DNA from: Isoetes taiwanensis
Lineage: Eukaryota > Streptophyta > Lycopodiopsida > Isoetales > Isoetaceae
Reading direction: 5' to 3'
NCBI GenBank assembly: GCA_021234155.1
Contig: JAJEKV010000138.1
Coordinates: 372,001-436,000, forward strand
Length of the DNA: 64,000 nt
Below, in pieces: positions 1 through 64,000 of this stretch. The notes under the pieces are model-generated. The model saw nothing but the letters and a program-made list of their open reading frames with translations. It searched no databases and had not been told where the DNA came from. The position numbers were made by a program, and so were the translations under genes. Numbering within the stretch: position 1 is the first letter of the stretch; every line of letters begins with the position of its first letter.

Positions 1-1900
1 CTTTTATATTAAAGAATATTGTTTCAGTAACGACTGTAAGCTCTCCTGCTACTTTGCACTTTCTTGGCTAAAAAATAAAGATATAAAAGAAATTGAAAAG
101 AAAGCAAAATAATAAAACATCATTGAAAGGAAGCAAATCTGGAAGGATTGTTGGGAAAGAGAAATTGTGCAGCTCTAGAAACAACTATCAAGACAAGAAT
201 ACTTTACTATCTGTTAAAAATTGATCTCATTATAGAAGATAATATAATATTCTCCATAGCATGTCACAATAGGATACCAAATATTTTATCCTTACCAATG
301 ATAAATGACCGCACGCCTTAAGTCCAATTCTTATTTTAAACATAAACTAATATTTGAAGAACATAAGTCAATGTGGTTCATTCACCTATGTATACAAAAT
401 TATTGACATTTCCAAACGTATACGTCATTGACTACTCAATAAACATGGATGACAAACATTCACTTATAATTAAGAAGATCACTAATATTTTTTTTTTTTT
501 GGTTTGACATTGAAAACAGTGCATATAGTAGTATATCTTTAAGACTTCTTTTCTGTTTAGTGTGATAGACTTTTGTACCTGATACATACGATGTCTGTTT
601 ATTCTATTCTAACATGTGCTTTAAGAAAAATAAATCAATATATTTATCGCAAAGAATTGGTCGAAATATACCCCAATTCTTTCTTCTCCACATTTTACGA
701 GGTAGACCTCTGCAATACTAAAATTTAAACATTTAAGTGCGAGAATTCTAGTCTCCATAAAACACCTTCATAATTGTCAATTTATTCTCTTGCAATTTAG
801 TTTTTTTATCCACAATGAAGATGTGCATATTGGTATGTACTTTTGCACGTGTTATTTATCCCAAGTAAATTTGCATGCTTACCTAATCCATAATGAACTA
901 TTCGTTTACAGAGAAGATGCTTAAAATAAGGATCCTAACTTCATCAAAGTGAATGACAAGAAAACAAGACAAGGTAAAATATTCAATTTAGCATTTAATA
1001 GTAGAAATTAAGAACTATATGTCTTTCTATGATTGTCTATGACAAGTAAATGTTTAGACTTCATGCCCTTATTTGACCCTAATTTTGGCCACATAACTTT
1101 TCACTCTGATAATAGTGCATATTGTTCATCATAGGCTTACAAATATGGAATCTATAGTTTGCTAGTGTTGCAAATTTATTTCTATTTTTGTTTTTATTTT
1201 TTTTTTGCTGCCAAATTATATGTTACGATTTTTGGGCTTTCTTGTACAGTTGCCATTTTAGATTAAGGTTTCCATTGTTTTCTTGCTAGGCTACACAAGA
1301 AAACCAATGGCTTAGTACATATAGAGGGAAAAAGGCATATAAGTTCAAGTTTGTGTATATGCATTCTATAGAACTCACATTTCTAAAATAGGATTCATAA
1401 ACTTTCATGGAGTCTCTTTGTGGCAATGGCTGATACTATTGTAATAGTTCAACCTTGATTTTGAAAGAGGCGCATGCCTTGAAATCCTGTCTGTTGGAGG
1501 ATATAGAAGCCGCTATTTTTTTGCAGGTATGTTTTGGTTTTTTGTTTAGGAGTTGCTTGTGGAATGCAGCTCTATTGCGCCAGATTCCAGGAGACATCCC
1601 CTTTGTCCTATTTTTCCCTTTTGCTTTTGCCCTTATTTTCCCGATTTTTCTTGGACTACAAATGCTTCTAGTCATTAAGGTTTCATATATATGAAGCTGT
1701 AGATGATTCCAGGGAGTCAAGGGGGTTCATATTATCTTAGTTATACCACACTATTGAGTTACCTTCACGGGGTTATCTTCTTATATTATAAAGTTTTAGC
1801 GTATGTCATGAATCAAACCCTAATTTTGACGGTTGAGATCATCTGATTGCATCCGAAGACCGAGATTTATCGCACAACTTTCCACCACCGTGATATGCCA
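1..1900. other. Non-coding stretch, no gene seen
   Basis: AT-rich sequence with short homopolymer runs. The overlapping 79-94 aa open frames near 1,436-1,720 lie on both strands, lack recognisable domains and look like chance frames. Confidence 0.5.
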
Positions 1901-1914
1901 TGCTTTGATCTCTT

Positions 1915-2135
1915 ACGAGGAAAGAGAAAGGGAAAAGGGAGGAGAAAAAACCAAAGTGAAAGGCAAAAAGGCACGGCTAAAAGGGAAAGAAGGAAAAGGG
2001 AAAAAGGAAAGGGAAAAGAGCATGAAAAAAAGGGAAAGGAAAAGAAAGGAAAAAAAGGACATTAAGAAAAGAAGAAGAGGGAAAAGGTGAGGAAAAGAGT
2101 AAAAGGGAAGGGAAAAAATGGAAGAGGAAGGATCA
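1915..2135. repeat. Polypurine (GA-rich) low-complexity tract
   Basis: About 220 bp of almost uninterrupted A and G on the + strand, made of varied GGGAAAAGG/GAAAGGAAAA blocks. It creates lysine/arginine/glutamate-rich open frames (1,833-2,090) that reflect composition and not a protein. Such purine strands can form triplex DNA; here that is inference. Confidence 0.8.
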
Positions 2136-2139
2136 AGGT

Positions 2140-3970
2140 CGCGTACATAGGGAATAAAGGTATACCTAAACGTATATTTGGCGCATTGATGTTATTAACT
2201 AAGGATTAGGGATAGGGTAGCCTTAGACCTTCAGGAAGTTAAAAGAGGAAGTGAAAGGCAAATGTAGAATTGTATGACCATACGTACGTGCCGGAGAAAG
2301 AGCCACGTAAGCTGTGTAGGGGCAGACATACATCGTAGATAAGACAGGATATATAAATTTTTACGATTGGACCATCATGCGAACTTTAATGCAGTGTGAC
2401 CTTGAAGACGTGTGAAAAAACCCTACTATATAAGGCCAGCTTTCTGATTCGGCTATGGATTAGAAGTCAATTCCGGTCTGTGAAGTGCTATCTCCTCCAG
2501 CTCCAAACCATCAGCGATCGAGATGGGGCCGCACTGTTGAAACACCAATGGTTGCATGTTCCAAATATTCTCCATCGGTTATGAAGGCGAAGCAGAGAGG
2601 CCAAGGATGTACAGATAGAGATGCTAGTTATCAAATCAAAAGGATGAATAAAGGAAAAAATATAGTGGAAGAATAGCTAGAAGCTATTTCAAAATCTAAG
2701 AAAAGAAATAGATAGGGGATATCTGGAAATCTGACGGTGCCATTTAACCAAAACTAGAAGAAGTTAGCCTCTGGTGTATATGTGACGAAGACTGTAAGTG
2801 TCTAAAAAAATATAAATTCTTGCTTGACTTGTAGGTGGTGCCCCAACAAAGCTTGACTTGCGGGTGCACTGCCTATATTCTGACATACTCCATCATATAT
2901 AAGTAATGAAAGATGCAGGTTACAGCCTCCATATTCTGGAAATATTGTTAGTCATGGCTGAAAAAAATGATGCTACTAGATTCGAGAATAAGGAAAGGGT
3001 GCTTTGCTGCTTCAACCTGCTACAGTTAATGGGAGAAATCCAGAAGGCCAAAAGGTATCAGCATGATTTGATTATAGGGGATAGTGCTAATATGTATTAA
3101 CTGCTGTGAAAAAAATCTAGTTGATTATGTATGTAGAGCCCTTATAGCAAGAAATAGTAAAAAGATAAAAAAGGAAGGAGAGATCTCAGATAAGAAAGCA
3201 AAAAGGAATGAAGCTAAGGTCAAGCTTTGTGGGTGGTGCCCCAAGTTTTAAGTTTTAAGTTGTAAAGTTTTAAATCTTTAAATGCAGATTTCTGATCTAC
3301 AAAAACAACCTTCTTAATAATAATGTTTCCTCCAATGTTTATAGTTTACACTATGCATCTGGTCTGCTCAAAATCTCCTTTGCCCTAATACTGTATGCTA
3401 TGCACACCTAAATTTTTTTATTATAAGCTATTTTGATAATTATTTTCAACGTAAAACCTTTTTACCAAACCCAATTATATATGAATATCTAGCATTATAA
3501 TAGGGGTTTTTTTTGTGATTTTATATGCTTTTTGGCATGGTTTTCATATGATTTCATGGGCGTATTACACGAGGCATACTAATCAGTATATCTAGAGTGC
3601 ACCCCATCTAAATTCCATATCATCAATGGTTTACCCCCTTTTATTTTTATTCCTCTATTTTTTAACTCTATTTTATTTCACTGTAGGGTTATTTTAGGGT
3701 TATTTTAGAGGAAAATGTGTTGGGAACATATGGGTCATGCTTTAATCAAATAAAAGAATATGGTTCATGTTTTAAAAAAAAAGTGTGGTTCACATTCTAT
3801 TTTCCTGTAACTGGGCGGACGAGCAAAATATTAGGGTGGCTGGAACAAATTAGGTTTGAGACGAGCCGGATTTGGTCTGTGGGCCAATTTGCTTGGAGCC
3901 AAAATTGTCTCTGCTGGTTGTAGCAGAAGGAGGTCTTATTCAGATATTCATATTCTATCATTTTGCCCTG
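2140..3970. other. Non-coding stretch, no gene seen
   Basis: AT-rich, with only short frames of 60-70 aa and no recognised domain. Small local repeats of a TTTTAAGTTTTAAG kind occur near 3,245. Confidence 0.5.
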
Positions 3971-3975
3971 GGGTT

Positions 3976-4297
3976 GGGTAAAAGCATGTTAGGGTGTACC
4001 ACTTTTGGAACCTGCAAAAGTACATACACTAGGTACTTCAAAACTGGGTACTTTCTCATTTTTCTTTTCATTAAAACTAATACAAAAATCCAAAATAAAA
4101 GTCAAGGACATGGTAATATTCAAAGTTAAGATAAAGATAATGCTATCGGAGACTAATATATATATAAAAAGCTCTAAAACATACCTTATATTGAGATATT
4201 ATATAGGTACCCAGTACCCAGTCCTGGCTACCTTTTTAGGTACCTTTTTAGTCACTAAATAATACTTTTTAAGGGACACCCTAACATGCTTTTACCC
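3976..4297 (+). mobile_element. 322-bp TIR element, copy A
   Basis: Non-autonomous DNA element with terminal inverted repeats beginning GGGTAAAAGCATGTTAGGGT and ending in the reverse complement. It is flanked by the 4-bp direct duplication GGTT (3,972-3,975 and 4,298-4,301). It has no transposase. Two more copies of exactly 322 bp lie at 7,180 and 9,584, the latter two in the opposite orientation. The 4-bp target duplication argues against hAT (8 bp), Mutator (9-11 bp), PIF/CACTA (3 bp) and Tc1 (TA). The superfamily is not assigned; groups known for 4-bp duplications (for example Sola2 or Ginger) are possible. Confidence 0.9.
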
Positions 4298-4301
4298 GGT
4301 T

Positions 4302-5240
4302 GCCAAAATAGAGATGGCCGGAATTCATACTGGGATCCACGTTTTACATTGCAGACATTTGCTTCAGGGTAAATTCGCCATAATGTGTTTGATTAATGTT
4401 GATTTTGTTGTGCTTTTTCTGTTCTAAACTGCCAGAGGCCTCCGGATTCTTGCCAGAGATTTGTTTGATACTGCCAGAGTCTGCCTGGAAACTGCTATAG
4501 TCTGCTGGTTCTCTGCCAAGATTGCTCAGATTCATCCAAGAAGATCTAAACAAGTACAGTCTAAGCCATTTCCTTTTTGTGAACAAATTTCCAGTACAAA
4601 CACCAAATCGGCCAGTAAATAGCAGAGCAATGGATCATCACGACCCATTCTTGTGCAAATCAATTTAGGATAACTTGGTTCTTTGTTTTGATATATGTCT
4701 TACAAAAGAAACGTTATTTGTGAAAACTATTCTGTAAACAATTACAGTTCTTCATGGAATTTGTCACCTTTGTTTACTTTCGTGTCCTCTGGCAATAACA
4801 GATAAAATCGCCATCATAGTCTGAAGCAGCTTTGTAGTAAGAAATTTGATTCCTGTGTGTTAGTATTCTGCATAACACTTCTTTCAGTGAATCATGTCTA
4901 TCCTTGAGGTTTGAGCAAAACTTGAGCAAATTATAAATACATTCTGTTTCTTCTTTTAAAGCTTATATCCAGAGTAGTGTTCCACCTTCTACAGTTTCTA
5001 CAATTTATATCCAGAATAAACTATTCTACTAACGGCAAGCACAAGGGCAAAATATACTCTCCATTACGTGTCCTATGGCAATATTGATTCATAGTTGAAC
5101 TTCTATTGTATTAGGATATTGAATTTAATGCAATAGAAGACTTGGATGAATCAAAGGGTTTGTTTTAGTGCTTTAAAGAGCAGAGGAAGATGCTGCTCCA
5201 AGATATCTCCCAATCATCCGCTAAGCTTCACTGCTCCTCC
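4302..5240. other. Non-coding stretch, no gene seen
   Basis: No domain is recognisable. The 80-aa reverse frame near 4,344-4,586 arises from an imprecise CTGCCAGAG-type repeat (4,425-4,530). Confidence 0.45.
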
Positions 5241-5248
5241 TGTTGGCC

Positions 5249-5407
5249 TTCGAGCCCATTTTGCTGCTTGGGCACCAGCACTTTGCCAATGTGGATATGA
5301 GGATTAGGGTTCATGGAGGTGGTCATATCTCCCAGTTCTATGCCATCCGCCAGAGCATTGCCAAGGCTTTGGTTGCTTATTATCAGAAGTATGTCGACGA
5401 GCAGTAG
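5249..5407 (+). pseudogene. RPS16: Cytosolic ribosomal protein uS9 (RPS16) fragment
   Basis: The + strand frame from 5,249 to the TAG at 5,405 reads [20 protein letters not shown] and continues through [20 protein letters not shown] to YYQKYVDEQ-stop. This is the central conserved block of eukaryotic uS9, a 40S subunit protein. Only about 52 of the usual ~145 residues remain: the N-terminus and the basic C-terminal tail are missing, and a stop follows DEQ where the intact protein continues. The upstream bases (about 5,160-5,248) no longer hold the frame. It could be one exon of a decayed gene or a truncated retrocopy; nothing suggests it is expressed. It lies 0.65 kb upstream of the copia remnant. 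Confidence 0.85.
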
Positions 5408-6063
5408 GTTGTGTAAGCAGTTGCAATGCATGTATGCTGGTCTACCACATAAAACCAAAGATCAAGTCTCATCATTTATGGCATGCCTCCATCAAAGAAC
5501 AAGGTCCTTGTATCTTTCAAGTAATCTCGATAAGGAAAGGGTGGAAAAGAAAAATGTATCTATCGATCCACTTATGTCAAGCCTATCCTTCACAGGTGGA
5601 TTGCAAGTCCTCTCTTACATTGATCCTATATTCTAAGTTTAAGCCATTCGCCTTTGAAATTACTGGCAGAATTTGCCGCCGCATTTGTTGAGTTCTTCAT
5701 GATCTTGATGCCAGGTGAAGAAAAATGGTAAAGTTGACATCATCTCCTCGATGTAAAGAATATGGTACGAAACTTCCATGTTAGGTCTATTATCCATCAT
5801 GACTATACTTCTTTTCTTGGCGTGAATGGTTACTTAAATATTGAGCTTTGGCTTGCTACACAATTTGGCCCCATTGCTTTCTCTAGGTTTTCTTACTTTA
5901 TAATAGAAACATTCTTACATTCATTTCACCTCTCCTTCTTTATCAGTCGCCCTTGAAACTTTAAAGTTGCCTAGTTTTTTAAAAACTATGTTAAATGTGC
6001 TCTAGACATTGCAAAATAAGAACATGGAATTGATCAAGAATAGGTTCTTCATAATATTAACAC
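5408..6063. other. Spacer between uS9 fragment and copia remnant
   Basis: Short frames of 64-107 aa without recognised domains. The copia coding similarity begins only near 6,064, so the retroelement has lost its LTR, gag, protease and most of integrase here. Confidence 0.45.
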
Positions 6064-7179
6064 TAGAGTGGTCCCGGGCTTCCATACCTGCTGAGAAGAT
6101 AAAAAGGTATGGGAAGTTGCATGACAGGGCTGTCAAAGCCATCTTCATTGGGTATCCAGAAAATCAGAAAGGTTACAAGTTGTATGATCCTTCCAACAAG
6201 CAGGTTATTGTAGGCAGGTCAGTTCAGTTCGTTGAAGATGCTGTATATGATGGTATATCTTCCAGTGATTCTCCTGCAGTTCACAATGACAGCAGCTTGG
6301 ATGTTGAAGATCTAATAGTAGCTGCTTGTAGACCTTTCTCTCCCTCTCTAGTGGTTTCTCCAGTAAACTCGCATTTGCCTGAAGTAGTGGCACGGGATGA
6401 TCCCAATCCCACTCGCCCTATGGTCCATGAGCAGGTTGGTTCCTTTCAGGGGGAGTCCAGTACACATGAAGGTACTGTAGCACCTGATCTAGCACCTGTT
6501 ACAGCACCTATTGTAGCACCTGCTATACCTCCTGTTGTTGAACCTAGGAGATCAGCACGTCTCAAGGAGAAACAAATTGTTGCAGAACTGGTTGCAGCAC
6601 CTGTTGTACCTGTTGTTGAACCTAGGAGATCAGCATGTCTGATGGAGAAACAGGAGAAGTCTAATGGATCATGTAACCTTTGCTTTAATGGCAAAGGTCC
6701 AGGATCATGTTGATCCACAAACCTTTCATGAAGCAGCTAGTGATCCGCAGTGGCAGCATGCAAATGGAAGAAGAATACTCTCAATTGCTGAAGCAAGGCA
6801 CATGGGAATTGGTTGAACTCCCAGCTGATAAGCAAGTTATTGGCTGTAAATGGGTGTTTAGAACCAAATTTCATGCTGATGGGACAGTGTCAAAGCATAA
6901 AGCTAGACTTGTAGCCAAGGGTTTTGCACAGAAAAAAGGCTTAGATTATGATGAAGTCTTTGCTCCCGTAGCCAAAATGTCCACTATCAGATCAGTTATA
7001 GCTCTTGCTATGATGAAAGGTTGGTTAATGTTTCAAATGGACATTGAATCTGCTTTTTTGAATGGTGATTTGGAGGAAGAGGTCTATATGACTCAACCTC
7101 CAGGATTTGCAAGGGAAGGAGCAGCTGGTTTGTCATTTGAAGAAAAGCATTTATGGCTTGAAGCAGGCTCCAAGATGTT
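6064..7179 (+). pseudogene. Copia pol: integrase C-terminus, hinge and front of RT
   Basis: From about 6,085 the frame carries the integrase C-terminal KLHDRAVKAIFIGYPENQKG block and the FVEDAVYDG ending typical of copia integrase. A proline-rich hinge follows, with the motif EPRRSARLKEKQ repeated as EPRRSACLMEKQ (about 6,540-6,650). A frame change near 6,700 leads into RT: WELVELPADKQVIGCKWVFR, KARLVAKGFAQKKGLDYDEVF, FAPVAKMSTIRSV and QMDIESAFLNGDLEEEVYM, which holds the first catalytic Asp. An extra base near 7,127 shifts the frame; in the shifted frame the LKKSIYGLKQAPRCW block is intact up to the insertion at 7,180. Copia pol normally encodes a self-splicing-free polyprotein of ~1,200-1,400 aa; this is a fragment. 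Confidence 0.9.
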
Positions 7180-7501
7180 GGGTGAAAGCATGCTAGGGTG
7201 TACCATCTAAAGTACTTTTTAGGGAGTGCAAAACTACCCAGAAAAGTACCCAGCACTGGGTACTGGGAACTTGCATAAATGCTGCAATAAATAATAAGTT
7301 TGAGAGTTAATTCATTTATATTAGTCTCTAATAGTATTGTTATCCTCTAATACTATAGATTGACATGTTATTGACCTTCAATTCAAAAAATTTCGATTGA
7401 TTTTAATGGAAAGGAAAAACAAAAAGTACCAGTTTTAAAAGTACCCAGTGTAGGTACTTTTGAGGGTTCCAAAAGTGGTACACCGTAGCATGCTTTTACC
7501 C
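7180..7501 (-). mobile_element. 322-bp TIR element, copy B, inside copia RT
   Basis: Same family as copies at 3,976 and 9,584, in the orientation of the latter. The ends are GGGTGAAAGCATGCTAGGGT and its reverse complement, slightly diverged. The 4-bp duplication TGTT (7,176-7,179 and 7,502-7,505) is perfect, and removing element plus one TGTT restores the copia ...RCWHTKI... codons. This gives direct proof of the insertion boundaries and of the duplication length. Confidence 0.93.
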
Positions 7502-8350
7502 TGTTGGCATACAAAAATTAATGCTTTCTTTCTTGAGCAGGGGTTCAGCAGAAGTGCAGCAGACCCCAATCTTTATTACAAATCACATGAAGGCAGAATG
7601 TGCGTTGTGGTTTTGTATGTTAATGATTTGATCATCACAGGAGATGCTGATGTGTTGATTTCTACATTGAAGTTGAAGTTATCTTCGTCCTTCGAGATGA
7701 CTGACCTTGGTCTTATGCATTACTGCTTAGGTGTAGAAGTGTGGCAGCACTCAGATGGCATCTATCTTTCTCAGCAAAAATATATCAAAGAAATGTTGCA
7801 GCAGTATCGTATGCAAGACTGCAAGGCTGTGGCAAGTCCTTCGATTTCGATGGTGAGCTTGATTTCGATGGTGAGGAGTGTGATCCCACACTCTATCGAA
7901 GCTTGGTAGGGGCATTGATATATCTCACAGTCACTAGACCTGATATCTCTTTTGCTGTGGGAGTGCTGAGCAGATTCATGAGCAATCCCAGGCAGTCGCA
8001 CTGGAAGGCTGCTAAAAGACTGCTGGCATATCTAAAGGGGACTTCACAGGAAGGTCTCTTCTATCAGAGGTCCTCTAATTTCCAGCTGAAAGTCTTTGTT
8101 GATGCAGATCATGCTAACTGTCATGATAGCAGGAGGTCCACAACAGGGATGGTCACGTTCATAGGCCCTAACGTGCTGACATGGTTGTCCAAAAGACAGT
8201 CTACAGTGTCAATCAGCACCACGGAGGCAGAATTCAAAGCACTCAGTGTTGGGATGCAGGAATTGTTGTGGCTTAAACATTTGTGGACAGATCTGCAGGT
8301 ACCTCCATCCTCGGCTGTTATATTGTGTGACAACACAAGTACCATATTCA
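7502..8350 (+). pseudogene. Copia pol: back of RT and front of RNase H
   Basis: The frame resumes after the insertion with INAFFLEQGFSRSAADPNLY, then VVLYVNDLIITGD. The catalytic box reads YVND where active copia RTs have YVDD, so a catalytic Asp is changed to Asn. FEMTDLGLMHYCLGVEV follows. A frame change lies near 7,840-7,870 within a local TTTCGATGGTGAG duplication. RNase H continues with YRSLVGALIYLTVTRPDISF, DADHANCHDSRRSTTG and STTEAEFKALSVGMQELLWL. The frame stops at CDNTSTIF where the 348-bp MITE begins; the rest of RNase H is at 14,577. Confidence 0.9.
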
Positions 8351-8698
8351 CACATTTAAATTAAAATCCCCCTTAAACCCCCTTTGGTTTGGGTGCATAT
8401 TCACACGGGGGGTTACTCCGGGCAACGAGAGCTGTCGGATGGGCATATTTGCCCTTTATTCTAAGATCTGGACCATACATAGCGATCCTCATTTGTGGGG
8501 TATGCATGTACAAGTTTTTGTATACTGTATATTAAGGCTTGCAAAATACTATAAGGTTTGAAAGAATGTACTTAATGGTATTAATTTTGTACATGTATTG
8601 TAAATATATTTTTGGGGTTCTCGCTGCCCTACGTAACCCTCCGTGTGAATATGCACTCAAACCAAAGGGGATTTAAGGGGGATTTTAATTTAAATGTG
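8351..8698. mobile_element. 348-bp MITE with ~85-bp terminal inverted repeats
   Basis: The left end CACATTTAAATTAAAATCCC is matched by the reverse complement of the right end over about 85 bp with a few mismatches; both ends continue through a GTGCATATTCACACGG block. It has no coding capacity. It starts one base after the copia CATATTC and is the left edge of the 6.2-kb interruption. A clear short target duplication of the MITE itself is not visible, so it may have been present in DNA that moved in as a block. Confidence 0.82.
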
Positions 8699-9583
8699 TT
8701 AAATGCAATGGTTTGTGTTAATAATGTTAATGGTAGTTGTGCGTTCATTGTTATATCAAAAAAAAAAATTCCAAAATACTTGCTAGGGTCTAATCTAGCA
8801 AATACTATACTTCAAGAACTAAACCTAGTTAGAAATTGAGAATTTGTCTGTCCTGGTTTTACCCAGGCCCAAAACTTAACCTGGCAGAATGAAATACTTG
8901 GGCAAAGTGACCCAAGTACTGTGTATTTGCACCCATTGAGAGGATGTTCCAAGTAGGGAGCTGAGATTCCAAGCCCCAAATACCATGGAACACCAACTTA
9001 ATGGTTAAAAAGGATCCTTTATTTTCTTAAACCAATTTCTGTAGTAATCCACCACGGTCCCAAGTATAAGAAGGCAGAAAGTTTTACCTCAAAATATTTG
9101 TTCCCAAGGTGGAATACGTCATGACAACTTATAATAATAAATAATAAAGGTCAGACAACTGTAATTATGGCCAAACAAAAGAAGACCGAATCTAAAAGAG
9201 CAAAGAATCTATTTTGTCAATCAAAGGTCACCCCGTGGCGTTAACCAAGAAAAAATGTTTTTAGTGTAGGCAGTTCCGGATCACAACTCCATAAGTCTTG
9301 TTAGTCAAGTATTATGTATTTGCAGTCATTAAGAAGTTGTTCCAAGTAGGGAGCTGGGAATCCAAGCCCCAAATACCATGCAACACCAACTTAATGGTTA
9401 CAATAGTCCTTAATTTTTATATTTATATTTATCCACCTTGGTCCCAAATATAAGAAGGCAGAAAAATCACGCTTTAAAATATTTGTTCTCAAGGTGTAAT
9501 TAGTCTTAATAACTAGTAATAAATAACAAAGAATAAAGATCAGATGCATATAATTTTGATAAAACTAAAGCTGCTCATGTATA
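8699..9583. repeat. Non-coding, with a diverged ~0.37-kb direct duplication
   Basis: Two blocks share the order: CATTGAGAGGATGTTCCAAG-like, GGGAGCTG(A/G)GATTCCAAGC, AATACCATG(G/C)AACACC, CACC(A/T)(C/T)GGTCCCAA and AAGAAGGCAGAAA. They start near 8,935 and 9,325 and are clearly diverged. No gene is seen. Confidence 0.6.
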
Positions 9584-9905
9584 GGGTAAAAGCATGTTAG
9601 GGTGTCCCTTAAAAAGTATTATTTAGTGACTAAAAAGGTACCTAAAAAGGTAGCCAGGACTGGGTACTGGGTACCTGTATAATATCTCAATATAAGGTAT
9701 GTTTTAGAACTTTTTATATATATATTGATCTCCGATAGCATTATCTTTATCTTAACTTTGAATATTACCATGTCCTTGACTTTTATTTTGGATTTTTGTA
9801 TTAGTTTTAATAAAAAGAAAAATGAGAAAGTACCCAGTTCAGAAGTACCTAGTGTATGTACTTTTGCAGGTTCCAAAAGTGGTACACCCTAACATGCTTT
9901 TACCC
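9584..9905 (-). mobile_element. 322-bp TIR element, copy C
   Basis: Third copy of the family, same length, ends GGGTAAAAGCATGTTAGGGT and reverse complement, with the 4-bp duplication TATA (9,580-9,583 and 9,906-9,909). Its body is the near-identical reverse complement of copy A, so A and C look young while B is more diverged. Confidence 0.92.
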
Positions 9906-9909
9906 TATA

Positions 9910-11250
9910 AGAGAGCCAAGAATTCCTATTTCCGACCAAAGGTCATCATGTAAAGTTATTCAGGTAGATTTTTCTAATGTAGAGACATCTAGATTAAAAG
10001 TCACCAAGTCTTGTTAATGAAGTATAATTCCAAAGGTTTAAACTTATGATACTCCAGGTCTGGGATATGGATATGAAAGCAGCCATCCTGAAATAACTTA
10101 AATTCCTTTACAAGTGTAGCCCCAAGTGTATACTCTTTTCGGGAAAGGATGTACAAGTCTGTCTCAAGTCAAAAAACCCATTTCAAGCGTGTTTTCTTTC
10201 GAGAACAGAGGCTAGCCCATAATTACAAGTATGAGACATGAGCAATTAACTTGTAATGCTTTTAAAGAATAAGACACAAGAAGAGATACTCAAAAACCCT
10301 TTCAGATCTGGATCTTTTTTCCAAAATGGTTTTTTATTTTTTATTTTTCAAAAAGACATATGTAGTTTTGTCCACTGTTTTACACCAAAGCAACCTATAA
10401 TAAGGCCGTGTAGGCATTACTGGAATAGTGTTATTATCAGTTTCATCCCAATAAACATCAGACTCCTACACTTGAAATAGAAAGTACTTAAATAAAAAGC
10501 ATGAGAAAGTAGATTTTCAAGGTGCAGAGTATCAGATCTGCTCCCTATTTTTGAAGTGCTCCATTAATTTGCACAGCCCAAACATCCTAAAGGTTGGTTC
10601 GATGTGTTACCTGCAGCAAAACCAGTCACACGTTAGCCTGAAGAGGGTAAGCGTGAAGTAGCTAGCAGGTAAGCAAAATCAAACCATGTTTTCATCCGTT
10701 TCCTTTATGTTTAAGCAAAATAATAGTGGTATTCAGCGGTCAACATTTAAAATTTGTGCCTCAAGTCTTTTCAAATAGTAATACTTGAGGCAAAGGAGAG
10801 AGGTATTCAGTGGTCAGTCCCTTTGTCTTGAAATTAATTTAATTTAACATGAGCAACAACAACTCGAGTTAAATGTGGATATAGAGACACAGAAGTAGGA
10901 GCAGACATGCGCTCATCCCGTCCAAATCCAGTTGCTGTAAAGACTTCAAGGCCATATTTTTATAATCAGATTGCCCTCATTTGATCAGGATATATTCAAA
11001 ACACAGCTTGCTGTATTTAGGAAAAATTTAGAGTAATCAAAACATTTCAACCATCTGTTAAGCTTAGGGAATAATAAAGATGTAATAGCATAAGGATTAT
11101 ATGATAAATCCTGCCAGTGATTATATTTATCATTCTTAACAACCTAAGAACAGAAAGCCTGATTTGTGCAGATGTTAAAAACCCTCCGGGGTGTTGCTAC
11201 GAAATGGATCATCAGTATGTTGACAAGAACAGTAATGATTCACATTTTTA
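9910..11250. other. Non-coding stretch, no gene seen
   Basis: AT-rich, with only one short 74-aa frame (10,256-10,480) lacking any domain. Confidence 0.45.
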
Positions 11251-11271
11251 CTAGAATACATGAAAAATAAC

Positions 11272-11541
11272 CTCATTGTGTTCGTCTCCAGTGTTAAATG
11301 ACAGCTCCGGGTGCGTATCCAAATCAGTCAAAGCTGGATTATTGTACATAGGTTCATTGTTCTCCAGATTAGCAGCCCTCATAGTAGCATTACGAATCAA
11401 ACATCTCTTGATGATGCTAGCTGCTTGGGAGTTTCTATTCTGGCCAGGTGGTGCCGGTAATCTTAGCCCAAGTGGAGTACCCCTTCCTCTGATGTTTCTG
11501 GATCCAGGCGGTCGCCCAGGGCCGCGTTTTGGACCCATGCC
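11272..11541 (-). CDS. AT-hook protein, candidate first exon
   Basis: Reverse-strand frame starting at an ATG near 11,539 reads MGPKRGPGRPPGSRNIRGRG, a classic AT-hook core (RGPGRPPG) that binds the minor groove of AT-rich DNA. About 75 further residues follow (AASIIKRCLIRNATMRAANL, then an acidic end GDEHNE). A possible splice donor (GAG|GTTATT on the reverse strand) lies at the GDEHNE end, after which the frame closes within six codons. No partner exon was identified downstream. The GRPxGxxN pattern recalls the start of the Penelope-like exon at 41,761, but the rest differs. It could be an exon of a lost gene or of another mobile element. Confidence 0.45.
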
Positions 11542-11568
11542 AGTGCTGGGTATGGAGATCGGATGCAA

Positions 11569-12771
11569 AACCCTAGAGGCTGGCGCATACAGATATTACA
11601 GAAAATGCAACCTTCGTTTCACATTCTATTAGTATTGAGAATACTCCCAAAGGTTATTCCTCACATTCTATTAGTATTGAGAATACTCCGAAAAACACCA
11701 CCAAACTGGCTTTATTGTACAAAAAGTACCAGTCTTTATGACTATGTCATACCCAATTTCATGTAAAGTGTACATGTGACAGGCTTTAAACTCCCGCCAC
11801 AATAATCTTCATGAGTGCCTAGGATCTTATTTTATTTAGGATGGGTTCATGAAAACATTTAAGGTTACGAAACCTATTAGATCTTTTAACTTCCTATTAG
11901 ATCTTTTAACCTGTAATTTGTGTCAAATGACAATTTAATAAGAGAGAAAACAAGCACCACTGTTTTACACCCTTTAGACCATCTATATGTGGAGAATGTG
12001 AAGCTGACCACAATCATTGTCATTATGTCTATGCCATGTGTAAGTGGCAAAATTCAAAGTCCTGCCACAATAATTTACATGTGTCTAGGATCTTATTTTA
12101 ATTAGGATGGGGACATGAAATCATTTAAAGTCATAAGATTTGTTAGACCTTCTAACTTGTAAATTGTGTCAGATGACCATTTAATAAGATAAGATAAGAG
12201 AGATGTGTATAAATGTTTTGGATCAGTCTGATCATACCCTCTTTTAACCATCTGTATGATCCTTCTAAATTTGGGCCCTTCGGGCCCTAACAAAAGGAAA
12301 AATAGACAAACTTTAAGGGCGTAAATATTAGTTATTAATTCAAGAGATTGTATAAAACATCAAGGACATTACATTACATTACATTTTCATTTAATACAAT
12401 GCATTTTTAGCTGAAATAGTTTGTTGAAATGTGACCATTCATCTGGATATGACAATGTTTTATGTTAGAAACATTTGAAATGTACAAATGGCCATCCAAC
12501 GAGTCCATAGCAAGAATGATGTGGCAATCCAGCGGGTATATACCACGAGTGGAGCTGCCTTTTTGAGTTTCTTAGAAATAAACATTTAACATTAAAATGG
12601 AATAAGAATCAATTCAGTTAAAATATTGACTGCTTTCCAGAAAGGATCTCAGTAAATATCCGGGCACTTCTGATATATATGCCAGAATGATTTGGCTTCA
12701 AAAGCATCGCTACAACTCACCTACTTTTGCAATGTACCAGAAGTAGACGAATTCCTCACGGTTAACTTTTA
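11569..12771. repeat. Non-coding with two diverged local duplications
   Basis: A 39-bp tandem pair of ATTCTATTAGTATTGAGAAT sits at about 11,622-11,690. Blocks at about 11,796-11,950 and 12,063-12,205 share GCCACAATAATnT...CTAGGATCTTATTTTA and the following ~100 bp in diverged form. No gene is seen. Confidence 0.6.
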
Positions 12772-13410
12772 TCAATCTAGCTTGATTGAAGAGAAAACGT
12801 AGTGCACAAAATAGAAAGAGGTTAGGAAGCCAACTGTGCCCGTTGCAAGCATTATGGCAAATACCATCATGAGGGAGTATCCAACATAGAGGAGCAGAGA
12901 CAGGCCCACTTAAGCTAAACACCACAAGAAGAAATCCAAAGACATAGTATACACGGCCCATCCATATACTGGACATAATGAAGAAAAGCTCAATGAAGAG
13001 GGTCCCAAAAGGCAGAGTTCCAGCTCCTAAAACAAGCAACCAAGAAGGATATTTTTGAGCTGGAATTTCCTTAGGGATCTGGTTAGTCCTCACTGGATAA
13101 TGGATAGGTTCTGCTTTAACCCCAAAATATCCTCCCAAAAGAGTTAAATGGCACTGATATGCAAAACCAAAGTGCTAATGGCACCTGTGCTGTTACTACT
13201 CCAAAGCATGAAATTGAGCACAGTGAGTATAAAAAATTTATACCAGGAAAGAAACATGAAAGTTTCGAAGCTACTGATCTCCAACCCTTGGCATCACCCA
13301 ACTCCACAGTGCGCCATAATCTGCAAGCCACATAACCAGCAGCAATACCCAGGAAAAGATAGAGCAGAACCATTCCTGTGAGCAACATGCCCCTTGAGAG
13401 AAAACAGTTG
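12772..13410 (-). pseudogene. Transmembrane 9 superfamily (EMP70/nonaspanin) pseudogene, C-terminal half
   Basis: Reverse-strand frames encode the multi-spanning C-terminal half of a TM9SF protein, a Golgi/endosome membrane protein with nine membrane helices. In order: RGMLLTGMVLLYLFLGIAAG, then GGYFGVKAEPIHYPVRTNQI, IPAQKYPSWLLVLGAGTLPF, ELFFIMSSIWMGRVYYVFGF and SLSGPVSA. Beyond SLSGPVSA a 2-base loss shifts the frame; the shifted frame still encodes the last helix and a C-terminal KLD before the TGA at 12,772, matching the family's KxD/E Golgi-retention tail. About 50 residues between the FGFLLVVF and SLSGPVSA blocks are deleted, and further frame changes occur near 13,130. The N-terminal lumenal domain is missing. 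No introns are evident in the retained part. It lies in the DNA interrupting the copia element. Confidence 0.9.
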
Positions 13411-13500
13411 AAATTTCTATAATGGCCACAATGTGGCAGCTACAGATCCAAAAACTCTGTTCTGTTCTGAGGACAAAAGTTATAATTGGTACAACCAAAC

Positions 13501-14130
13501 AACCAAACATGCAGAGGCCCACAGTTTTTGATCTGCAAGCGCCAATTCCAGGAGCCCATTCTGAAAACGCTAGACTTGAGCTTTCAATCTTCCACTGGGC
13601 AAGGTGAGCCAAGGTAAGTACCGACTGTCTGGTGCGGTCCCTGCATTCCCTGCATCATGCTCATAGCCCTGGAGCAAACGATCTAGACTGGTCGATCTAG
13701 ACTGATATGTGCTCTGTAAACAACCAAACATGCAGAGGCCCACACTTTTTGATCTGCAAGCGCCAATTCCAGGAGCCCATTCTGAAAACGCTAGACTTGA
13801 GCTTTCAATCTTCCACTGGGCAAGGTGAGCCAAGGTACCGACTGTCTGGTGCGGTCCCTGCATTCCCTGCATCATGCTCATAGCCCTGGAGCAAACGATC
13901 TAGACTGGTCGATCTAGACTGATATGTGCTCTGTAAACAACCAAACATGCAGAGGCCCACAGTTTTTGATCTGCAAGCGCCAATTCCAGGAGCCCATTCT
14001 GAAAATGCTAGACTTGAGCTTTCAATCTTCCACTGGGTAAGGTGAGCCAAGGTACCGACTGCCTGGTGCGGTCCCTGCATTCCCTGCATCATGCTCATAG
14101 CCCTGGAGCAAACGATCTAGACTGGTCGAG
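13501..14130. repeat. 217-221 bp tandem repeat, ~2.9 copies
   Basis: Units start at 13,501, 13,722 and 13,939 with AACCAAACATGCAGAGGCCC and end in a GATCTAGACTGGTCGA segment. Identity is near complete; unit 1 has 4 extra bases at CAAGGTAAGTACC. The array begins within 100 bp of the TM9SF remnant. Reverse-strand frames through it (13,570-14,098) are by-products of the repeat. Confidence 0.92.
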
Positions 14131-14569
14131 CCCGGCATCAAACCCTATCTTTGCACCATTGCAAAAATTTGCAAAGCCATTGCTGGCAACCAGGCTTTCA
14201 CCTTAACAGTCCCACCAGACCCAACCTCTCGTCCGACTAAGGAGTTCATCCTTTGCCTTCACCTGCCGATCCCTGCAAAAAGAAAATAGAATCGAAGAAG
14301 GAATAAAACCCTAAAATGGTTTTTTCGATCCTTGCCCTGAAATGCTATCCACGAGGCTTGCATGTTCAACCCCTAAAATAAAAAGAGGGCTTTTGTTGTG
14401 AGCCCTTGGATGTTGGACCATTGAAAAAAAAAAGCTAAATCGACGACTAAGAAATGGTGCACTCTAGATGTATGCATTAGTACATCTATTCGAATACGCC
14501 ATGAAATCTTAGGAAAACCTTTGTGAAAAGCGTACAAAAACACAAAAAAAAACCCCTGTTATTATGCTA
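14131..14569. other. Non-coding spacer at right edge of the copia interruption
   Basis: No gene is seen. The block ends at the second CATATTC (14,570-14,576), after which copia coding resumes. Confidence 0.45.
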
Positions 14570-14576
14570 CATATTC

Positions 14577-14816
14577 CATCTTGCCAAGGATGCTAAGTAC
14601 CACCCAAAGACAAAACACCTTGACACCCACTTGTGTTTTGTCCGTGAGCAGATCCAAATGGGATCTTCTCAACTTGTTCATTGCTCCTCACAGGATCAGT
14701 TTGCTGATGGCTTTACCAAACCATTAGTTGGATCCAAGTTCGTCAATGTGAAGGAGAGTTTGGGCATGAAGAAATTGCAGCTGAAGGGAGAGAAGGATTA
14801 CCTTAGTTTCAGCTGA
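14577..14816 (+). pseudogene. Copia pol: RNase H C-terminus
   Basis: The frame continues exactly where the piece ending at 8,350 stops: HLAKDAKYHPKTKHLDTHLC, FVREQI, then QDQFADGFTKPLVGSKF and a stop at 14,814. This is the standard end of copia RNase H (ADxxTKPL box). It is in the same strand and order as the upstream pieces, which supports one element split by later DNA. Confidence 0.9.
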
Positions 14817-14835
14817 TTTTCTTCTTCTTAGTCAG

Positions 14836-14852
14836 CAACATTTAAGGGAGAG
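14836..14852 (+). promoter_or_regulatory. Copia polypurine tract
   Basis: TTTAAGGGAGAG directly precedes the LTR start TGTTGG at 14,853. This is the expected plus-strand primer site of a copia element. Confidence 0.75.
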
Positions 14853-15235
14853 TGTTGGAATATAAATATGCTGACTAAGCATAATGTCTGAACAAAGAAG
14901 TGGTTCAAAGACTTACACACAAAAAAGGCCGAAGGGAATGAAATGTCTGTAAGGCAAAACACTTTGTCGTTTGAAAGCAAGCAACCCTAAATCAGTGCCA
15001 TAATTAGTGGAGGGTGGTTAAACGGTAGACTACTATTCTTAGTCTCACCGGTTGCATATATTGATTGTACGTTATATACTATGCAATGCTCAGAAGTAGA
15101 TATTGTATCTCCTATTGCTTTTCTCAATAGAGTTATTCTTGTTCTTCTATTCTATCTCTTGAGTCGATCTTGCGGGGTTTGTGCTGGTTTTGCACTAGTT
15201 CTATCAGGAGGAACTTGTCAATTGCTTATATATCA
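14853..15235 (+). repeat. Copia 3' LTR (right edge approximate)
   Basis: Begins TGTTGGAATATAAATATGCT immediately after the polypurine tract. It contains TATA-like and polyadenylation-like AT blocks. The end should be ...CA; candidates lie between about 15,213 and 15,235. There is no 5' LTR in the window for comparison. Confidence 0.7.
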
Positions 15236-17640
15236 AATATTAGCTCAAAATGCATTTTCCTGTAAAAGCTGTTGTATTTAAACTATAACTGCCTTCTGGA
15301 GACCATAATTGGCTTTGAGGAGGCAAAAAGCAGTTTTGACCTTGTCATGTTTGAATGGCCCTATCTTTCTTCACAGACTTCGGATTGACATGTGGTTTTT
15401 TGTGTCATTTTCCCTATCTTGTATAAAAAAATATCATGGTCATCAAAAAAATTGAAAAAATCGTTTAGTCGAGGCAGTTTGACTTTATGTAAACATGAAG
15501 CTTTTGGTACTTGACCCCCCCCGAAGTTTGCTAGAGCATAACTTACAAGAATGGAGGTGTATATATTTTTAGGTATTTTTCTAGTGGGCCATGACTGCCA
15601 CATATGAACTCCTAGGAAGGGTTCGAATAGATTTTGTAGTATTGATTTTATATGAATTTTAAAGTGAACACTTCAAATGGACCATTTCTGGTCCATCACC
15701 TGACCACTCTAGTATTAATCTTATCTTTGTGATTAGTATTGGTGTCTGGCTTCACTAAAGCCCTTCCTTCCCTTGAATACTACCTTGATAATTTGGACCT
15801 TTCCAAAAGCCCTTTGAGGTTACTTCTATCGTTAAATCCAATAAAGGGCTCATCTTGGATGCCCTTTCCCACATGCCCCTCTTTGATTTAGTTGTCCTTG
15901 AGATGTGTGACTCCCCTCTATGCCCATACAATGCCCCAATCATATGGTCATAGGATATTTCTCCACCTCAGCAACCTGGATCACTGATGAAGCCCTCCAT
16001 CTGACTATTACTTTTGAATGAGGAAGTGTTGACTGAAGGATATGAATGTGCCATTGCCCAATCTTCCTTTGGGTCGATCTACATTGCGGAAGCATGTAAA
16101 TATCAATACATGACAATAAAAATACAGAGAAAGTATACACCTCGAAGGGTGGAGTGATCATCATCGCGATACTATCAATGATATATATATGCAACACGTG
16201 CGGGAACACATGAGGCTAATTTACCCTGGCCCAAACTCATGGGGTTGACTGACATGCTAGGTCCTTTGATATAATTAAAAAGAGATAACGGAGTTGGCTG
16301 GCATATAATATTGCTTGATTGTCCATTCCATATGCCTCTCCGCTGCATACTTTGTAGATAGAATGAAAGATGTTAGGCCTACTATAGCCTACCAAAGACA
16401 TGATCCATAAGGATCTCTTCGGGGGTTCGTCTCTTTCGTCCATTGAGGCATGTCACAAGAACTCATCTCATCTGGGCAGTGCCATGCCCAGGTAGGTGTC
16501 TAGAGGACCATGATCTCTCATGTCCATGCACGACTTGCCCCATTGAGATGATGATGACATATCACCTAGGAGGAGTTCAACCCATACTCTAGCCGAATAT
16601 GGAGGCAAACGATTAGGCCTAGACTGCGATGACCCCCAGTACACAATACACACCAAGGTGTCAATTGCAAGGACAAGGCCCCCTTATGCAACCCAATTCC
16701 AACAACCAGGCTCTTATGCATATGAGAATGTTAATGGGAATTAAATGAGATCTTTTACTAGAGCCATTTCTTGTTACAATTTCTTACCCCCACCCCCACC
16801 CCCAACCAACCAAGCACCACCACAAACTTCCAAGAGTGTACAACCAAATATCCAAATACCCATAAACAGAATAAGGGAAATAGTTATATCCTAAACTTAG
16901 CTATCATACATCTAGGAATATGGTTAGGATTCATTGGTCAGTCTAACTTTAGGGGTTGGTTTATTGGGCTCTAGGAGATATCTAGGTGCTATAAAAGATG
17001 CTAACCCACCTAGAATACATCACTCTAGGCGATTGAGCTATCTATCTACAACGCCTACCTGATCCCTGATTGGCACTTGCTCCATTGGAAGTCTCCATGA
17101 TATCTAGATGGGGGTGAAGCACCTGTACTCTATGTTGTTGGCGCTTGCTCCTACACCCTCTTGTGGAAGACCTTCCGTGCTCCCAAGCCCCGAGGCACAA
17201 ATGGTAGCAGCTGCTAGGCTATGAGCTAGAAAGGGCAAGTCAAGGGCCTTGTGCCCTTAAGTAGACGCACTTTTAAGGTTAGTGGGCTAATTCGACCACA
17301 TGCCCCCATGGCATGTTGCCACATGGAAAATGTGATCCCAACGGTTTGCTTGCAAGGTAAAAATGTTACTAAGTCATCCCAAAAGCATAACCCTTCCAAC
17401 TTGAGACAATGTTAGCTCTTGTACACATCAATTCTATCAACATGTGTAATGACATGTCAATATAATTTTTGTATTAGAGGAAAACTCGAAAACCCTCTTA
17501 TGTTTTACTAAAATTGCAAAATGCCCCTAGTTTTGGGGTATATTTTATGGAAATGACCGTAGCTTTTTGGCGATGATCCAATATGTCCTTCAGATGCATT
17601 GTAAATGACGATGAGATATTTCCATTAAAGCTAAGATCAC
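15236..17640. other. Non-coding stretch, no gene seen
   Basis: Only short frames (61-89 aa) on both strands without recognised domains. There is a C-rich microsatellite (CCCCCA repeats) at about 16,788-16,805. Confidence 0.45.
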
Positions 17641-17690
17641 CTTAAATTTTTTTTTTTTGAAGAACTGTGTCATCAATATATTAAAAGAAT

Positions 17691-17806
17691 GCATGCGATT
17701 CGACACCGTCGGATCGCCATTTTGGGGAGAGACGAGGCTATATATACGTTGTTGGGCTCTTTCTCCATTATCGGCATCTTCTCACAGCAGTTTTTTGGTC
17801 TTAGTT
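17691..17806 (+). repeat. 116-bp direct repeat with TATA motif, copy 1
   Basis: Starts GCATGCGATTCGACACCGTC, contains GGCTATATATACG and ends TTTTGGTCTTAGTT. The near-identical copy is at 19,657-19,772. The TATATATA element with downstream pyrimidine-rich sequence resembles a promoter/5' leader, but no coding gene follows either copy. Confidence 0.85.
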
Positions 17807-18632
17807 TCTCCTTTGTCAATTTCTCATATACCTTTGGCCATGGAGATTCACCATGTCCGTCACGGTGCTGCCCCTTTTTGTCGTGATGGTGCTACTTATT
17901 CAGATCTTATCTGGAGATGGAGTAATGGCTATCTATTCTTACTGGAGATGGAGTAATGGCTATTCCATAGCATTTTTTCATAGCTTCTTTTCCTTCTATG
18001 ATTTTTCATATCTTCCTTTTTTATTGTATACTAATGTCGGTTCTACATCAATTTTCATAGCTGGATGGCTTTTCCTGGTTCTGCATCAATTTTCTTTGCA
18101 TCGGCATCTCCTGATTAATTTGTTCTAGATTGTGTCAATCGGTGATTGCCCCTTCTTGCTTGACTGTATACTCCTCGATAGGGCTTTTCAGTTTTTTCCA
18201 CCGTTTGTTCATGTATGGGCATCGGTGTTTTATGGATTTTCTTGCACTGTGTTTCTCTTTCCTTTTGGATGTCTAATATCCAGAAGAAAACCGCTCTTTT
18301 AGATCGTTTGATCAGATCATTTAAATCAAATTCTCCTCATTCTGCTGTAATTGTAGCATATTTATGTCCTAATTACCTGTGGATCTCTATTTGAAGTGAT
18401 TCGGATTGTGCTTCTTTGCTGTGTCCAGTATGACTATCGATTTTCCCTTTGCCTCCTCCCGTTGCACTGGTGCTTGCCTCAAATCCATCCGTTTCTCATA
18501 AATCGGCATTCGGATTTTTGTTCTTTGATTCTATTCTTGCTTCCGGCATGTGCGGCATGCTCGTTTTAATCATCCCTCTTTGGTATCAAATAGGCCAAAG
18601 TGATTTACTCGCAATGTTATTATTGAATTTTA

Positions 18633-18821
18633 ATAGTTTATAATGGTTAGGATGCTTGCTTGTTAAACGTTGTAGTTAGGGGTTCGAATCCTTCTCAATA
18701 TATTTGTATTCGTCTCTTTTTGTATTTTTCTCAGATTTTATGTTTTTCATTGTTCTTTTCAATCCCATTTGGTTAGGATGCTTGTTTGTTAAACTTGTGG
18801 TTAGGGTTTCGAATCATTTCT
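18633..18821 (+). repeat. Two tRNA-like relics in tandem
   Basis: At 18,633-18,691 TAGTTTATAATGGTTAGGAT resembles a tRNA D-arm/A box and GGTTCGAATCC at 18,681 is a perfect B box. A second, more decayed copy (TTGGTTAGGATG...GTTTCGAATC) lies at 18,770-18,821. The D-arm resembles tRNA-Glu, but the stems do not close convincingly. These are most likely tRNA-derived (SINE-like) remnants, not functional tRNA genes. Confidence 0.5.
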
Positions 18822-19614
18822 TTTGAGATTTTGTGTTTTTGTATTCTTTTGAGATTTTATGTTTTTTGGTATTCTTTTCAATTCGATCTACTATAATATG
18901 TATTTGGGGTGATGGCCGAGTAGGGAATTGTTCTTGTCAATTCATCGTGTTTCTTTTGCTTGCCATTTCTTTTGCGAAAACCCATTACCATTTCTTTTGT
19001 GTGATTGTTCCCACCAACCCTTTACGTCATTTGGTGCAATTTTCTTTTTTTCTAGAAAGTGGATATTTTCCATTACATAAATCAATGTTATTTTTGTTTT
19101 CATGCTTATTCGTCAATTTCTTGCATACTTGCCATTTACGAGCATAGTATTCATCATTGGTGTCTTGTTCGAGTGGTCATCTTGTGCTCTCATTGTTGCA
19201 GATATGAGCATGTTGCATCTCAATGGCCTAATCCCAAGTTGTTGTATAATGGTGTTAGTCGTGCATTGGTTATGGGTATGTTTGGGAGTCGAATCTCAAT
19301 GGCCTAATCCCCAGTTATTGCATAGTGATGTATTCGTGCCTTTGTTATGGGTATGTTTGGGAGTCAAGACCGCCTTAAGTAGTTTGTGTATATAGTATAG
19401 TCATTTGGTAGGGATAGCGCTGACTTTAGGCATTTCTAATAATAAATTGTTGCTTTATTCATATTATAAATTGGTCTTTAATATTTTGCGCTCCTCTTTT
19501 TCTTCGCTGCATATCCATTTTGCCTATTGTTATCTGCCATATGTCTTGTATGCCAGTCTTGACATGCTCTCCCTCTTTGATCACCTTACGTTTTGAAATG
19601 GAAGTTCTCTCTTG

Positions 19615-19772
19615 ATCGGCCGGTTTTCCCCCTCCAGACGAGTCTCTCACCAAAATGCATGCGATTCGACACCGTCGGATTGCCATTTTGGGGAGAGACG
19701 AGGCTATATATACGTTGTTGGCCTCTTTCTCCATTATCGGCGTCTTCTCACAGCAGTTTTTTGGTCTTAGTT
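19615..19772 (+). repeat. 43-bp repeat joined to 116-bp repeat, copy 2
   Basis: ATCGGCCGGTTTTCCCCCTC and the following bases (19,615-19,657) recur at 20,655-20,697. The 116-bp unit (19,657-19,772) recurs from 17,691. The two units are fused directly here, so this copy looks like a recombinant of the two other places. Confidence 0.85.
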
Positions 19773-19831
19773 CCCTCCCTTCCCACCCTAAGTTGTTTAC
19801 ATTCATGTTTTTTCATTTTGATTTGTGCTTC

Positions 19832-20053
19832 TATATCGCGTGGCTCACGTGACCAGCCCCTTTGTATTTGAGAGGTTATGTTGTGTTGAGATATGATGTT
19901 ACGTCGCATGGCTCGCGTGACCAGCCCCTTTTTTATTCTTGAAGTATTTGTCATTTCTCATGTGGCATGCGTGTATAACCCCTCTGTGTTTGAGAGGTTA
20001 TGTGGTTTTGCTGTGTGATGTTATATCGCATGGCTCGCGTGACCAGCCCCTTC
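19832..20053 (+). repeat. Interspersed short repeats with GGCTCRCGTGACCAGCCCC
   Basis: TCGC(G/A)TGGCTC(A/G)CGTGACC occurs three times (from about 19,836, 19,904 and 20,026). TTTGAGAGGTTATG occurs twice (about 19,867 and 19,990). Confidence 0.8.
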
Positions 20054-20512
20054 TTCTATTATTGAAGGATTGTGATTTGTTATGCCTCCGTGGGGGGTTT
20101 CGCCGAGCCGGCGTGATGGCTTCTATTTTTGAGTTACGTGCTTCTTTTTACGGTGTTTCTTTGCAGGCCATCTCATCCAACTGTGGGGAACTCGAACTTT
20201 TTTCCTATTCTATTCTAATGTCTAATGCATTTGGTTCGTTTACCTTAAGTTTTTCACATTTGTTTCTTTCTTATGGCTCTCATGTTGGGTTCGAGAGGAA
20301 TCGTCTTATTTTGCGACTTCCATCTTGTGCTTCCTCGACTTTTTCATCAATGATCTCCACTTTGATGGCCCGGGCTTTTCATTTGGAGCCATCGGGCGAA
20401 GGTTTATCATTAGGGTTTTCCTCGAAAGCCCGAAAGGGCGGGGTTTTTCATCCCCGTGATAAGCTTTCGCACGTTGCCTCCTATTTGCCTTATTCTTATT
20501 TTACGCCATCTT

Positions 20513-20551
20513 AAAAGGGGCCTGGGTTGTTCCTATGGCAGGTCCCCTTTA
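20513..20551 (+). other. Inverted repeat able to form a hairpin
   Basis: AAAAGGGGCCTG pairs with CAGGTCCCCTTT across about 15 nt with one bulge. It follows a run of low-complexity sequence and may mark the end of a mobile unit; function unknown. Confidence 0.6.
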
Positions 20552-20654
20552 TTATTATTAGTGGGTAGTCAGACCCAATTGGTGGACTACCCTCCACCTT
20601 AGATATCTTTTTCAAAATGCTTGTAAACTGCTGTGATGAAAGATATGCCTATCT

Positions 20655-20697
20655 ATCGGCCGGTTTTCCCCCTCCAGACGAGTCTCTCACCAAAATG
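20655..20697 (+). repeat. 43-bp direct repeat, copy 2
   Basis: Same as 19,615-19,657 (ATCGGCCGG... to ...CACCAAAATG). It lies at the left border of the reverse-strand LINE fragment. Confidence 0.85.
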
Positions 20698-20889
20698 GTA
20701 ATGTTACAAAGCAGTGAGAAGGAAGGAGAACTGCCCCAAAGAGACAGCGATACCTCGACACTCCGCAACAAACTCACAGAAAAACTGCAACTCTACTGCT
20801 GTACAAACCGACCATCACCATCTACAACACCCAAGAAGTCCCGCCAAATGGCAAACTTCCGCTCTACTAATCCCGGGAACACCAGAAAG

Positions 20890-21345
20890 CTTTAAAATAG
20901 CTTGTACCTGAGTCGAGGAATCAGAGAGGCTGCAGGCTGTTGAATCCCCTGAAAGATCCACAACCGCCGCGGCTTCCAAATCAGCCACACCAACCAAGCC
21001 ACACACAGATGCAAGGCTTGCTGCCGCAAGAGCGGCCAAGCACCAGGATACACATGAAGCAGCAACTGCTGGCTAGTCAATCTCACCTGAAACAGAGCCC
21101 TAACCCAATCCCAGGCAGCCTGCAAGTGAGGATAAAACCAGACAATGCTCCACAGTCTCACGATGAAGACCACAACAAGGGTAGAGAGGGCTCATACCCG
21201 GCCTAAACTGACTCACAAGGGCATTCACCCTGATACAGCGGTGCACCACCTGCCACAGAAGCACCCTAACCTTCGGTGGGGGAAGTTAGCTCCATGTCCA
21301 CGTCCAAACCGAGCGCCATCGAGAACCCGGAAGCTGCAGAGACCA
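20890..21345 (-). pseudogene. LINE-type zf-RVT (zinc-binding, RT-associated) fragment
   Basis: The reverse strand reads LPPPKVRVLLWQVVHRCIRV, then NALVSQFRPGMSPLYPCCGL, HRETVEHCL, and in a shifted frame PHLQAAWDWVRALFQVR. This is the zf-RVT module found after the reverse transcriptase of plant LINEs: a P-P-K-V-R-x-x-L-W-x-x-x-H-x-C-x-x-V-N-A lead, then C-x-C and E-x-x-x-H-x-x-x-x-C. The RT domain itself is not present and the frame breaks after HCL. It is a captured or 5'-truncated remnant. Confidence 0.8.
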
Positions 21346-21479
21346 CTTGCCTGAAGGGGGCAGTGTGTCATGAATAGCCAGCACCCAGTAACAAGACCGC
21401 ACAAAACAAGAAGACACAACATCCGGATGAACCTTCCAAACCTGCACCACCACATCATCCTGAGGGACTATAGGTAACC

Positions 21480-21985
21480 TTAATTTAAGTTTGAAGTCAC
21501 AAGTTATGTAATTTTTTATACACAAAAAAGTTATAAGGATTTAGGAGGGATTTAGGAGACTATAAATTAAAATTTTGAACTCTGATGATCTTAGTTTTGA
21601 TGGAAAGCTTAACTTCACTTACAATGCATTTGAAGGGTGCATTTTCATCTGGATCATCACAAAAAAAATTACGGTCATTCTCATAAAATCATCCCCTAAA
21701 ACCAGAGACGTTTGGATAATTTTAGCAAAACTTAAGTGTACTTTGAAGTTTTTCCTTATGTATTACTAGCATATATTATGCTGGAATTTCATAAGATGCT
21801 TAGGTTATCTCCTTCTGCAAAATATCAATACAGAAGGGCTCGAATGGATCTCTTGTTGAATCTCACGAGGGAACATTATGCATTAAAAAGGGTGAGCATT
21901 TGGGAGGTAATCAAGAGTTTCCACCCCTTTGTGTTCAATGACCGAATACATGTATTCCTGACTGCGTCTAATTGGAAACAAAAAG
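21480..21985. other. Non-coding stretch, no gene seen
   Basis: Short frames only; no recognisable domain. Confidence 0.4.
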
Positions 21986-22880
21986 TGAAGTATAAATTAG
22001 TCTAGAAATTAAACTTTGATAACCGCTATAAATTAAATTGAAAAAATTATAAGAATCAACAAGAGTCTGAAATATATATAATTTTATTATGGCATCTTTG
22101 AAGAATATCTATCAGATTTGAATAAGTCTAAATTTTGTTAAATATGTCACTCATCATAATTGGTGATGGTGGTACAGGTATTTCTTGATATGCTTTGATA
22201 TGCTGATCACTAACTAGCTGGTGTCTTCTTTTCTGCCTTGACCATGCACATTTGTCTTCTTTTCTGCCTTTTCTGCTGGATTTATTTCCGGGTCTTTTCT
22301 TGTGTCGTCCGCAATGGTGGCTGATTCCAGATAATTTGAAGAACCTCTGGGCTGCCTGCAAAAATAACATGTTATCTATAAGGAAAACAAATTTAACTAA
22401 TAGCATACTTACATTCGTCAATGTCCTATTCTGCCAAAAACCTATAAAGGATTAACACCATAACTTCGTCTGAGATAGGGCATGACGTATTCTTTAACAC
22501 TTTAAAGCAATCGAAAAAAATATCTTCTTCCACAGGATACTTTCTGTATTTCCTTCTAGCGCTCCAAAAAAGCTTTTGAATTCGCGCTCGAGTGATTTTT
22601 TCTTTCCCTTCGCTGCCACTTGAGCTTGCCATACTGACAGACGACGGAAGATTGGACCCTGGATGAATGAAGGGTTCGAAAAAAGTGAGGATGATCTTAT
22701 GTTTTGTCCTATAAATTTTGTCAATGTCCACCTATTGTCTACACGAGCAGGACAAGCCGTCCTAAAAAAAAAGTTACCGAATTGGACTCCGACCTATACA
22801 TTTTGAACAAAGAGGATTTCATCCTCTTCAAATAATGGGGAGGAGGACTTTTTTTATTGTTTATTTTCGTAATATATATA
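21986..22880. repeat. 0.89-kb direct repeat, left copy
   Basis: Starts TGAAGTATAAATTAGTCTAG and ends TTATTTTCGTAATATATATA. The right copy is at 28,311-29,200 (offset 6,325 bp), very similar with small indels. The copies flank 5.4 kb that holds the hAT and DUF760 pseudogenes. Ends are not TG...CA, so LTR status is unproven; a gene-sized segmental duplication is equally possible. Each copy carries the small reverse-strand gene described separately. Confidence 0.88.
22210..22632 (-). pseudogene. Small two-exon gene, left copy, with nonsense changes
   Basis: Exon 1 runs from ATG at 22,632 down to 22,413: MASSSGSEGKEKITRARIQK, then LFWSARRKYRKYPVEEDIFF, CPISDEVMVLILYRFLAE and a TAG. In the right copy this codon is CAG, so it is a C-to-T nonsense change. 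After the stop the frame continues to a strong donor (GAAT|GTAAGTATG). The acceptor TTTTTGCAG at 22,356 opens exon 2 (22,355-22,210) with CSPEVLQIIWNQPPLRTTQE in frame; this copy has a TAA soon after. The product (~125 aa, basic) is not recognised. Upstream of the ATG lies TTTTTTTTAGGACGG and a purine-rich leader shared by both copies. Confidence 0.55.
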
Positions 22881-23194
22881 TGTTATATGATAGTAATAAT
22901 TATCTATCATATTTAAATACGAATTTTAACATAATAATAAAAAAAACACGTTATTATCTTTTTCCTTTTTATTTGCTTTTTTCCATTTTCGTCACTTTTT
23001 CCCTCCTTTTCAATTTCGTGGCTCTCTCTGTTATGTTGCCAACAGGTCACAGTCAGGATTCAAAATTCTTTACAATTTAAGGAATATAAAAGTCCTTTTA
23101 ATCCCAAAACATCAATACAAGTAAAATATAGCATTAAAAATTTTAATTTGCAAAGACAGAATAATGTATTAAAATAAGAACTGCTACAGATTTG
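22881..23194. other. Spacer, no gene seen
   Basis: AT-rich sequence between the repeat and the hAT pseudogene; an 81-aa + strand frame has no domain. Confidence 0.4.
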
Positions 23195-25080
23195 TCAAGG
23201 TACAAGAGGATCACTTGTACCGTTGTAGATTTGGCGACTAGCACTCTTTTTCCATATTTCAATGCTATTACTATAATCAAAATTGCCACAATCATCAATA
23301 CCGTTTATGGTAACATGCAAGCGCGCGTCAAGCATCTTTGATTCCATCCTGTTTGAAAACTTATCTTTTATAGCAGTTCAATGGCTAAACACCGTCTCGG
23401 CAATGGCATTACTTGCACACTGAACAACGGCAACCTGTATCAATTTCAATACATTGCTGAAACTGTTAGCATGTACCTCATTGCATGCAATAGCAACTCC
23501 TATTTCTTCAAGTTTCATGTGCGTCCAATTAGCTTGAACATGTAATTTGAATTCAGCATATTCTCTTCGCAAAGCCTGCCCATCAATCAAAGGTGAAACA
23601 ATATCTTTCTTACCTCCAATCACTACCTTTTTTGACGTTCCATAAAAAGATATGAGCTCTTTCAATTCTTCCTCACCAAACCTTTTGCTACTGTTGGCAC
23701 TTTTTGGCATATTCACTGCAGAAAAAATTCCAAGATGTTTAAGAATAGAACTGTCTTCAAACCTGGCTTCCAAGCTCTTGCAAATAGCTGTTGCATAAGC
23801 TTTTTGTTTTTGAATAGCATCTTCTAAATCAGCCCCATTCACATCCCTTTCAATCTTGAATCCCTGATATTCATCCCCATAAATGCAGCTCCTTAACCCT
23901 TCCATCTTGCCAGCTGGAGGACCATAATATGGAATTATAGGAAATTGACTGCTATCCTCTTGGTATGCATTCAAATCAGGCTGAGGATCATGAAGATAGT
24001 ATTGTTTGATTGCATTTACTTGTCTGCTCACAATACTTTGCACACATGTTACATCAACTGATTTAGCTTGGAACACTTTACTCATTAAAGAGAGGCCACC
24101 AAGAATATCAGCAAGAAAATGTATTAAATAAATGAACTTGAAGTTTGTTATCTGCTTGAATATTTGAAATGACTCGAGCTCTGTATACCTTAAAACAGCT
24201 GGAAAGTCCTCGCATAGCTTGCTTATGGCATTATGTCTACTTAACCATCTTGTAGCATTGATGTGTTCAAGGCGTAACACACTACAAGCCATTTCCTCAA
24301 GCAATTCTTGGAACTTTTCTAACCGTTGGCTACTTCGAGAGAATTGAGATGCAATACCATTAACAATGCCATCAATTTCCAGTGCCCAATCCATACCATC
24401 AAGCTTTTGCAAAAGACGCAAGAACAGACTAAATTTGCTCTATGAGCAATAACAATGCAAAGAAGTTAAAATGGCACTCTCTTTTTCAATCGTCTTTGCA
24501 ACGCCATTCTTATGACCTGTCATGACAGAAGCACCATCTGATCCGAAACCTACCATCTTATACATATCCAAACCAGCCCCACATATATAATCAACAATCT
24601 GATTGCACAAAGTAGCTGCATTGGCATCCTGCACTCTCAACAAATCCAAGAAAGTCCGATGACATTCACCATGCTCAATATAAGAAACACACAACACAAT
24701 ATGTTTTTGAGTAGCAATATCAGTAGACTCATCAACATGGATACCAAAGAAGGGGCTAGCTTTAATATTCTTTAATAAAGTTTGGCGTATGCTCACACTA
24801 ATGCTCAAAATGAATTCCTTACATGCTTGATCATTCTGGTACATAGTTCTTGTGATAGATGGACATTCAGCAACTTGAAGTAACCTGATTATGTAAGCGA
24901 AATCCAACATGGATAGATTTCTTCTTGCCACTGTGTAAGCCGCCCGAAATAAGTTGAGAATTGCCCTGGTTTTTTTTGGCTTGGTTGGTGGAAAATTAGT
25001 TACATGGTGCAGCTTTCTCATAGTCACCACTAGCCGTTGGTCAAGAGCACAATCATGGGAATGGCATGTGGAACAGGTCA
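23195..25080 (-). pseudogene. hAT-family transposase (ZMYM/ZNF862-like, DUF4371) pseudogene
   Basis: Reverse-strand frames give a nearly complete hAT-type transposase body. The N-terminal half (from ~25,075) has a possible metal-binding CSTCHSHDC, then SPFFGIHVDESTDIATQKHI, where the DESTD block carries the first catalytic Asp, and YKMVGFGSDGASVMTGHKNG with the second (SDGASVMxG). At 24,430-24,480 a one-base change breaks the HCIAHR block. The second half continues with FSRSSQRLEKFQELLEE, HINATRWLSRHNAISKL and a C-terminal part equivalent to the hAT dimerisation region. That region is interrupted by a TGA at 23,378 but stays in frame to 23,195 (KFSNRMESKMLDARLHVTIN). hAT terminal repeats and an 8-bp duplication were not located. 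It lies downstream of the DUF760 pseudogene on the same strand. Confidence 0.85.
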
Positions 25081-25486
25081 GATAAAATCAATGAAATAGT
25101 GCTAATGAATATTGCTCATCCCCTGTCCACAAGTTTCCCAACCTGTTAGTTCTAAGTGGGCTCAGACCATCGTTAAATGCAGATAAAATATTCTACACCA
25201 GCCAGGTGAGGATGCTATGATCATTAAAATTGGCATAAAGTGTGCCGAAAATTAAACAGATGGTCCTTGCAATCCGCCATGTTCATGGATTCAGCAATGT
25301 GCATGTCAGCAAGCTCAGACATTTATGACTAGCCTAATGCTATAACATAATTAATCCATTAGCATTCAGACAATAGATGTAGCACATGCAATAATGCGCC
25401 ACAAGCTTTTCCATACACAGCATATACTTTAATATTAATCTTCTGACGACATGCAGGTATTTATGGTACAGAGGAAGTCATTAAAC
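25081..25486. other. Spacer between hAT and DUF760 remnants
   Basis: No coding signal is seen. A further DUF760 exon (the second DUF760 repeat) would be expected here or beyond if the gene were whole; none is recognisable. Confidence 0.4.
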
Positions 25487-26994
25487 CTGTAAATTCTGAG
25501 GTTCAAGAGATTTAAGATCTTTGGGCAGCTCGCTTTTCGTTTTGCCAGAGGCGACTTTCTCGCTTTGCTCTACTTCTTTTTCTAGCTCAACAATCTCGGT
25601 TTCTAATAGTTCAATGTATTCTCACGCATCCATTTCCTTTGGTCCTTCTTCTTTATGCCATCTTAATACATTCCCATTCACATGTGACTTCGAGAGCCCC
25701 TTTCATAATGGTCCCCGGTGTAAAGAGAGCAAGCAGCGGTGCTTATTGCAATGACAAGAGAAATATGACATCAGTTAACTCCTTAAAACAGCACATAAGT
25801 ACATGAAGCTGTTAAAACCACATCCTGGAGTGTATTGTTTGAAGTGAATTACATCCAAAAAGTAACTTCCTTCCCAGCTCTCTCCAAGGTCTCATGGCAA
25901 GTATAAGAAGATTTTAACAACATATAATAGTTATGACGCATGATTTGAAAATGAAGACTAATGGTAAGAAACAAAAGGTTTACCCTGCTTGTATTTGCAT
26001 CTGGCAATGCAACTTGATTGAGACTTTGTTGCAACTCAAGACGATATTGGGCATTCCTAAACATGTACCCAGTCATCATAACACTGTACATAAGCTGTGC
26101 AAGATTTTCGGCAACCTGATTCAAATACGGGTCCCAAATGTAAAAATTTTTATTAAGGAAACATATAATTTAAATACATCGACTATACCATTTTTTTTAT
26201 TTTCCATACAAACCAAAGAGGGTTGTACATGTAATGACCTTTCATCACATACAATGATTTCAGCAACCATTTCTATAATAGAAGTACAAAGTAAAACCGG
26301 ATCGTTACATCTTTGTTGTGATGGTTATCTCAAAAAACTGTGGAGGTAATGTCCCAAGCATATTTGTCACTGTTTGCCGCATTGCTTCAACCACCTGTAG
26401 AATAGCAGGCAACCAAGTGCAACAACAAAAATTATAATGACCTGCTGCAACCCATACAGAACTTCAAAAGGAAAAAACTATAAAAGCTTCAAAATGTCCG
26501 TTTCTAGAGCACTCTTATGCGTAAATCACCTGTGGAGGTGCCCGCTTTATAAATAGTTCCATAAATTCCGGTTGAACATTCCCTACATACTCCAACAGCA
26601 TTTCTCTTCGAGTTTTTGCCTATGACACATCATTGTTGCAATAAACATTCCTTAGAGATGTGCACCTATGTTTCAGAATTTCTGTCTTAATTCGTATTCA
26701 AATCATGATTAAAAATCCCAGTAGTATGTTCTCATTGCATGAAAAAAACATAGTGAAACCAAATTATTGATGAACTCATACAATTGATCTGCTGCCGGAT
26801 GGTGTACTCCCATTTCCTGAAGAGGCTCCATTATTGATAGTTCCATCGGAATAACATCTCCATTGTTGTAGATACTTTCTACTAATTGGGCTCAAAGTAT
26901 CATCTTTAAGTCGGAATTGGGATCTGAAAGAATAACATTTCAAAGCTATTCGAGAAGGTAAACTCCCACAGCGGCAACAATGGGCAGATGGCAA
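25487..26994 (-). pseudogene. DUF760 protein gene, five exons kept, inactivated
   Basis: Reverse strand, exons at 26,994-26,782 (N-terminus, Ser/Arg-rich like an organelle transit peptide), 26,619-26,530 (EYVGNVQPEFMELFIKRAPP), from 26,394 (VVEAMRQTVTNMLGTLPPQF), 26,115-25,984 (VAENLAQLMYSVMMTGYMFR) and 25,741-25,487 (EYIELLETEIVELEKEVEQS, KDLKSLEPQNLQ). The blocks match plant plastid DUF760 proteins of unknown biochemical role. Exons 1, 2, 4 and 5 have AG/GT borders with matching phase 0. Exon 3 lacks a donor: after EITITT the GT is replaced by AAGATG. Exon 5 has two in-frame stops (before KGLSKS and at DA*EYI). The second half of the protein is missing. The start codon is not identifiable; the frame is open upstream of 26,994 to about 27,035. 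Confidence 0.88.
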
Positions 26995-27039
26995 AGATGG
27001 AGAGGAAGAGGAGGGAAGGGCGGGTGTGGCGATGGCAGA

Positions 27040-28310
27040 TCTTTACCAGTTGACCGAGAGTTTACAGGAAATAGGAGGTTTGGAGCAGTCACCAGCATAT
27101 CCTAGGGATATTCTAGCATATACTTAGGATATGCCAAAAACCCACATAAACAAGGGTTTGCCCCCTAGGGGCAACCCAAAAATAGCAGTAAAAATTGCAC
27201 GGGTGCCAGCGGAGCAACATGGGAAGACCTTCCAGCTCCATAACCGCCCCTTCTGATTTCTAGGGTTTTGTCATAGTTGCAGTTGTTAGTTTTCTCTCAA
27301 AACATTCAAAGTATCTTGAGAACCCTAGTTATTGTTCTGCCCCATAGCCTATGTTGAATCAACCAAAGTAAACACTTGTTAGCGATTTGTTTTTTTACAA
27401 TTGCCCTAAAAAGCCCTAGTGAGAGGCTCGGTTCCCTTCCGGCAATTGCAAGTTCGCTTCAATCACTAACCTTTTTTTATCGTTCCAATGGCTAGGCGCT
27501 TTGGTGCATCATATTTAATGTTAGATTATCTTAGCGCTCAGATCTTGTGAAAATGAAACTAGAAGTTACTATCTTTTTTTTTTTACTTCCTTATTCTTCT
27601 TCAATTTTCTGTTTTAAGCTATTGCTATGTCAAGTTTTTTCTATACCATTGTTATCTTTGTATTTTGTCGGCTCTATTTTATATGCCCAGTTTTAAGCAG
27701 CTATAGCATATTCAACAAAACCTGAACTTATTCCGATTTAATAGACAAGGATGTCATTTTAAGATTACATATAATGTTTAATTCTTCTTTATTCTTATAA
27801 TTTTTATATGTTCTAATTATATAGCTTTATATTTAAATTAAAAATGCAATGGTTATACAATGGTAAAATTATTTTTTAGACTAATTTTTACTTGAATCTA
27901 TTTAGAATTAAACATTTCAAGAATATTAATTTTATTTTTTAGTGATTTGATAACAAATTTCAGGATAATTTGTAAATGAAATATAATGGTTTGATAAATG
28001 ATTGACAAAAAACTATATGAGAATTTTATAATTTACAAATTCTTAGCACTATAAAAAAATACTTTAACAAGAGTTTTAGATTGAAATTAATTAAATGCTA
28101 ATTTATTTTTTAATAGCAAATATTAGTTTATTATTGATGAAATAAAATATATTGAAAACCAATTAAAAAATAAACTATTCCTTTTTTTAATTAAAACATA
28201 AACATAATCATTTAATTTGTTTCATCTAGAACTTTCTTTAATCATTTTGAAAAAATAACGTTTTTATCATATAGAGTTCATCTTAGATAAAAATATAATT
28301 CTAAATGAAT
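27040..28310. other. Non-coding, very AT-rich in its right half
   Basis: About 27,540-28,310 is strongly AT-rich with many TTTAATT and AAATTA runs and no usable frames. The left half may hold the DUF760 promoter remnant, but no motif stands out. Confidence 0.5.
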
Positions 28311-30370
<2,060 letters not shown>

Positions 30371-33350
30371 CCTGGACATTTGATTTAGTAATAACACACT
30401 AGTCTTAGAACAAATCGAGGCCGCCCACATTCACATTCAATGTAAGGTGGTTGGGGCCAAGACCCAACAATCACACAATAATGCAATGTTAGAGTGGCGT
30501 GGGTGTCATACATCCTATGGGATGGTGCCAAGTGGCATGACATAAACGAACAACTCTTGGCTGCAAAAGTTACCATCTTCCTGATTTGACCTAAGGAAAG
30601 AGGGAATTTCAAATTTAGTAGTCTAAATAAGCAAAACAAAGATCAACAAAGCCTTTGTTGAGATAACAAAGACCTAAGAATGATCTAACAAAACTAGGGA
30701 ATTAAGGTGCTAGAGAGCACCATACACCACAATTTTCAACAAATATCACAACCTTGTTTAAGCTTTTGCCTTTGGGCAACCCCAAAAGTACAATTTTATG
30801 GTCTAGCAATAGGATGCAAGCGGTACTTTTCATATTAAGTGTGGGGATTCTATGACGTTCTCTCATAATTAATTAAAACTTTGTTCAAATATTACTTAAG
30901 CTTTGTGTAAACATTACCTCAACAATTTCTTAAAGTAAGATTCTTAAATATTCTATTCCTGCAAATAGAAAAATTTTTGATGATTTTTCATAGTCGATCG
31001 ATTATATAAGCCATCATTTTTAAGGCCAATAACATTGCATGGAAAGATTCATTAGATTCTCAACAATTTACTTCTTGATTCATTAGATTCTCAACAATTT
31101 ACTTCTCTATTTCACTATATTCCACAGAGGTTTGTTGAAGATTGATCAAAAGTCATTATATTGTATAGGGTTGTATCAAGTAGAGAGTTGGTGTTGCACA
31201 ATGGAAAGGCTTAAGTTACTCGAAACTATAACAAAAAGAAGAAATAAACATCAGACACTTCACTGCAAAATTCAAAGGCATAACTTAGTCGAAATCATGT
31301 TTTGAATGCACATCACCAAGTATGGATTCTTGCAATGAAAATGCCATCTTGGTGTTGCACAATGCGAAGGCTTAACTTACTCGAAACCACGTTCCAATGA
31401 CTATATGAAGCTATAGCTAAAGAAGAAAGAAAAATCGATGAGAAAATGCAAATGCATAACTTACTCGAAATCATGTTCTAAATGCACACAAATTATCGGT
31501 TCTTGCAATGAAAATGCCAGCTTGAACAACTCATGCTACTGAATGATAATTATCTCAAATAGACCTCGACAAATGCTGGTGAACTTTAAGTGCACTTTTA
31601 GTAAAACAAATATCTCAGCAATTCAATTTGCTAGCATTCTAGTTTACATTTTCTTTTAGGACATATTCCTTTTAAGAGTTCTCTTTCTCAACTGCAACCA
31701 AACAATAATGTAGTATAACTGCAAATTTAGTAGTGGAAAGAGTCACAACCAGCATATTGATAAGCATAGGCCAATTTACTTGAAGTCTCCTTCATTAATG
31801 CCGATTAAAGATGCAACAAGACCCACCATCATAAACGGTATTAAACAGTATACAGATTAAGATCATCTAACCTTCTAAAATATTCTACATAAAACAACAA
31901 AAGTTAAAAGGTGAAAACAGTCAAGCTCATATAATGCATGGCAAGATTACCAAGTAGGATTCTAGCAGGCTGTCAAAAGCATCTATCAGAGTGAACTAGA
32001 GGTGACGATCCTGCTGACTAAGTGCACAATTAACTTACCATATCATGATGAAATCATCAAGGAGCAGGTTCTTTGCGTAAACATTTTGGAGCATTTAGAT
32101 CTCATTCTCATTCTCATTCTAAAGTTATGCCCCACTACATAGGTTTCTGTTTCAATGTAGCATCAAATCCACACATGCACATACTTTAATGAAATCTAGT
32201 GAATTTGATGTTGGTACATATAGTCTGGCTGAGCGGCTACCTGGATTTTGGGCAGAATGCTACCGCAAGAAGAGAATGGAAATGTTAAAGGCTGGTTTTT
32301 TCTCTGATCAAGCATCTACATAGAGTTCAACCAATAAATTTAAGGCAAATAAGATGTACTAAACCTGGCTTTCAACCCAAATGTCACCAATCTTTTTGTA
32401 TGCAAGTACTATTGAATACGAATTCCGAATTCAACATGCTTCGAACATGTCTCTAAACCTGGCTTTCAACCCAAAGGTCACCAATCTTTTTGTATGCAAG
32501 TACCATTGAATACGAATTCCGAATTCAACATGCTTCAAACATGTCTCAAAGCATGTCTAGCCTGTGCAAATTTGAGGGAATAGTTGTAACCATTTTTTAG
32601 GCCATGGCTCTTCGTATGTTCTCACATTTTGCGGGAGAAATTGAATTAGACAGACTTCAAGGATGTCTTCAAACACATTTACTTTCTGTCAGCCTGCAGT
32701 ATGATGATTGCAGCCCCTTTTTATGCTACAATACTTAGTCAAAGGTTAGAAGTTACCTAGGCAGAAGCTAAATACGCCACTGCATATATTTATTTAGGTT
32801 CCAACCTGCTACAAAGAAGGCATAATACTGTCGGGCCAGTCCTCCTTATTCACACCCGCCCATTAAGATTTGATCTCCAAACAATTAATATAAGAGTGAG
32901 GTAACCTCCACCATCCAATTTCCACATAGATCCCATTTCATATAAGCTAAATTGGACTGTTTCTAACAGGGATTGAAATTCATGGTCATTTGTCACTGAT
33001 TTTATGCTTAAACTCTTTATGACCGTGTAACTAATCTCACATGTGCCAACAATGCCGACAGGAATATGAACATTCTCTTGACATTCAGTAAGAAAGCCAG
33101 CAAGTTAAAAGGGCACAGAAATGTAGTAATGTGCAACATGCAATAAATAAATGAAAATGAGAATCTGCAAAGGTCTTAGTCTTGAGGAATATACGGATAA
33201 GGTCAATGCCAGTATGCAGTCCCAAATCTTAGACCCCTAGTAATGATAAAGTATAAGAGTAGGATGGCATAAGCATTTAAAAAAAAAGGCACTTTTTCCA
33301 GAAGTTTTCTCAGCTCATGTTTGGAAGCAATGATGGCTCGAAAAAAAATG
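30371..33350. other. Non-coding stretch with local duplications
   Basis: No gene is seen. An imperfect ~165-bp duplication lies at about 31,187-31,520 (TTGGTGTTGCACAATG and CTTACTCGAAA blocks). The exact 94-bp tandem at 32,361 is listed separately. Confidence 0.5.
32361..32548. repeat. 94-bp tandem duplication
   Basis: Two adjacent copies of AAACCTGGCTTTCAACCCAA... to ...CATGTCTC, differing at about three positions. Confidence 0.95.
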
Positions 33351-33359
33351 GAGATGGCG

Positions 33360-33513
33360 CAGTCACACGATGTTCCTTCATTTTCTTGAGCACCTTCCAT
33401 ACCTCTTCTATAAGGTCTACAACATTCCACGTTGAAATGTTATGCCAAGGCATCTGACCAGGAAATGGCTGTGCATCTTCTACACTGCCCAAACGACTAT
33501 AACCAACAATCAT
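33360..33513 (-). pseudogene. PPR protein fragment
   Basis: The reverse strand reads MIVGYSRLGSVEDAQPFPGQ, MPWHNISTWNVVDLIEEVWK and VLKKMKEHRV. This follows the pattern of plant PLS-class pentatricopeptide repeats (MIxGYxxxGxxxxAxxLFxxMPxxNxxxWNxM). About one and a half repeats remain; the rest decays into short frames. Intact PPR proteins bind organellar RNA. It is too short to be functional. Confidence 0.7.
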
Positions 33514-33647
33514 AGTGGTTTAATTAACAACATTGTGCTGGGGAATTTTGTCAAAAACTCCTGCCATTTCCATAATGATCATTTCCAAATTAATTCCACT
33601 AGATCATGCAACTATTTACCTCAGTTGGAATTATGTATCCGAAAAAA

Positions 33648-34041
33648 CATTGTAAAAATATCATCCTACTTGGTCACACACCTTGCAACTCAACATATAT
33701 GGAATGCGCAAATGGAGTAGCATGGAAGATGCATGGACATGGCATGAATTATAACCATTATTTTGGCAGGTTTCTAAGCTATGGCCAAATTGTGCCTAAA
33801 TCTAAGTATGTGTCATGGGTTTCTATATAACCCAAAGCCAAGACATTGTAAAAAATATCATCTTACTTGGTCTCACACCTTGCAACTCAACATATATAGA
33901 ATGCGCAAATAGAGTAGCATGGAAGATGCATGGAAATGGCATGAATTATAACCATTATTTTGGCAGGTTTCTAAGCTATGGCCAAATTGTGCCTAAATCT
34001 AAGTTTGTGTCATGGGTTTCTATATAACCCAAAGCCAAGAT
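33648..34041. repeat. 196-bp tandem duplication
   Basis: CATTGTAAAAATATCATC... at 33,648 recurs at 33,844; both copies end in TATAACCCAAAGCCAAGA. They differ at a few positions. Short frames at 33,606-34,027 are repeat products. Confidence 0.95.
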
Positions 34042-35556
34042 TCGGATGGGATGCAGAGAAATGTAGTAGTGTGCAACATCCAACAAATAAGTATAGATTG
34101 AAGTATGCCTAAGAGGAAAGATCAATGTATTTACTGATGCTGGAAGACTTCCGTGCCCATTGTTTATAGTGAACAAAGATCAGCTTTGTATAATGAAGCA
34201 GCATCTTTAATGTGTTGTAGAAGTTGTTGGAGCTAACGAGAAATACAGACCTTCAATAGCGAGATCTATTTAAGACTTGAAGAAACCTTGCTCACAAGAT
34301 GTTTATTATACGCATATGGAACTGCATCATACTCCATTTGTCAATTATAACCGGAGTTCAAGAGTTATTTGGGAGTCGCGCAAGTACCGTAGGCAGGCCA
34401 TTGGACTCAATTGTCTGATAGGAAGGCTAGAACTGCACAATGGGCAAAATCCAATGCTCGCCTTGGCAAACCTAGTGAATCTGATGTTGGTGGTTATTAA
34501 AAATACAGTCATTGTGATATGTAATGCTACACATCCTTTGGCCGAGTAGCTACCGGATTTTGAGCGAGAATGCTACCGCTAGAAAGAAATGTTTTAAGCA
34601 AAGATTAATAGATTGTTTTCAAGAAAAACATTTTCTTGAAGAGGTAAGCCCACTCTCATAGAAAAATAAAGCATTCCCGGGCTTAGAATTCGGTGATAGC
34701 ATACACGTTGGGCTGCAATGTTTTGAGCTGCATTGTTCGCAAAAAATACATAGGCTTCACAAGACATCTCTAGTGCACTCAATTTAAACGGGTTTTAACT
34801 ATGTTTGCAAAGAAAAAAATTACCTCGGGCTAATCTCGGCAAATATTTTTCCTAGTGCTCTTGAATAGCTAGCACAATAACCTATTGCAAATACGTCTTC
34901 CATGTTGGGAACTTCCAGCCACTCATTTAAAAGCCCCTGGTCCAATTACATCTATTTCTCCAGATAAAAGACCTAACAAAGAATCAAGGATCTTATAAGA
35001 TACAGGAAATTATAAACTAGGGGGACCTTGCCCACAAAAACGCTGAGAATCGCGAAGCATAACAACAAAGAGTATCATAGAAGGCAACTTCTAAAGGAAG
35101 CCAATATTAGAGAAAAGAAGTGCAGACCAAGGTCTTCAAGAACTTAAAAAGTATTTGCAATAATAGATAATAATATGTGGCCCAAATAAAGTTTGTGGAC
35201 CAGCCACGTAATTTGTTCTTATGATCACTAGTTGGTTAATGTATACACTTACTATTAGACACCATGGTTGCTTAAACTTACCGTTTGCAACATCCATAAG
35301 ATAAACATATTCCCGCTATAACTTAAAAAGCACCTCCTCCCCATTAGGACCTGAACATGACATGTGTAAGATCCAAGCCTGGAGTCTGTGGAACATCATA
35401 TTTGTTATTAGAGGATTAGAAATCAATTGCCGATTAAAATAACAACAAAGCACGCTTACATAATCAGAGATGCCATATTCCCGAGATTCACGATATATAG
35501 GACAATGTTTATATGTTAATTTATCACCAAAGACAACAAATTTGCAGGAGACTTAC
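34042..35556. other. Non-coding stretch, no gene confidently seen
   Basis: Possible intron space of the reverse-strand WD40 remnant at 35,557. Short frames here (e.g. 34,594-34,782 reverse) have no recognised domain. Confidence 0.4.
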
Positions 35557-35634
35557 CTTCATGTCATCAAAACCCGAGAGCAAAAGAGTCCCGTTTGAGT
35601 TCCAAGCTAAAGCATTGACACAACCTTGGTGACC
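35557..35634 (-). CDS. WD40-repeat exon (DCAF8/WDTC1-like), isolated
   Basis: A 78-bp reverse-strand exon in phase 0 encodes GHQGCVNALAWNSNGTLLLS and GFDDMK, one blade of a WD40 propeller. The acceptor (CTTTTGTTTTTAACAG) and donor (AAG|GTAAGTC) are strong. The wording GHQGCVNAxxWNSxGxLLxSGxDD is close to the first blade of plant DCAF8/WDTC1-type CUL4 substrate receptors (for example ASG2). The usual GSDD is GFDD here. Neighbouring exons were not found with confidence, so this may be a relic or part of a gene with long introns. Confidence 0.65.
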
Positions 35635-36305
35635 CTGTTAAAAACAAAAGGCCACTCAAAAGACTTCCAAGCATGCAGTAACAAGTAGACGCAATATAGC
35701 ATGTAGCATGGACAAAAAGCACTTGGCTCTGAAACCCATGCAGAGTGAAAACTAAGAAGTAATGCTAAGCCTATATAGACCGGTCGGGGGGGATATTTGG
35801 CAGTATTATTCAAGTTGAATATGAAATGAGTTTGATCTAGCGGCCTTGCATATGTTAGCGCCATAAGGTCTTGAGTCAAAGCCTCATAACGGTATGACAA
35901 CGTGTAAATAAGATGCTTTAGTCACGGGTTCAATATCTGAAGACCAGGCTGCAACATCACTCAAGCTAAATCAAAAACTTTAATCCCCGACAAAATGCAA
36001 CAACTCAATTTACAATCCCACATTTGTATCACAGGCCAAGAGATTCAAAGCATTGCAACACAAAAATGCTGGTCTAATGTTGATGTACCTTGCAGTTCCT
36101 ATAAAACTATTCAATGATCCATGATAGAAGTCTTGATGCATGATGTGATCCACCCTGAAAATGCTGCAAGAAGATCAAACGAGAAATTGGCCTAGTCATG
36201 ATTCTTGTGATGATGCAAATAGAAGAAGGCAAATTAGAAACGTTGATCTAATCATTGCAATACAGAGTAAATGAAAATATCATCAGTGCAAGAAAAGACA
36301 CATAC

Positions 36306-36433
36306 CATTTGCTCCAAGCAATAGACATTGGCAAATTGCTCTGCTAGATTGCCAAAATGCTTTTTTCTAGATTGCTCACACTCCTCGGAATGCCATTTTC
36401 TTGTCTCCGCCAGAGGCTCCATAAACTCTAGTT
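36306..36433 (-). CDS. Candidate exon, unrecognised
   Basis: 128 bp on the reverse strand between an acceptor (TCTTCTTGCAG) and a donor (ATG|GTATGTG). One open frame encodes 42 residues including EFMEPLAETRKWHSEECEQS and FGNLAEQFANVYCLEQM. It is on the same strand as the WD40 exon 0.7 kb downstream and could belong to the same gene, but the phases were not reconciled. It is charged and helical-looking; no family is recognised. Confidence 0.35.
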
Positions 36434-36439
36434 CTGCAA

Positions 36440-37540
36440 GAAGATATATAATGCTTCTTTAAGCAAGATGGAATCGCAACAAATACATTTTGCATCAACA
36501 TTTTGCATAAAAACTCACCTACATTGATGAAGCGCTTCTATAATATTAAAATGTAGACCTAGCTATTTGTCATTCTCAGAGCTACCATGTTGAACATATA
36601 CTCCATCCCGCCAAAAAAAAGAACTCATTTTTGCTCAAACTAAACCGTGAAAATCAGAATATTTGCTCGGAAATGCAAATAATTTGCAAAAGCAAATGAC
36701 AAGTTGACATCAAACGTAATAAAGTAATGATGGAAACATGTGCGAAAAAAAAAAAAATTGTCTTTTCATGCGTCCCCTCACTGCACCACACGCCCCCCGC
36801 TTTGGGGTGCGTGGAACCGTGCCACACCAATCGTTTTTTGCGAATCATGCCCATTGACCTTACAAACTTGCAAAGCATAGACAAACATTCTAATGATCCC
36901 ATAGAAAAACAAAAGAGTCTAAAATACCTAGTCTTAAGAAGGTGCAAAGCAACTCCAATGGCGGGAATGACATTATCTACTACATCTTTCGTGCATTTGT
37001 CAATTGTTCCTGTAGCTTTGCAATCGCAAAGATCTTGCAAATGACATAAAACCCAGAACCAGATATACCTACTTCAAGCTTCAAGAGCACCTTTTATCAT
37101 GCCCCTGCAAGAAGCTATAGACCGACGACCAAGCAAAAGGAAACATCATCTCCATTCAAAGCTGTCATTGATCAACCGAATCACAATAGAATACCACAAT
37201 CGGGAACCACAGCCGGAAAGAAGGTATAGCTAATTAAATGAGCAACCATAAAAGTAAACCCAAAAAGTCAATAATACAAAGATGATAAGATGGACTGGAG
37301 CACAAAAGGCATAACACAAACTTACACAGATGCACTAGAAACAAGATGGAAAGGAAAAATTAACAGAAAGCAAAAGAAATATGAGCATTCACATATCCGA
37401 TTGATCCCAATGCTATACACTTCTTGATCAAAATACAAAGAACTAAAATGCGTGTTCACAAAAAACGTCATAGGATCATACGCTTTATGGATCAAACGGA
37501 GTTCAAACAAACTAGAAGAAATTAATAAAATGAACATACC
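36440..37540. other. No gene confidently seen
   Basis: A reverse-strand segment near 36,930-37,035 (DVVDNVIPAIGVALHLLK) has exon-like composition and a GT after it, but its phase does not fit the neighbouring candidate exon. Confidence 0.35.
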
Positions 37541-37544
37541 AAGC

Positions 37545-38036
37545 TCAACGCTTTCCACCACCACCACCAAGCTTGGGACCTTTACCAGCGGGACCCTTCT
37601 TAACAGCACCCTTAACTTTAGTAGACTTAGCAATAGCCTCAGCCTTCTTAGCCTTCTTCTCCTCCTTAGTCTGCTTAATTCGACCCTTGATTTCCTTGAG
37701 AGCAGACTTCACGGGCAAGCAACCACGAACTTCGTTTTCTCACTTCTTTTTTTTCTGAATAACCTCCAAAGAGTCACCCACAATGGACCTAGAATAAGGC
37801 TTCTTCGGTAGTCGGCGCCGCTTCTTCACATGACCTCGGCATGGGCATCCTTTTATGCCGCTTTCGGTAGAGGGGGTCCATGTGAGCTTTGGCAGATGAG
37901 CACATTATGGAAGTAGCTCTTGCATTTTGAATTGATGAAGAGAAAAACCCGTGAATCACCCCCTCACAAAACGAATGCCACGGCACTGGATAGATCTTCG
38001 CCGGGCCGGGCGATAGAGCTCCGTCTTCAACACCAT
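37545..38036 (-). pseudogene. RPL24: Processed pseudogene of ribosomal protein eL24
   Basis: Reverse strand from ATG at 38,036 (MVLKTELYR) to TGA at 37,545. Three reading frames together cover the whole eL24 protein: the N-terminal zinc-ribbon half (GIRFVR, then VFLFINSKCKSYFHN), [50 protein letters not shown] and the glycine-rich end [11 protein letters not shown]. Full length is 164 codons, as in plant eL24, a 60S subunit protein. At least three indels and several stops (for example after VIQKKKK) inactivate it. No introns are present although plant eL24 genes are normally split, which indicates a retrocopy. A poly(A) tail is not evident downstream. Confidence 0.93.
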
Positions 38037-38091
38037 AGTCGCCCCCGCGAGATGAGATTTGATGGAGAAATCGAATCAGAGGATACCAATT

Positions 38092-38300
38092 TGGGGCTTT
38101 TGTTGTGGGCCGTTCATCCCAGAGATGGACGGCCGAGATCAATCTCTACCAACATTTTGGTACACCAACAATAGGGATGCTTGGGGAGTTACGAGGTGGC
38201 ACCGTCTGGACCGTCCATCTCAGAGATGGACGGCCGAGATCAATCTCTACCAAAAATTTGTGGCATAATCTCTACACCATTTGAGACTCTACATCATTTG
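38092..38300. repeat. Palindrome-bearing repeat with GGACGGCCGAGATCAATCTC
   Basis: The segment ATGGACGGCCGAGATCAATC occurs twice (38,122 and 38,224); at the second site it forms the palindrome CCGTCCATCTCAGAGATGGACGG. The same family, inverted, is at 57,150-57,245, also with ATATAATTGT nearby. It looks like a dispersed MITE-like family; ends were not defined. It directly borders the eL24 retrocopy. Confidence 0.75.
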
Positions 38301-40493
38301 TGGCACCCAATATAATTGTCCCTAGGATCCGTAAAAGTTGGTATCTGGGTTCCGAAACTCTTTAGACAGTTTATACGATCCGAAATTCAGAGTTGATCGT
38401 TGGCAGGATTAACCGAGGGACACAAAGTTACACACAGAGGACGTCCACCAAACAACTTTTGGCATCGTTAAATGGTTTTAACAAGGACCGCTTAGTCAAT
38501 GTCTTTAGGCGGACATTTAAAGACTATACACCAATAGGGTGTAAATATGAAGCAAAACAAGTTTTGCAGCTCATGGACTTATTATAATGACAAGGATGCA
38601 AAAATATTATATGCCTTCTACCCCTTGTTATTTAAGGTCATCAAGGCTCTCTAAAGAAAGAATGGATATTCAACATTATAGAAAGAAGAGAATATTCCAT
38701 TAATATATAGGAGTTAGGCGCCAGAGATCATGCATTTACATAATTTCTGAAGCAACAATCAATTTCAGAGGCAGATAGTAAATTTTTACATGTGGTGGAG
38801 AAATTGATATCCCGTAAAGGGGCATGCTAAGGGGTGATATATTTGCAAAGGTTTGGCCATATGCAAGGATATAAAACTTACAAGGGGTTTGCCAATGATC
38901 TATTAGAGTATGAAAATATTTTAATTTGGCAAGTGGGTCCCCTTGGTTGGAAAGCTAGAGTATTAATTTCTAGCATTCGGTTATGGGAATTTTGACACCA
39001 AAGATTGGGCATGAACATAACAATAACCAATTTTAGTGGCAAACAATAAAGTTTGACAAGTTTTGGAGATATTATTATCCCTTAAAAAAAGTGGGTCATG
39101 CTAGGAGGAATAATAAGTTGCGATGGTATTTGCCGGAAGCTAAAAACCTTGCATGCAAGGGTTTGACAAGTGACTATTGGGCCACAAAATATTTCGAAAT
39201 TGGCAAGTAGGGATTTCCTTATGGGAAGGCCACGTTTTGCCTTACCGTGTAGACATAAGGGGGATAATCGGTGGCTAAGCTCAGAGGTCTGGCACATCGC
39301 CCTGGCTAGGATAGCCAGACAGCTCGGGACAGGGACAGACAGATAACGCTTTTCCCAAGCTGAGTCTGGAGTAACTTCTGAAGGCGATTTTGGTTGACCT
39401 CAGTTGAGACACAGATGCACAGGTAAAAATTATTATTGCAAATGTTTATTTTTGACCTGTATGCAACACTTGAATGGATCTTATGATAGTTTGCCATGAG
39501 AAAATATAAGCATGCTTGGTGTTGCACGTGGTATTTTTCATATTTTTGGAGGTGATAAAACATCTAATTTCACTTGAAAGCTTTGCACAGATATAGAAAA
39601 TTTTTCTTGTTTGCAAGCCAACTCTTCTATTATTTTTGCGGTCACGAGACAATGGCATGTATTATTGTGCCAATCTTAACGGTGGGCATCTTTGGATTGG
39701 AGCTAAACACTAGTCATTGTAACAATGGTTTTCGAGGAACAACAAGGATTGGAAGGGATGGAGACTAACAACCGGGTTCTTTTCTACTTTGGTTTTCATA
39801 AAGCATCTGTTATGAAATCCAACAAATGGATTATTCTTTGTATTATTGCCAAATGATGGCAAAAAACATAGTTAATGATGAGGATTTTCTCAAACTATGT
39901 TTCAAGCTTGATAGAGCATTATGACGTTGATAATGGATGTGATGGTTATGCCGTACTCACATATGATTATTGAAGCATAATAGTCCCATCATTCTAGTGG
40001 TAGATTTTACCATTTCTGTTATGCTCATCTAGACATATTGGTCTAGATATAGTTATAGATGTTTTTGTTAAAATATTTTTCATTGTGGGTGAATAGACCA
40101 TCTATGTAGTAATTGTATAAGGGAGATATTTGAGCATGTAGACCACCAATATGATTTCTCTAATGTAGGAACTCCTATGACACCGATAGCAAGGGGGGGT
40201 ATTTTAAAAGCTATGACACCTGCATTCCTGTAGTTGACAACGGTTCTAACTCTTGTTTTACTATGGACGGTTGCAGGTAACAGCTTTCCCCACCTAGGAG
40301 TACATGTTCTATATTAGAAGATCATAATATGGTCGGTAAATTTGTATTCTTATATGCTCATTATGACTCAAGTAACAGATGAGTCTAAAATGCGTAGGAG
40401 TATAATTCAATGTTGCTATCTGTTGCTATCTGTTTCTTTCACTTTAGTTATTGGATCCCAGTTAATGGAAGGTTGCTTGAGATAAGCAAAATT
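38301..40493. other. Non-coding stretch left of the Penelope-like element
   Basis: Only short frames (60-85 aa) without domains. Sequence near 40,265-40,493 has weak likeness to 51,690-51,880 (GGAAGGTTGCTTG and AT-repeat context), too weak to call a repeat. Confidence 0.45.
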
Positions 40494-41717
40494 CATATAT
40501 ATACATACATATATATATAGGGCATCTGGTATGGCCTTTACTTAGATTTGGCAGTTCTTAAGCATAAGGCATTTACCCCTCCTTGGTTTGTTCAGCTGGA
40601 ACTTGGAAGCATTGTCTTGTGAATGTGAAACTTGTGACAAGTGCACTTTGGTTTAAAATACCCTGAGTAGTTTATTTTAGACCTGACCCATGAATATTAG
40701 GTGGACATATGGTTCAGTTACTCATTCATGAGCACAAGTGTTTAATTTTGACTAAATTGTGATCATTAGCATTAAACTTCTGGAATGACATTGTTTGTGA
40801 AACATTGATAAATAATGGGCATCAGTTATGATACATTAAGCAAATGGGGTTATCATTATGTTGTCTTTATACTAAACAGGTTAAAATTGCACATGCATAG
40901 GTTTTCTTATGATCTTGGTCTTAGCTAAACCCATATCATGCATCTACATTATATGGGAGCCACTCAAATCCCGCCCTATGGCTATCTTGGTTCTGGCACT
41001 ATGGCTATTATCTTAATTTCTCTTTATAGTAATTCCCCCTTATAATAATTCCCATTCCGCACGGAATTCATTATTTGTATAGTACAAGATCATATGCAGG
41101 GTAATACTAAATTATGAATGTTAATTTCACTCTAATATGGCTTTTATACTTTGGGACCAGTCTATTATAACTAGCCTTAACATTTATTTACGCTTATATA
41201 GCTTTTATATTTTGAAGACCAATTTTTTGAGAAATAGCCTTAGTATCTAACTCTTCTCATACTTGATTACCTTGGCATAAATGTGGCTTATAGTCTAACA
41301 GTTCGAGTACATCCATTACATATGTTGCCATAGAAACCATGGGTAACACTTTGTAACATCTATTAGTCCTTTATTAACCTCGGAATTTGCCTATGTGGGT
41401 TTTTTTGTGCTATTTTCGTAAAATCAACCCTAACGAAGGGCTCCAGCAAATGGCGCAACCCTAAAAGCTTTGCAGTATGGATCGTCACTGCCCGATGGCT
41501 TGACGGATCCCTAACAAACCTGGACGGTGACTGGAGGCTTCGACGTGGTAGGTACTATGGCATGATTGACATCATTTGGCGGCGCCAACTATTTTTCGAA
41601 TATTGTATGCGTGGATAGTTGTTACATAAATCTTCTTGTAAACATGATATGGCATCCCATAATCAGCAGGATTCGACTCCAAAACAGGATTAACTGATAA
41701 TTTTGTGTTTTGCAACC

Positions 41718-41726
41718 TATATAAAG
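41718..41726 (+). promoter_or_regulatory. TATA box of the Penelope-like gene (repeat 1)
   Basis: TATATAAAG lies 43 bp upstream of the exon 1 ATG, which would put transcription start at about 41,745-41,755, just before ATG 41,761. The same box is at 49,420 in repeat 2. Confidence 0.65.
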
Positions 41727-41735
41727 GCTCGTAAC

Positions 41736-41825
41736 ATGGATTTTCGTCTTATTTGGGAACATGAGCAAAGCAGGAAGACCAGAGGGCGCCCAAAACAAAG
41801 GGCAGACCAGGCAAAAATTGATTGA
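41736..41825 (+). CDS. Overlapping 29-aa frame with AT-hook-like core
   Basis: An ATG 25 bp upstream of exon 1 opens a different frame that overlaps exon 1 and encodes RKTRGRPKQR, an AT-hook-like core. If transcription starts as the TATA box suggests, this ATG would lie upstream of the mRNA, so it may be a coincidence of the shared GRP-coding DNA. It is kept in both repeats. Confidence 0.2.
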   Translation: MDFRLIWEHEQSRKTRGRPKQRADQAKID

Positions 41826-42108
41826 AGTGCTCAGGAAGCATGGGATTGAACATCCTAGTGTTCAACCAACTAAGGCCCAGCTGCAGGAATTGTGCAGAAT
41901 TAATAACATTGATCCAGGGAGGGATAGAAATGACAGCAATATTAAGAAGTTCATGCCAAGCTTACAGGGCTGCAGCAATGCTCAGAAGGAAATTGAGATA
42001 TCTGGCAGGGTGGATCTACCTGGTAATATTGAGATGGTGCCACTCTCACCAACTGATGAGGACGAATCTGATAATGACAAGATGGAGGAAGAAATCCAGC
42101 CTAACCAG
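41761..42108 (+). CDS. Penelope-like gene, exon 1: AT-hook-like and HeH/SAP-like domain
   Basis: Starts at ATG 41,761 (MSKAGRPEGAQNKGQTRQKL). Residues 5-12 are AT-hook-like (AGRPEGAQN); residues ~20-48 (LIEVLRKHGIEHPSVQPTKA, QLQELCRINN) fit a HeH/SAP-type helix-extended-helix DNA-binding fold; residues ~85-116 are acidic (SPTDEDESDNDKMEEEI). Left unspliced, the frame ends at a TGA at 42,121 (120 aa). A donor CAG|GTTCAG at 42,108/42,109 would instead join residue 116, phase 0, to the acceptor at 44,200. Nucleic-acid binding is inferred from the motif. The same exon in repeat 2 (49,463) encodes the identical 120 residues, which argues for recent selection or a recent origin. Confidence 0.72.
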
Positions 42109-44200
42109 GTTCAGCATGCTTGAATTTATTTTCATAACTTCCACTAATATTTGTTGAATATCTATCTGTTGCATATTTATTTGTGGCATATTGCATGTGA
42201 ATCTTGTGCTTTCTTGCTCTATGATTGGAATTCGTGTACTAGATAACTTGAATATTATGCCAGCTTATTTGAATTGTATATTACTTAGCTGCTATTCCCT
42301 GTTGCAGATCTGATCCTTGTTGCAGATCTGATCCTTGTTTGATGACTTTGTTGATCCATAAGCACATGTTTCTTTTAGTATTTGGGACCTATTCTTTGTT
42401 GCTGATCTAATCCCTTTATGACCTTGTAAATCCATAAGCACAAGTTTCTAATCATACTGTTTCCCTTAATCTCCATGCAGGCTGAAAATCCATGCTGAAT
42501 GGTAGTCTAATGTCATATTTGTAGCAGCTTTGTCCATAATCCTGTTGCCGCCTAGATGATATAGGATATGGTAGATGATTTGATCCTTTGGCTACCTCAA
42601 CCTGATGTACATATTAATTATGTTGATTTAACCTATTTGGCTGCATGGCACAACTATCTGCTTCCGGTGACCTAATGTTTTTAGCACAGGTATTTTGTAT
42701 AGGAGATTGAAGCATCACCTGGTCATAGATAAAACATGAATTGCTTCTGGCCCGTCCTCTGCTACAGATCTGATCCCGGGTGGTTAAACTAGGAAGTTCA
42801 AAATCATTTGAATTTAATCTGTATTGAATTCTCAGGGCCTCCATGACTGCTGAATATCCATGCAAAATTATCTATTAATGTCATAGGAGCACCCAAGTCT
42901 GAGTACTAACCCTAACTTAATTGCCTGAAAAATATGATCTGTGGTTGATGATCGGATTCTTAGTGATTTTAATCTGTTAAGCCAATTAATTAGGCTGTTA
43001 CAATTAGGCTGTTACAATTTGGTATAGGGTAGGACAGATTCATTTGACACTGTGCCTCTGAGCATAGACTGGTAAATCAAAATAAAGCCTGCTGTAAACT
43101 TAATTATACAGTTGTTTGGTAACATCTCTTATCTTATCTTATCTTGTTCCATTATGGGTAAGTATGGCATTTGGTAAACATGCCCTTAATTTCGATATGA
43201 GCAGAGCACAAATTTAAAAGGTTCCTTACTTGCTGAAATTAACCCTATTTTATAATTATGTTCTATAAATGATTTTAAATGTGTATGTATGGGTGAAGGG
43301 CTGAAAATGCCAAGGATGTTCTTTGCTTACCTGCTAGTCAATTTCACTATTACCCAGTAGGCTAATATGTGATCTGTTTGACTGCAGGTAACCGAACTTC
43401 CTTTTCCCATGTCTTTCATGGTTGAGTTTGGATGTTTACGAGCGGATAATATTATCTTTTACAGCTTTTGATATGACTTTGAATATTATAATGTTTTTAT
43501 GAACATGGTATGTTACTTGAAGTTCCTTTGTTCTATTGGAGGAATGCAATTAAGCAGGTTTCTATATCTGCTACCTTTTTGTTTCCCATTAAAGACATGC
43601 ACTTCAGTAAAGTATTATATTACTGCATATCTTATGTTTCATTCTTGTGGATTTTTGTAAGACTCTTGCTCATTTAAGAAATATTAAAGTTTGTCTTCTG
43701 ATTTGTTTGACCTGAAAATGCCTATTTAATATGTTTCTGTACCTCTGATCTCCTCTTGAATACGCTGATAAGTTTGAACTTTGCTTTTAGAGTGTCCTTT
43801 TATGCCTTGTAAAAATACTGGTTTTATGCTGTATGGTTTACAATTTATTGTTATTTCAAATGGTTTCCAAGGTTCCCCTTATGGTTTTTTCTGTACCATA
43901 AGGGACTGATAAGTCCTATAGTTCTTGGGTTTCTCAAGGCTATATGGATGGCAGGTCATTTCAAAAGGTTGTGGCTCTGGCCAGTCTATATATTTCCTAC
44001 TTCAGTTCACTAGTTATACTGGTGTGGGCCTTGGAAACCATTATTATTATTATTATTTTTTTTTTTTTTTTTTTTATGGTGTTTTCACCTTCTACATTTG
44101 CATGATTTACTTCCTGACTAAATCCTTATACTCTATGTGCATTCATAAATTTTGCAATTCTTTTAATTCTTCTAATTTATTGTTATTGAATTCTCTTTAG
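42109..44200 (+). other. Intron 1 of the Penelope-like gene (predicted)
   Basis: 2,092 bp from GTTCAG to TTGAATTCTCTTTAG. It joins exon 1 (phase 0) to an open frame that begins exactly at the acceptor. It includes an AT-rich interior, a TTGCAGATCTGATCC local duplication (about 42,304-42,338) and a T-tract at 44,056-44,077. The 3' border of direct repeat 1 (43,991) lies inside it. Confidence 0.6.
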
Positions 44201-45788
44201 GAGGGTTCTACCCTGAGCAGGCAGTCCTTTAGTATCCCTCATGGGAACTTGCAGCAAGCTGGTGATTCTAGACCGGGCTGGTACCCTGAACTCAGCAGAC
44301 TTGGTTATTCGGATGCTGGCATCACGGCACCCAACAAAGCTGTGCAAACTGTATTGTCCTGCATTTTTAAACCAGAGATACATCAGATGTTTATAGCCAA
44401 GGAATGCTCTCTTGTTGAAGGGGAAGTTTCTGTTATACTATTCTTTGGCCTCAACAATATGCTTGACCTTGTGTCTATCATCAATCAGGTAAACTATGAT
44501 CCTCCTATCTGCAAAGAACTTATTGACAATTCTTATAATATGCTTCCTGGAGCTCATATAATGGCTGATAAGAAGGACATGCGGGATTTATTATCTTTTG
44601 TCAAAGGCCTGTATGCCTTGGAGGAGGTTAATAGCATCAAACACTCCTTTCCCCCTAGGAACCTGAATTCTCAAACTCAGAAAAAACCAGTGTCCAAACC
44701 GGTCCTTTCAAACAGCCTATTCAATATCAGTTTGTTGGAAGAGGCTGAACAACAGCCTGAAGTTGAACCTGTTACAGTTGATGTTGATATTACTGAGGAT
44801 GAAAGAATTTCATCTGAGCTGAAAGCATACAATATAAATGAGCTCAATCTTTTTAACTGTGGCGGATTTCCTATAATGTCCAATAGAAATGTGGAGGCTC
44901 ATGGTGAGCAGTTTCAGCAAGCTTTATGGAGAAGCAACAATCTCGGTGTAATTGCTCCTATTAACCTGGATTCTTGGATTAAGCTTGCCAATCTTACTGC
45001 TGATGAAGTCAAGAAAGCAAAGACTGATGCTCTTTCCTTTACTAAGCGTATCAGACGCATTTTTCCAGAACTTCCTTTCAACTATTTCCAATTCCTGGAA
45101 CGAAAATGCAATGTTGGCACAGGTTCATATATTGGTCAGAAAGGGCATATGGCCAAGACATCTGAAACCAGGATTGACTTTTATCTTAAACGTATATGGA
45201 GAACATACTGCCCTTTCCTTAAATGCAACTGTGATACCATGACAGATGTGAAGTGCCCGGATAATATCATGTGGTTTGACCATGTGGTTTGGTTCATGAT
45301 GAACAATCTGGAGGTAATATGGCCGAATGACTGCATTCAGAAGAGATATGCTTTACTGTCTTCCTTTCTATCCACTGAACCCATCAGAGGTGTGGTTCTG
45401 GCCTATGTAGGATACCTGTCAGTCAGGGAACTGATGTTTGAGATGACCCATAAATGGGCCATCAATCCCAATTGTAATCTGAAGGAGCTCTTTGGAAATT
45501 CCAAAACTGTTGACCTGATTGAGAAGACTATTAAATCTATGGAATTTCTCAAAGAACATTTGCATGGTAACTACAGTTATGGGTATGCTACTTCGGGCAA
45601 GAAAAGATTTCAGGCAGCAAACACACCACCAAGTGGCATTCTTAGGCCACCAAAACTGCTAAAAGCTCCAGCAAACAACGTCCCGGCAATTACAAGATTG
45701 GATGACAAATTTACTACAACAAGAACTGATGCACAGACAAAAAATCCTGGTGTAGCGCTTGGTACCAGAATTAATAAAGTCAAATTTG
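44201..45788 (+). CDS. Penelope-like gene, exon 2: large unknown region
   Basis: The frame is open from the acceptor at 44,200 (EGSTLSRQSFSIPHGNLQQA) to a TGA at 45,791, about 530 codons. There is no ATG near its start, which fits an internal exon. No known domain is recognised: it has a hydrophobic stretch GEVSVILFFGLNNMLDLVSI, an acidic linker (EEAEQQPEVEPVTVDVDITE), a Cys-containing block FLKCNCDTMTDVKCPDNIMW that might bind metal, and a basic Pro-rich end (PPSGILRPPKLLKAP). A donor G|GTTGAG at 45,788/45,789 (phase 1) removes the stop. In other Penelope-like elements the region before the RT is also poorly conserved. Confidence 0.65.
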
Positions 45789-46013
45789 GTTGAGGTATTA
45801 TTCCCCTACCTTCTATTCTTTTTTAATTATCAATCTGCAATTATGCAATTTTCTGTTCCTTATTTTTAGCAGTATACTCTTTGTCTATCTATTGTATGAT
45901 TGTTTGTTTATGCCTGACTGTATCGGATTGTGCATTTAATGCATTTAGTTCCATATAATTGGCCACAGAGCCTTAAAACTTTACGGGATTTTTCCCTTTC
46001 TCTCTATTAATAG
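45789..46013 (+). other. Intron 2 of the Penelope-like gene (predicted)
   Basis: 225 bp, GTTGAG...CTCTCTATTAATAG, T-rich towards the acceptor. It restores a phase-1 join (G|AG = Glu) between exon 2 and exon 3. The donor is not an ideal GTAAGT. Confidence 0.55.
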
Positions 46014-48112
46014 AGTACCCACTGTACAAACAGATCAAATGGAAGGAGTTATCTTGTAAGATTGATGGACAGTGGAAATTAAAGACAATTAGGGAGGAGA
46101 AAAAGTCTAAATATGTGCATTTCACATATTTTTCCAAGACTATGGACAAAATTGATTTCTGTGGAACATTTAAGACTGTTCTATGTAGACACCTTGGTGA
46201 ATTAGGGAACGAAGTATGGGAAAACACGACCTTTGGATGGAGATATGTCACTAACCTGAAGGATTTATTCTACAAACCAAAAGTGGTGTTTGCTAATATT
46301 GAGCAGCCAAAATGCCCTTGTGCAAACCCTAATCTAAGTAAATTCATTGACCCATCAACTGGACATGTCCGCACTACTGATTTGAGAATCATACATAATA
46401 AGGCACTTCGAAAGTGGTTCTCTTTGGGACTGAACTACATTCCTGATTATCCATTTTCTCTACAGCAATTTAAATATGAGATGGCCCAGACCATTGAACA
46501 ATTCTTTAATGTTCATCGTTTTGACCTCGGTGGTGATGATAGCATCTCTGTTCAAGAGTGTAAAAAAGCTCTCAGAAAAGAAACTAAATGGTTGGCCAAG
46601 TATTTCATTGAAAAGAATTTGACCACGCACAAGAAATTCATGATCCATGATGATTTGGTCATCAAAAATATGGATTGGATTATTAACAATCTATATACTG
46701 CTGGGGTCGATAAGGCAGCAAATAATCCTTCTTTTATTTGCCCTTGGCACATTAGACAAGAGGCCACTAAGAGATTACAGAGTGAGGATTTCAGAAAATG
46801 TGAAATCAGTAAAGATGACCTCATAATCCAGATTCAGGATGACCTGCAGAACATGTTAGGAGATGGACACATCTCCTCTCTTGAACTTCCATACCTTCTT
46901 GGTATATTTAAAGCGCATAAGAACGAGTATAGATGGATCACAAATGCGCACGATAGCATGTTTTCAGTTACAGCATCTTTAGTTGCCACTGGGCTCAATC
47001 TAATCCTTGATACGTGGACAATCATTTGTCATGATAAATGTGCAGCAGCTAACCTATTTTTAAAGGACAAGATCAGAGCAGCATGGATCATCAATTCTGT
47101 CTATGATATTGCTTGTAATCTCCCGGCCAAAATTGATAATGTTTTTGTGGCGGATATAGCCAAATGTTATGAAAATATACCATTAGATGGCAATGAAGGC
47201 ATATGCAGTGTTATGGAAAATATTATTAATTTGACATGGAAGTACAAAAAACAGATGCATCAAGGGTATGAACTCTGGTATACAATATCAGAGAAATGGA
47301 ACATTAATATGGTCTGGAAGGATAAGGTACCTGACGGAAATAAGTGGCATAAAATGGACAGAGATCTTTTTGTTAATCTCAACAAATGGCTCTTATGTAA
47401 CTGCTACTTGTCAATGTACAATGGGATCTGGAAATAGATCAAAGGAATCCCTATGGGGTTTGCATCTAGCCCTGGATGGTGCAATCTATATCTAGCCTGG
47501 TTCGAGCTTAAATTTATCTTGGAACTCATTAGCAAAGGTAAATTACAGATAGCAGCCGCCTTCAGAAATACCTTTAGATATATTGATGATCTGGCTGGAA
47601 TTAATAATCCATATATCAGAATCTATCTCGGTCTACAAAAGGATGATCCAAATGAATCCTTTATATATAATCTGAAGCACCTAGCAATTAAAGATGAAAC
47701 CACCTATTGGGTCAGCAAAACAATAGGAAGAAAAATTGATTTTCTCAATATGACTATTGAGGTTCTTGCCCCTCACCTTGGTACTTATCTTACCTACAGA
47801 TACGACAAGAGAAATAAACTGCCATTTAAAGTTTCTAAATTTGTGCATGCCAGCAGTTGTCGTCCATATTTGATGGCTTGTAATATTATTATATCACAGA
47901 TCCAACCCTACCTTTATGTGCACAGTAGTCCAATTAGGGCTGCCTTTGATCTGGTGCAGTTAATGGAATACTTTGTCAGTCTAGGATTCCAGAAGAAAGA
48001 TGTTTGGCATAAAATCTCCAGGATACTACATATGGAAACTTTTCCTGGACTCAGGTTTGATATCAGTATGCTAGTGGCTGAACTGCACAAATACAAGTAC
48101 CATTTCATATAA
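46014..48112 (+). pseudogene. Penelope-like gene, exon 3: reverse transcriptase with one in-frame TAG
   Basis: The frame is open from the acceptor at 46,013 to TAA/stop at 48,112 except for TAG at 47,435. Order of motifs: Cys pair KCPCANPNLSKF; LRKWFSLGLNYIPDYPFS, the Penelope-specific block before RT; LPYLLGIFKAHKNEYRWITN; motif A FVADIAKCYENIPL (Asp at 47,153); motif B GIPMGFASSPGWCNLYLAWF; motif C FRYIDDLAG (YIDD 47,579-47,590); FLNMTIEV; TYLTYRYDKRNKLPF and a conserved-looking thumb (IQPYLYVHSSPIRAAFDLVQ). YxNIP, the FLxxTI block and the tail order identify Penelope-like RTs rather than LTR or LINE RTs. The catalytic Asps are intact. The stop sits four codons before motif B; CAG-to-TAG is the simplest origin. 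No GIY-YIG follows; only ~100 bp separate the stop from repeat 2. Confidence 0.85.
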
Positions 48113-48125
48113 TTTTGATATAGTT

Positions 48126-48199
48126 GGCAGGAGGGTCCCTACATAGGGGCCCTCCAGCCCTTATGTTGCATGGGAACCCTCCTGCCTTCCGGCAGGAGG
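48126..48199 (+). other. Double hairpin between RT stop and repeat 2
   Basis: GGCAGGAGGGTCCC (48,126-48,139) can pair with GGGAACCCTCCTGCC (48,172-48,186). Alternatively GGAGGGTCCCTA/TAGGGGCCCTCC (48,130-48,155) forms an inner hairpin with a 2-nt loop, while CCTCCTGCC-TTCC-GGCAGGAGG (48,178-48,199) forms a perfect 9-bp hairpin with a tetraloop. The GC-rich structure is exceptional in this AT-rich region and sits where a 3'-end RT recognition or transcription-end signal would be expected. Confidence 0.75.
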
Positions 48200-49419
48200 T
48201 AGGAATATATATATATATATAGGGCATCTGGTATGGCCTTTACTTAGATTTGGCAGTTCTTAAGCATAAGGCATTTACCCCTCCTTGGTTTGTTCAGCTG
48301 GAACTTGGAAGCATTGTCTTGTGAATGTGAAACTTGTGACAAGTGCACTTTGGTTTAAAATACCCTGAGTAGTTTATTTTAGACCTGACCCATGAATATT
48401 AGGTGGACATATGGTTCAGTTACTCATTCATGAGCACAAGTGTTTAATTTTGACTAAATTGTGATCATTAGCATTAAACTTCTGAAATGACATTGTTTGT
48501 GAAACATTGATAAATAATGGGCATCAGTTATGATACATTAAGCAAATGGGGTTATCATTATGTTGTCTTTATACTAAACAGGTTAAAATTGCACATGCAT
48601 AGGTTTTCTTATGATCTTGGTCTTAGCTAAACCCATATCATGCATCTACATTATATGGGAGCCACTCAAATCCCGCCCTATGGCTATCTTGGTTCTGGCA
48701 CTATGGCTATTATCTTAATTTCTCTTTATAGTAATTCCCCCTTATAATAATTCCCATTCCGCACGGAATTCATTATTTGTATAGTACAAGATCATATGCA
48801 GGGTAATACTAAATTATGAATGTTAATTTCACTCTAATATGGCTTTTATACTTTGGGACCAGTCTATTATAACTAGCCTTAACATTTATTTACGCTTATA
48901 TAGCTTTTATATTTTGAAGACCAATTTTTTGAGAAATAGCCTTAGTATCTAACTCTTCTCATACAACAGTTACCTTGGCATAAATGTGGCTTATAGTCTA
49001 ACAGTTCGAGTACATCCATTACATATGTTGCCATAGAAACCATGGGTAACACTTTGTAACATCTATTAGTCCTTTATTAACCTCGGAATTTGCCTATGTG
49101 GGTTTTTTTGTGCTATTTTCGTAAAATCAACCCTAACGAAGGGCTCCAGCAAATGGCGCAACCCTAAAAGCTTTGCAGTATGGATCGTCACTGCCCGATG
49201 GCTTGACGGATCCCTAACAAACCTGGACGGTGACTGGAGGCTTCGACGTGGTAGGTACTATGGCATGATTCAGCATCACTGGCAGCGCCAACTATTTTCT
49301 GAATATTGTACAGTGGATAGTTGTTACATAAATCTTCTTGTAAACATGATATGGCATCCCATAATCAGCAGGATTCGACTCCAAAACAGGATTAACTGAT
49401 AATTTTGTGTTTTGCAACC

Positions 49420-49428
49420 TATATAAAG
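49420..49428 (+). promoter_or_regulatory. TATA box in repeat 2
   Basis: Same TATATAAAG as at 41,718. Any transcript from here would run out of the element to the right. Confidence 0.6.
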
Positions 49429-49462
49429 GCTCGTAACATGGATTTTCGTCTTATTTGGGAAC

Positions 49463-49825
49463 ATGAGCAAAGCAGGAAGACCAGAGGGCGCCCAAAACAA
49501 AGGGCAGACCAGGCAAAAATTGATTGAAGTGCTTAGGAAGCATGGGATTGAACATCCTAGTGTTCAACCAACTAAGGCCCAGCTGCAGGAATTGTGCAGA
49601 ATTAATAACATTGATCCAGGGAGGGATAGAAATGACAGCAATATTAAGAAGTTCATGCCAAGCTTACAGGGCTGCAGCAATGCTCAGAAGGAAATTGAGA
49701 TATCTGGCAGGGTGGATCTACCTGGTAATATTGAGATGGTGCCACTCTCACCAACTGATGAGGACGAATCTGATAATGACAAGATGGAGGAAGAAATCCA
49801 GCCTAACCAGGTTCAGCATGCTTGA
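49463..49825 (+). CDS. Exon 1 copy in repeat 2 (AT-hook/HeH protein)
   Basis: Encodes the same 120 residues as 41,761-42,123; one synonymous base differs (CTC to CTT in Leu). With no exon 2 after it, only the 120-residue unspliced form could be made from this copy. The donor site is at 49,810/49,811. Confidence 0.65.
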   Translation: MSKAGRPEGAQNKGQTRQKLIEVLRKHGIEHPSVQPTKAQLQELCRINNIDPGRDRNDSNIKKFMPSLQGCSNAQKEIEISGRVDLPGNIEMVPLSPTDEDESDNDKMEEEIQPNQVQHA

Positions 49826-51692
49826 ATTTATTTTCATAACTTCCACTAATATTTGTTGAATATCTATCTGTTGCATATTTATTTGTGGCATATTGCATGT
49901 GAATCTTGTGCTTTCTTGCTCTATGATTGGAATTCGTGTACTAGATAACTTGAATATTATGCCAGCTTATTTGAATTGTATATTACTTAGCTGCTATTCC
50001 CTGTTGCAGATCGATCCTTGTTGCAGATCTGATCCTTGTTTGATGACTTTGTTGATCCATAAGCACATGTTTCTTTTAGTATTTGGGACCTATTCTTTGT
50101 TGCTGATCTAATCCCTTTATGACCTTGTAAATCCATAAGCACAAGTTTCTAATCATACTGTTTCCCTTAATCTCCATGCAGGCTGAAAATCCATGCTGAA
50201 TGGTAGTCTAATGTCATATTTGTAGCAGCTTTGTCCATAATCCTGTTGCCGCCTAGATGATATAGGATATGGTAGATGATTTGATCCTTTGGCTACCTCA
50301 ACCTGATGTACATATTAATTATGTTGATTTAACCTATTTGGCTGCATGGCACAACTATCTGCTTCCGGTGACCTAATGTTTTTAGCACAGGTATTTTGTA
50401 TAGGAGATTGAAGCATCACCTGGTCATAGATAAAACATGAATTGCTTCTGGCCCGTCCTCTGCTACAGATCTGATCCCGGGTGGTTAAACTAGGAAGTTC
50501 AAAATCATTTGAATTTAATCTGTATTGAATTCTCAGGGCCTCCATGACTGCTGAATATCCATGCAAAATTATCTATTAATGTCATAGGAGCACCCAAGTC
50601 TGAGTACTAACCCTAACTTAATTGCCTGAAAAATAATAATTGTGGTTGATGATCGGATTCTTAGTGATTTTAATCTGTTAAGCCAATTAATTAGGCTGTT
50701 ACAATTAGGCTGTTACAATTTGGTATAGGGTAGGACAGATTCATTTGACACTGTGCCTCTGAGCATAGACTGGTAAATCAAAATAAAGCCTGCTGTAAAC
50801 TTAATTATCTGATTGTTTGGTAACATCTCTTATCTTATCTTATCTTGTTCCATTATGGGTAAGTATGGCATTTGGTAAACATGCCCTTAATTTCGATATG
50901 AGCAGAGCACAAATTTAAAAGGTTCCTTACTTGCTGAAATTAACCCTATTTTATAATTATGTTCTATAAATGATTTTAAATGTGTATGTATGGGTGAAGG
51001 GCTGAAAATGCCAAGGATGTTCTTTGCTTACCTGCTAGTCAATTTCACTATTACCCAGTAGGCTAATATGTGATCTGTTTGACTGCAGGTAACCGAACTT
51101 CCTTTTCCCATGTCTTTCATGGTTGAGTTTGGATGTTTACGAGCGGATAATATTATCTTTTACAGCTTTTGATATGACTTTGAATATTATAATGTTTTTA
51201 TGAACATGGTATGTTACTTGAAGTTCCTTTGTTCTATTGGAGGAATGCAATTAAGCAGGTTTCTATATCTGCTACCTTTTTGTTTCCCATTAAAGACATG
51301 CACTTCAGTAAAGTATTATATTACTGCATATCTTATGTTTCATTCTTGTGGATTTTTGTAAGACTCTTGCTCATTTAAGAAATATTAAAGTTTGTCTTCT
51401 GATTTGTTTGACCTGAAAATGCCTATTTAATATGTTTCTGTACCTCTGATCTCCTCTTGAATACGCTGATAAGTTTGAACTTTGCTTTTAGAGTGTCCTT
51501 TTATGCCTTGTAAAAATACTGGTTTTATGCTGTATGGTTTACAATTTATTGTTATTTCAAATGGTTTCCAAGGTTCCCCTTATGGTTTTTTCTGTACCAT
51601 AAGGGACTGATAAGTCCTATAGTTCTTGGGTTTCTCAAGGCTATATGGATGGCAGGTCATTTCAAAAGGTTGTGGCTCTGGCCAGTCTATAT

Positions 51693-54600
51693 CAGGTAGT
51701 ACCAGCTTTTCCCACTTGGATGCAGGATTAATAATATTTAAGACTAGCCTGGAACATCATCATGCAACAAATATGGGTTATAATGAATTATTTTTAAGCT
51801 ACAAATTCCTAGTTACTATATTTTTGGCATTTATCAAGAATATAGATCCTGTAAAAGGAAGGTTGCTTGTAAAAGCATAATATATATATACATATATATA
51901 TACAAGTTCTTGTACTATCAATGGGATAAAATAAAGGGAAGATTACGAAAATTCTCCTATCATGTAGCTTCTTTCCTACTTCTTTTGGCACATGAAGTTT
52001 TTTAATCGATCCTACGGTGCATGTTCTAATGTGTGCATGTTTCAGTTTTCTAAGAATTTACGAAGATTTTCACTTTTTATGAGATTTCCTTATTCTAGAA
52101 TTTAAATGCTCTTAAATTTTACGAGATTCCATTAGATTCTCGTAGATTCTCTTATATTTTCTGAGATTTCCTTAGATTTTATCAAAATTCCTTTAGATTC
52201 CCTTAACTTCAATGAAGATACCTTTAGATTTTCTAAGATTACCTTACATTCGATTCTCTCAGATTTTACGAAGATTCCCTCCCTTACTATTCTAGTTGAT
52301 CAGTCAAAACTCATCAATTTGCTCCCACGACATTTTAGAACATCCAGCAAAAAGTTTACGTCTTATGAAGATTCCATTAGATTCCAACAAATAACTACTA
52401 TCATTAGGAACTTTTCAATATTTAGTATTCTTAGCAACTTCTATTTCTCGATCAAAGGCGAATCAAGAACTTAGATTCTCCAATATTTTATAAAAACTCA
52501 CTTATATTTTGTGGCATTCTATTAGAATGCCATAGATTTCAATAAGAAGTTACTATTTTTAAGAAATTTTCAACTTATTCATTTTGGTTAACGAGTCAAA
52601 GCTCATTCTTAAAGTTGGATTCGTTGTACATATATTTTTTTAGAAGTATCGACATATGGTTACGAAAGTTGGAGTATTGGTTGCATTAATTGCATTAGAT
52701 GTGTAATGTTATGTTGTGCACCATTATTACAAATAACATGAGATTAATAATTTATTTGTTGGGGTGTAAGTTATAAGATACAAAGTGTCAAGGTTGGACA
52801 ATTCTTAATTCTCGAAGGCACTAGTAGAGAAGAATGTTAAATGTTACGTAATACCCAAACATGTTATATGTTTTTATTTTGCAACGTTTTCTAGGATACA
52901 TGAAGTTCAAGTTATTTTCATTGATTTCTAATTAGAATAGGCGTCATAAGAAAGGTTGTATGTTCTCTCTTTTAAGGTCCCTAATTTTAAGGTTCTAGTC
53001 TTTGGCCCTAATTTTTGGTTCTTGATTTACATCCATGATGATTTTGCTGCAACTTTTGATAATCAATTCCGATAATTAGTCTAGGTAGGTATCCAAAGAT
53101 AGATTCTCTCCTTTCTTTATTGTCCACTATATGATATAAGTAGTAAGTTCCTTAGGACATGTCCCTAGACTTAGGTCCCCAAGAAGTTTCACAATATGAT
53201 GGTGACACCATCATTTTAAGTTTTCTAGTGCCCATGGTTATAGATGCTATGGCTTAGACACAAATGGCTTCACTGGCCATGTGTTAAAAAATGACTTGTT
53301 TGTATGGCTCGAAAGCCATGCCTTGGACACAATCATGTCTTGAGAGAGGAATTATATCTTTCATGACATTTTTGAGCCATCGATATTTGCATTCTACATT
53401 TTTACCCACCCAGTATTTGCATTCTCCATTTCTACCCACCCAATATTTCCTGGAGTACATGCAGCGATGGTGACTGTATTTTTAATCAATGTGAAGTTTG
53501 GAGACTTATGTCACCATGACAGCGACTGTATTTTTAGTCAATGTGAAGTTCGGAGACTTATGTTACCACAAAGACTTATGTTACTACATTAATACACACT
53601 TCTATTTTGATTGTGGTCCCAATACTAGATCCGAGTGGGTATTCAAGCATTAACTTGAACTTCACATGAATTACATTTTAATACCTTCACTTTAAGATAA
53701 CACACAAAATATGTTAGGCTCAAACACCGTATGGTGCCAAAGGGTGCAAACAAAAGTCAAATTGAAGCTAGAGATACAAACAATATTTGTGTCAAGAAAT
53801 ATGTTAGGCCCAAACCCCTATGGTCCCAAGGGGTATGAACAAAAGTCCATACAAAAGATTGAAGCATGAGATCGAAACAATACTTGGTAGAACAAACATG
53901 CAAAATAATCAAAACGGTTTGACATCACATTTTTCCAACCAAAGAGATTCTGGCCAGTAAAATTGTGGGTTGAGGCAGCAAGAACCCAAATATATGCTAG
54001 CAACATAGCAATCCCATTCGCAGATCACACAATCTAATCCACCGGCATTCGCATTGCTGAAAGTAGGTATTTTTCAGTTGACAACGAGATGTAGAAAAGA
54101 TTTTGCCAACCTTTACAGCCAAGCACTCAAAATTGTTTATCCCAAGCACTTTATATGTTTCACTGCTTCGACTTATAAACACAAACAAAAGATGCAAAAA
54201 TAACAATGGAAAAGGACAAAGATGAAGAGACTTGGACCTATTTCTACTCGTTCAGTTGATTGACCTAATCAAAACTGGCCATGCTTGATTCACCATAAAA
54301 CTGACCATGCAAAAGCAAAAGTTTCCTCAGCATTGGACAAAGTAATTGTGCTAAAAAAAAAGTTAATGACAACGATAAAGCCTCTTTTCCTCCCCTCTAT
54401 TCTACTCATTTAGTTGACTTGCTGCTTCTGCAACTATGGCACTTCAGCATTATGCAAAAGTTTCATTTAAGTAAAATGAAGCCCCAGATAAAGAACAACT
54501 TAAAGGCCATTGAGATCTCCCACATACTGCAAGGGCAGTGGAAATGTCTACCATCTTCCTTATTTGACGTAAATATGAGCCATTAACTACACTTTGATTT

Positions 54601-56427
54601 AAAGATTCTGACATTGACAACGCACATCATTGTGCAATACTCTTGCCTTTGTCATTGCATGCTGAGAAACATAACTTTTATCAAAAATATCACTTGAGAA
54701 ATGCACACCAACCCCTTTCAATATCATGTCACCGTAAAGTAACTAATAGATGCATACCATATCCAGAAGCATCTGTATCTTCTTTGCCAGTTGCAAAATG
54801 TAAACATTCTACAATCACCTTATACCGTCATTCAACTTCCAGATGTTGTGGATGATCTTGCCGACAACGAGCGGCGCCGCCGCCAGCACATAAATGCAGG
54901 AGATCCATTGCCAGCACCAACAGCATTCACCTGCATAATTCAAAAAAGAGGACTCTCTCTCATTCAAAAACCCAATTTGCCGGATCATTTCCAACCTTCA
55001 AAGTAGAACCTCTATCAAGCTTGAAGTCCGTTGTCACCTGTTAAAAATGAAATTTGATTACCTGCATCAGATATTTCTCAAATTTGTTCCACTTATTAGA
55101 TGGGCCTTCTAGTCTAAGCATTTTCAAATACCTCTGTGTTTCTGCTTTCCGTTGTTACAACGGCCTTAGGTTGAATGTAGGTCATTCTTCTGAAGTTTGC
55201 CATTTGTCTACATTTTAAATGATCCGTGTCGAATTCAGAACTCTGCAGACAAACATAAACACATCAATTCCAGCTACTGGCCTAACAAGAGCTAAATACA
55301 GTAAAAAAATCACGCATTATCCACCATAGTGACATAAATTATTATCATGGGAGGAGATTTAAAAGCATTCAACAAAAGCATATGAATTCATTTCGTTTCA
55401 AATGATTACTAGCAATACAACAGAGGGGACAAAAACATCCATTTAGTAGCATGCTATAAGGAGATTTATGATGAAGCAAAAGATGGAATCTAAAGCAATA
55501 AAACTGAGAACCTGCTGAAGAAAGAAATACCGAAATTGGTTGATAGAGTGGCGCAGAAGACGAAATGCACAGACAATCAATCGACAGAAATAATCCACGA
55601 ATGAAGAGATAAAAGCGTGGTTAATCCATGTGTGATTGCCACAGCAGCTCCCGAACTGCAGATTAAGCTGATAACAGCACAAAACTAAAGAATGGGCAGA
55701 AAACTGAGCAATCTGGCCATCGGAACTGGGCAAAGTAGAAGAGCAAATCGGTTGTTTTGACCCAACTTGCATGCTGTAAGAAGTAATCCCATGCCCTTGA
55801 AATAACCAAGCATATAATTTAAGATCGAGACAAAGGACCTACCCATTCAGAGGAATAACAAACTCGCACACAAAAATCATGCAAAAGATATCTACCGGAA
55901 TTGGCTACTGATGATCGAAACCTATTTTTATAGAACATTCAGCTGCATCGTGTCTATTGGAGCTTGTTCGATTATTTCATTGCCACGGCAAAAAGATCTC
56001 CTGCAAGTAAACATATTAGTGGAATGTTTTAAGCCAAAACCACAAGCACAGTGCATAACGGAATCGCATATTATCTGGAAGCCGCCATAGCCAGAGTTTT
56101 CACGGAATCTCATATTATCTGGAAGCTCATAGCCAGAGTTTTCATTTGCGTTAAAAAGTAGAAGTGCATACCTCCTAAAGGAACGTTTCTTCAACTCCCG
56201 TCGGAATCCAAAGAGAAGATAGAAGTCGCGCAGGATTCTGCCACATCCAACAGCCCCTGAAAAATTTGCCCAAATCAATCATATTCAACAATCCATTTCC
56301 ATCTTTTCGTGTCAGAGATTTAATTTCTTCCCTTGCTCCTGCACCAATCTGCCAAATGCAGCCTACCGACCGGACCATGGAAACAGAAATTTAATCTGCA
56401 AAATCTGGTTTTCCAGATCCAATTTAC
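51693..56427. other. Mostly non-coding; degenerate satellite-like stretch near the left
   Basis: No gene is confidently seen. About 52,060-52,290 is built from imperfect TTAGATTTTACGAGATTCC-like units. Around 53,470-53,590 the phrase GACTGTATTTTTAGTCAATG recurs twice with a shared GTGAAGTT(T/C)GGAGACTTATG. 54,640-55,210 contains short frames only. Confidence 0.5.
52060..52290. repeat. Degenerate short tandem array (AGATT-rich)
   Basis: Roughly eight imperfect units of about 25-30 bp sharing AGATTYYCTTAGATTYT and TTTACGAGATTCC words. Confidence 0.6.
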
Positions 56428-56535
56428 CTTGACCTTCTCCTGATGAAATGACCCATTTACAATTCTTCGCCGAATCACCCATTCTTCGCCAGAACTTAGC
56501 AGCAGCCCCTTTCCGAATAAAAACTCCACCGCTTT
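56428..56535 (-). pseudogene. Cytochrome P450 (CYP72-clan type) exon fragment
   Basis: The reverse strand reads AVEFLFGKGLLLSSGEEWVI then RRRIVNGSFHQEKVK and ends at a GTAAATT donor. GKGLxxSxGEEWxxxRRIxNxxFHxEKxK is the helix C region of plant P450s of the CYP72 clan, where W and R contact haem propionates. Only this ~36-residue piece is seen; the haem-binding Cys domain was not found nearby, so the gene is broken or its other exons are lost. Confidence 0.72.
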
Positions 56536-57050
56536 TGTTACTGCTCCAGATTAACGCATTCAAAATGGTAAGAAAGCGGGTAATAACCACAGCCAATTAG
56601 GTCACCGCCTAATAGCAGAGCAGAGGGAAAGCTATGAAATGCAACGTCCGGCAATGGCGGCAAGGCTGAAAGCACGGCCATATCAAAAGCTTCGATCTAC
56701 CGACAAAGGGAGGGAATTTTTTTTCTTTTTTTCCTTCCCACTGGGCTACCTACATTAATTATAATAATGTGCCAACATTAAATATAATGCTAACATTAAA
56801 TATAAATGCATTAACTTCAATGAGTTACTAATTGATGGCCGAGATGAAATCTTCAAATCCAAAGGTCCATATCAAAAGCCCCAAATAAGGGGGCACCTTC
56901 TTGCACCTTCCCTAAAAGAAATCAAGGGCCACGATTTCTCACGTGCCCGATCGACGGCCCAGGGATGGGGTGCATGCCCCATGCATGCCCCCCCATCAAA
57001 TCCAAGGGCCATTGTCGCGACACCTCAAAAAATCGACGGCCAGGAATAAT
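56536..57050. other. Non-coding spacer
   Basis: No gene is seen. Confidence 0.4.
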
Positions 57051-57059
57051 CTCTACAAA

Positions 57060-57245
57060 CTTTCACCCCCCCATAGGACCCATAATATAATTGTATATAT
57101 ATATAATAGATATATATCCTTATATATATTTATACAATTATATGGAGGTCTGGATCATGGTGTAGAGATTGATCTCGGCCGTCCATCTCTGAGATGGACG
57201 GCTCAGACGGTGCCACCTCGTAACACCCCAAGCATCCCCTTATTT
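57060..57245. repeat. Palindrome-bearing repeat, inverted relative to 38.1 kb
   Basis: GTAGAGATTGATCTCGGCCG followed by the palindrome CCGTCCATCTCTGAGATGGACGG (about 57,178-57,200), and a TATAATTGT...ACAATTATA inverted pair at about 57,083-57,142. Shares long words with 38,092-38,300 in reverse orientation, including the GGTGCCACCTCGTAAC end. Confidence 0.75.
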
Positions 57246-60200
57246 GGGGCTTTTAATCTGGGCCCTTGAAATTGGGGCATTTTATCTAGACCGTCGATTA
57301 AAATTATTTGGGGCTTTTCATATGGGCCGTCGGATTAAAAGGGAAGGTCAAATCTTGGCCGTCAATTTTGGATAGGAAGTTGCAGGGAAGGTGATAGAAT
57401 TGGGGCTTTTAATCCAGATCATTAGAATTGCTTGCTTAAATAATAAAAAAAGTAAAACTTAATGCACGAAAAAATAATTGTGGCAGCGAATTTAATAGTG
57501 TTGGCATAATTGTGGTGGCGAATTTAATCACGTTGGGCTTTGAGAATAATCTAGAAACATCTCTTTTTCCTGTGAGCTCCGGCCAGGCGGGTTCTGGGCG
57601 ATTATCCTCTTCTAAGGAGTAACAATTTGGATAGAGCGGCAACGTGGGAGTAAAGAAAACTCTGGCGGGAATTCTTTGGGCCCTTTTATTGGATGTTTTC
57701 CCTGATCAGATGCCTGTTTGCGCCCATTTTCGCCAATTACGGATCTGGGTAGACAATGTTGAGTACAATATAATCTCTATTACTATGATTTCTACATGCA
57801 AACGATCTGATACTTGTCTCATTTGTAACCGGCATGGTGTGCTCTACATCATCGGAGGAGTTATCATCGGAGGAGTTGCTCCATTCAATTTGGAGCGGTG
57901 AGCATCGAGAGAAAAGCCCCGTGTTTGGCTCGTCTTTTTCCTTTTCCCCACTTGTCGTTCTTTTAACAGAGATTTACGTGATTTTGATGAGTTGGGTTTC
58001 GAGTTTGGCTCCGGCCTTGGTGCCTTGTGATTTCATATCGTGAAGTCTCATGAGCCTTTGCATTTTGGCTCTTTATAGCAATGTTTTAGTTTTACTCGTG
58101 ACTTTATTTGAGGTGGGGGCTTTCTTTGTCGGGTTCAAGGTATATGGTTTTTATGCCTTCTATTTTCTGCAGGATTTATCATTGACTTTGATCTCACCGT
58201 CGTATTTGTTGGAAGCAAGGGCTATGGCCATTTTTGGTGTATGTTTACAAGTGGTCTTTCGAGCTATGAACAGACCTGCCGTTCCTCTCCATTTTGCGAT
58301 GTTCACAAGAAGAAATGCAAGTCGAACATGCAGGGGATATCTTCAAAGCTTCTCGCGACGGAAGTTTTATAAGGTATGCCATCGAATTTAAGATTTTTTG
58401 ATTTGGCCATTAAGTGCAAGGGTTTTCGATTGTATATGCATGACATATTCCAACCGTGATGCTTACAAAGCAAAGCACAGAGGGCGATTTGTCGGCCATG
58501 TAGACAGCAAAGGAGAGGTAAGACACTCGCGTGATGCATTTTTGTACCGTGAATCTGGCCGCTTATTCAGATTCAAAAGAAAATGCAGAGAACCGATTGC
58601 CAACCTTTGCATCGATCGTCGGGTTACATTTGGGTACCATGGCCGATCTTTCTACCGTGTATGAAGCTGAAACCATATCCTTTAACTTGCTTAAGCTTTT
58701 ATTTCTCTTGGAGGATGAATGATACTTATAGGCGATCGGGACCTTGTAAATAAAAATTTGGCCGATCTATGTGAGAAGGGCAAGTTCGTGAGGCAACGAG
58801 CAGTTGCCGAAGGTATGCATTGCTCTTTGTCCATTAGGATGGCATTCGCCTTTACAAAGAAATATACCCGGTTGAAAAGATGTTGAGAGACTATCGCGAC
58901 CGTTACATTGATACTTGTCTCTTATTTATTGATCTCCTCCGCCATCGTGCCAAAATGCGAAGCATAAGATCAGGTTTAGGGGTGGGTAAATCGTTGCCCA
59001 AAATGCTCTTTCGCTCTGGCTGGTTTCGGGTTTCATGATGGTCGGGTAAGTTGATGCTCTATGTTCTACAAGAGGATTTCTATTTTATGGTGTAAGGTTT
59101 TATGGCGTAGGCCTTTATCTATATCCAAACTTGCTAGTTACATTTGGCTCTATTTTTGCACGAATTTACACAAACAATCATAAAACATTTGATATGGTGA
59201 TTAATCAAAATAATGTGATTCTAAGCAAGCCCTTGAACTTTTCTAGGTAATGGAACAAGACTTTATTACCATTCCTAGTGCATGTTCTCAGTAAAACATG
59301 GAAAACTAATTCTCTTTGAAGCATTTCAATCCGGGTTTAATTGGACTCATTTGTTGGTAGCACTCTTGTGGAGATGTATTTCATGTCTTAAGAATAATTA
59401 TGATTTTTTGACAGATGCTTGCCGAAATGTTTTCTCTTGGATTGCAGCAATTGCGGAGTATTTTCAAGATTCAAGAGGCAAAGATGTGCTCAAACTCTCT
59501 TGGCAAATGCAAAAAGAAGATGCGAAACCAAATGATGTCACTTGTGCAAGTGCCTCATAAAGATGTCATCCAGATAGTAGCTTTCAGGTTTGTAAGTTGG
59601 AAGAAGTAGAAGTGCTTTTAGTTTAGTAGTTGTATAAAAGTTGCCTTGAATTTTTGTTAGGATGTCATACAAGATCCGATGTCTTGGATTACATTAATAT
59701 CGATACTCCCAAAGATGGACACCATGGCAAAGATGGTAGATTCGTGGATCGATTCACATTTGGAAATGGTGACTATACAGGGGATAAAGGCAAATCTTGT
59801 GCTCTTTGCTTTGTTCATGTTCTATTTGACGCCGAATGCTTCATACGATTTGCGTGGTTTGATTGCTCTGCAGATCTCTTGCAGTTCCATGGCTATGGCA
59901 ATGGCCAATGGGTTAAACAATATGTGGATGCCGATATATTGCGGTTTCATGGCTATGACGATGGGGCATATCCGTGAAAGTACCGCGGTGATTGTGAAGT
60001 TTTATTTGATTCACTTTCTTGCTTAATTAACTATGGTTTGTTTAAAATTGTAGGTTATTATGGCAATACTATGGTTGTGAATCCGTAAGGCTTAACCCGC
60101 TACTTCTCGTGAAGGACACAAAATAGACCTTGAATGCATCATCCGGCAGCAGAGGATATTCTTTTGGAACTCTTGTGGAGTTTGCAACAGATACTTCGGA

Positions 60201-60450
60201 CATAGGTGATGATTTCAATGGTCGGATGGCATTTGATTCCTCCTATGTTGTTAATTTTTCAATGACGGATGCACGTGATCCTATATTTTTCGTCACCATT
60301 GGCAATACATACAAGAAATCTTTTGGGATCCAAGATGCACACTAGTAGTTCGTAGGTTATCTTGCCCTTCTAAACGTTCTTGCAGCATTTATGTGGCTGT
60401 GAAATTGCTAGATTTTCGTAGCACGTAATAGTTGGAAATAGAGGTTTGAT
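57246..60450. other. Unassigned region with several short + strand frames
   Basis: Frames of 85-115 aa (57,644-57,901; 58,050-58,391; 59,679-60,026) overlap one another in different frames and none shows a known domain. The 59,679 frame is Met-rich and hydrophobic (SSMAMAMANGLNNMWMPIYC). Exon-like splice words exist but no gene model could be supported. A decayed gene or mobile element is possible. Confidence 0.35.
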
Positions 60451-60570
60451 GCGTGCTAACAATGCATTATCACAACGTGAGTTTGGCATTGGGTAGCTAA
60501 AGCATTTTTTCGAACAACAATGCATTGTCGCAACGTGAGTTTGGCATTGGGTAACAAATGATAAAGCATT
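60450..60570. repeat. ~59-bp tandem duplication
   Basis: AACAATGCATTRTCRCAACG followed by TGAGTTTGGCATTGGGTA occurs twice in a row. Confidence 0.85.
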
Positions 60571-61106
60571 TTTATAACATAAGTAACTGAATGTTTAGAA
60601 GGCTTTGCTGATGTCAGTCAAGCATATTTTGTAATTGAGACCTTGGCAATCAGATTTATTCATGCATTATAGAATCATTCTCGTTGAAGTTAGGCGTTTT
60701 GGACTTTGAATTCGCCTTTGAGGACTGTAAGTATATATCCTGGGTTGGCATTTGCCTCATGTAATATACCTTGTGAAAAGAGGTTGCTTTCTCTTGACTT
60801 GAGTCTTCTTCTTGAACGAAAGAGTACCCGTCTTTTATGAAACCTAATGTTTAAGAATTGGAACGTGATGGAAAAGCTTCTATTTGGTGACTCGAATGTT
60901 TAGGAAGCAACTGAACATTTGTAAGCTTATCCATTTGAGTCTTTAATAGAGTGAAGCATCTCGCTTTGTATGGGAATGTGTGGTGAGTGACCTTGCTTAG
61001 TTTTTTAGAATACTGGTGATGGATCTATGATCACCAGAGAAGAACCATCTTGTTGCTGAACTTTTTTGCTAAGGAATGGCCATCATCATTACCATGGGTA
61101 TCTTTC

Positions 61107-61373
61107 ATAGCTCCTTCAGATCACTGTTTCATTGGCAAGTGTAGATGTTGGTATAGAGTTGACCTTGGAAAGCAAGTTGTGTCAGAGTCAATTTTATAGC
61201 TCCTTCCTTCTTTGTTTCATTGGCAAGTGTAGATGTTGGTATAGAGTTGACCTTGGAAAGCAAGTTGTCTTTGTAGTCAATTTTATAGCTCCTTCTTCAG
61301 ATCGGCCGTTTCATTGGCAAGTGTAGATGTTGGTATAGAGTTGACCTTGGAAAGCAAGTTGTGTCAGAGTCAA
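61107..61373. repeat. 88-94 bp tandem repeat, three copies
   Basis: TTTCATTGGCAAGTGTAGAT starts at 61,127, 61,215 and 61,309; each unit continues GTTGGTATAGAGTTGACCTT and ends near ATAGCTCCTTC. Copies are nearly identical apart from short indels. Confidence 0.95.
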
Positions 61374-64000
61374 TTTTCTTGCATTAAAGAAATATTTTAG
61401 TTGGCGCTTACACCATCAATGCTTTTTGAAACCGATAAATTAGAGGGTTCAAATGCATGATAGTCATTCCGTGTTCCTATTTAGTAGATCTTTTATCTTT
61501 GTTGCATCTTTCCTCCCATGGCAACTCGAAGTTGGTTGCATCTTATGATGAATCCTTTGACTTCGAGTGACCCAATGTTTCATAAGGGAAATTCATTTTG
61601 GAGCTGCATAATCGGGTCTTTGGTTAAAGACTATAGTAGATAAGTAGCCTCAAGGGATAGTTTCTAAATATTAATTTCGATTGTAACTCTTGATGTCTAA
61701 GCCGATGTGAGTTCTTGTTTGGCAATGTACCGGATGGAGTGGCCTTGGAAATGCTAGTGTGACCTTATTTGGGATGTACATCGTCTACCGGCCGATAAAA
61801 TGTGTGGTTGCTCAACTTTTCTTTTTATTTCCCCTCCCGTATCCGGACGCTTCATCACACAAAATGTCCAAAGGAGGTTGTAGCCGGCTGATGAGCTGAG
61901 CTTTGCACCAATTGTATAACCATGTAGACATATTGCAGAGAACACCAACACACTGCAGCTTGACGAGAGTGATTACTAGGTCCCATTCTGCTCCTTTTAG
62001 TAAATGTCTTATGGCTTGAAGACCTTCAACTGTCTATCATCGTTAAAGAGCATAGTCTCGCTTTTATTCCTAGAGATTGATGTAGTCTAAGAAGTCCTTT
62101 CCTATTGTGATTTGTAGGAGTGGGCTCATAAGCATTACACAAAAAGCACCGCCAGGAGTCTGCCCAACAATGGGAAAACTTGCTACTATTGGATGCCACT
62201 TATAAGGTACACAATAGCTTATTTTGGTTATACATATTACAATATTGATGACAGGCTTTGTAGCGATTGAGACCTGCCCATTCTGCAAACATTTAACCAT
62301 TCGCACTCATGCAGTGACATTTATTTTGTTGGAGGTTTTGGGACAGTTGCATGGGTTGATGTTGATGAGTGAGAGTGCATGACCAGATGTAATTGCCGCA
62401 AGCGGTCCGAGGAAACACCGAAGGTAGTCTTATGATGATATTTATGCAACTTTTTTTACAGTTTGTCTAGTGGAAACCTATTTTGATGTACTTGGGTTGG
62501 TTTAAGAGGAATTGAATACAACATTCTCAAAACCAATAAGGGAAATGTTATCTATCGAGAGTGAGATAGATGTCTGCATTTTTTTATTTCCATGAGCAAA
62601 GGCACGATATCCGTGTTCGCCGTGGTGCTAAGGTGCTCTCTCACCCTTTTGACAACTTTATTTCTCTCCGGTGGTAAATAACAATATTGCATGTTACAAT
62701 CTCACCGCAGTTCAACATAAAGACTCCATTTTGAAGAGGTTTCAGCAGAGAAACGTTGGAGCTGGCCAAAACCGCGCATCAAGAAGCTTTTTGAAAAGGC
62801 AACTCAGATAACAAACGCCTAGAGGAATTTGCCGGACTAGCCACATTTGGAATGGCAGCAAGGAAGCCGGGAAATAGATAATGGGCAATCACGAGTCAAC
62901 ATGTTACAACATTTTGTAAGTCTATATTCGCAAAGTTGGCATGTATCTGCAGAAGACGGACCGCCTTGATACTATCCCAACAATCCGTAAAATAAACCGA
63001 AAGGTGTGATTGCCTCCTATACAAGGCAATGAAGATTCTCCCTGTGTATCTTCGACTTTATACATAATATTAGAATTGATGAGGTCTTCAAACATTATGT
63101 GCGTGGGAAAACGAATGTATGGCAAAGGCAATTTTGGCATCACCTGCCCCGCTTTGCCTTGCATTGTTTGCATGATCTAACACTTTCATTTCTCTTTCCG
63201 AATTAACATTGTAGAGTAGAGAGCAACGTGTTGTTGCTATTCGGTATTCAAAGGTGTGAACTAGAAAGTCCCGCCCATTTCCTAGTCATTCTCTATTTTT
63301 ACATCATTTAAGACCTCCTTTCCTCCTTTTTGTTTCTCGGCTTATGTTCTTTGTGGTCCGACATTTCTAATCGTGATAGCATTTTTTTTATTACTGGTTT
63401 GGAGCTTGCTTCGGGCTTCTAAGATGGTCGGAAGGCATGCATTCAAGTCCGTGCAACATTTTTGTTTAAAGGGGGTTTTGTTAATGAGTTTTCCCCTCAG
63501 ATGTCCGGGTTTGATTCGCATTACACCCTTGCAGCAGCTTTTATAAAATAAATCAAAACATATATCTCCTTGCTTGGGGAATTTGTAGCCAAATGTGGCG
63601 CCTTGGTCCAGACTTGGTTGAATTAATGGTGGCACTTAACCATGTCTAGATAGATGTTCTTTCTCCGAAGAAGAAACTATTAGGTTGATTTAGATACCAT
63701 GTACCAAATTGTGGCTTTATAAATCAATGATGCGGCAAGCTACACATGAGAATGGGTTGCTTTTCTCAAGCTGTTTGCATCTTTAGCAAGAGTTTGCCGT
63801 AATTTTGCAATGCCATAAGAAATTGTTTCAGTAGCATAGCCTCTCATACGTCATTTCTTGGACTTTCACACATCATTTCTTGGACTTCCACAAATTGCAA
63901 ACTGTGCTAAAGACTAATTTCAAAGGGGAATTGCAAAGATGTGCTAAAGACTTAATTTGGAAAGGGGCTTTCAATGTTTTTCAATCAATGCCATTGGCAC
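61374..64000. other. Non-coding stretch, no gene seen
   Basis: Short frames (63-97 aa) on both strands without domains. A small duplicate CATTTCTTGGACTTYCACA pair is at about 63,852-63,893. Confidence 0.45.

Follow-up and report, generated by a model that had tools for sequence, protein, structure and literature searches.

Which kind of retroelement places a three-exon gene between long direct repeats, how does it choose its targets, and why are its introns retained in the genomic DNA? These questions are raised by a locus found in the window, i.e., the whole stretch of 64,000 nucleotides of Isoetes taiwanensis DNA that was analyzed. The window copy is a retroelement, as a previous sequence-only reading of this DNA had observed, and it occupies positions 40505-51692 of the plus strand, where direct repeats surround a three-exon gene. 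We consider it likely that it represents a Penelope-like element (PLE) type of retrotransposon family of this lycophyte genome, which would copy itself internally from a start signal located in an intron.

Direct Repeats and Termini

The two direct repeats, both on the plus strand (40505-43991 and 48207-51692), are 99.3% identical over the 3,491 columns of their pairwise alignment. Their length of 3.49 kb agrees with the 3.47 kb proposed from the sequence, and their identity sustains the idea that the element is young. The 5' repeat, a pseudo-LTR (pLTR) delimited by its alignment to the 3' repeat and by its boundary bases, starts within an (AT)n tract, finishes with the bases ..CAGTCTATAT and contains exon 1 together with the greater part of intron 1. 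The 3' repeat, the second pseudo-LTR, contains another copy of exon 1 (49463-49810), and its last base is the 3' terminus of the element. The repeat ends fall at a single fixed site, with the fixed 3' terminus ..CTAGT(N)TATATA. The window copy is not intact, because a single in-frame TAG (47435-47437) interrupts the frame of the reverse transcriptase (RT), and thus its description as nearly intact had to be abandoned.

A pair of almost identical repeats on either side, ending at fixed positions, could also belong to an LTR retrotransposon with an unusual coding content. This is very improbable, since integrase, protease, RNase H, and RVT_2 were all absent from the Pfam scans of the exons, and exon 1 lies inside the repeat, the introns are kept and the units form tandem arrays. 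The locus has instead the pseudo-LTRs and the partial tandem unit of Penelope-like elements. According to reports on canonical PLEs (Penelope/Poseidon; Anolis PAc, PMC11167929; Adineta Pen, PMC3846280), these share with the family described here the pLTR-ORF-pLTR order and the tandem units, the 5' part of the ORF inside the pLTR, an element end close to a stem-loop, AT-rich targets, and the tolerance of introns.

Exons and Introns of the Encoded Gene

Exon 1 (41761-42108, plus strand) starts with the ATG at 41761, encodes 116 amino acids and ends at a CAG/GT donor. It had been proposed to carry AT-hook and HeH/SAP motifs. By reading, a GRPEG..NKG motif is AT-hook-like and the C-terminus is acidic, but the second part of the proposal was weakened: the HeH match of the window exon 1 (E = 0.03) scored 14.5 bits, below the cut-off of 28.9, SAP-type matches were weak and appeared in three of the six exon-1 relatives scanned, and the exon-1 domain scans gave no match above any curated cut-off. 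The predicted intron 1 (42109-44200, plus strand) has GT/AG ends and spans the end of the 5' repeat. The junction postulated at 42,108/44,201 is well supported by the sequences, since the CAG/GT donor is present in 11/11 exon-1 sequences and the ..AG/GAR acceptor in 15/15 exon-2 sequences, among them the almost identical L013 and L032.

Exon 2 (44201-45788, plus strand) encodes a conserved domain of ~529 amino acids, although the 3' end of the exon is uncertain. It is encompassed by a 530-codon open frame (44201-45793), confirming the anticipated exon of about 530 codons ahead of the RT. The alignment of 15 sequences revealed an invariant GQKGHMAK block, a cysteine cluster (YCP..C.C..KC..DNI.W.D), and invariant His/Lys/Glu/Arg and Cys residues. 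Exon 2 had no match over the cut-off in Pfam or NCBIfam and no PDB match under E = 0.7. Matches to DUF6917 in 4 of the 15 members were discarded as noise, the best (E = 0.0025) scoring 18 bits, below the cut-off of 27. The HeH/AT-hook part of exon 1 may, as had been suggested, stand in for the endonuclease, but the domain matches of exon 1 are weak, and exon 2 is the large conserved portion of the protein that matches no known domain.

The predicted intron 2 (45789-46013, plus strand) is demanded by the frame and by the stops in the window, as had been suggested, but the exact ends proposed (45,788/46,014) are not settled: an alternative ..CAG acceptor (possibly 46033) is found 20 bases downstream of 46013/46014 in the majority of 18 copies inspected. 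In copies with overlapping frames, such as L015, a ribosomal frameshift may operate in place of this intron. The predicted introns are retained in the genomic copies, as they are in PLEs.

Exon 3 (46014-48112, plus strand; ~698 codons) encodes the RT, whose open frame comprises 45977-48112 with the TAG mentioned above. Reading of the frame showed the previously quoted motifs GLNYIP, KCYENIP, YIDD, and FLNMTI, with motif A as ADIAKCYENIP and motif B as GIPMGF. RVT_1 matched all 17 RT copies weakly (best E = 2.2e-05), the first RT member scoring 19.6 bits, below the cut-off of 29.6. A group II maturase match appeared below the cut-off in two of the three RT copies scanned against NCBIfam, and PDB searches, including a profile search, returned no RT match. 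The architecture of the element, together with motifs that we take to be typical of PLEs, suggests that the element belongs to this group.

A Family of Elements in the Isoetes taiwanensis Genome

The window element is one member of a large retroelement family in this lycophyte genome, with 88 RT places and 82 exon-2 places scored among the matches listed. The exon order of the window element was found again in other copies, so the arrangement is more than chance. Long direct repeats flank the window copy and 6 of the 10 large copies; in the other four (C412, C919, C963, and C1030), a long direct repeat was sought at the expected places and none was found. Tandem arrays of units are also present. 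Pairwise comparisons of pN and pS between copies indicated that the three exons are under purifying selection, with pN < pS in 55/55 pairs for exon 1, 91/91 for exon 2 and 136/136 for the RT exon, the constraint on exon 2 being about equal to that on the RT.

A sister family, found in L023, has an RT ~35% identical and shares exon 2 as well, and hence the partnership between exon 2 and the RT appears to be old. No relatives were detected in viral contigs searched with the exon-2 and RT alignments, nor in prokaryote contigs searched with the RT alignment. Among publications naming both Penelope and Isoetes, none concerns this family according to the titles and the beginnings of the abstracts, and a term find showed that the word "Penelope" does not occur in the main texts of two papers on the Isoetes genome, PMC8566536 and PMC10541799. 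These results support a retroelement of PLE-like architecture in a plant, with introns kept and pLTR-like repeats, and from the sequence-only reading there also remain its youth and the absence of a recognizable GIY-YIG domain, whereas near-intactness does not.

Association of the 3' Junctions with TA Repeats

Of 40 repeat ends, 26 continue into the CCCGATTTC/hairpin-1 block, whereas at the other 14 sampled ends the element adjoins other DNA. A further TA run, 10 bp or longer, was found within 60 bases past the element's own TA tail in 11 of these 14 junctions, whose flanks are partly non-independent (L077 and L083 have one in common), compared with 6 of 54 controls, i.e., other TA runs of at least 7 bp in the window, on both strands, under the same 60-base criterion. 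The junctions below the 10-bp mark were L064 and L076 (9 each) and L068 (4). A first count of TA-rich termini made by eye, 13/14, was discarded, being too high through inclusion of the TA tail that belongs to the element itself. TA is extended by at least 8 bases in six of the seven repeat-bearing elements, one of which is shared with the 14 junctions. The window copy has no TA extension at its 3' junction and ends in CAGGTAG. By eye, the 3' flanks are TA-rich rather than telomeric.

Search for an Endonuclease

Canonical PLEs have a C-terminal GIY-YIG endonuclease, whereas none was found in this family, which also differs by its large exon 2. GIY-YIG (PF01541) was listed at E <= 5 in 0 of 15 exon-2 copies and 0 of 17 RT exons, in scans where the HMMER filters drop most matches above about E 0.1; thus, no C-terminal domain was found, and exon 2, where its presence had been a point to check, contains no recognizable one. 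Moreover, among the 140 genomic GIY-YIG matches listed, with 150 of the 263 candidates scored, none is closer than 85 kb to any of the 88 RT places listed.

A family without any endonuclease would agree with these results. Breaks or cruciform extrusion in TA repeats would provide the primer for its cDNA, and the role of exons 1 and 2 would be limited to binding DNA or RNA. Endonuclease-deficient PLEs, which share an RT without detectable endonuclease, are described in the literature (Athena, Selaginella, and conifers; PMC9033089, PMC12477314, PMC3846280), including Selaginella, another lycophyte (PMC9033089). As stated in PMC3846280, such elements are largely confined to chromosome ends, whereas the family here is associated with internal TA repeats, and 5 of the 10 large copies are separated from either contig end by more than 1 Mb. 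We regard this explanation as plausible, with a probability short of even. Coprina is another endonuclease-deficient PLE.

A CxC motif located ~100 residues into the RT exon, with C100 and C102 invariant in 17/17 copies, raises the alternative that exon 2 conceals a strongly diverged N-terminal GIY-YIG, as in a Chlamys-like PLE. The Chlamys/Naiad elements with an N-terminal endonuclease, reportedly described by Craig et al. in 2021, are said to have a CxC before the RT, a microsatellite bias and no hammerhead, and to be present in spike mosses; we take a CxC between the N-terminal part and the RT to be a mark of this clade. The family here shares with them the motif, the microsatellite association and, in the window element, the lack of a hammerhead. 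But Chlamys/Naiad elements carry a GIY-YIG that none of the exon-2 copies shows, and the YIG-like triplet of exon 2 is not conserved (YIG/FIG/FVG/YVG among 15 sequences), so that this alternative is unlikely.

Alternatively, exon 2 could encode an endonuclease of a new type, which would cleave TA repeats and substitute for GIY-YIG. Its constraint, similar to that of the RT, its invariant residues, its presence in the sister family and the enrichment of the termini in TA runs argue for such a role. On the other hand, exon 2 matches no nuclease family, the GQKGHMAK block is outside the matched stretches of the sister family, whose copy is frame-broken there, and the structure predicted from the window sequence alone was unusable (mean pLDDT 34). 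We see this assignment as possible, though less likely than not. The exon-2 domain accompanies this RT in two distant families, and it may represent a new class of proteins that choose or cleave the target.

Conserved RNA Structures and a Proposed Copying Mechanism

Hairpin 1 (44008-44024, plus strand) is located in intron 1, starting 17 bases beyond the end of the 5' repeat, just after the fixed terminus site. It consists of a 7-bp covarying stem and a 3-nt loop, with 92.1% of the cells paired across 21 sequences. One pair, for example, is AU in 11 sequences, UA in 8 and GC in 1, while two of the five covariation measures were no higher than those of shuffles. A second covarying structure, RNA 2 (48122-48202, plus strand; 15 sequences), lies between the RT stop and the 3' repeat and comprises a 7-bp outer stem, a 9-bp inner stem and a possible loop-tail pseudoknot, with an alternative hairpin. 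Rfam gave nothing near the gathering score in the element or around RNA 2, and an HDV-like topology was rejected by hand because the strand order does not fit. Canonical endonuclease-bearing PLEs have a hammerhead in the pLTR, but no hammerhead ribozyme was found in the window element up to E = 10 (Rfam cmscan, window positions 39500-52700).

In the Anolis PLE, as set out in PMC11167929, cleavage at AT-rich DNA is followed by an internal start of the RT in a stem-loop, 111-118 bp into the ORF, and a tandem RNA is proposed. This analogy leads us to infer an internal start beside the intronic hairpin, with unspliced RNA as the only template. Hairpin 1 would be the signal for RT initiation, but it may instead have a different role within the intron. 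PMC11167929 also indicates two differences: the Anolis stem-loop is in the ORF and not in an intron, and the Anolis start site is not homologous to the cut DNA, in contrast to the UAUAUA/TA match proposed here.

In the proposed mechanism, the repeat would drive a tandem RNA, whose spliced form would yield a single protein of ~1,340 amino acids. This protein would bind the unspliced RNA at two places, hairpin 1 and RNA 2, the latter following the RT stop. Where a TA repeat is broken or nicked, its 3' end would then pair with the UAUAUA beside hairpin 1 and prime the cDNA internally. The RT would copy leftwards through the 3' repeat, the gene and the 5' repeat and stop in the (AT)n tract, where the cDNA would be joined to the far side of the TA repeat. 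Exon 2, acting as a new nuclease, could cut the target; alternatively, the fragility of TA repeats could suffice without any cut encoded by the element. Intron 1 would persist because the start signal is intronic and the spliced mRNA would be useless as a template. If true, the presence of the RT-start hairpin in an intron offers a concrete and testable answer for the retention of intron 1. A broader and somewhat improbable proposal is that of a PLE lineage in which splicing parts the messenger from the template, making the intron that holds the start signal obligatory; in this lineage GIY-YIG would have given way to a new domain at the N-terminus, possibly an endonuclease, that guides insertion to TA repeats.

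The family also includes non-autonomous tandem units without exon 2 or RT that retain the end of the repeat as well as hairpin 1 and RNA 2, and these would be natural minimal substrates.

Organization and genomic distribution of the element

The retroelement occupies positions 40505-51692 of the window, which belongs to contig C950 of the host genome (G000; 1,658,258,908 bases in 1,110 contigs). Its two direct repeats (40505-43991 and 48207-51692) are 99.3% identical by alignment, and each contains one copy of the exon 1 reading frame. The exon 2 frame of this copy comprises 530 codons, and a single TAG breaks its RT frame.

The sequence-only reading had suggested looking for further copies in the host genome, and these are indeed abundant. 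The RT exon used as query scored at least 88 places among 3,920 first-look candidates, and exon 2 at least 82 among 3,548. The matched stretch was free of stops in 60 of the 88 listed RT places (hand count; the RT query ends before the window copy's own TAG) and in 74 of the 82 listed exon-2 places. Of these 82, at least 53 have a listed RT place no more than 4 kb away. We fetched ten copies with wide flanks, picked from the stop-free places, and eight more without exon 1. RT and exon-2 matches were present in all ten wide-flank copies; the exon-2 match of copy C963 covers residues 284-529 only, with another element upstream. Exon 1 lies upstream in nine of them, C963 having it downstream only. 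Long direct repeats were found in the window copy and in six of the ten, and were not seen in C412, C919, C963, and C1030.

Coding constraint and protein domains

All three exons showed pN below pS in every pair compared, i.e., 55/55 for exon 1 (11 sequences, one per element, from whichever exon-1 copy is better preserved), 91/91 for exon 2 (14 sequences, with L032 omitted as near-identical to L013), and 136/136 for the RT (17 sequences, the broken window copy being omitted). The median pN/pS ratios were 0.17, 0.07, and 0.10, respectively, and derive from only 5, 3, and 2 pairs because synonymous sites are near saturation. The ends of intron 1 are conserved among copies; the positions of the intron 2 ends are uncertain.

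RVT_1 was matched in all 17 RT sequences, with a best E of 2.2e-05 and the single member printed below the curated cut-off. The RT exon carries an invariant CxC about 100 residues from its start. The invariant blocks of exon 2 include GQKGHMAK and a Cys cluster, and searches of this exon against Pfam, NCBIfam (window copy only), and PDB returned no relative of note. The HeH/SAP-type matches in exon 1 were all weak.

A degenerate sister PLE-like family lies antisense inside a family copy (L023:2113-5984, minus strand). Its RT shares about 35% identity across 339 aa, and it also has an exon-2-like domain as well as an RG-rich tail. One piece matched the RT profile with E 3.2e-80. Matches to the exon-2 profile (E 1.5e-13 and 7.2e-10) lie far beyond the best of 236 window decoy frames (0.63), which argues that exon 2 and the RT are long-standing partners.

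Repeat ends and probable TA targets

Both repeats start in an (AT)n tract and share one end point, which reads ..CTAGT(N)TATATA in most copies. One repeat end used as query listed 40 places, and 151 bases were fetched at each. By eye, 26 of the 40 carry on with the internal CCC(N)ATTT block and hairpin 1 (automatic labels called 14 of these internal and 12 "other"); at the remaining 14 the repeat end abuts other DNA. In the 60 bases past the element's own TA tail, 11 of these 14 junctions have a TA run of 10 bp or more, and the other three had 9 (L064 and L076) and 4 (L068). The 14 are not all independent, since L077 and L083 have one flank in common. In the rest of the window, 6 of the 54 TA runs of at least 7 bp (both strands) reach the same mark, so the excess at the junctions is large. 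TA was extended by at least 8 bases in six of the seven repeat-bearing elements, the window copy extending by none; C1053 is common to this set and to the 14 junctions. Since the repeat itself opens with (AT)n, the 5' flank is uninformative in this respect.

Conserved RNA structures and non-autonomous units

Intron 1 contains hairpin 1 (44008-44024) a short distance past the repeat end. Among 21 sequences, 92.1% of its cells are paired versus 82.1% in shuffles, and 14 cells are changed on both sides versus 4.9; two of the five covariation measures were no higher than in shuffles, and the aligned sequences are related. The sequences were picked by patterns. For three of the 21 (L025, L029, and L030) the pattern held stem letters, and the alignment excludes four internal ends that failed one of the patterns used (L060, L061, L069, and L072).

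RNA 2 (48122-48202), located after the RT stop, contains three mutually complementary segments. One fold (97.4% paired, 15 sequences) combines an outer stem of 7 bp with an inner stem and a loop-tail pseudoknot; six of its pairs show two-sided changes versus 2.8, none of them in the pseudoknot. Because the GGCA/TGCC and GGAGG letters were fixed in the search pattern, the way the copies were chosen explains part of their invariance, though all 15 copies read did match. A competing hairpin also has support (97.2% paired, three pairs). Each fold has some covariation, suggesting that RNA 2 may be bistable.

RNA 2 also occurs in L048, L049, and L050, together with stretches that resemble full copies around the repeat end and hairpin 1, and with a degenerate exon-1 start; neither exon 2 nor RT was found there (tblastn, E≤0.01). 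L049 and L050 (4.25 and 4.5 kb) cover more than one unit, and L048 just 3.1 kb. L049 is one stretch of an array (G000:C223:279164-304590) in which seven repeat ends recur at intervals of about 4.2 kb; its units are apparently non-autonomous. The retention of RNA 2, the repeat end, and the hairpin-1 region in such units fits a role as cis signals.

Proposed mechanism and classification

In the Anolis PLE, AT-rich cleavage is followed by reverse transcription that starts internally, within a stem-loop located 111-118 bp into the ORF; a tandem RNA has been proposed for that element (PMC11167929). A similar internal start on a tandem RNA would account for the fixed 3' end, the 1.45-unit insertions, the TA flanks, and the kept intron 1. 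What is new compared with the Anolis PLE is the intronic position of the stem-loop and the correspondence between the putative start site, UAUAUA, and the target. The element appears to work like a PLE, and formal membership is likely. It falls outside the canonical EN+ group and, by the tests run, outside the N-terminal-EN group, and its insertion sites differ from those of the telomeric EN-deficient PLEs.

Other features of the genome and window

GIY-YIG frames are numerous in the host genome (140 places listed) and their lengths recur, often at ~115-154 aa; they could belong to other mobile elements, and none of these 140 lies within 85 kb of a listed RT place. A second direct-repeat pair (21983-29290; 0.94 kb, 95.8% identical, about 6.3 kb apart) flanks a DUF4371 frame on the minus strand, and its 3' copy likewise terminates with 99 bp of (TA)n; this is possibly another element with a similar type of target. 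Broken pieces of a Copia-type polyprotein (SH3_retrovirus, RVT_2) lie at 6006-8364, and a piece of EMP70 (Endomembrane protein 70; 12713-13174, minus strand, E 1.2e-25) lies next to a ~217-bp tandem repeat at 13397-14051.
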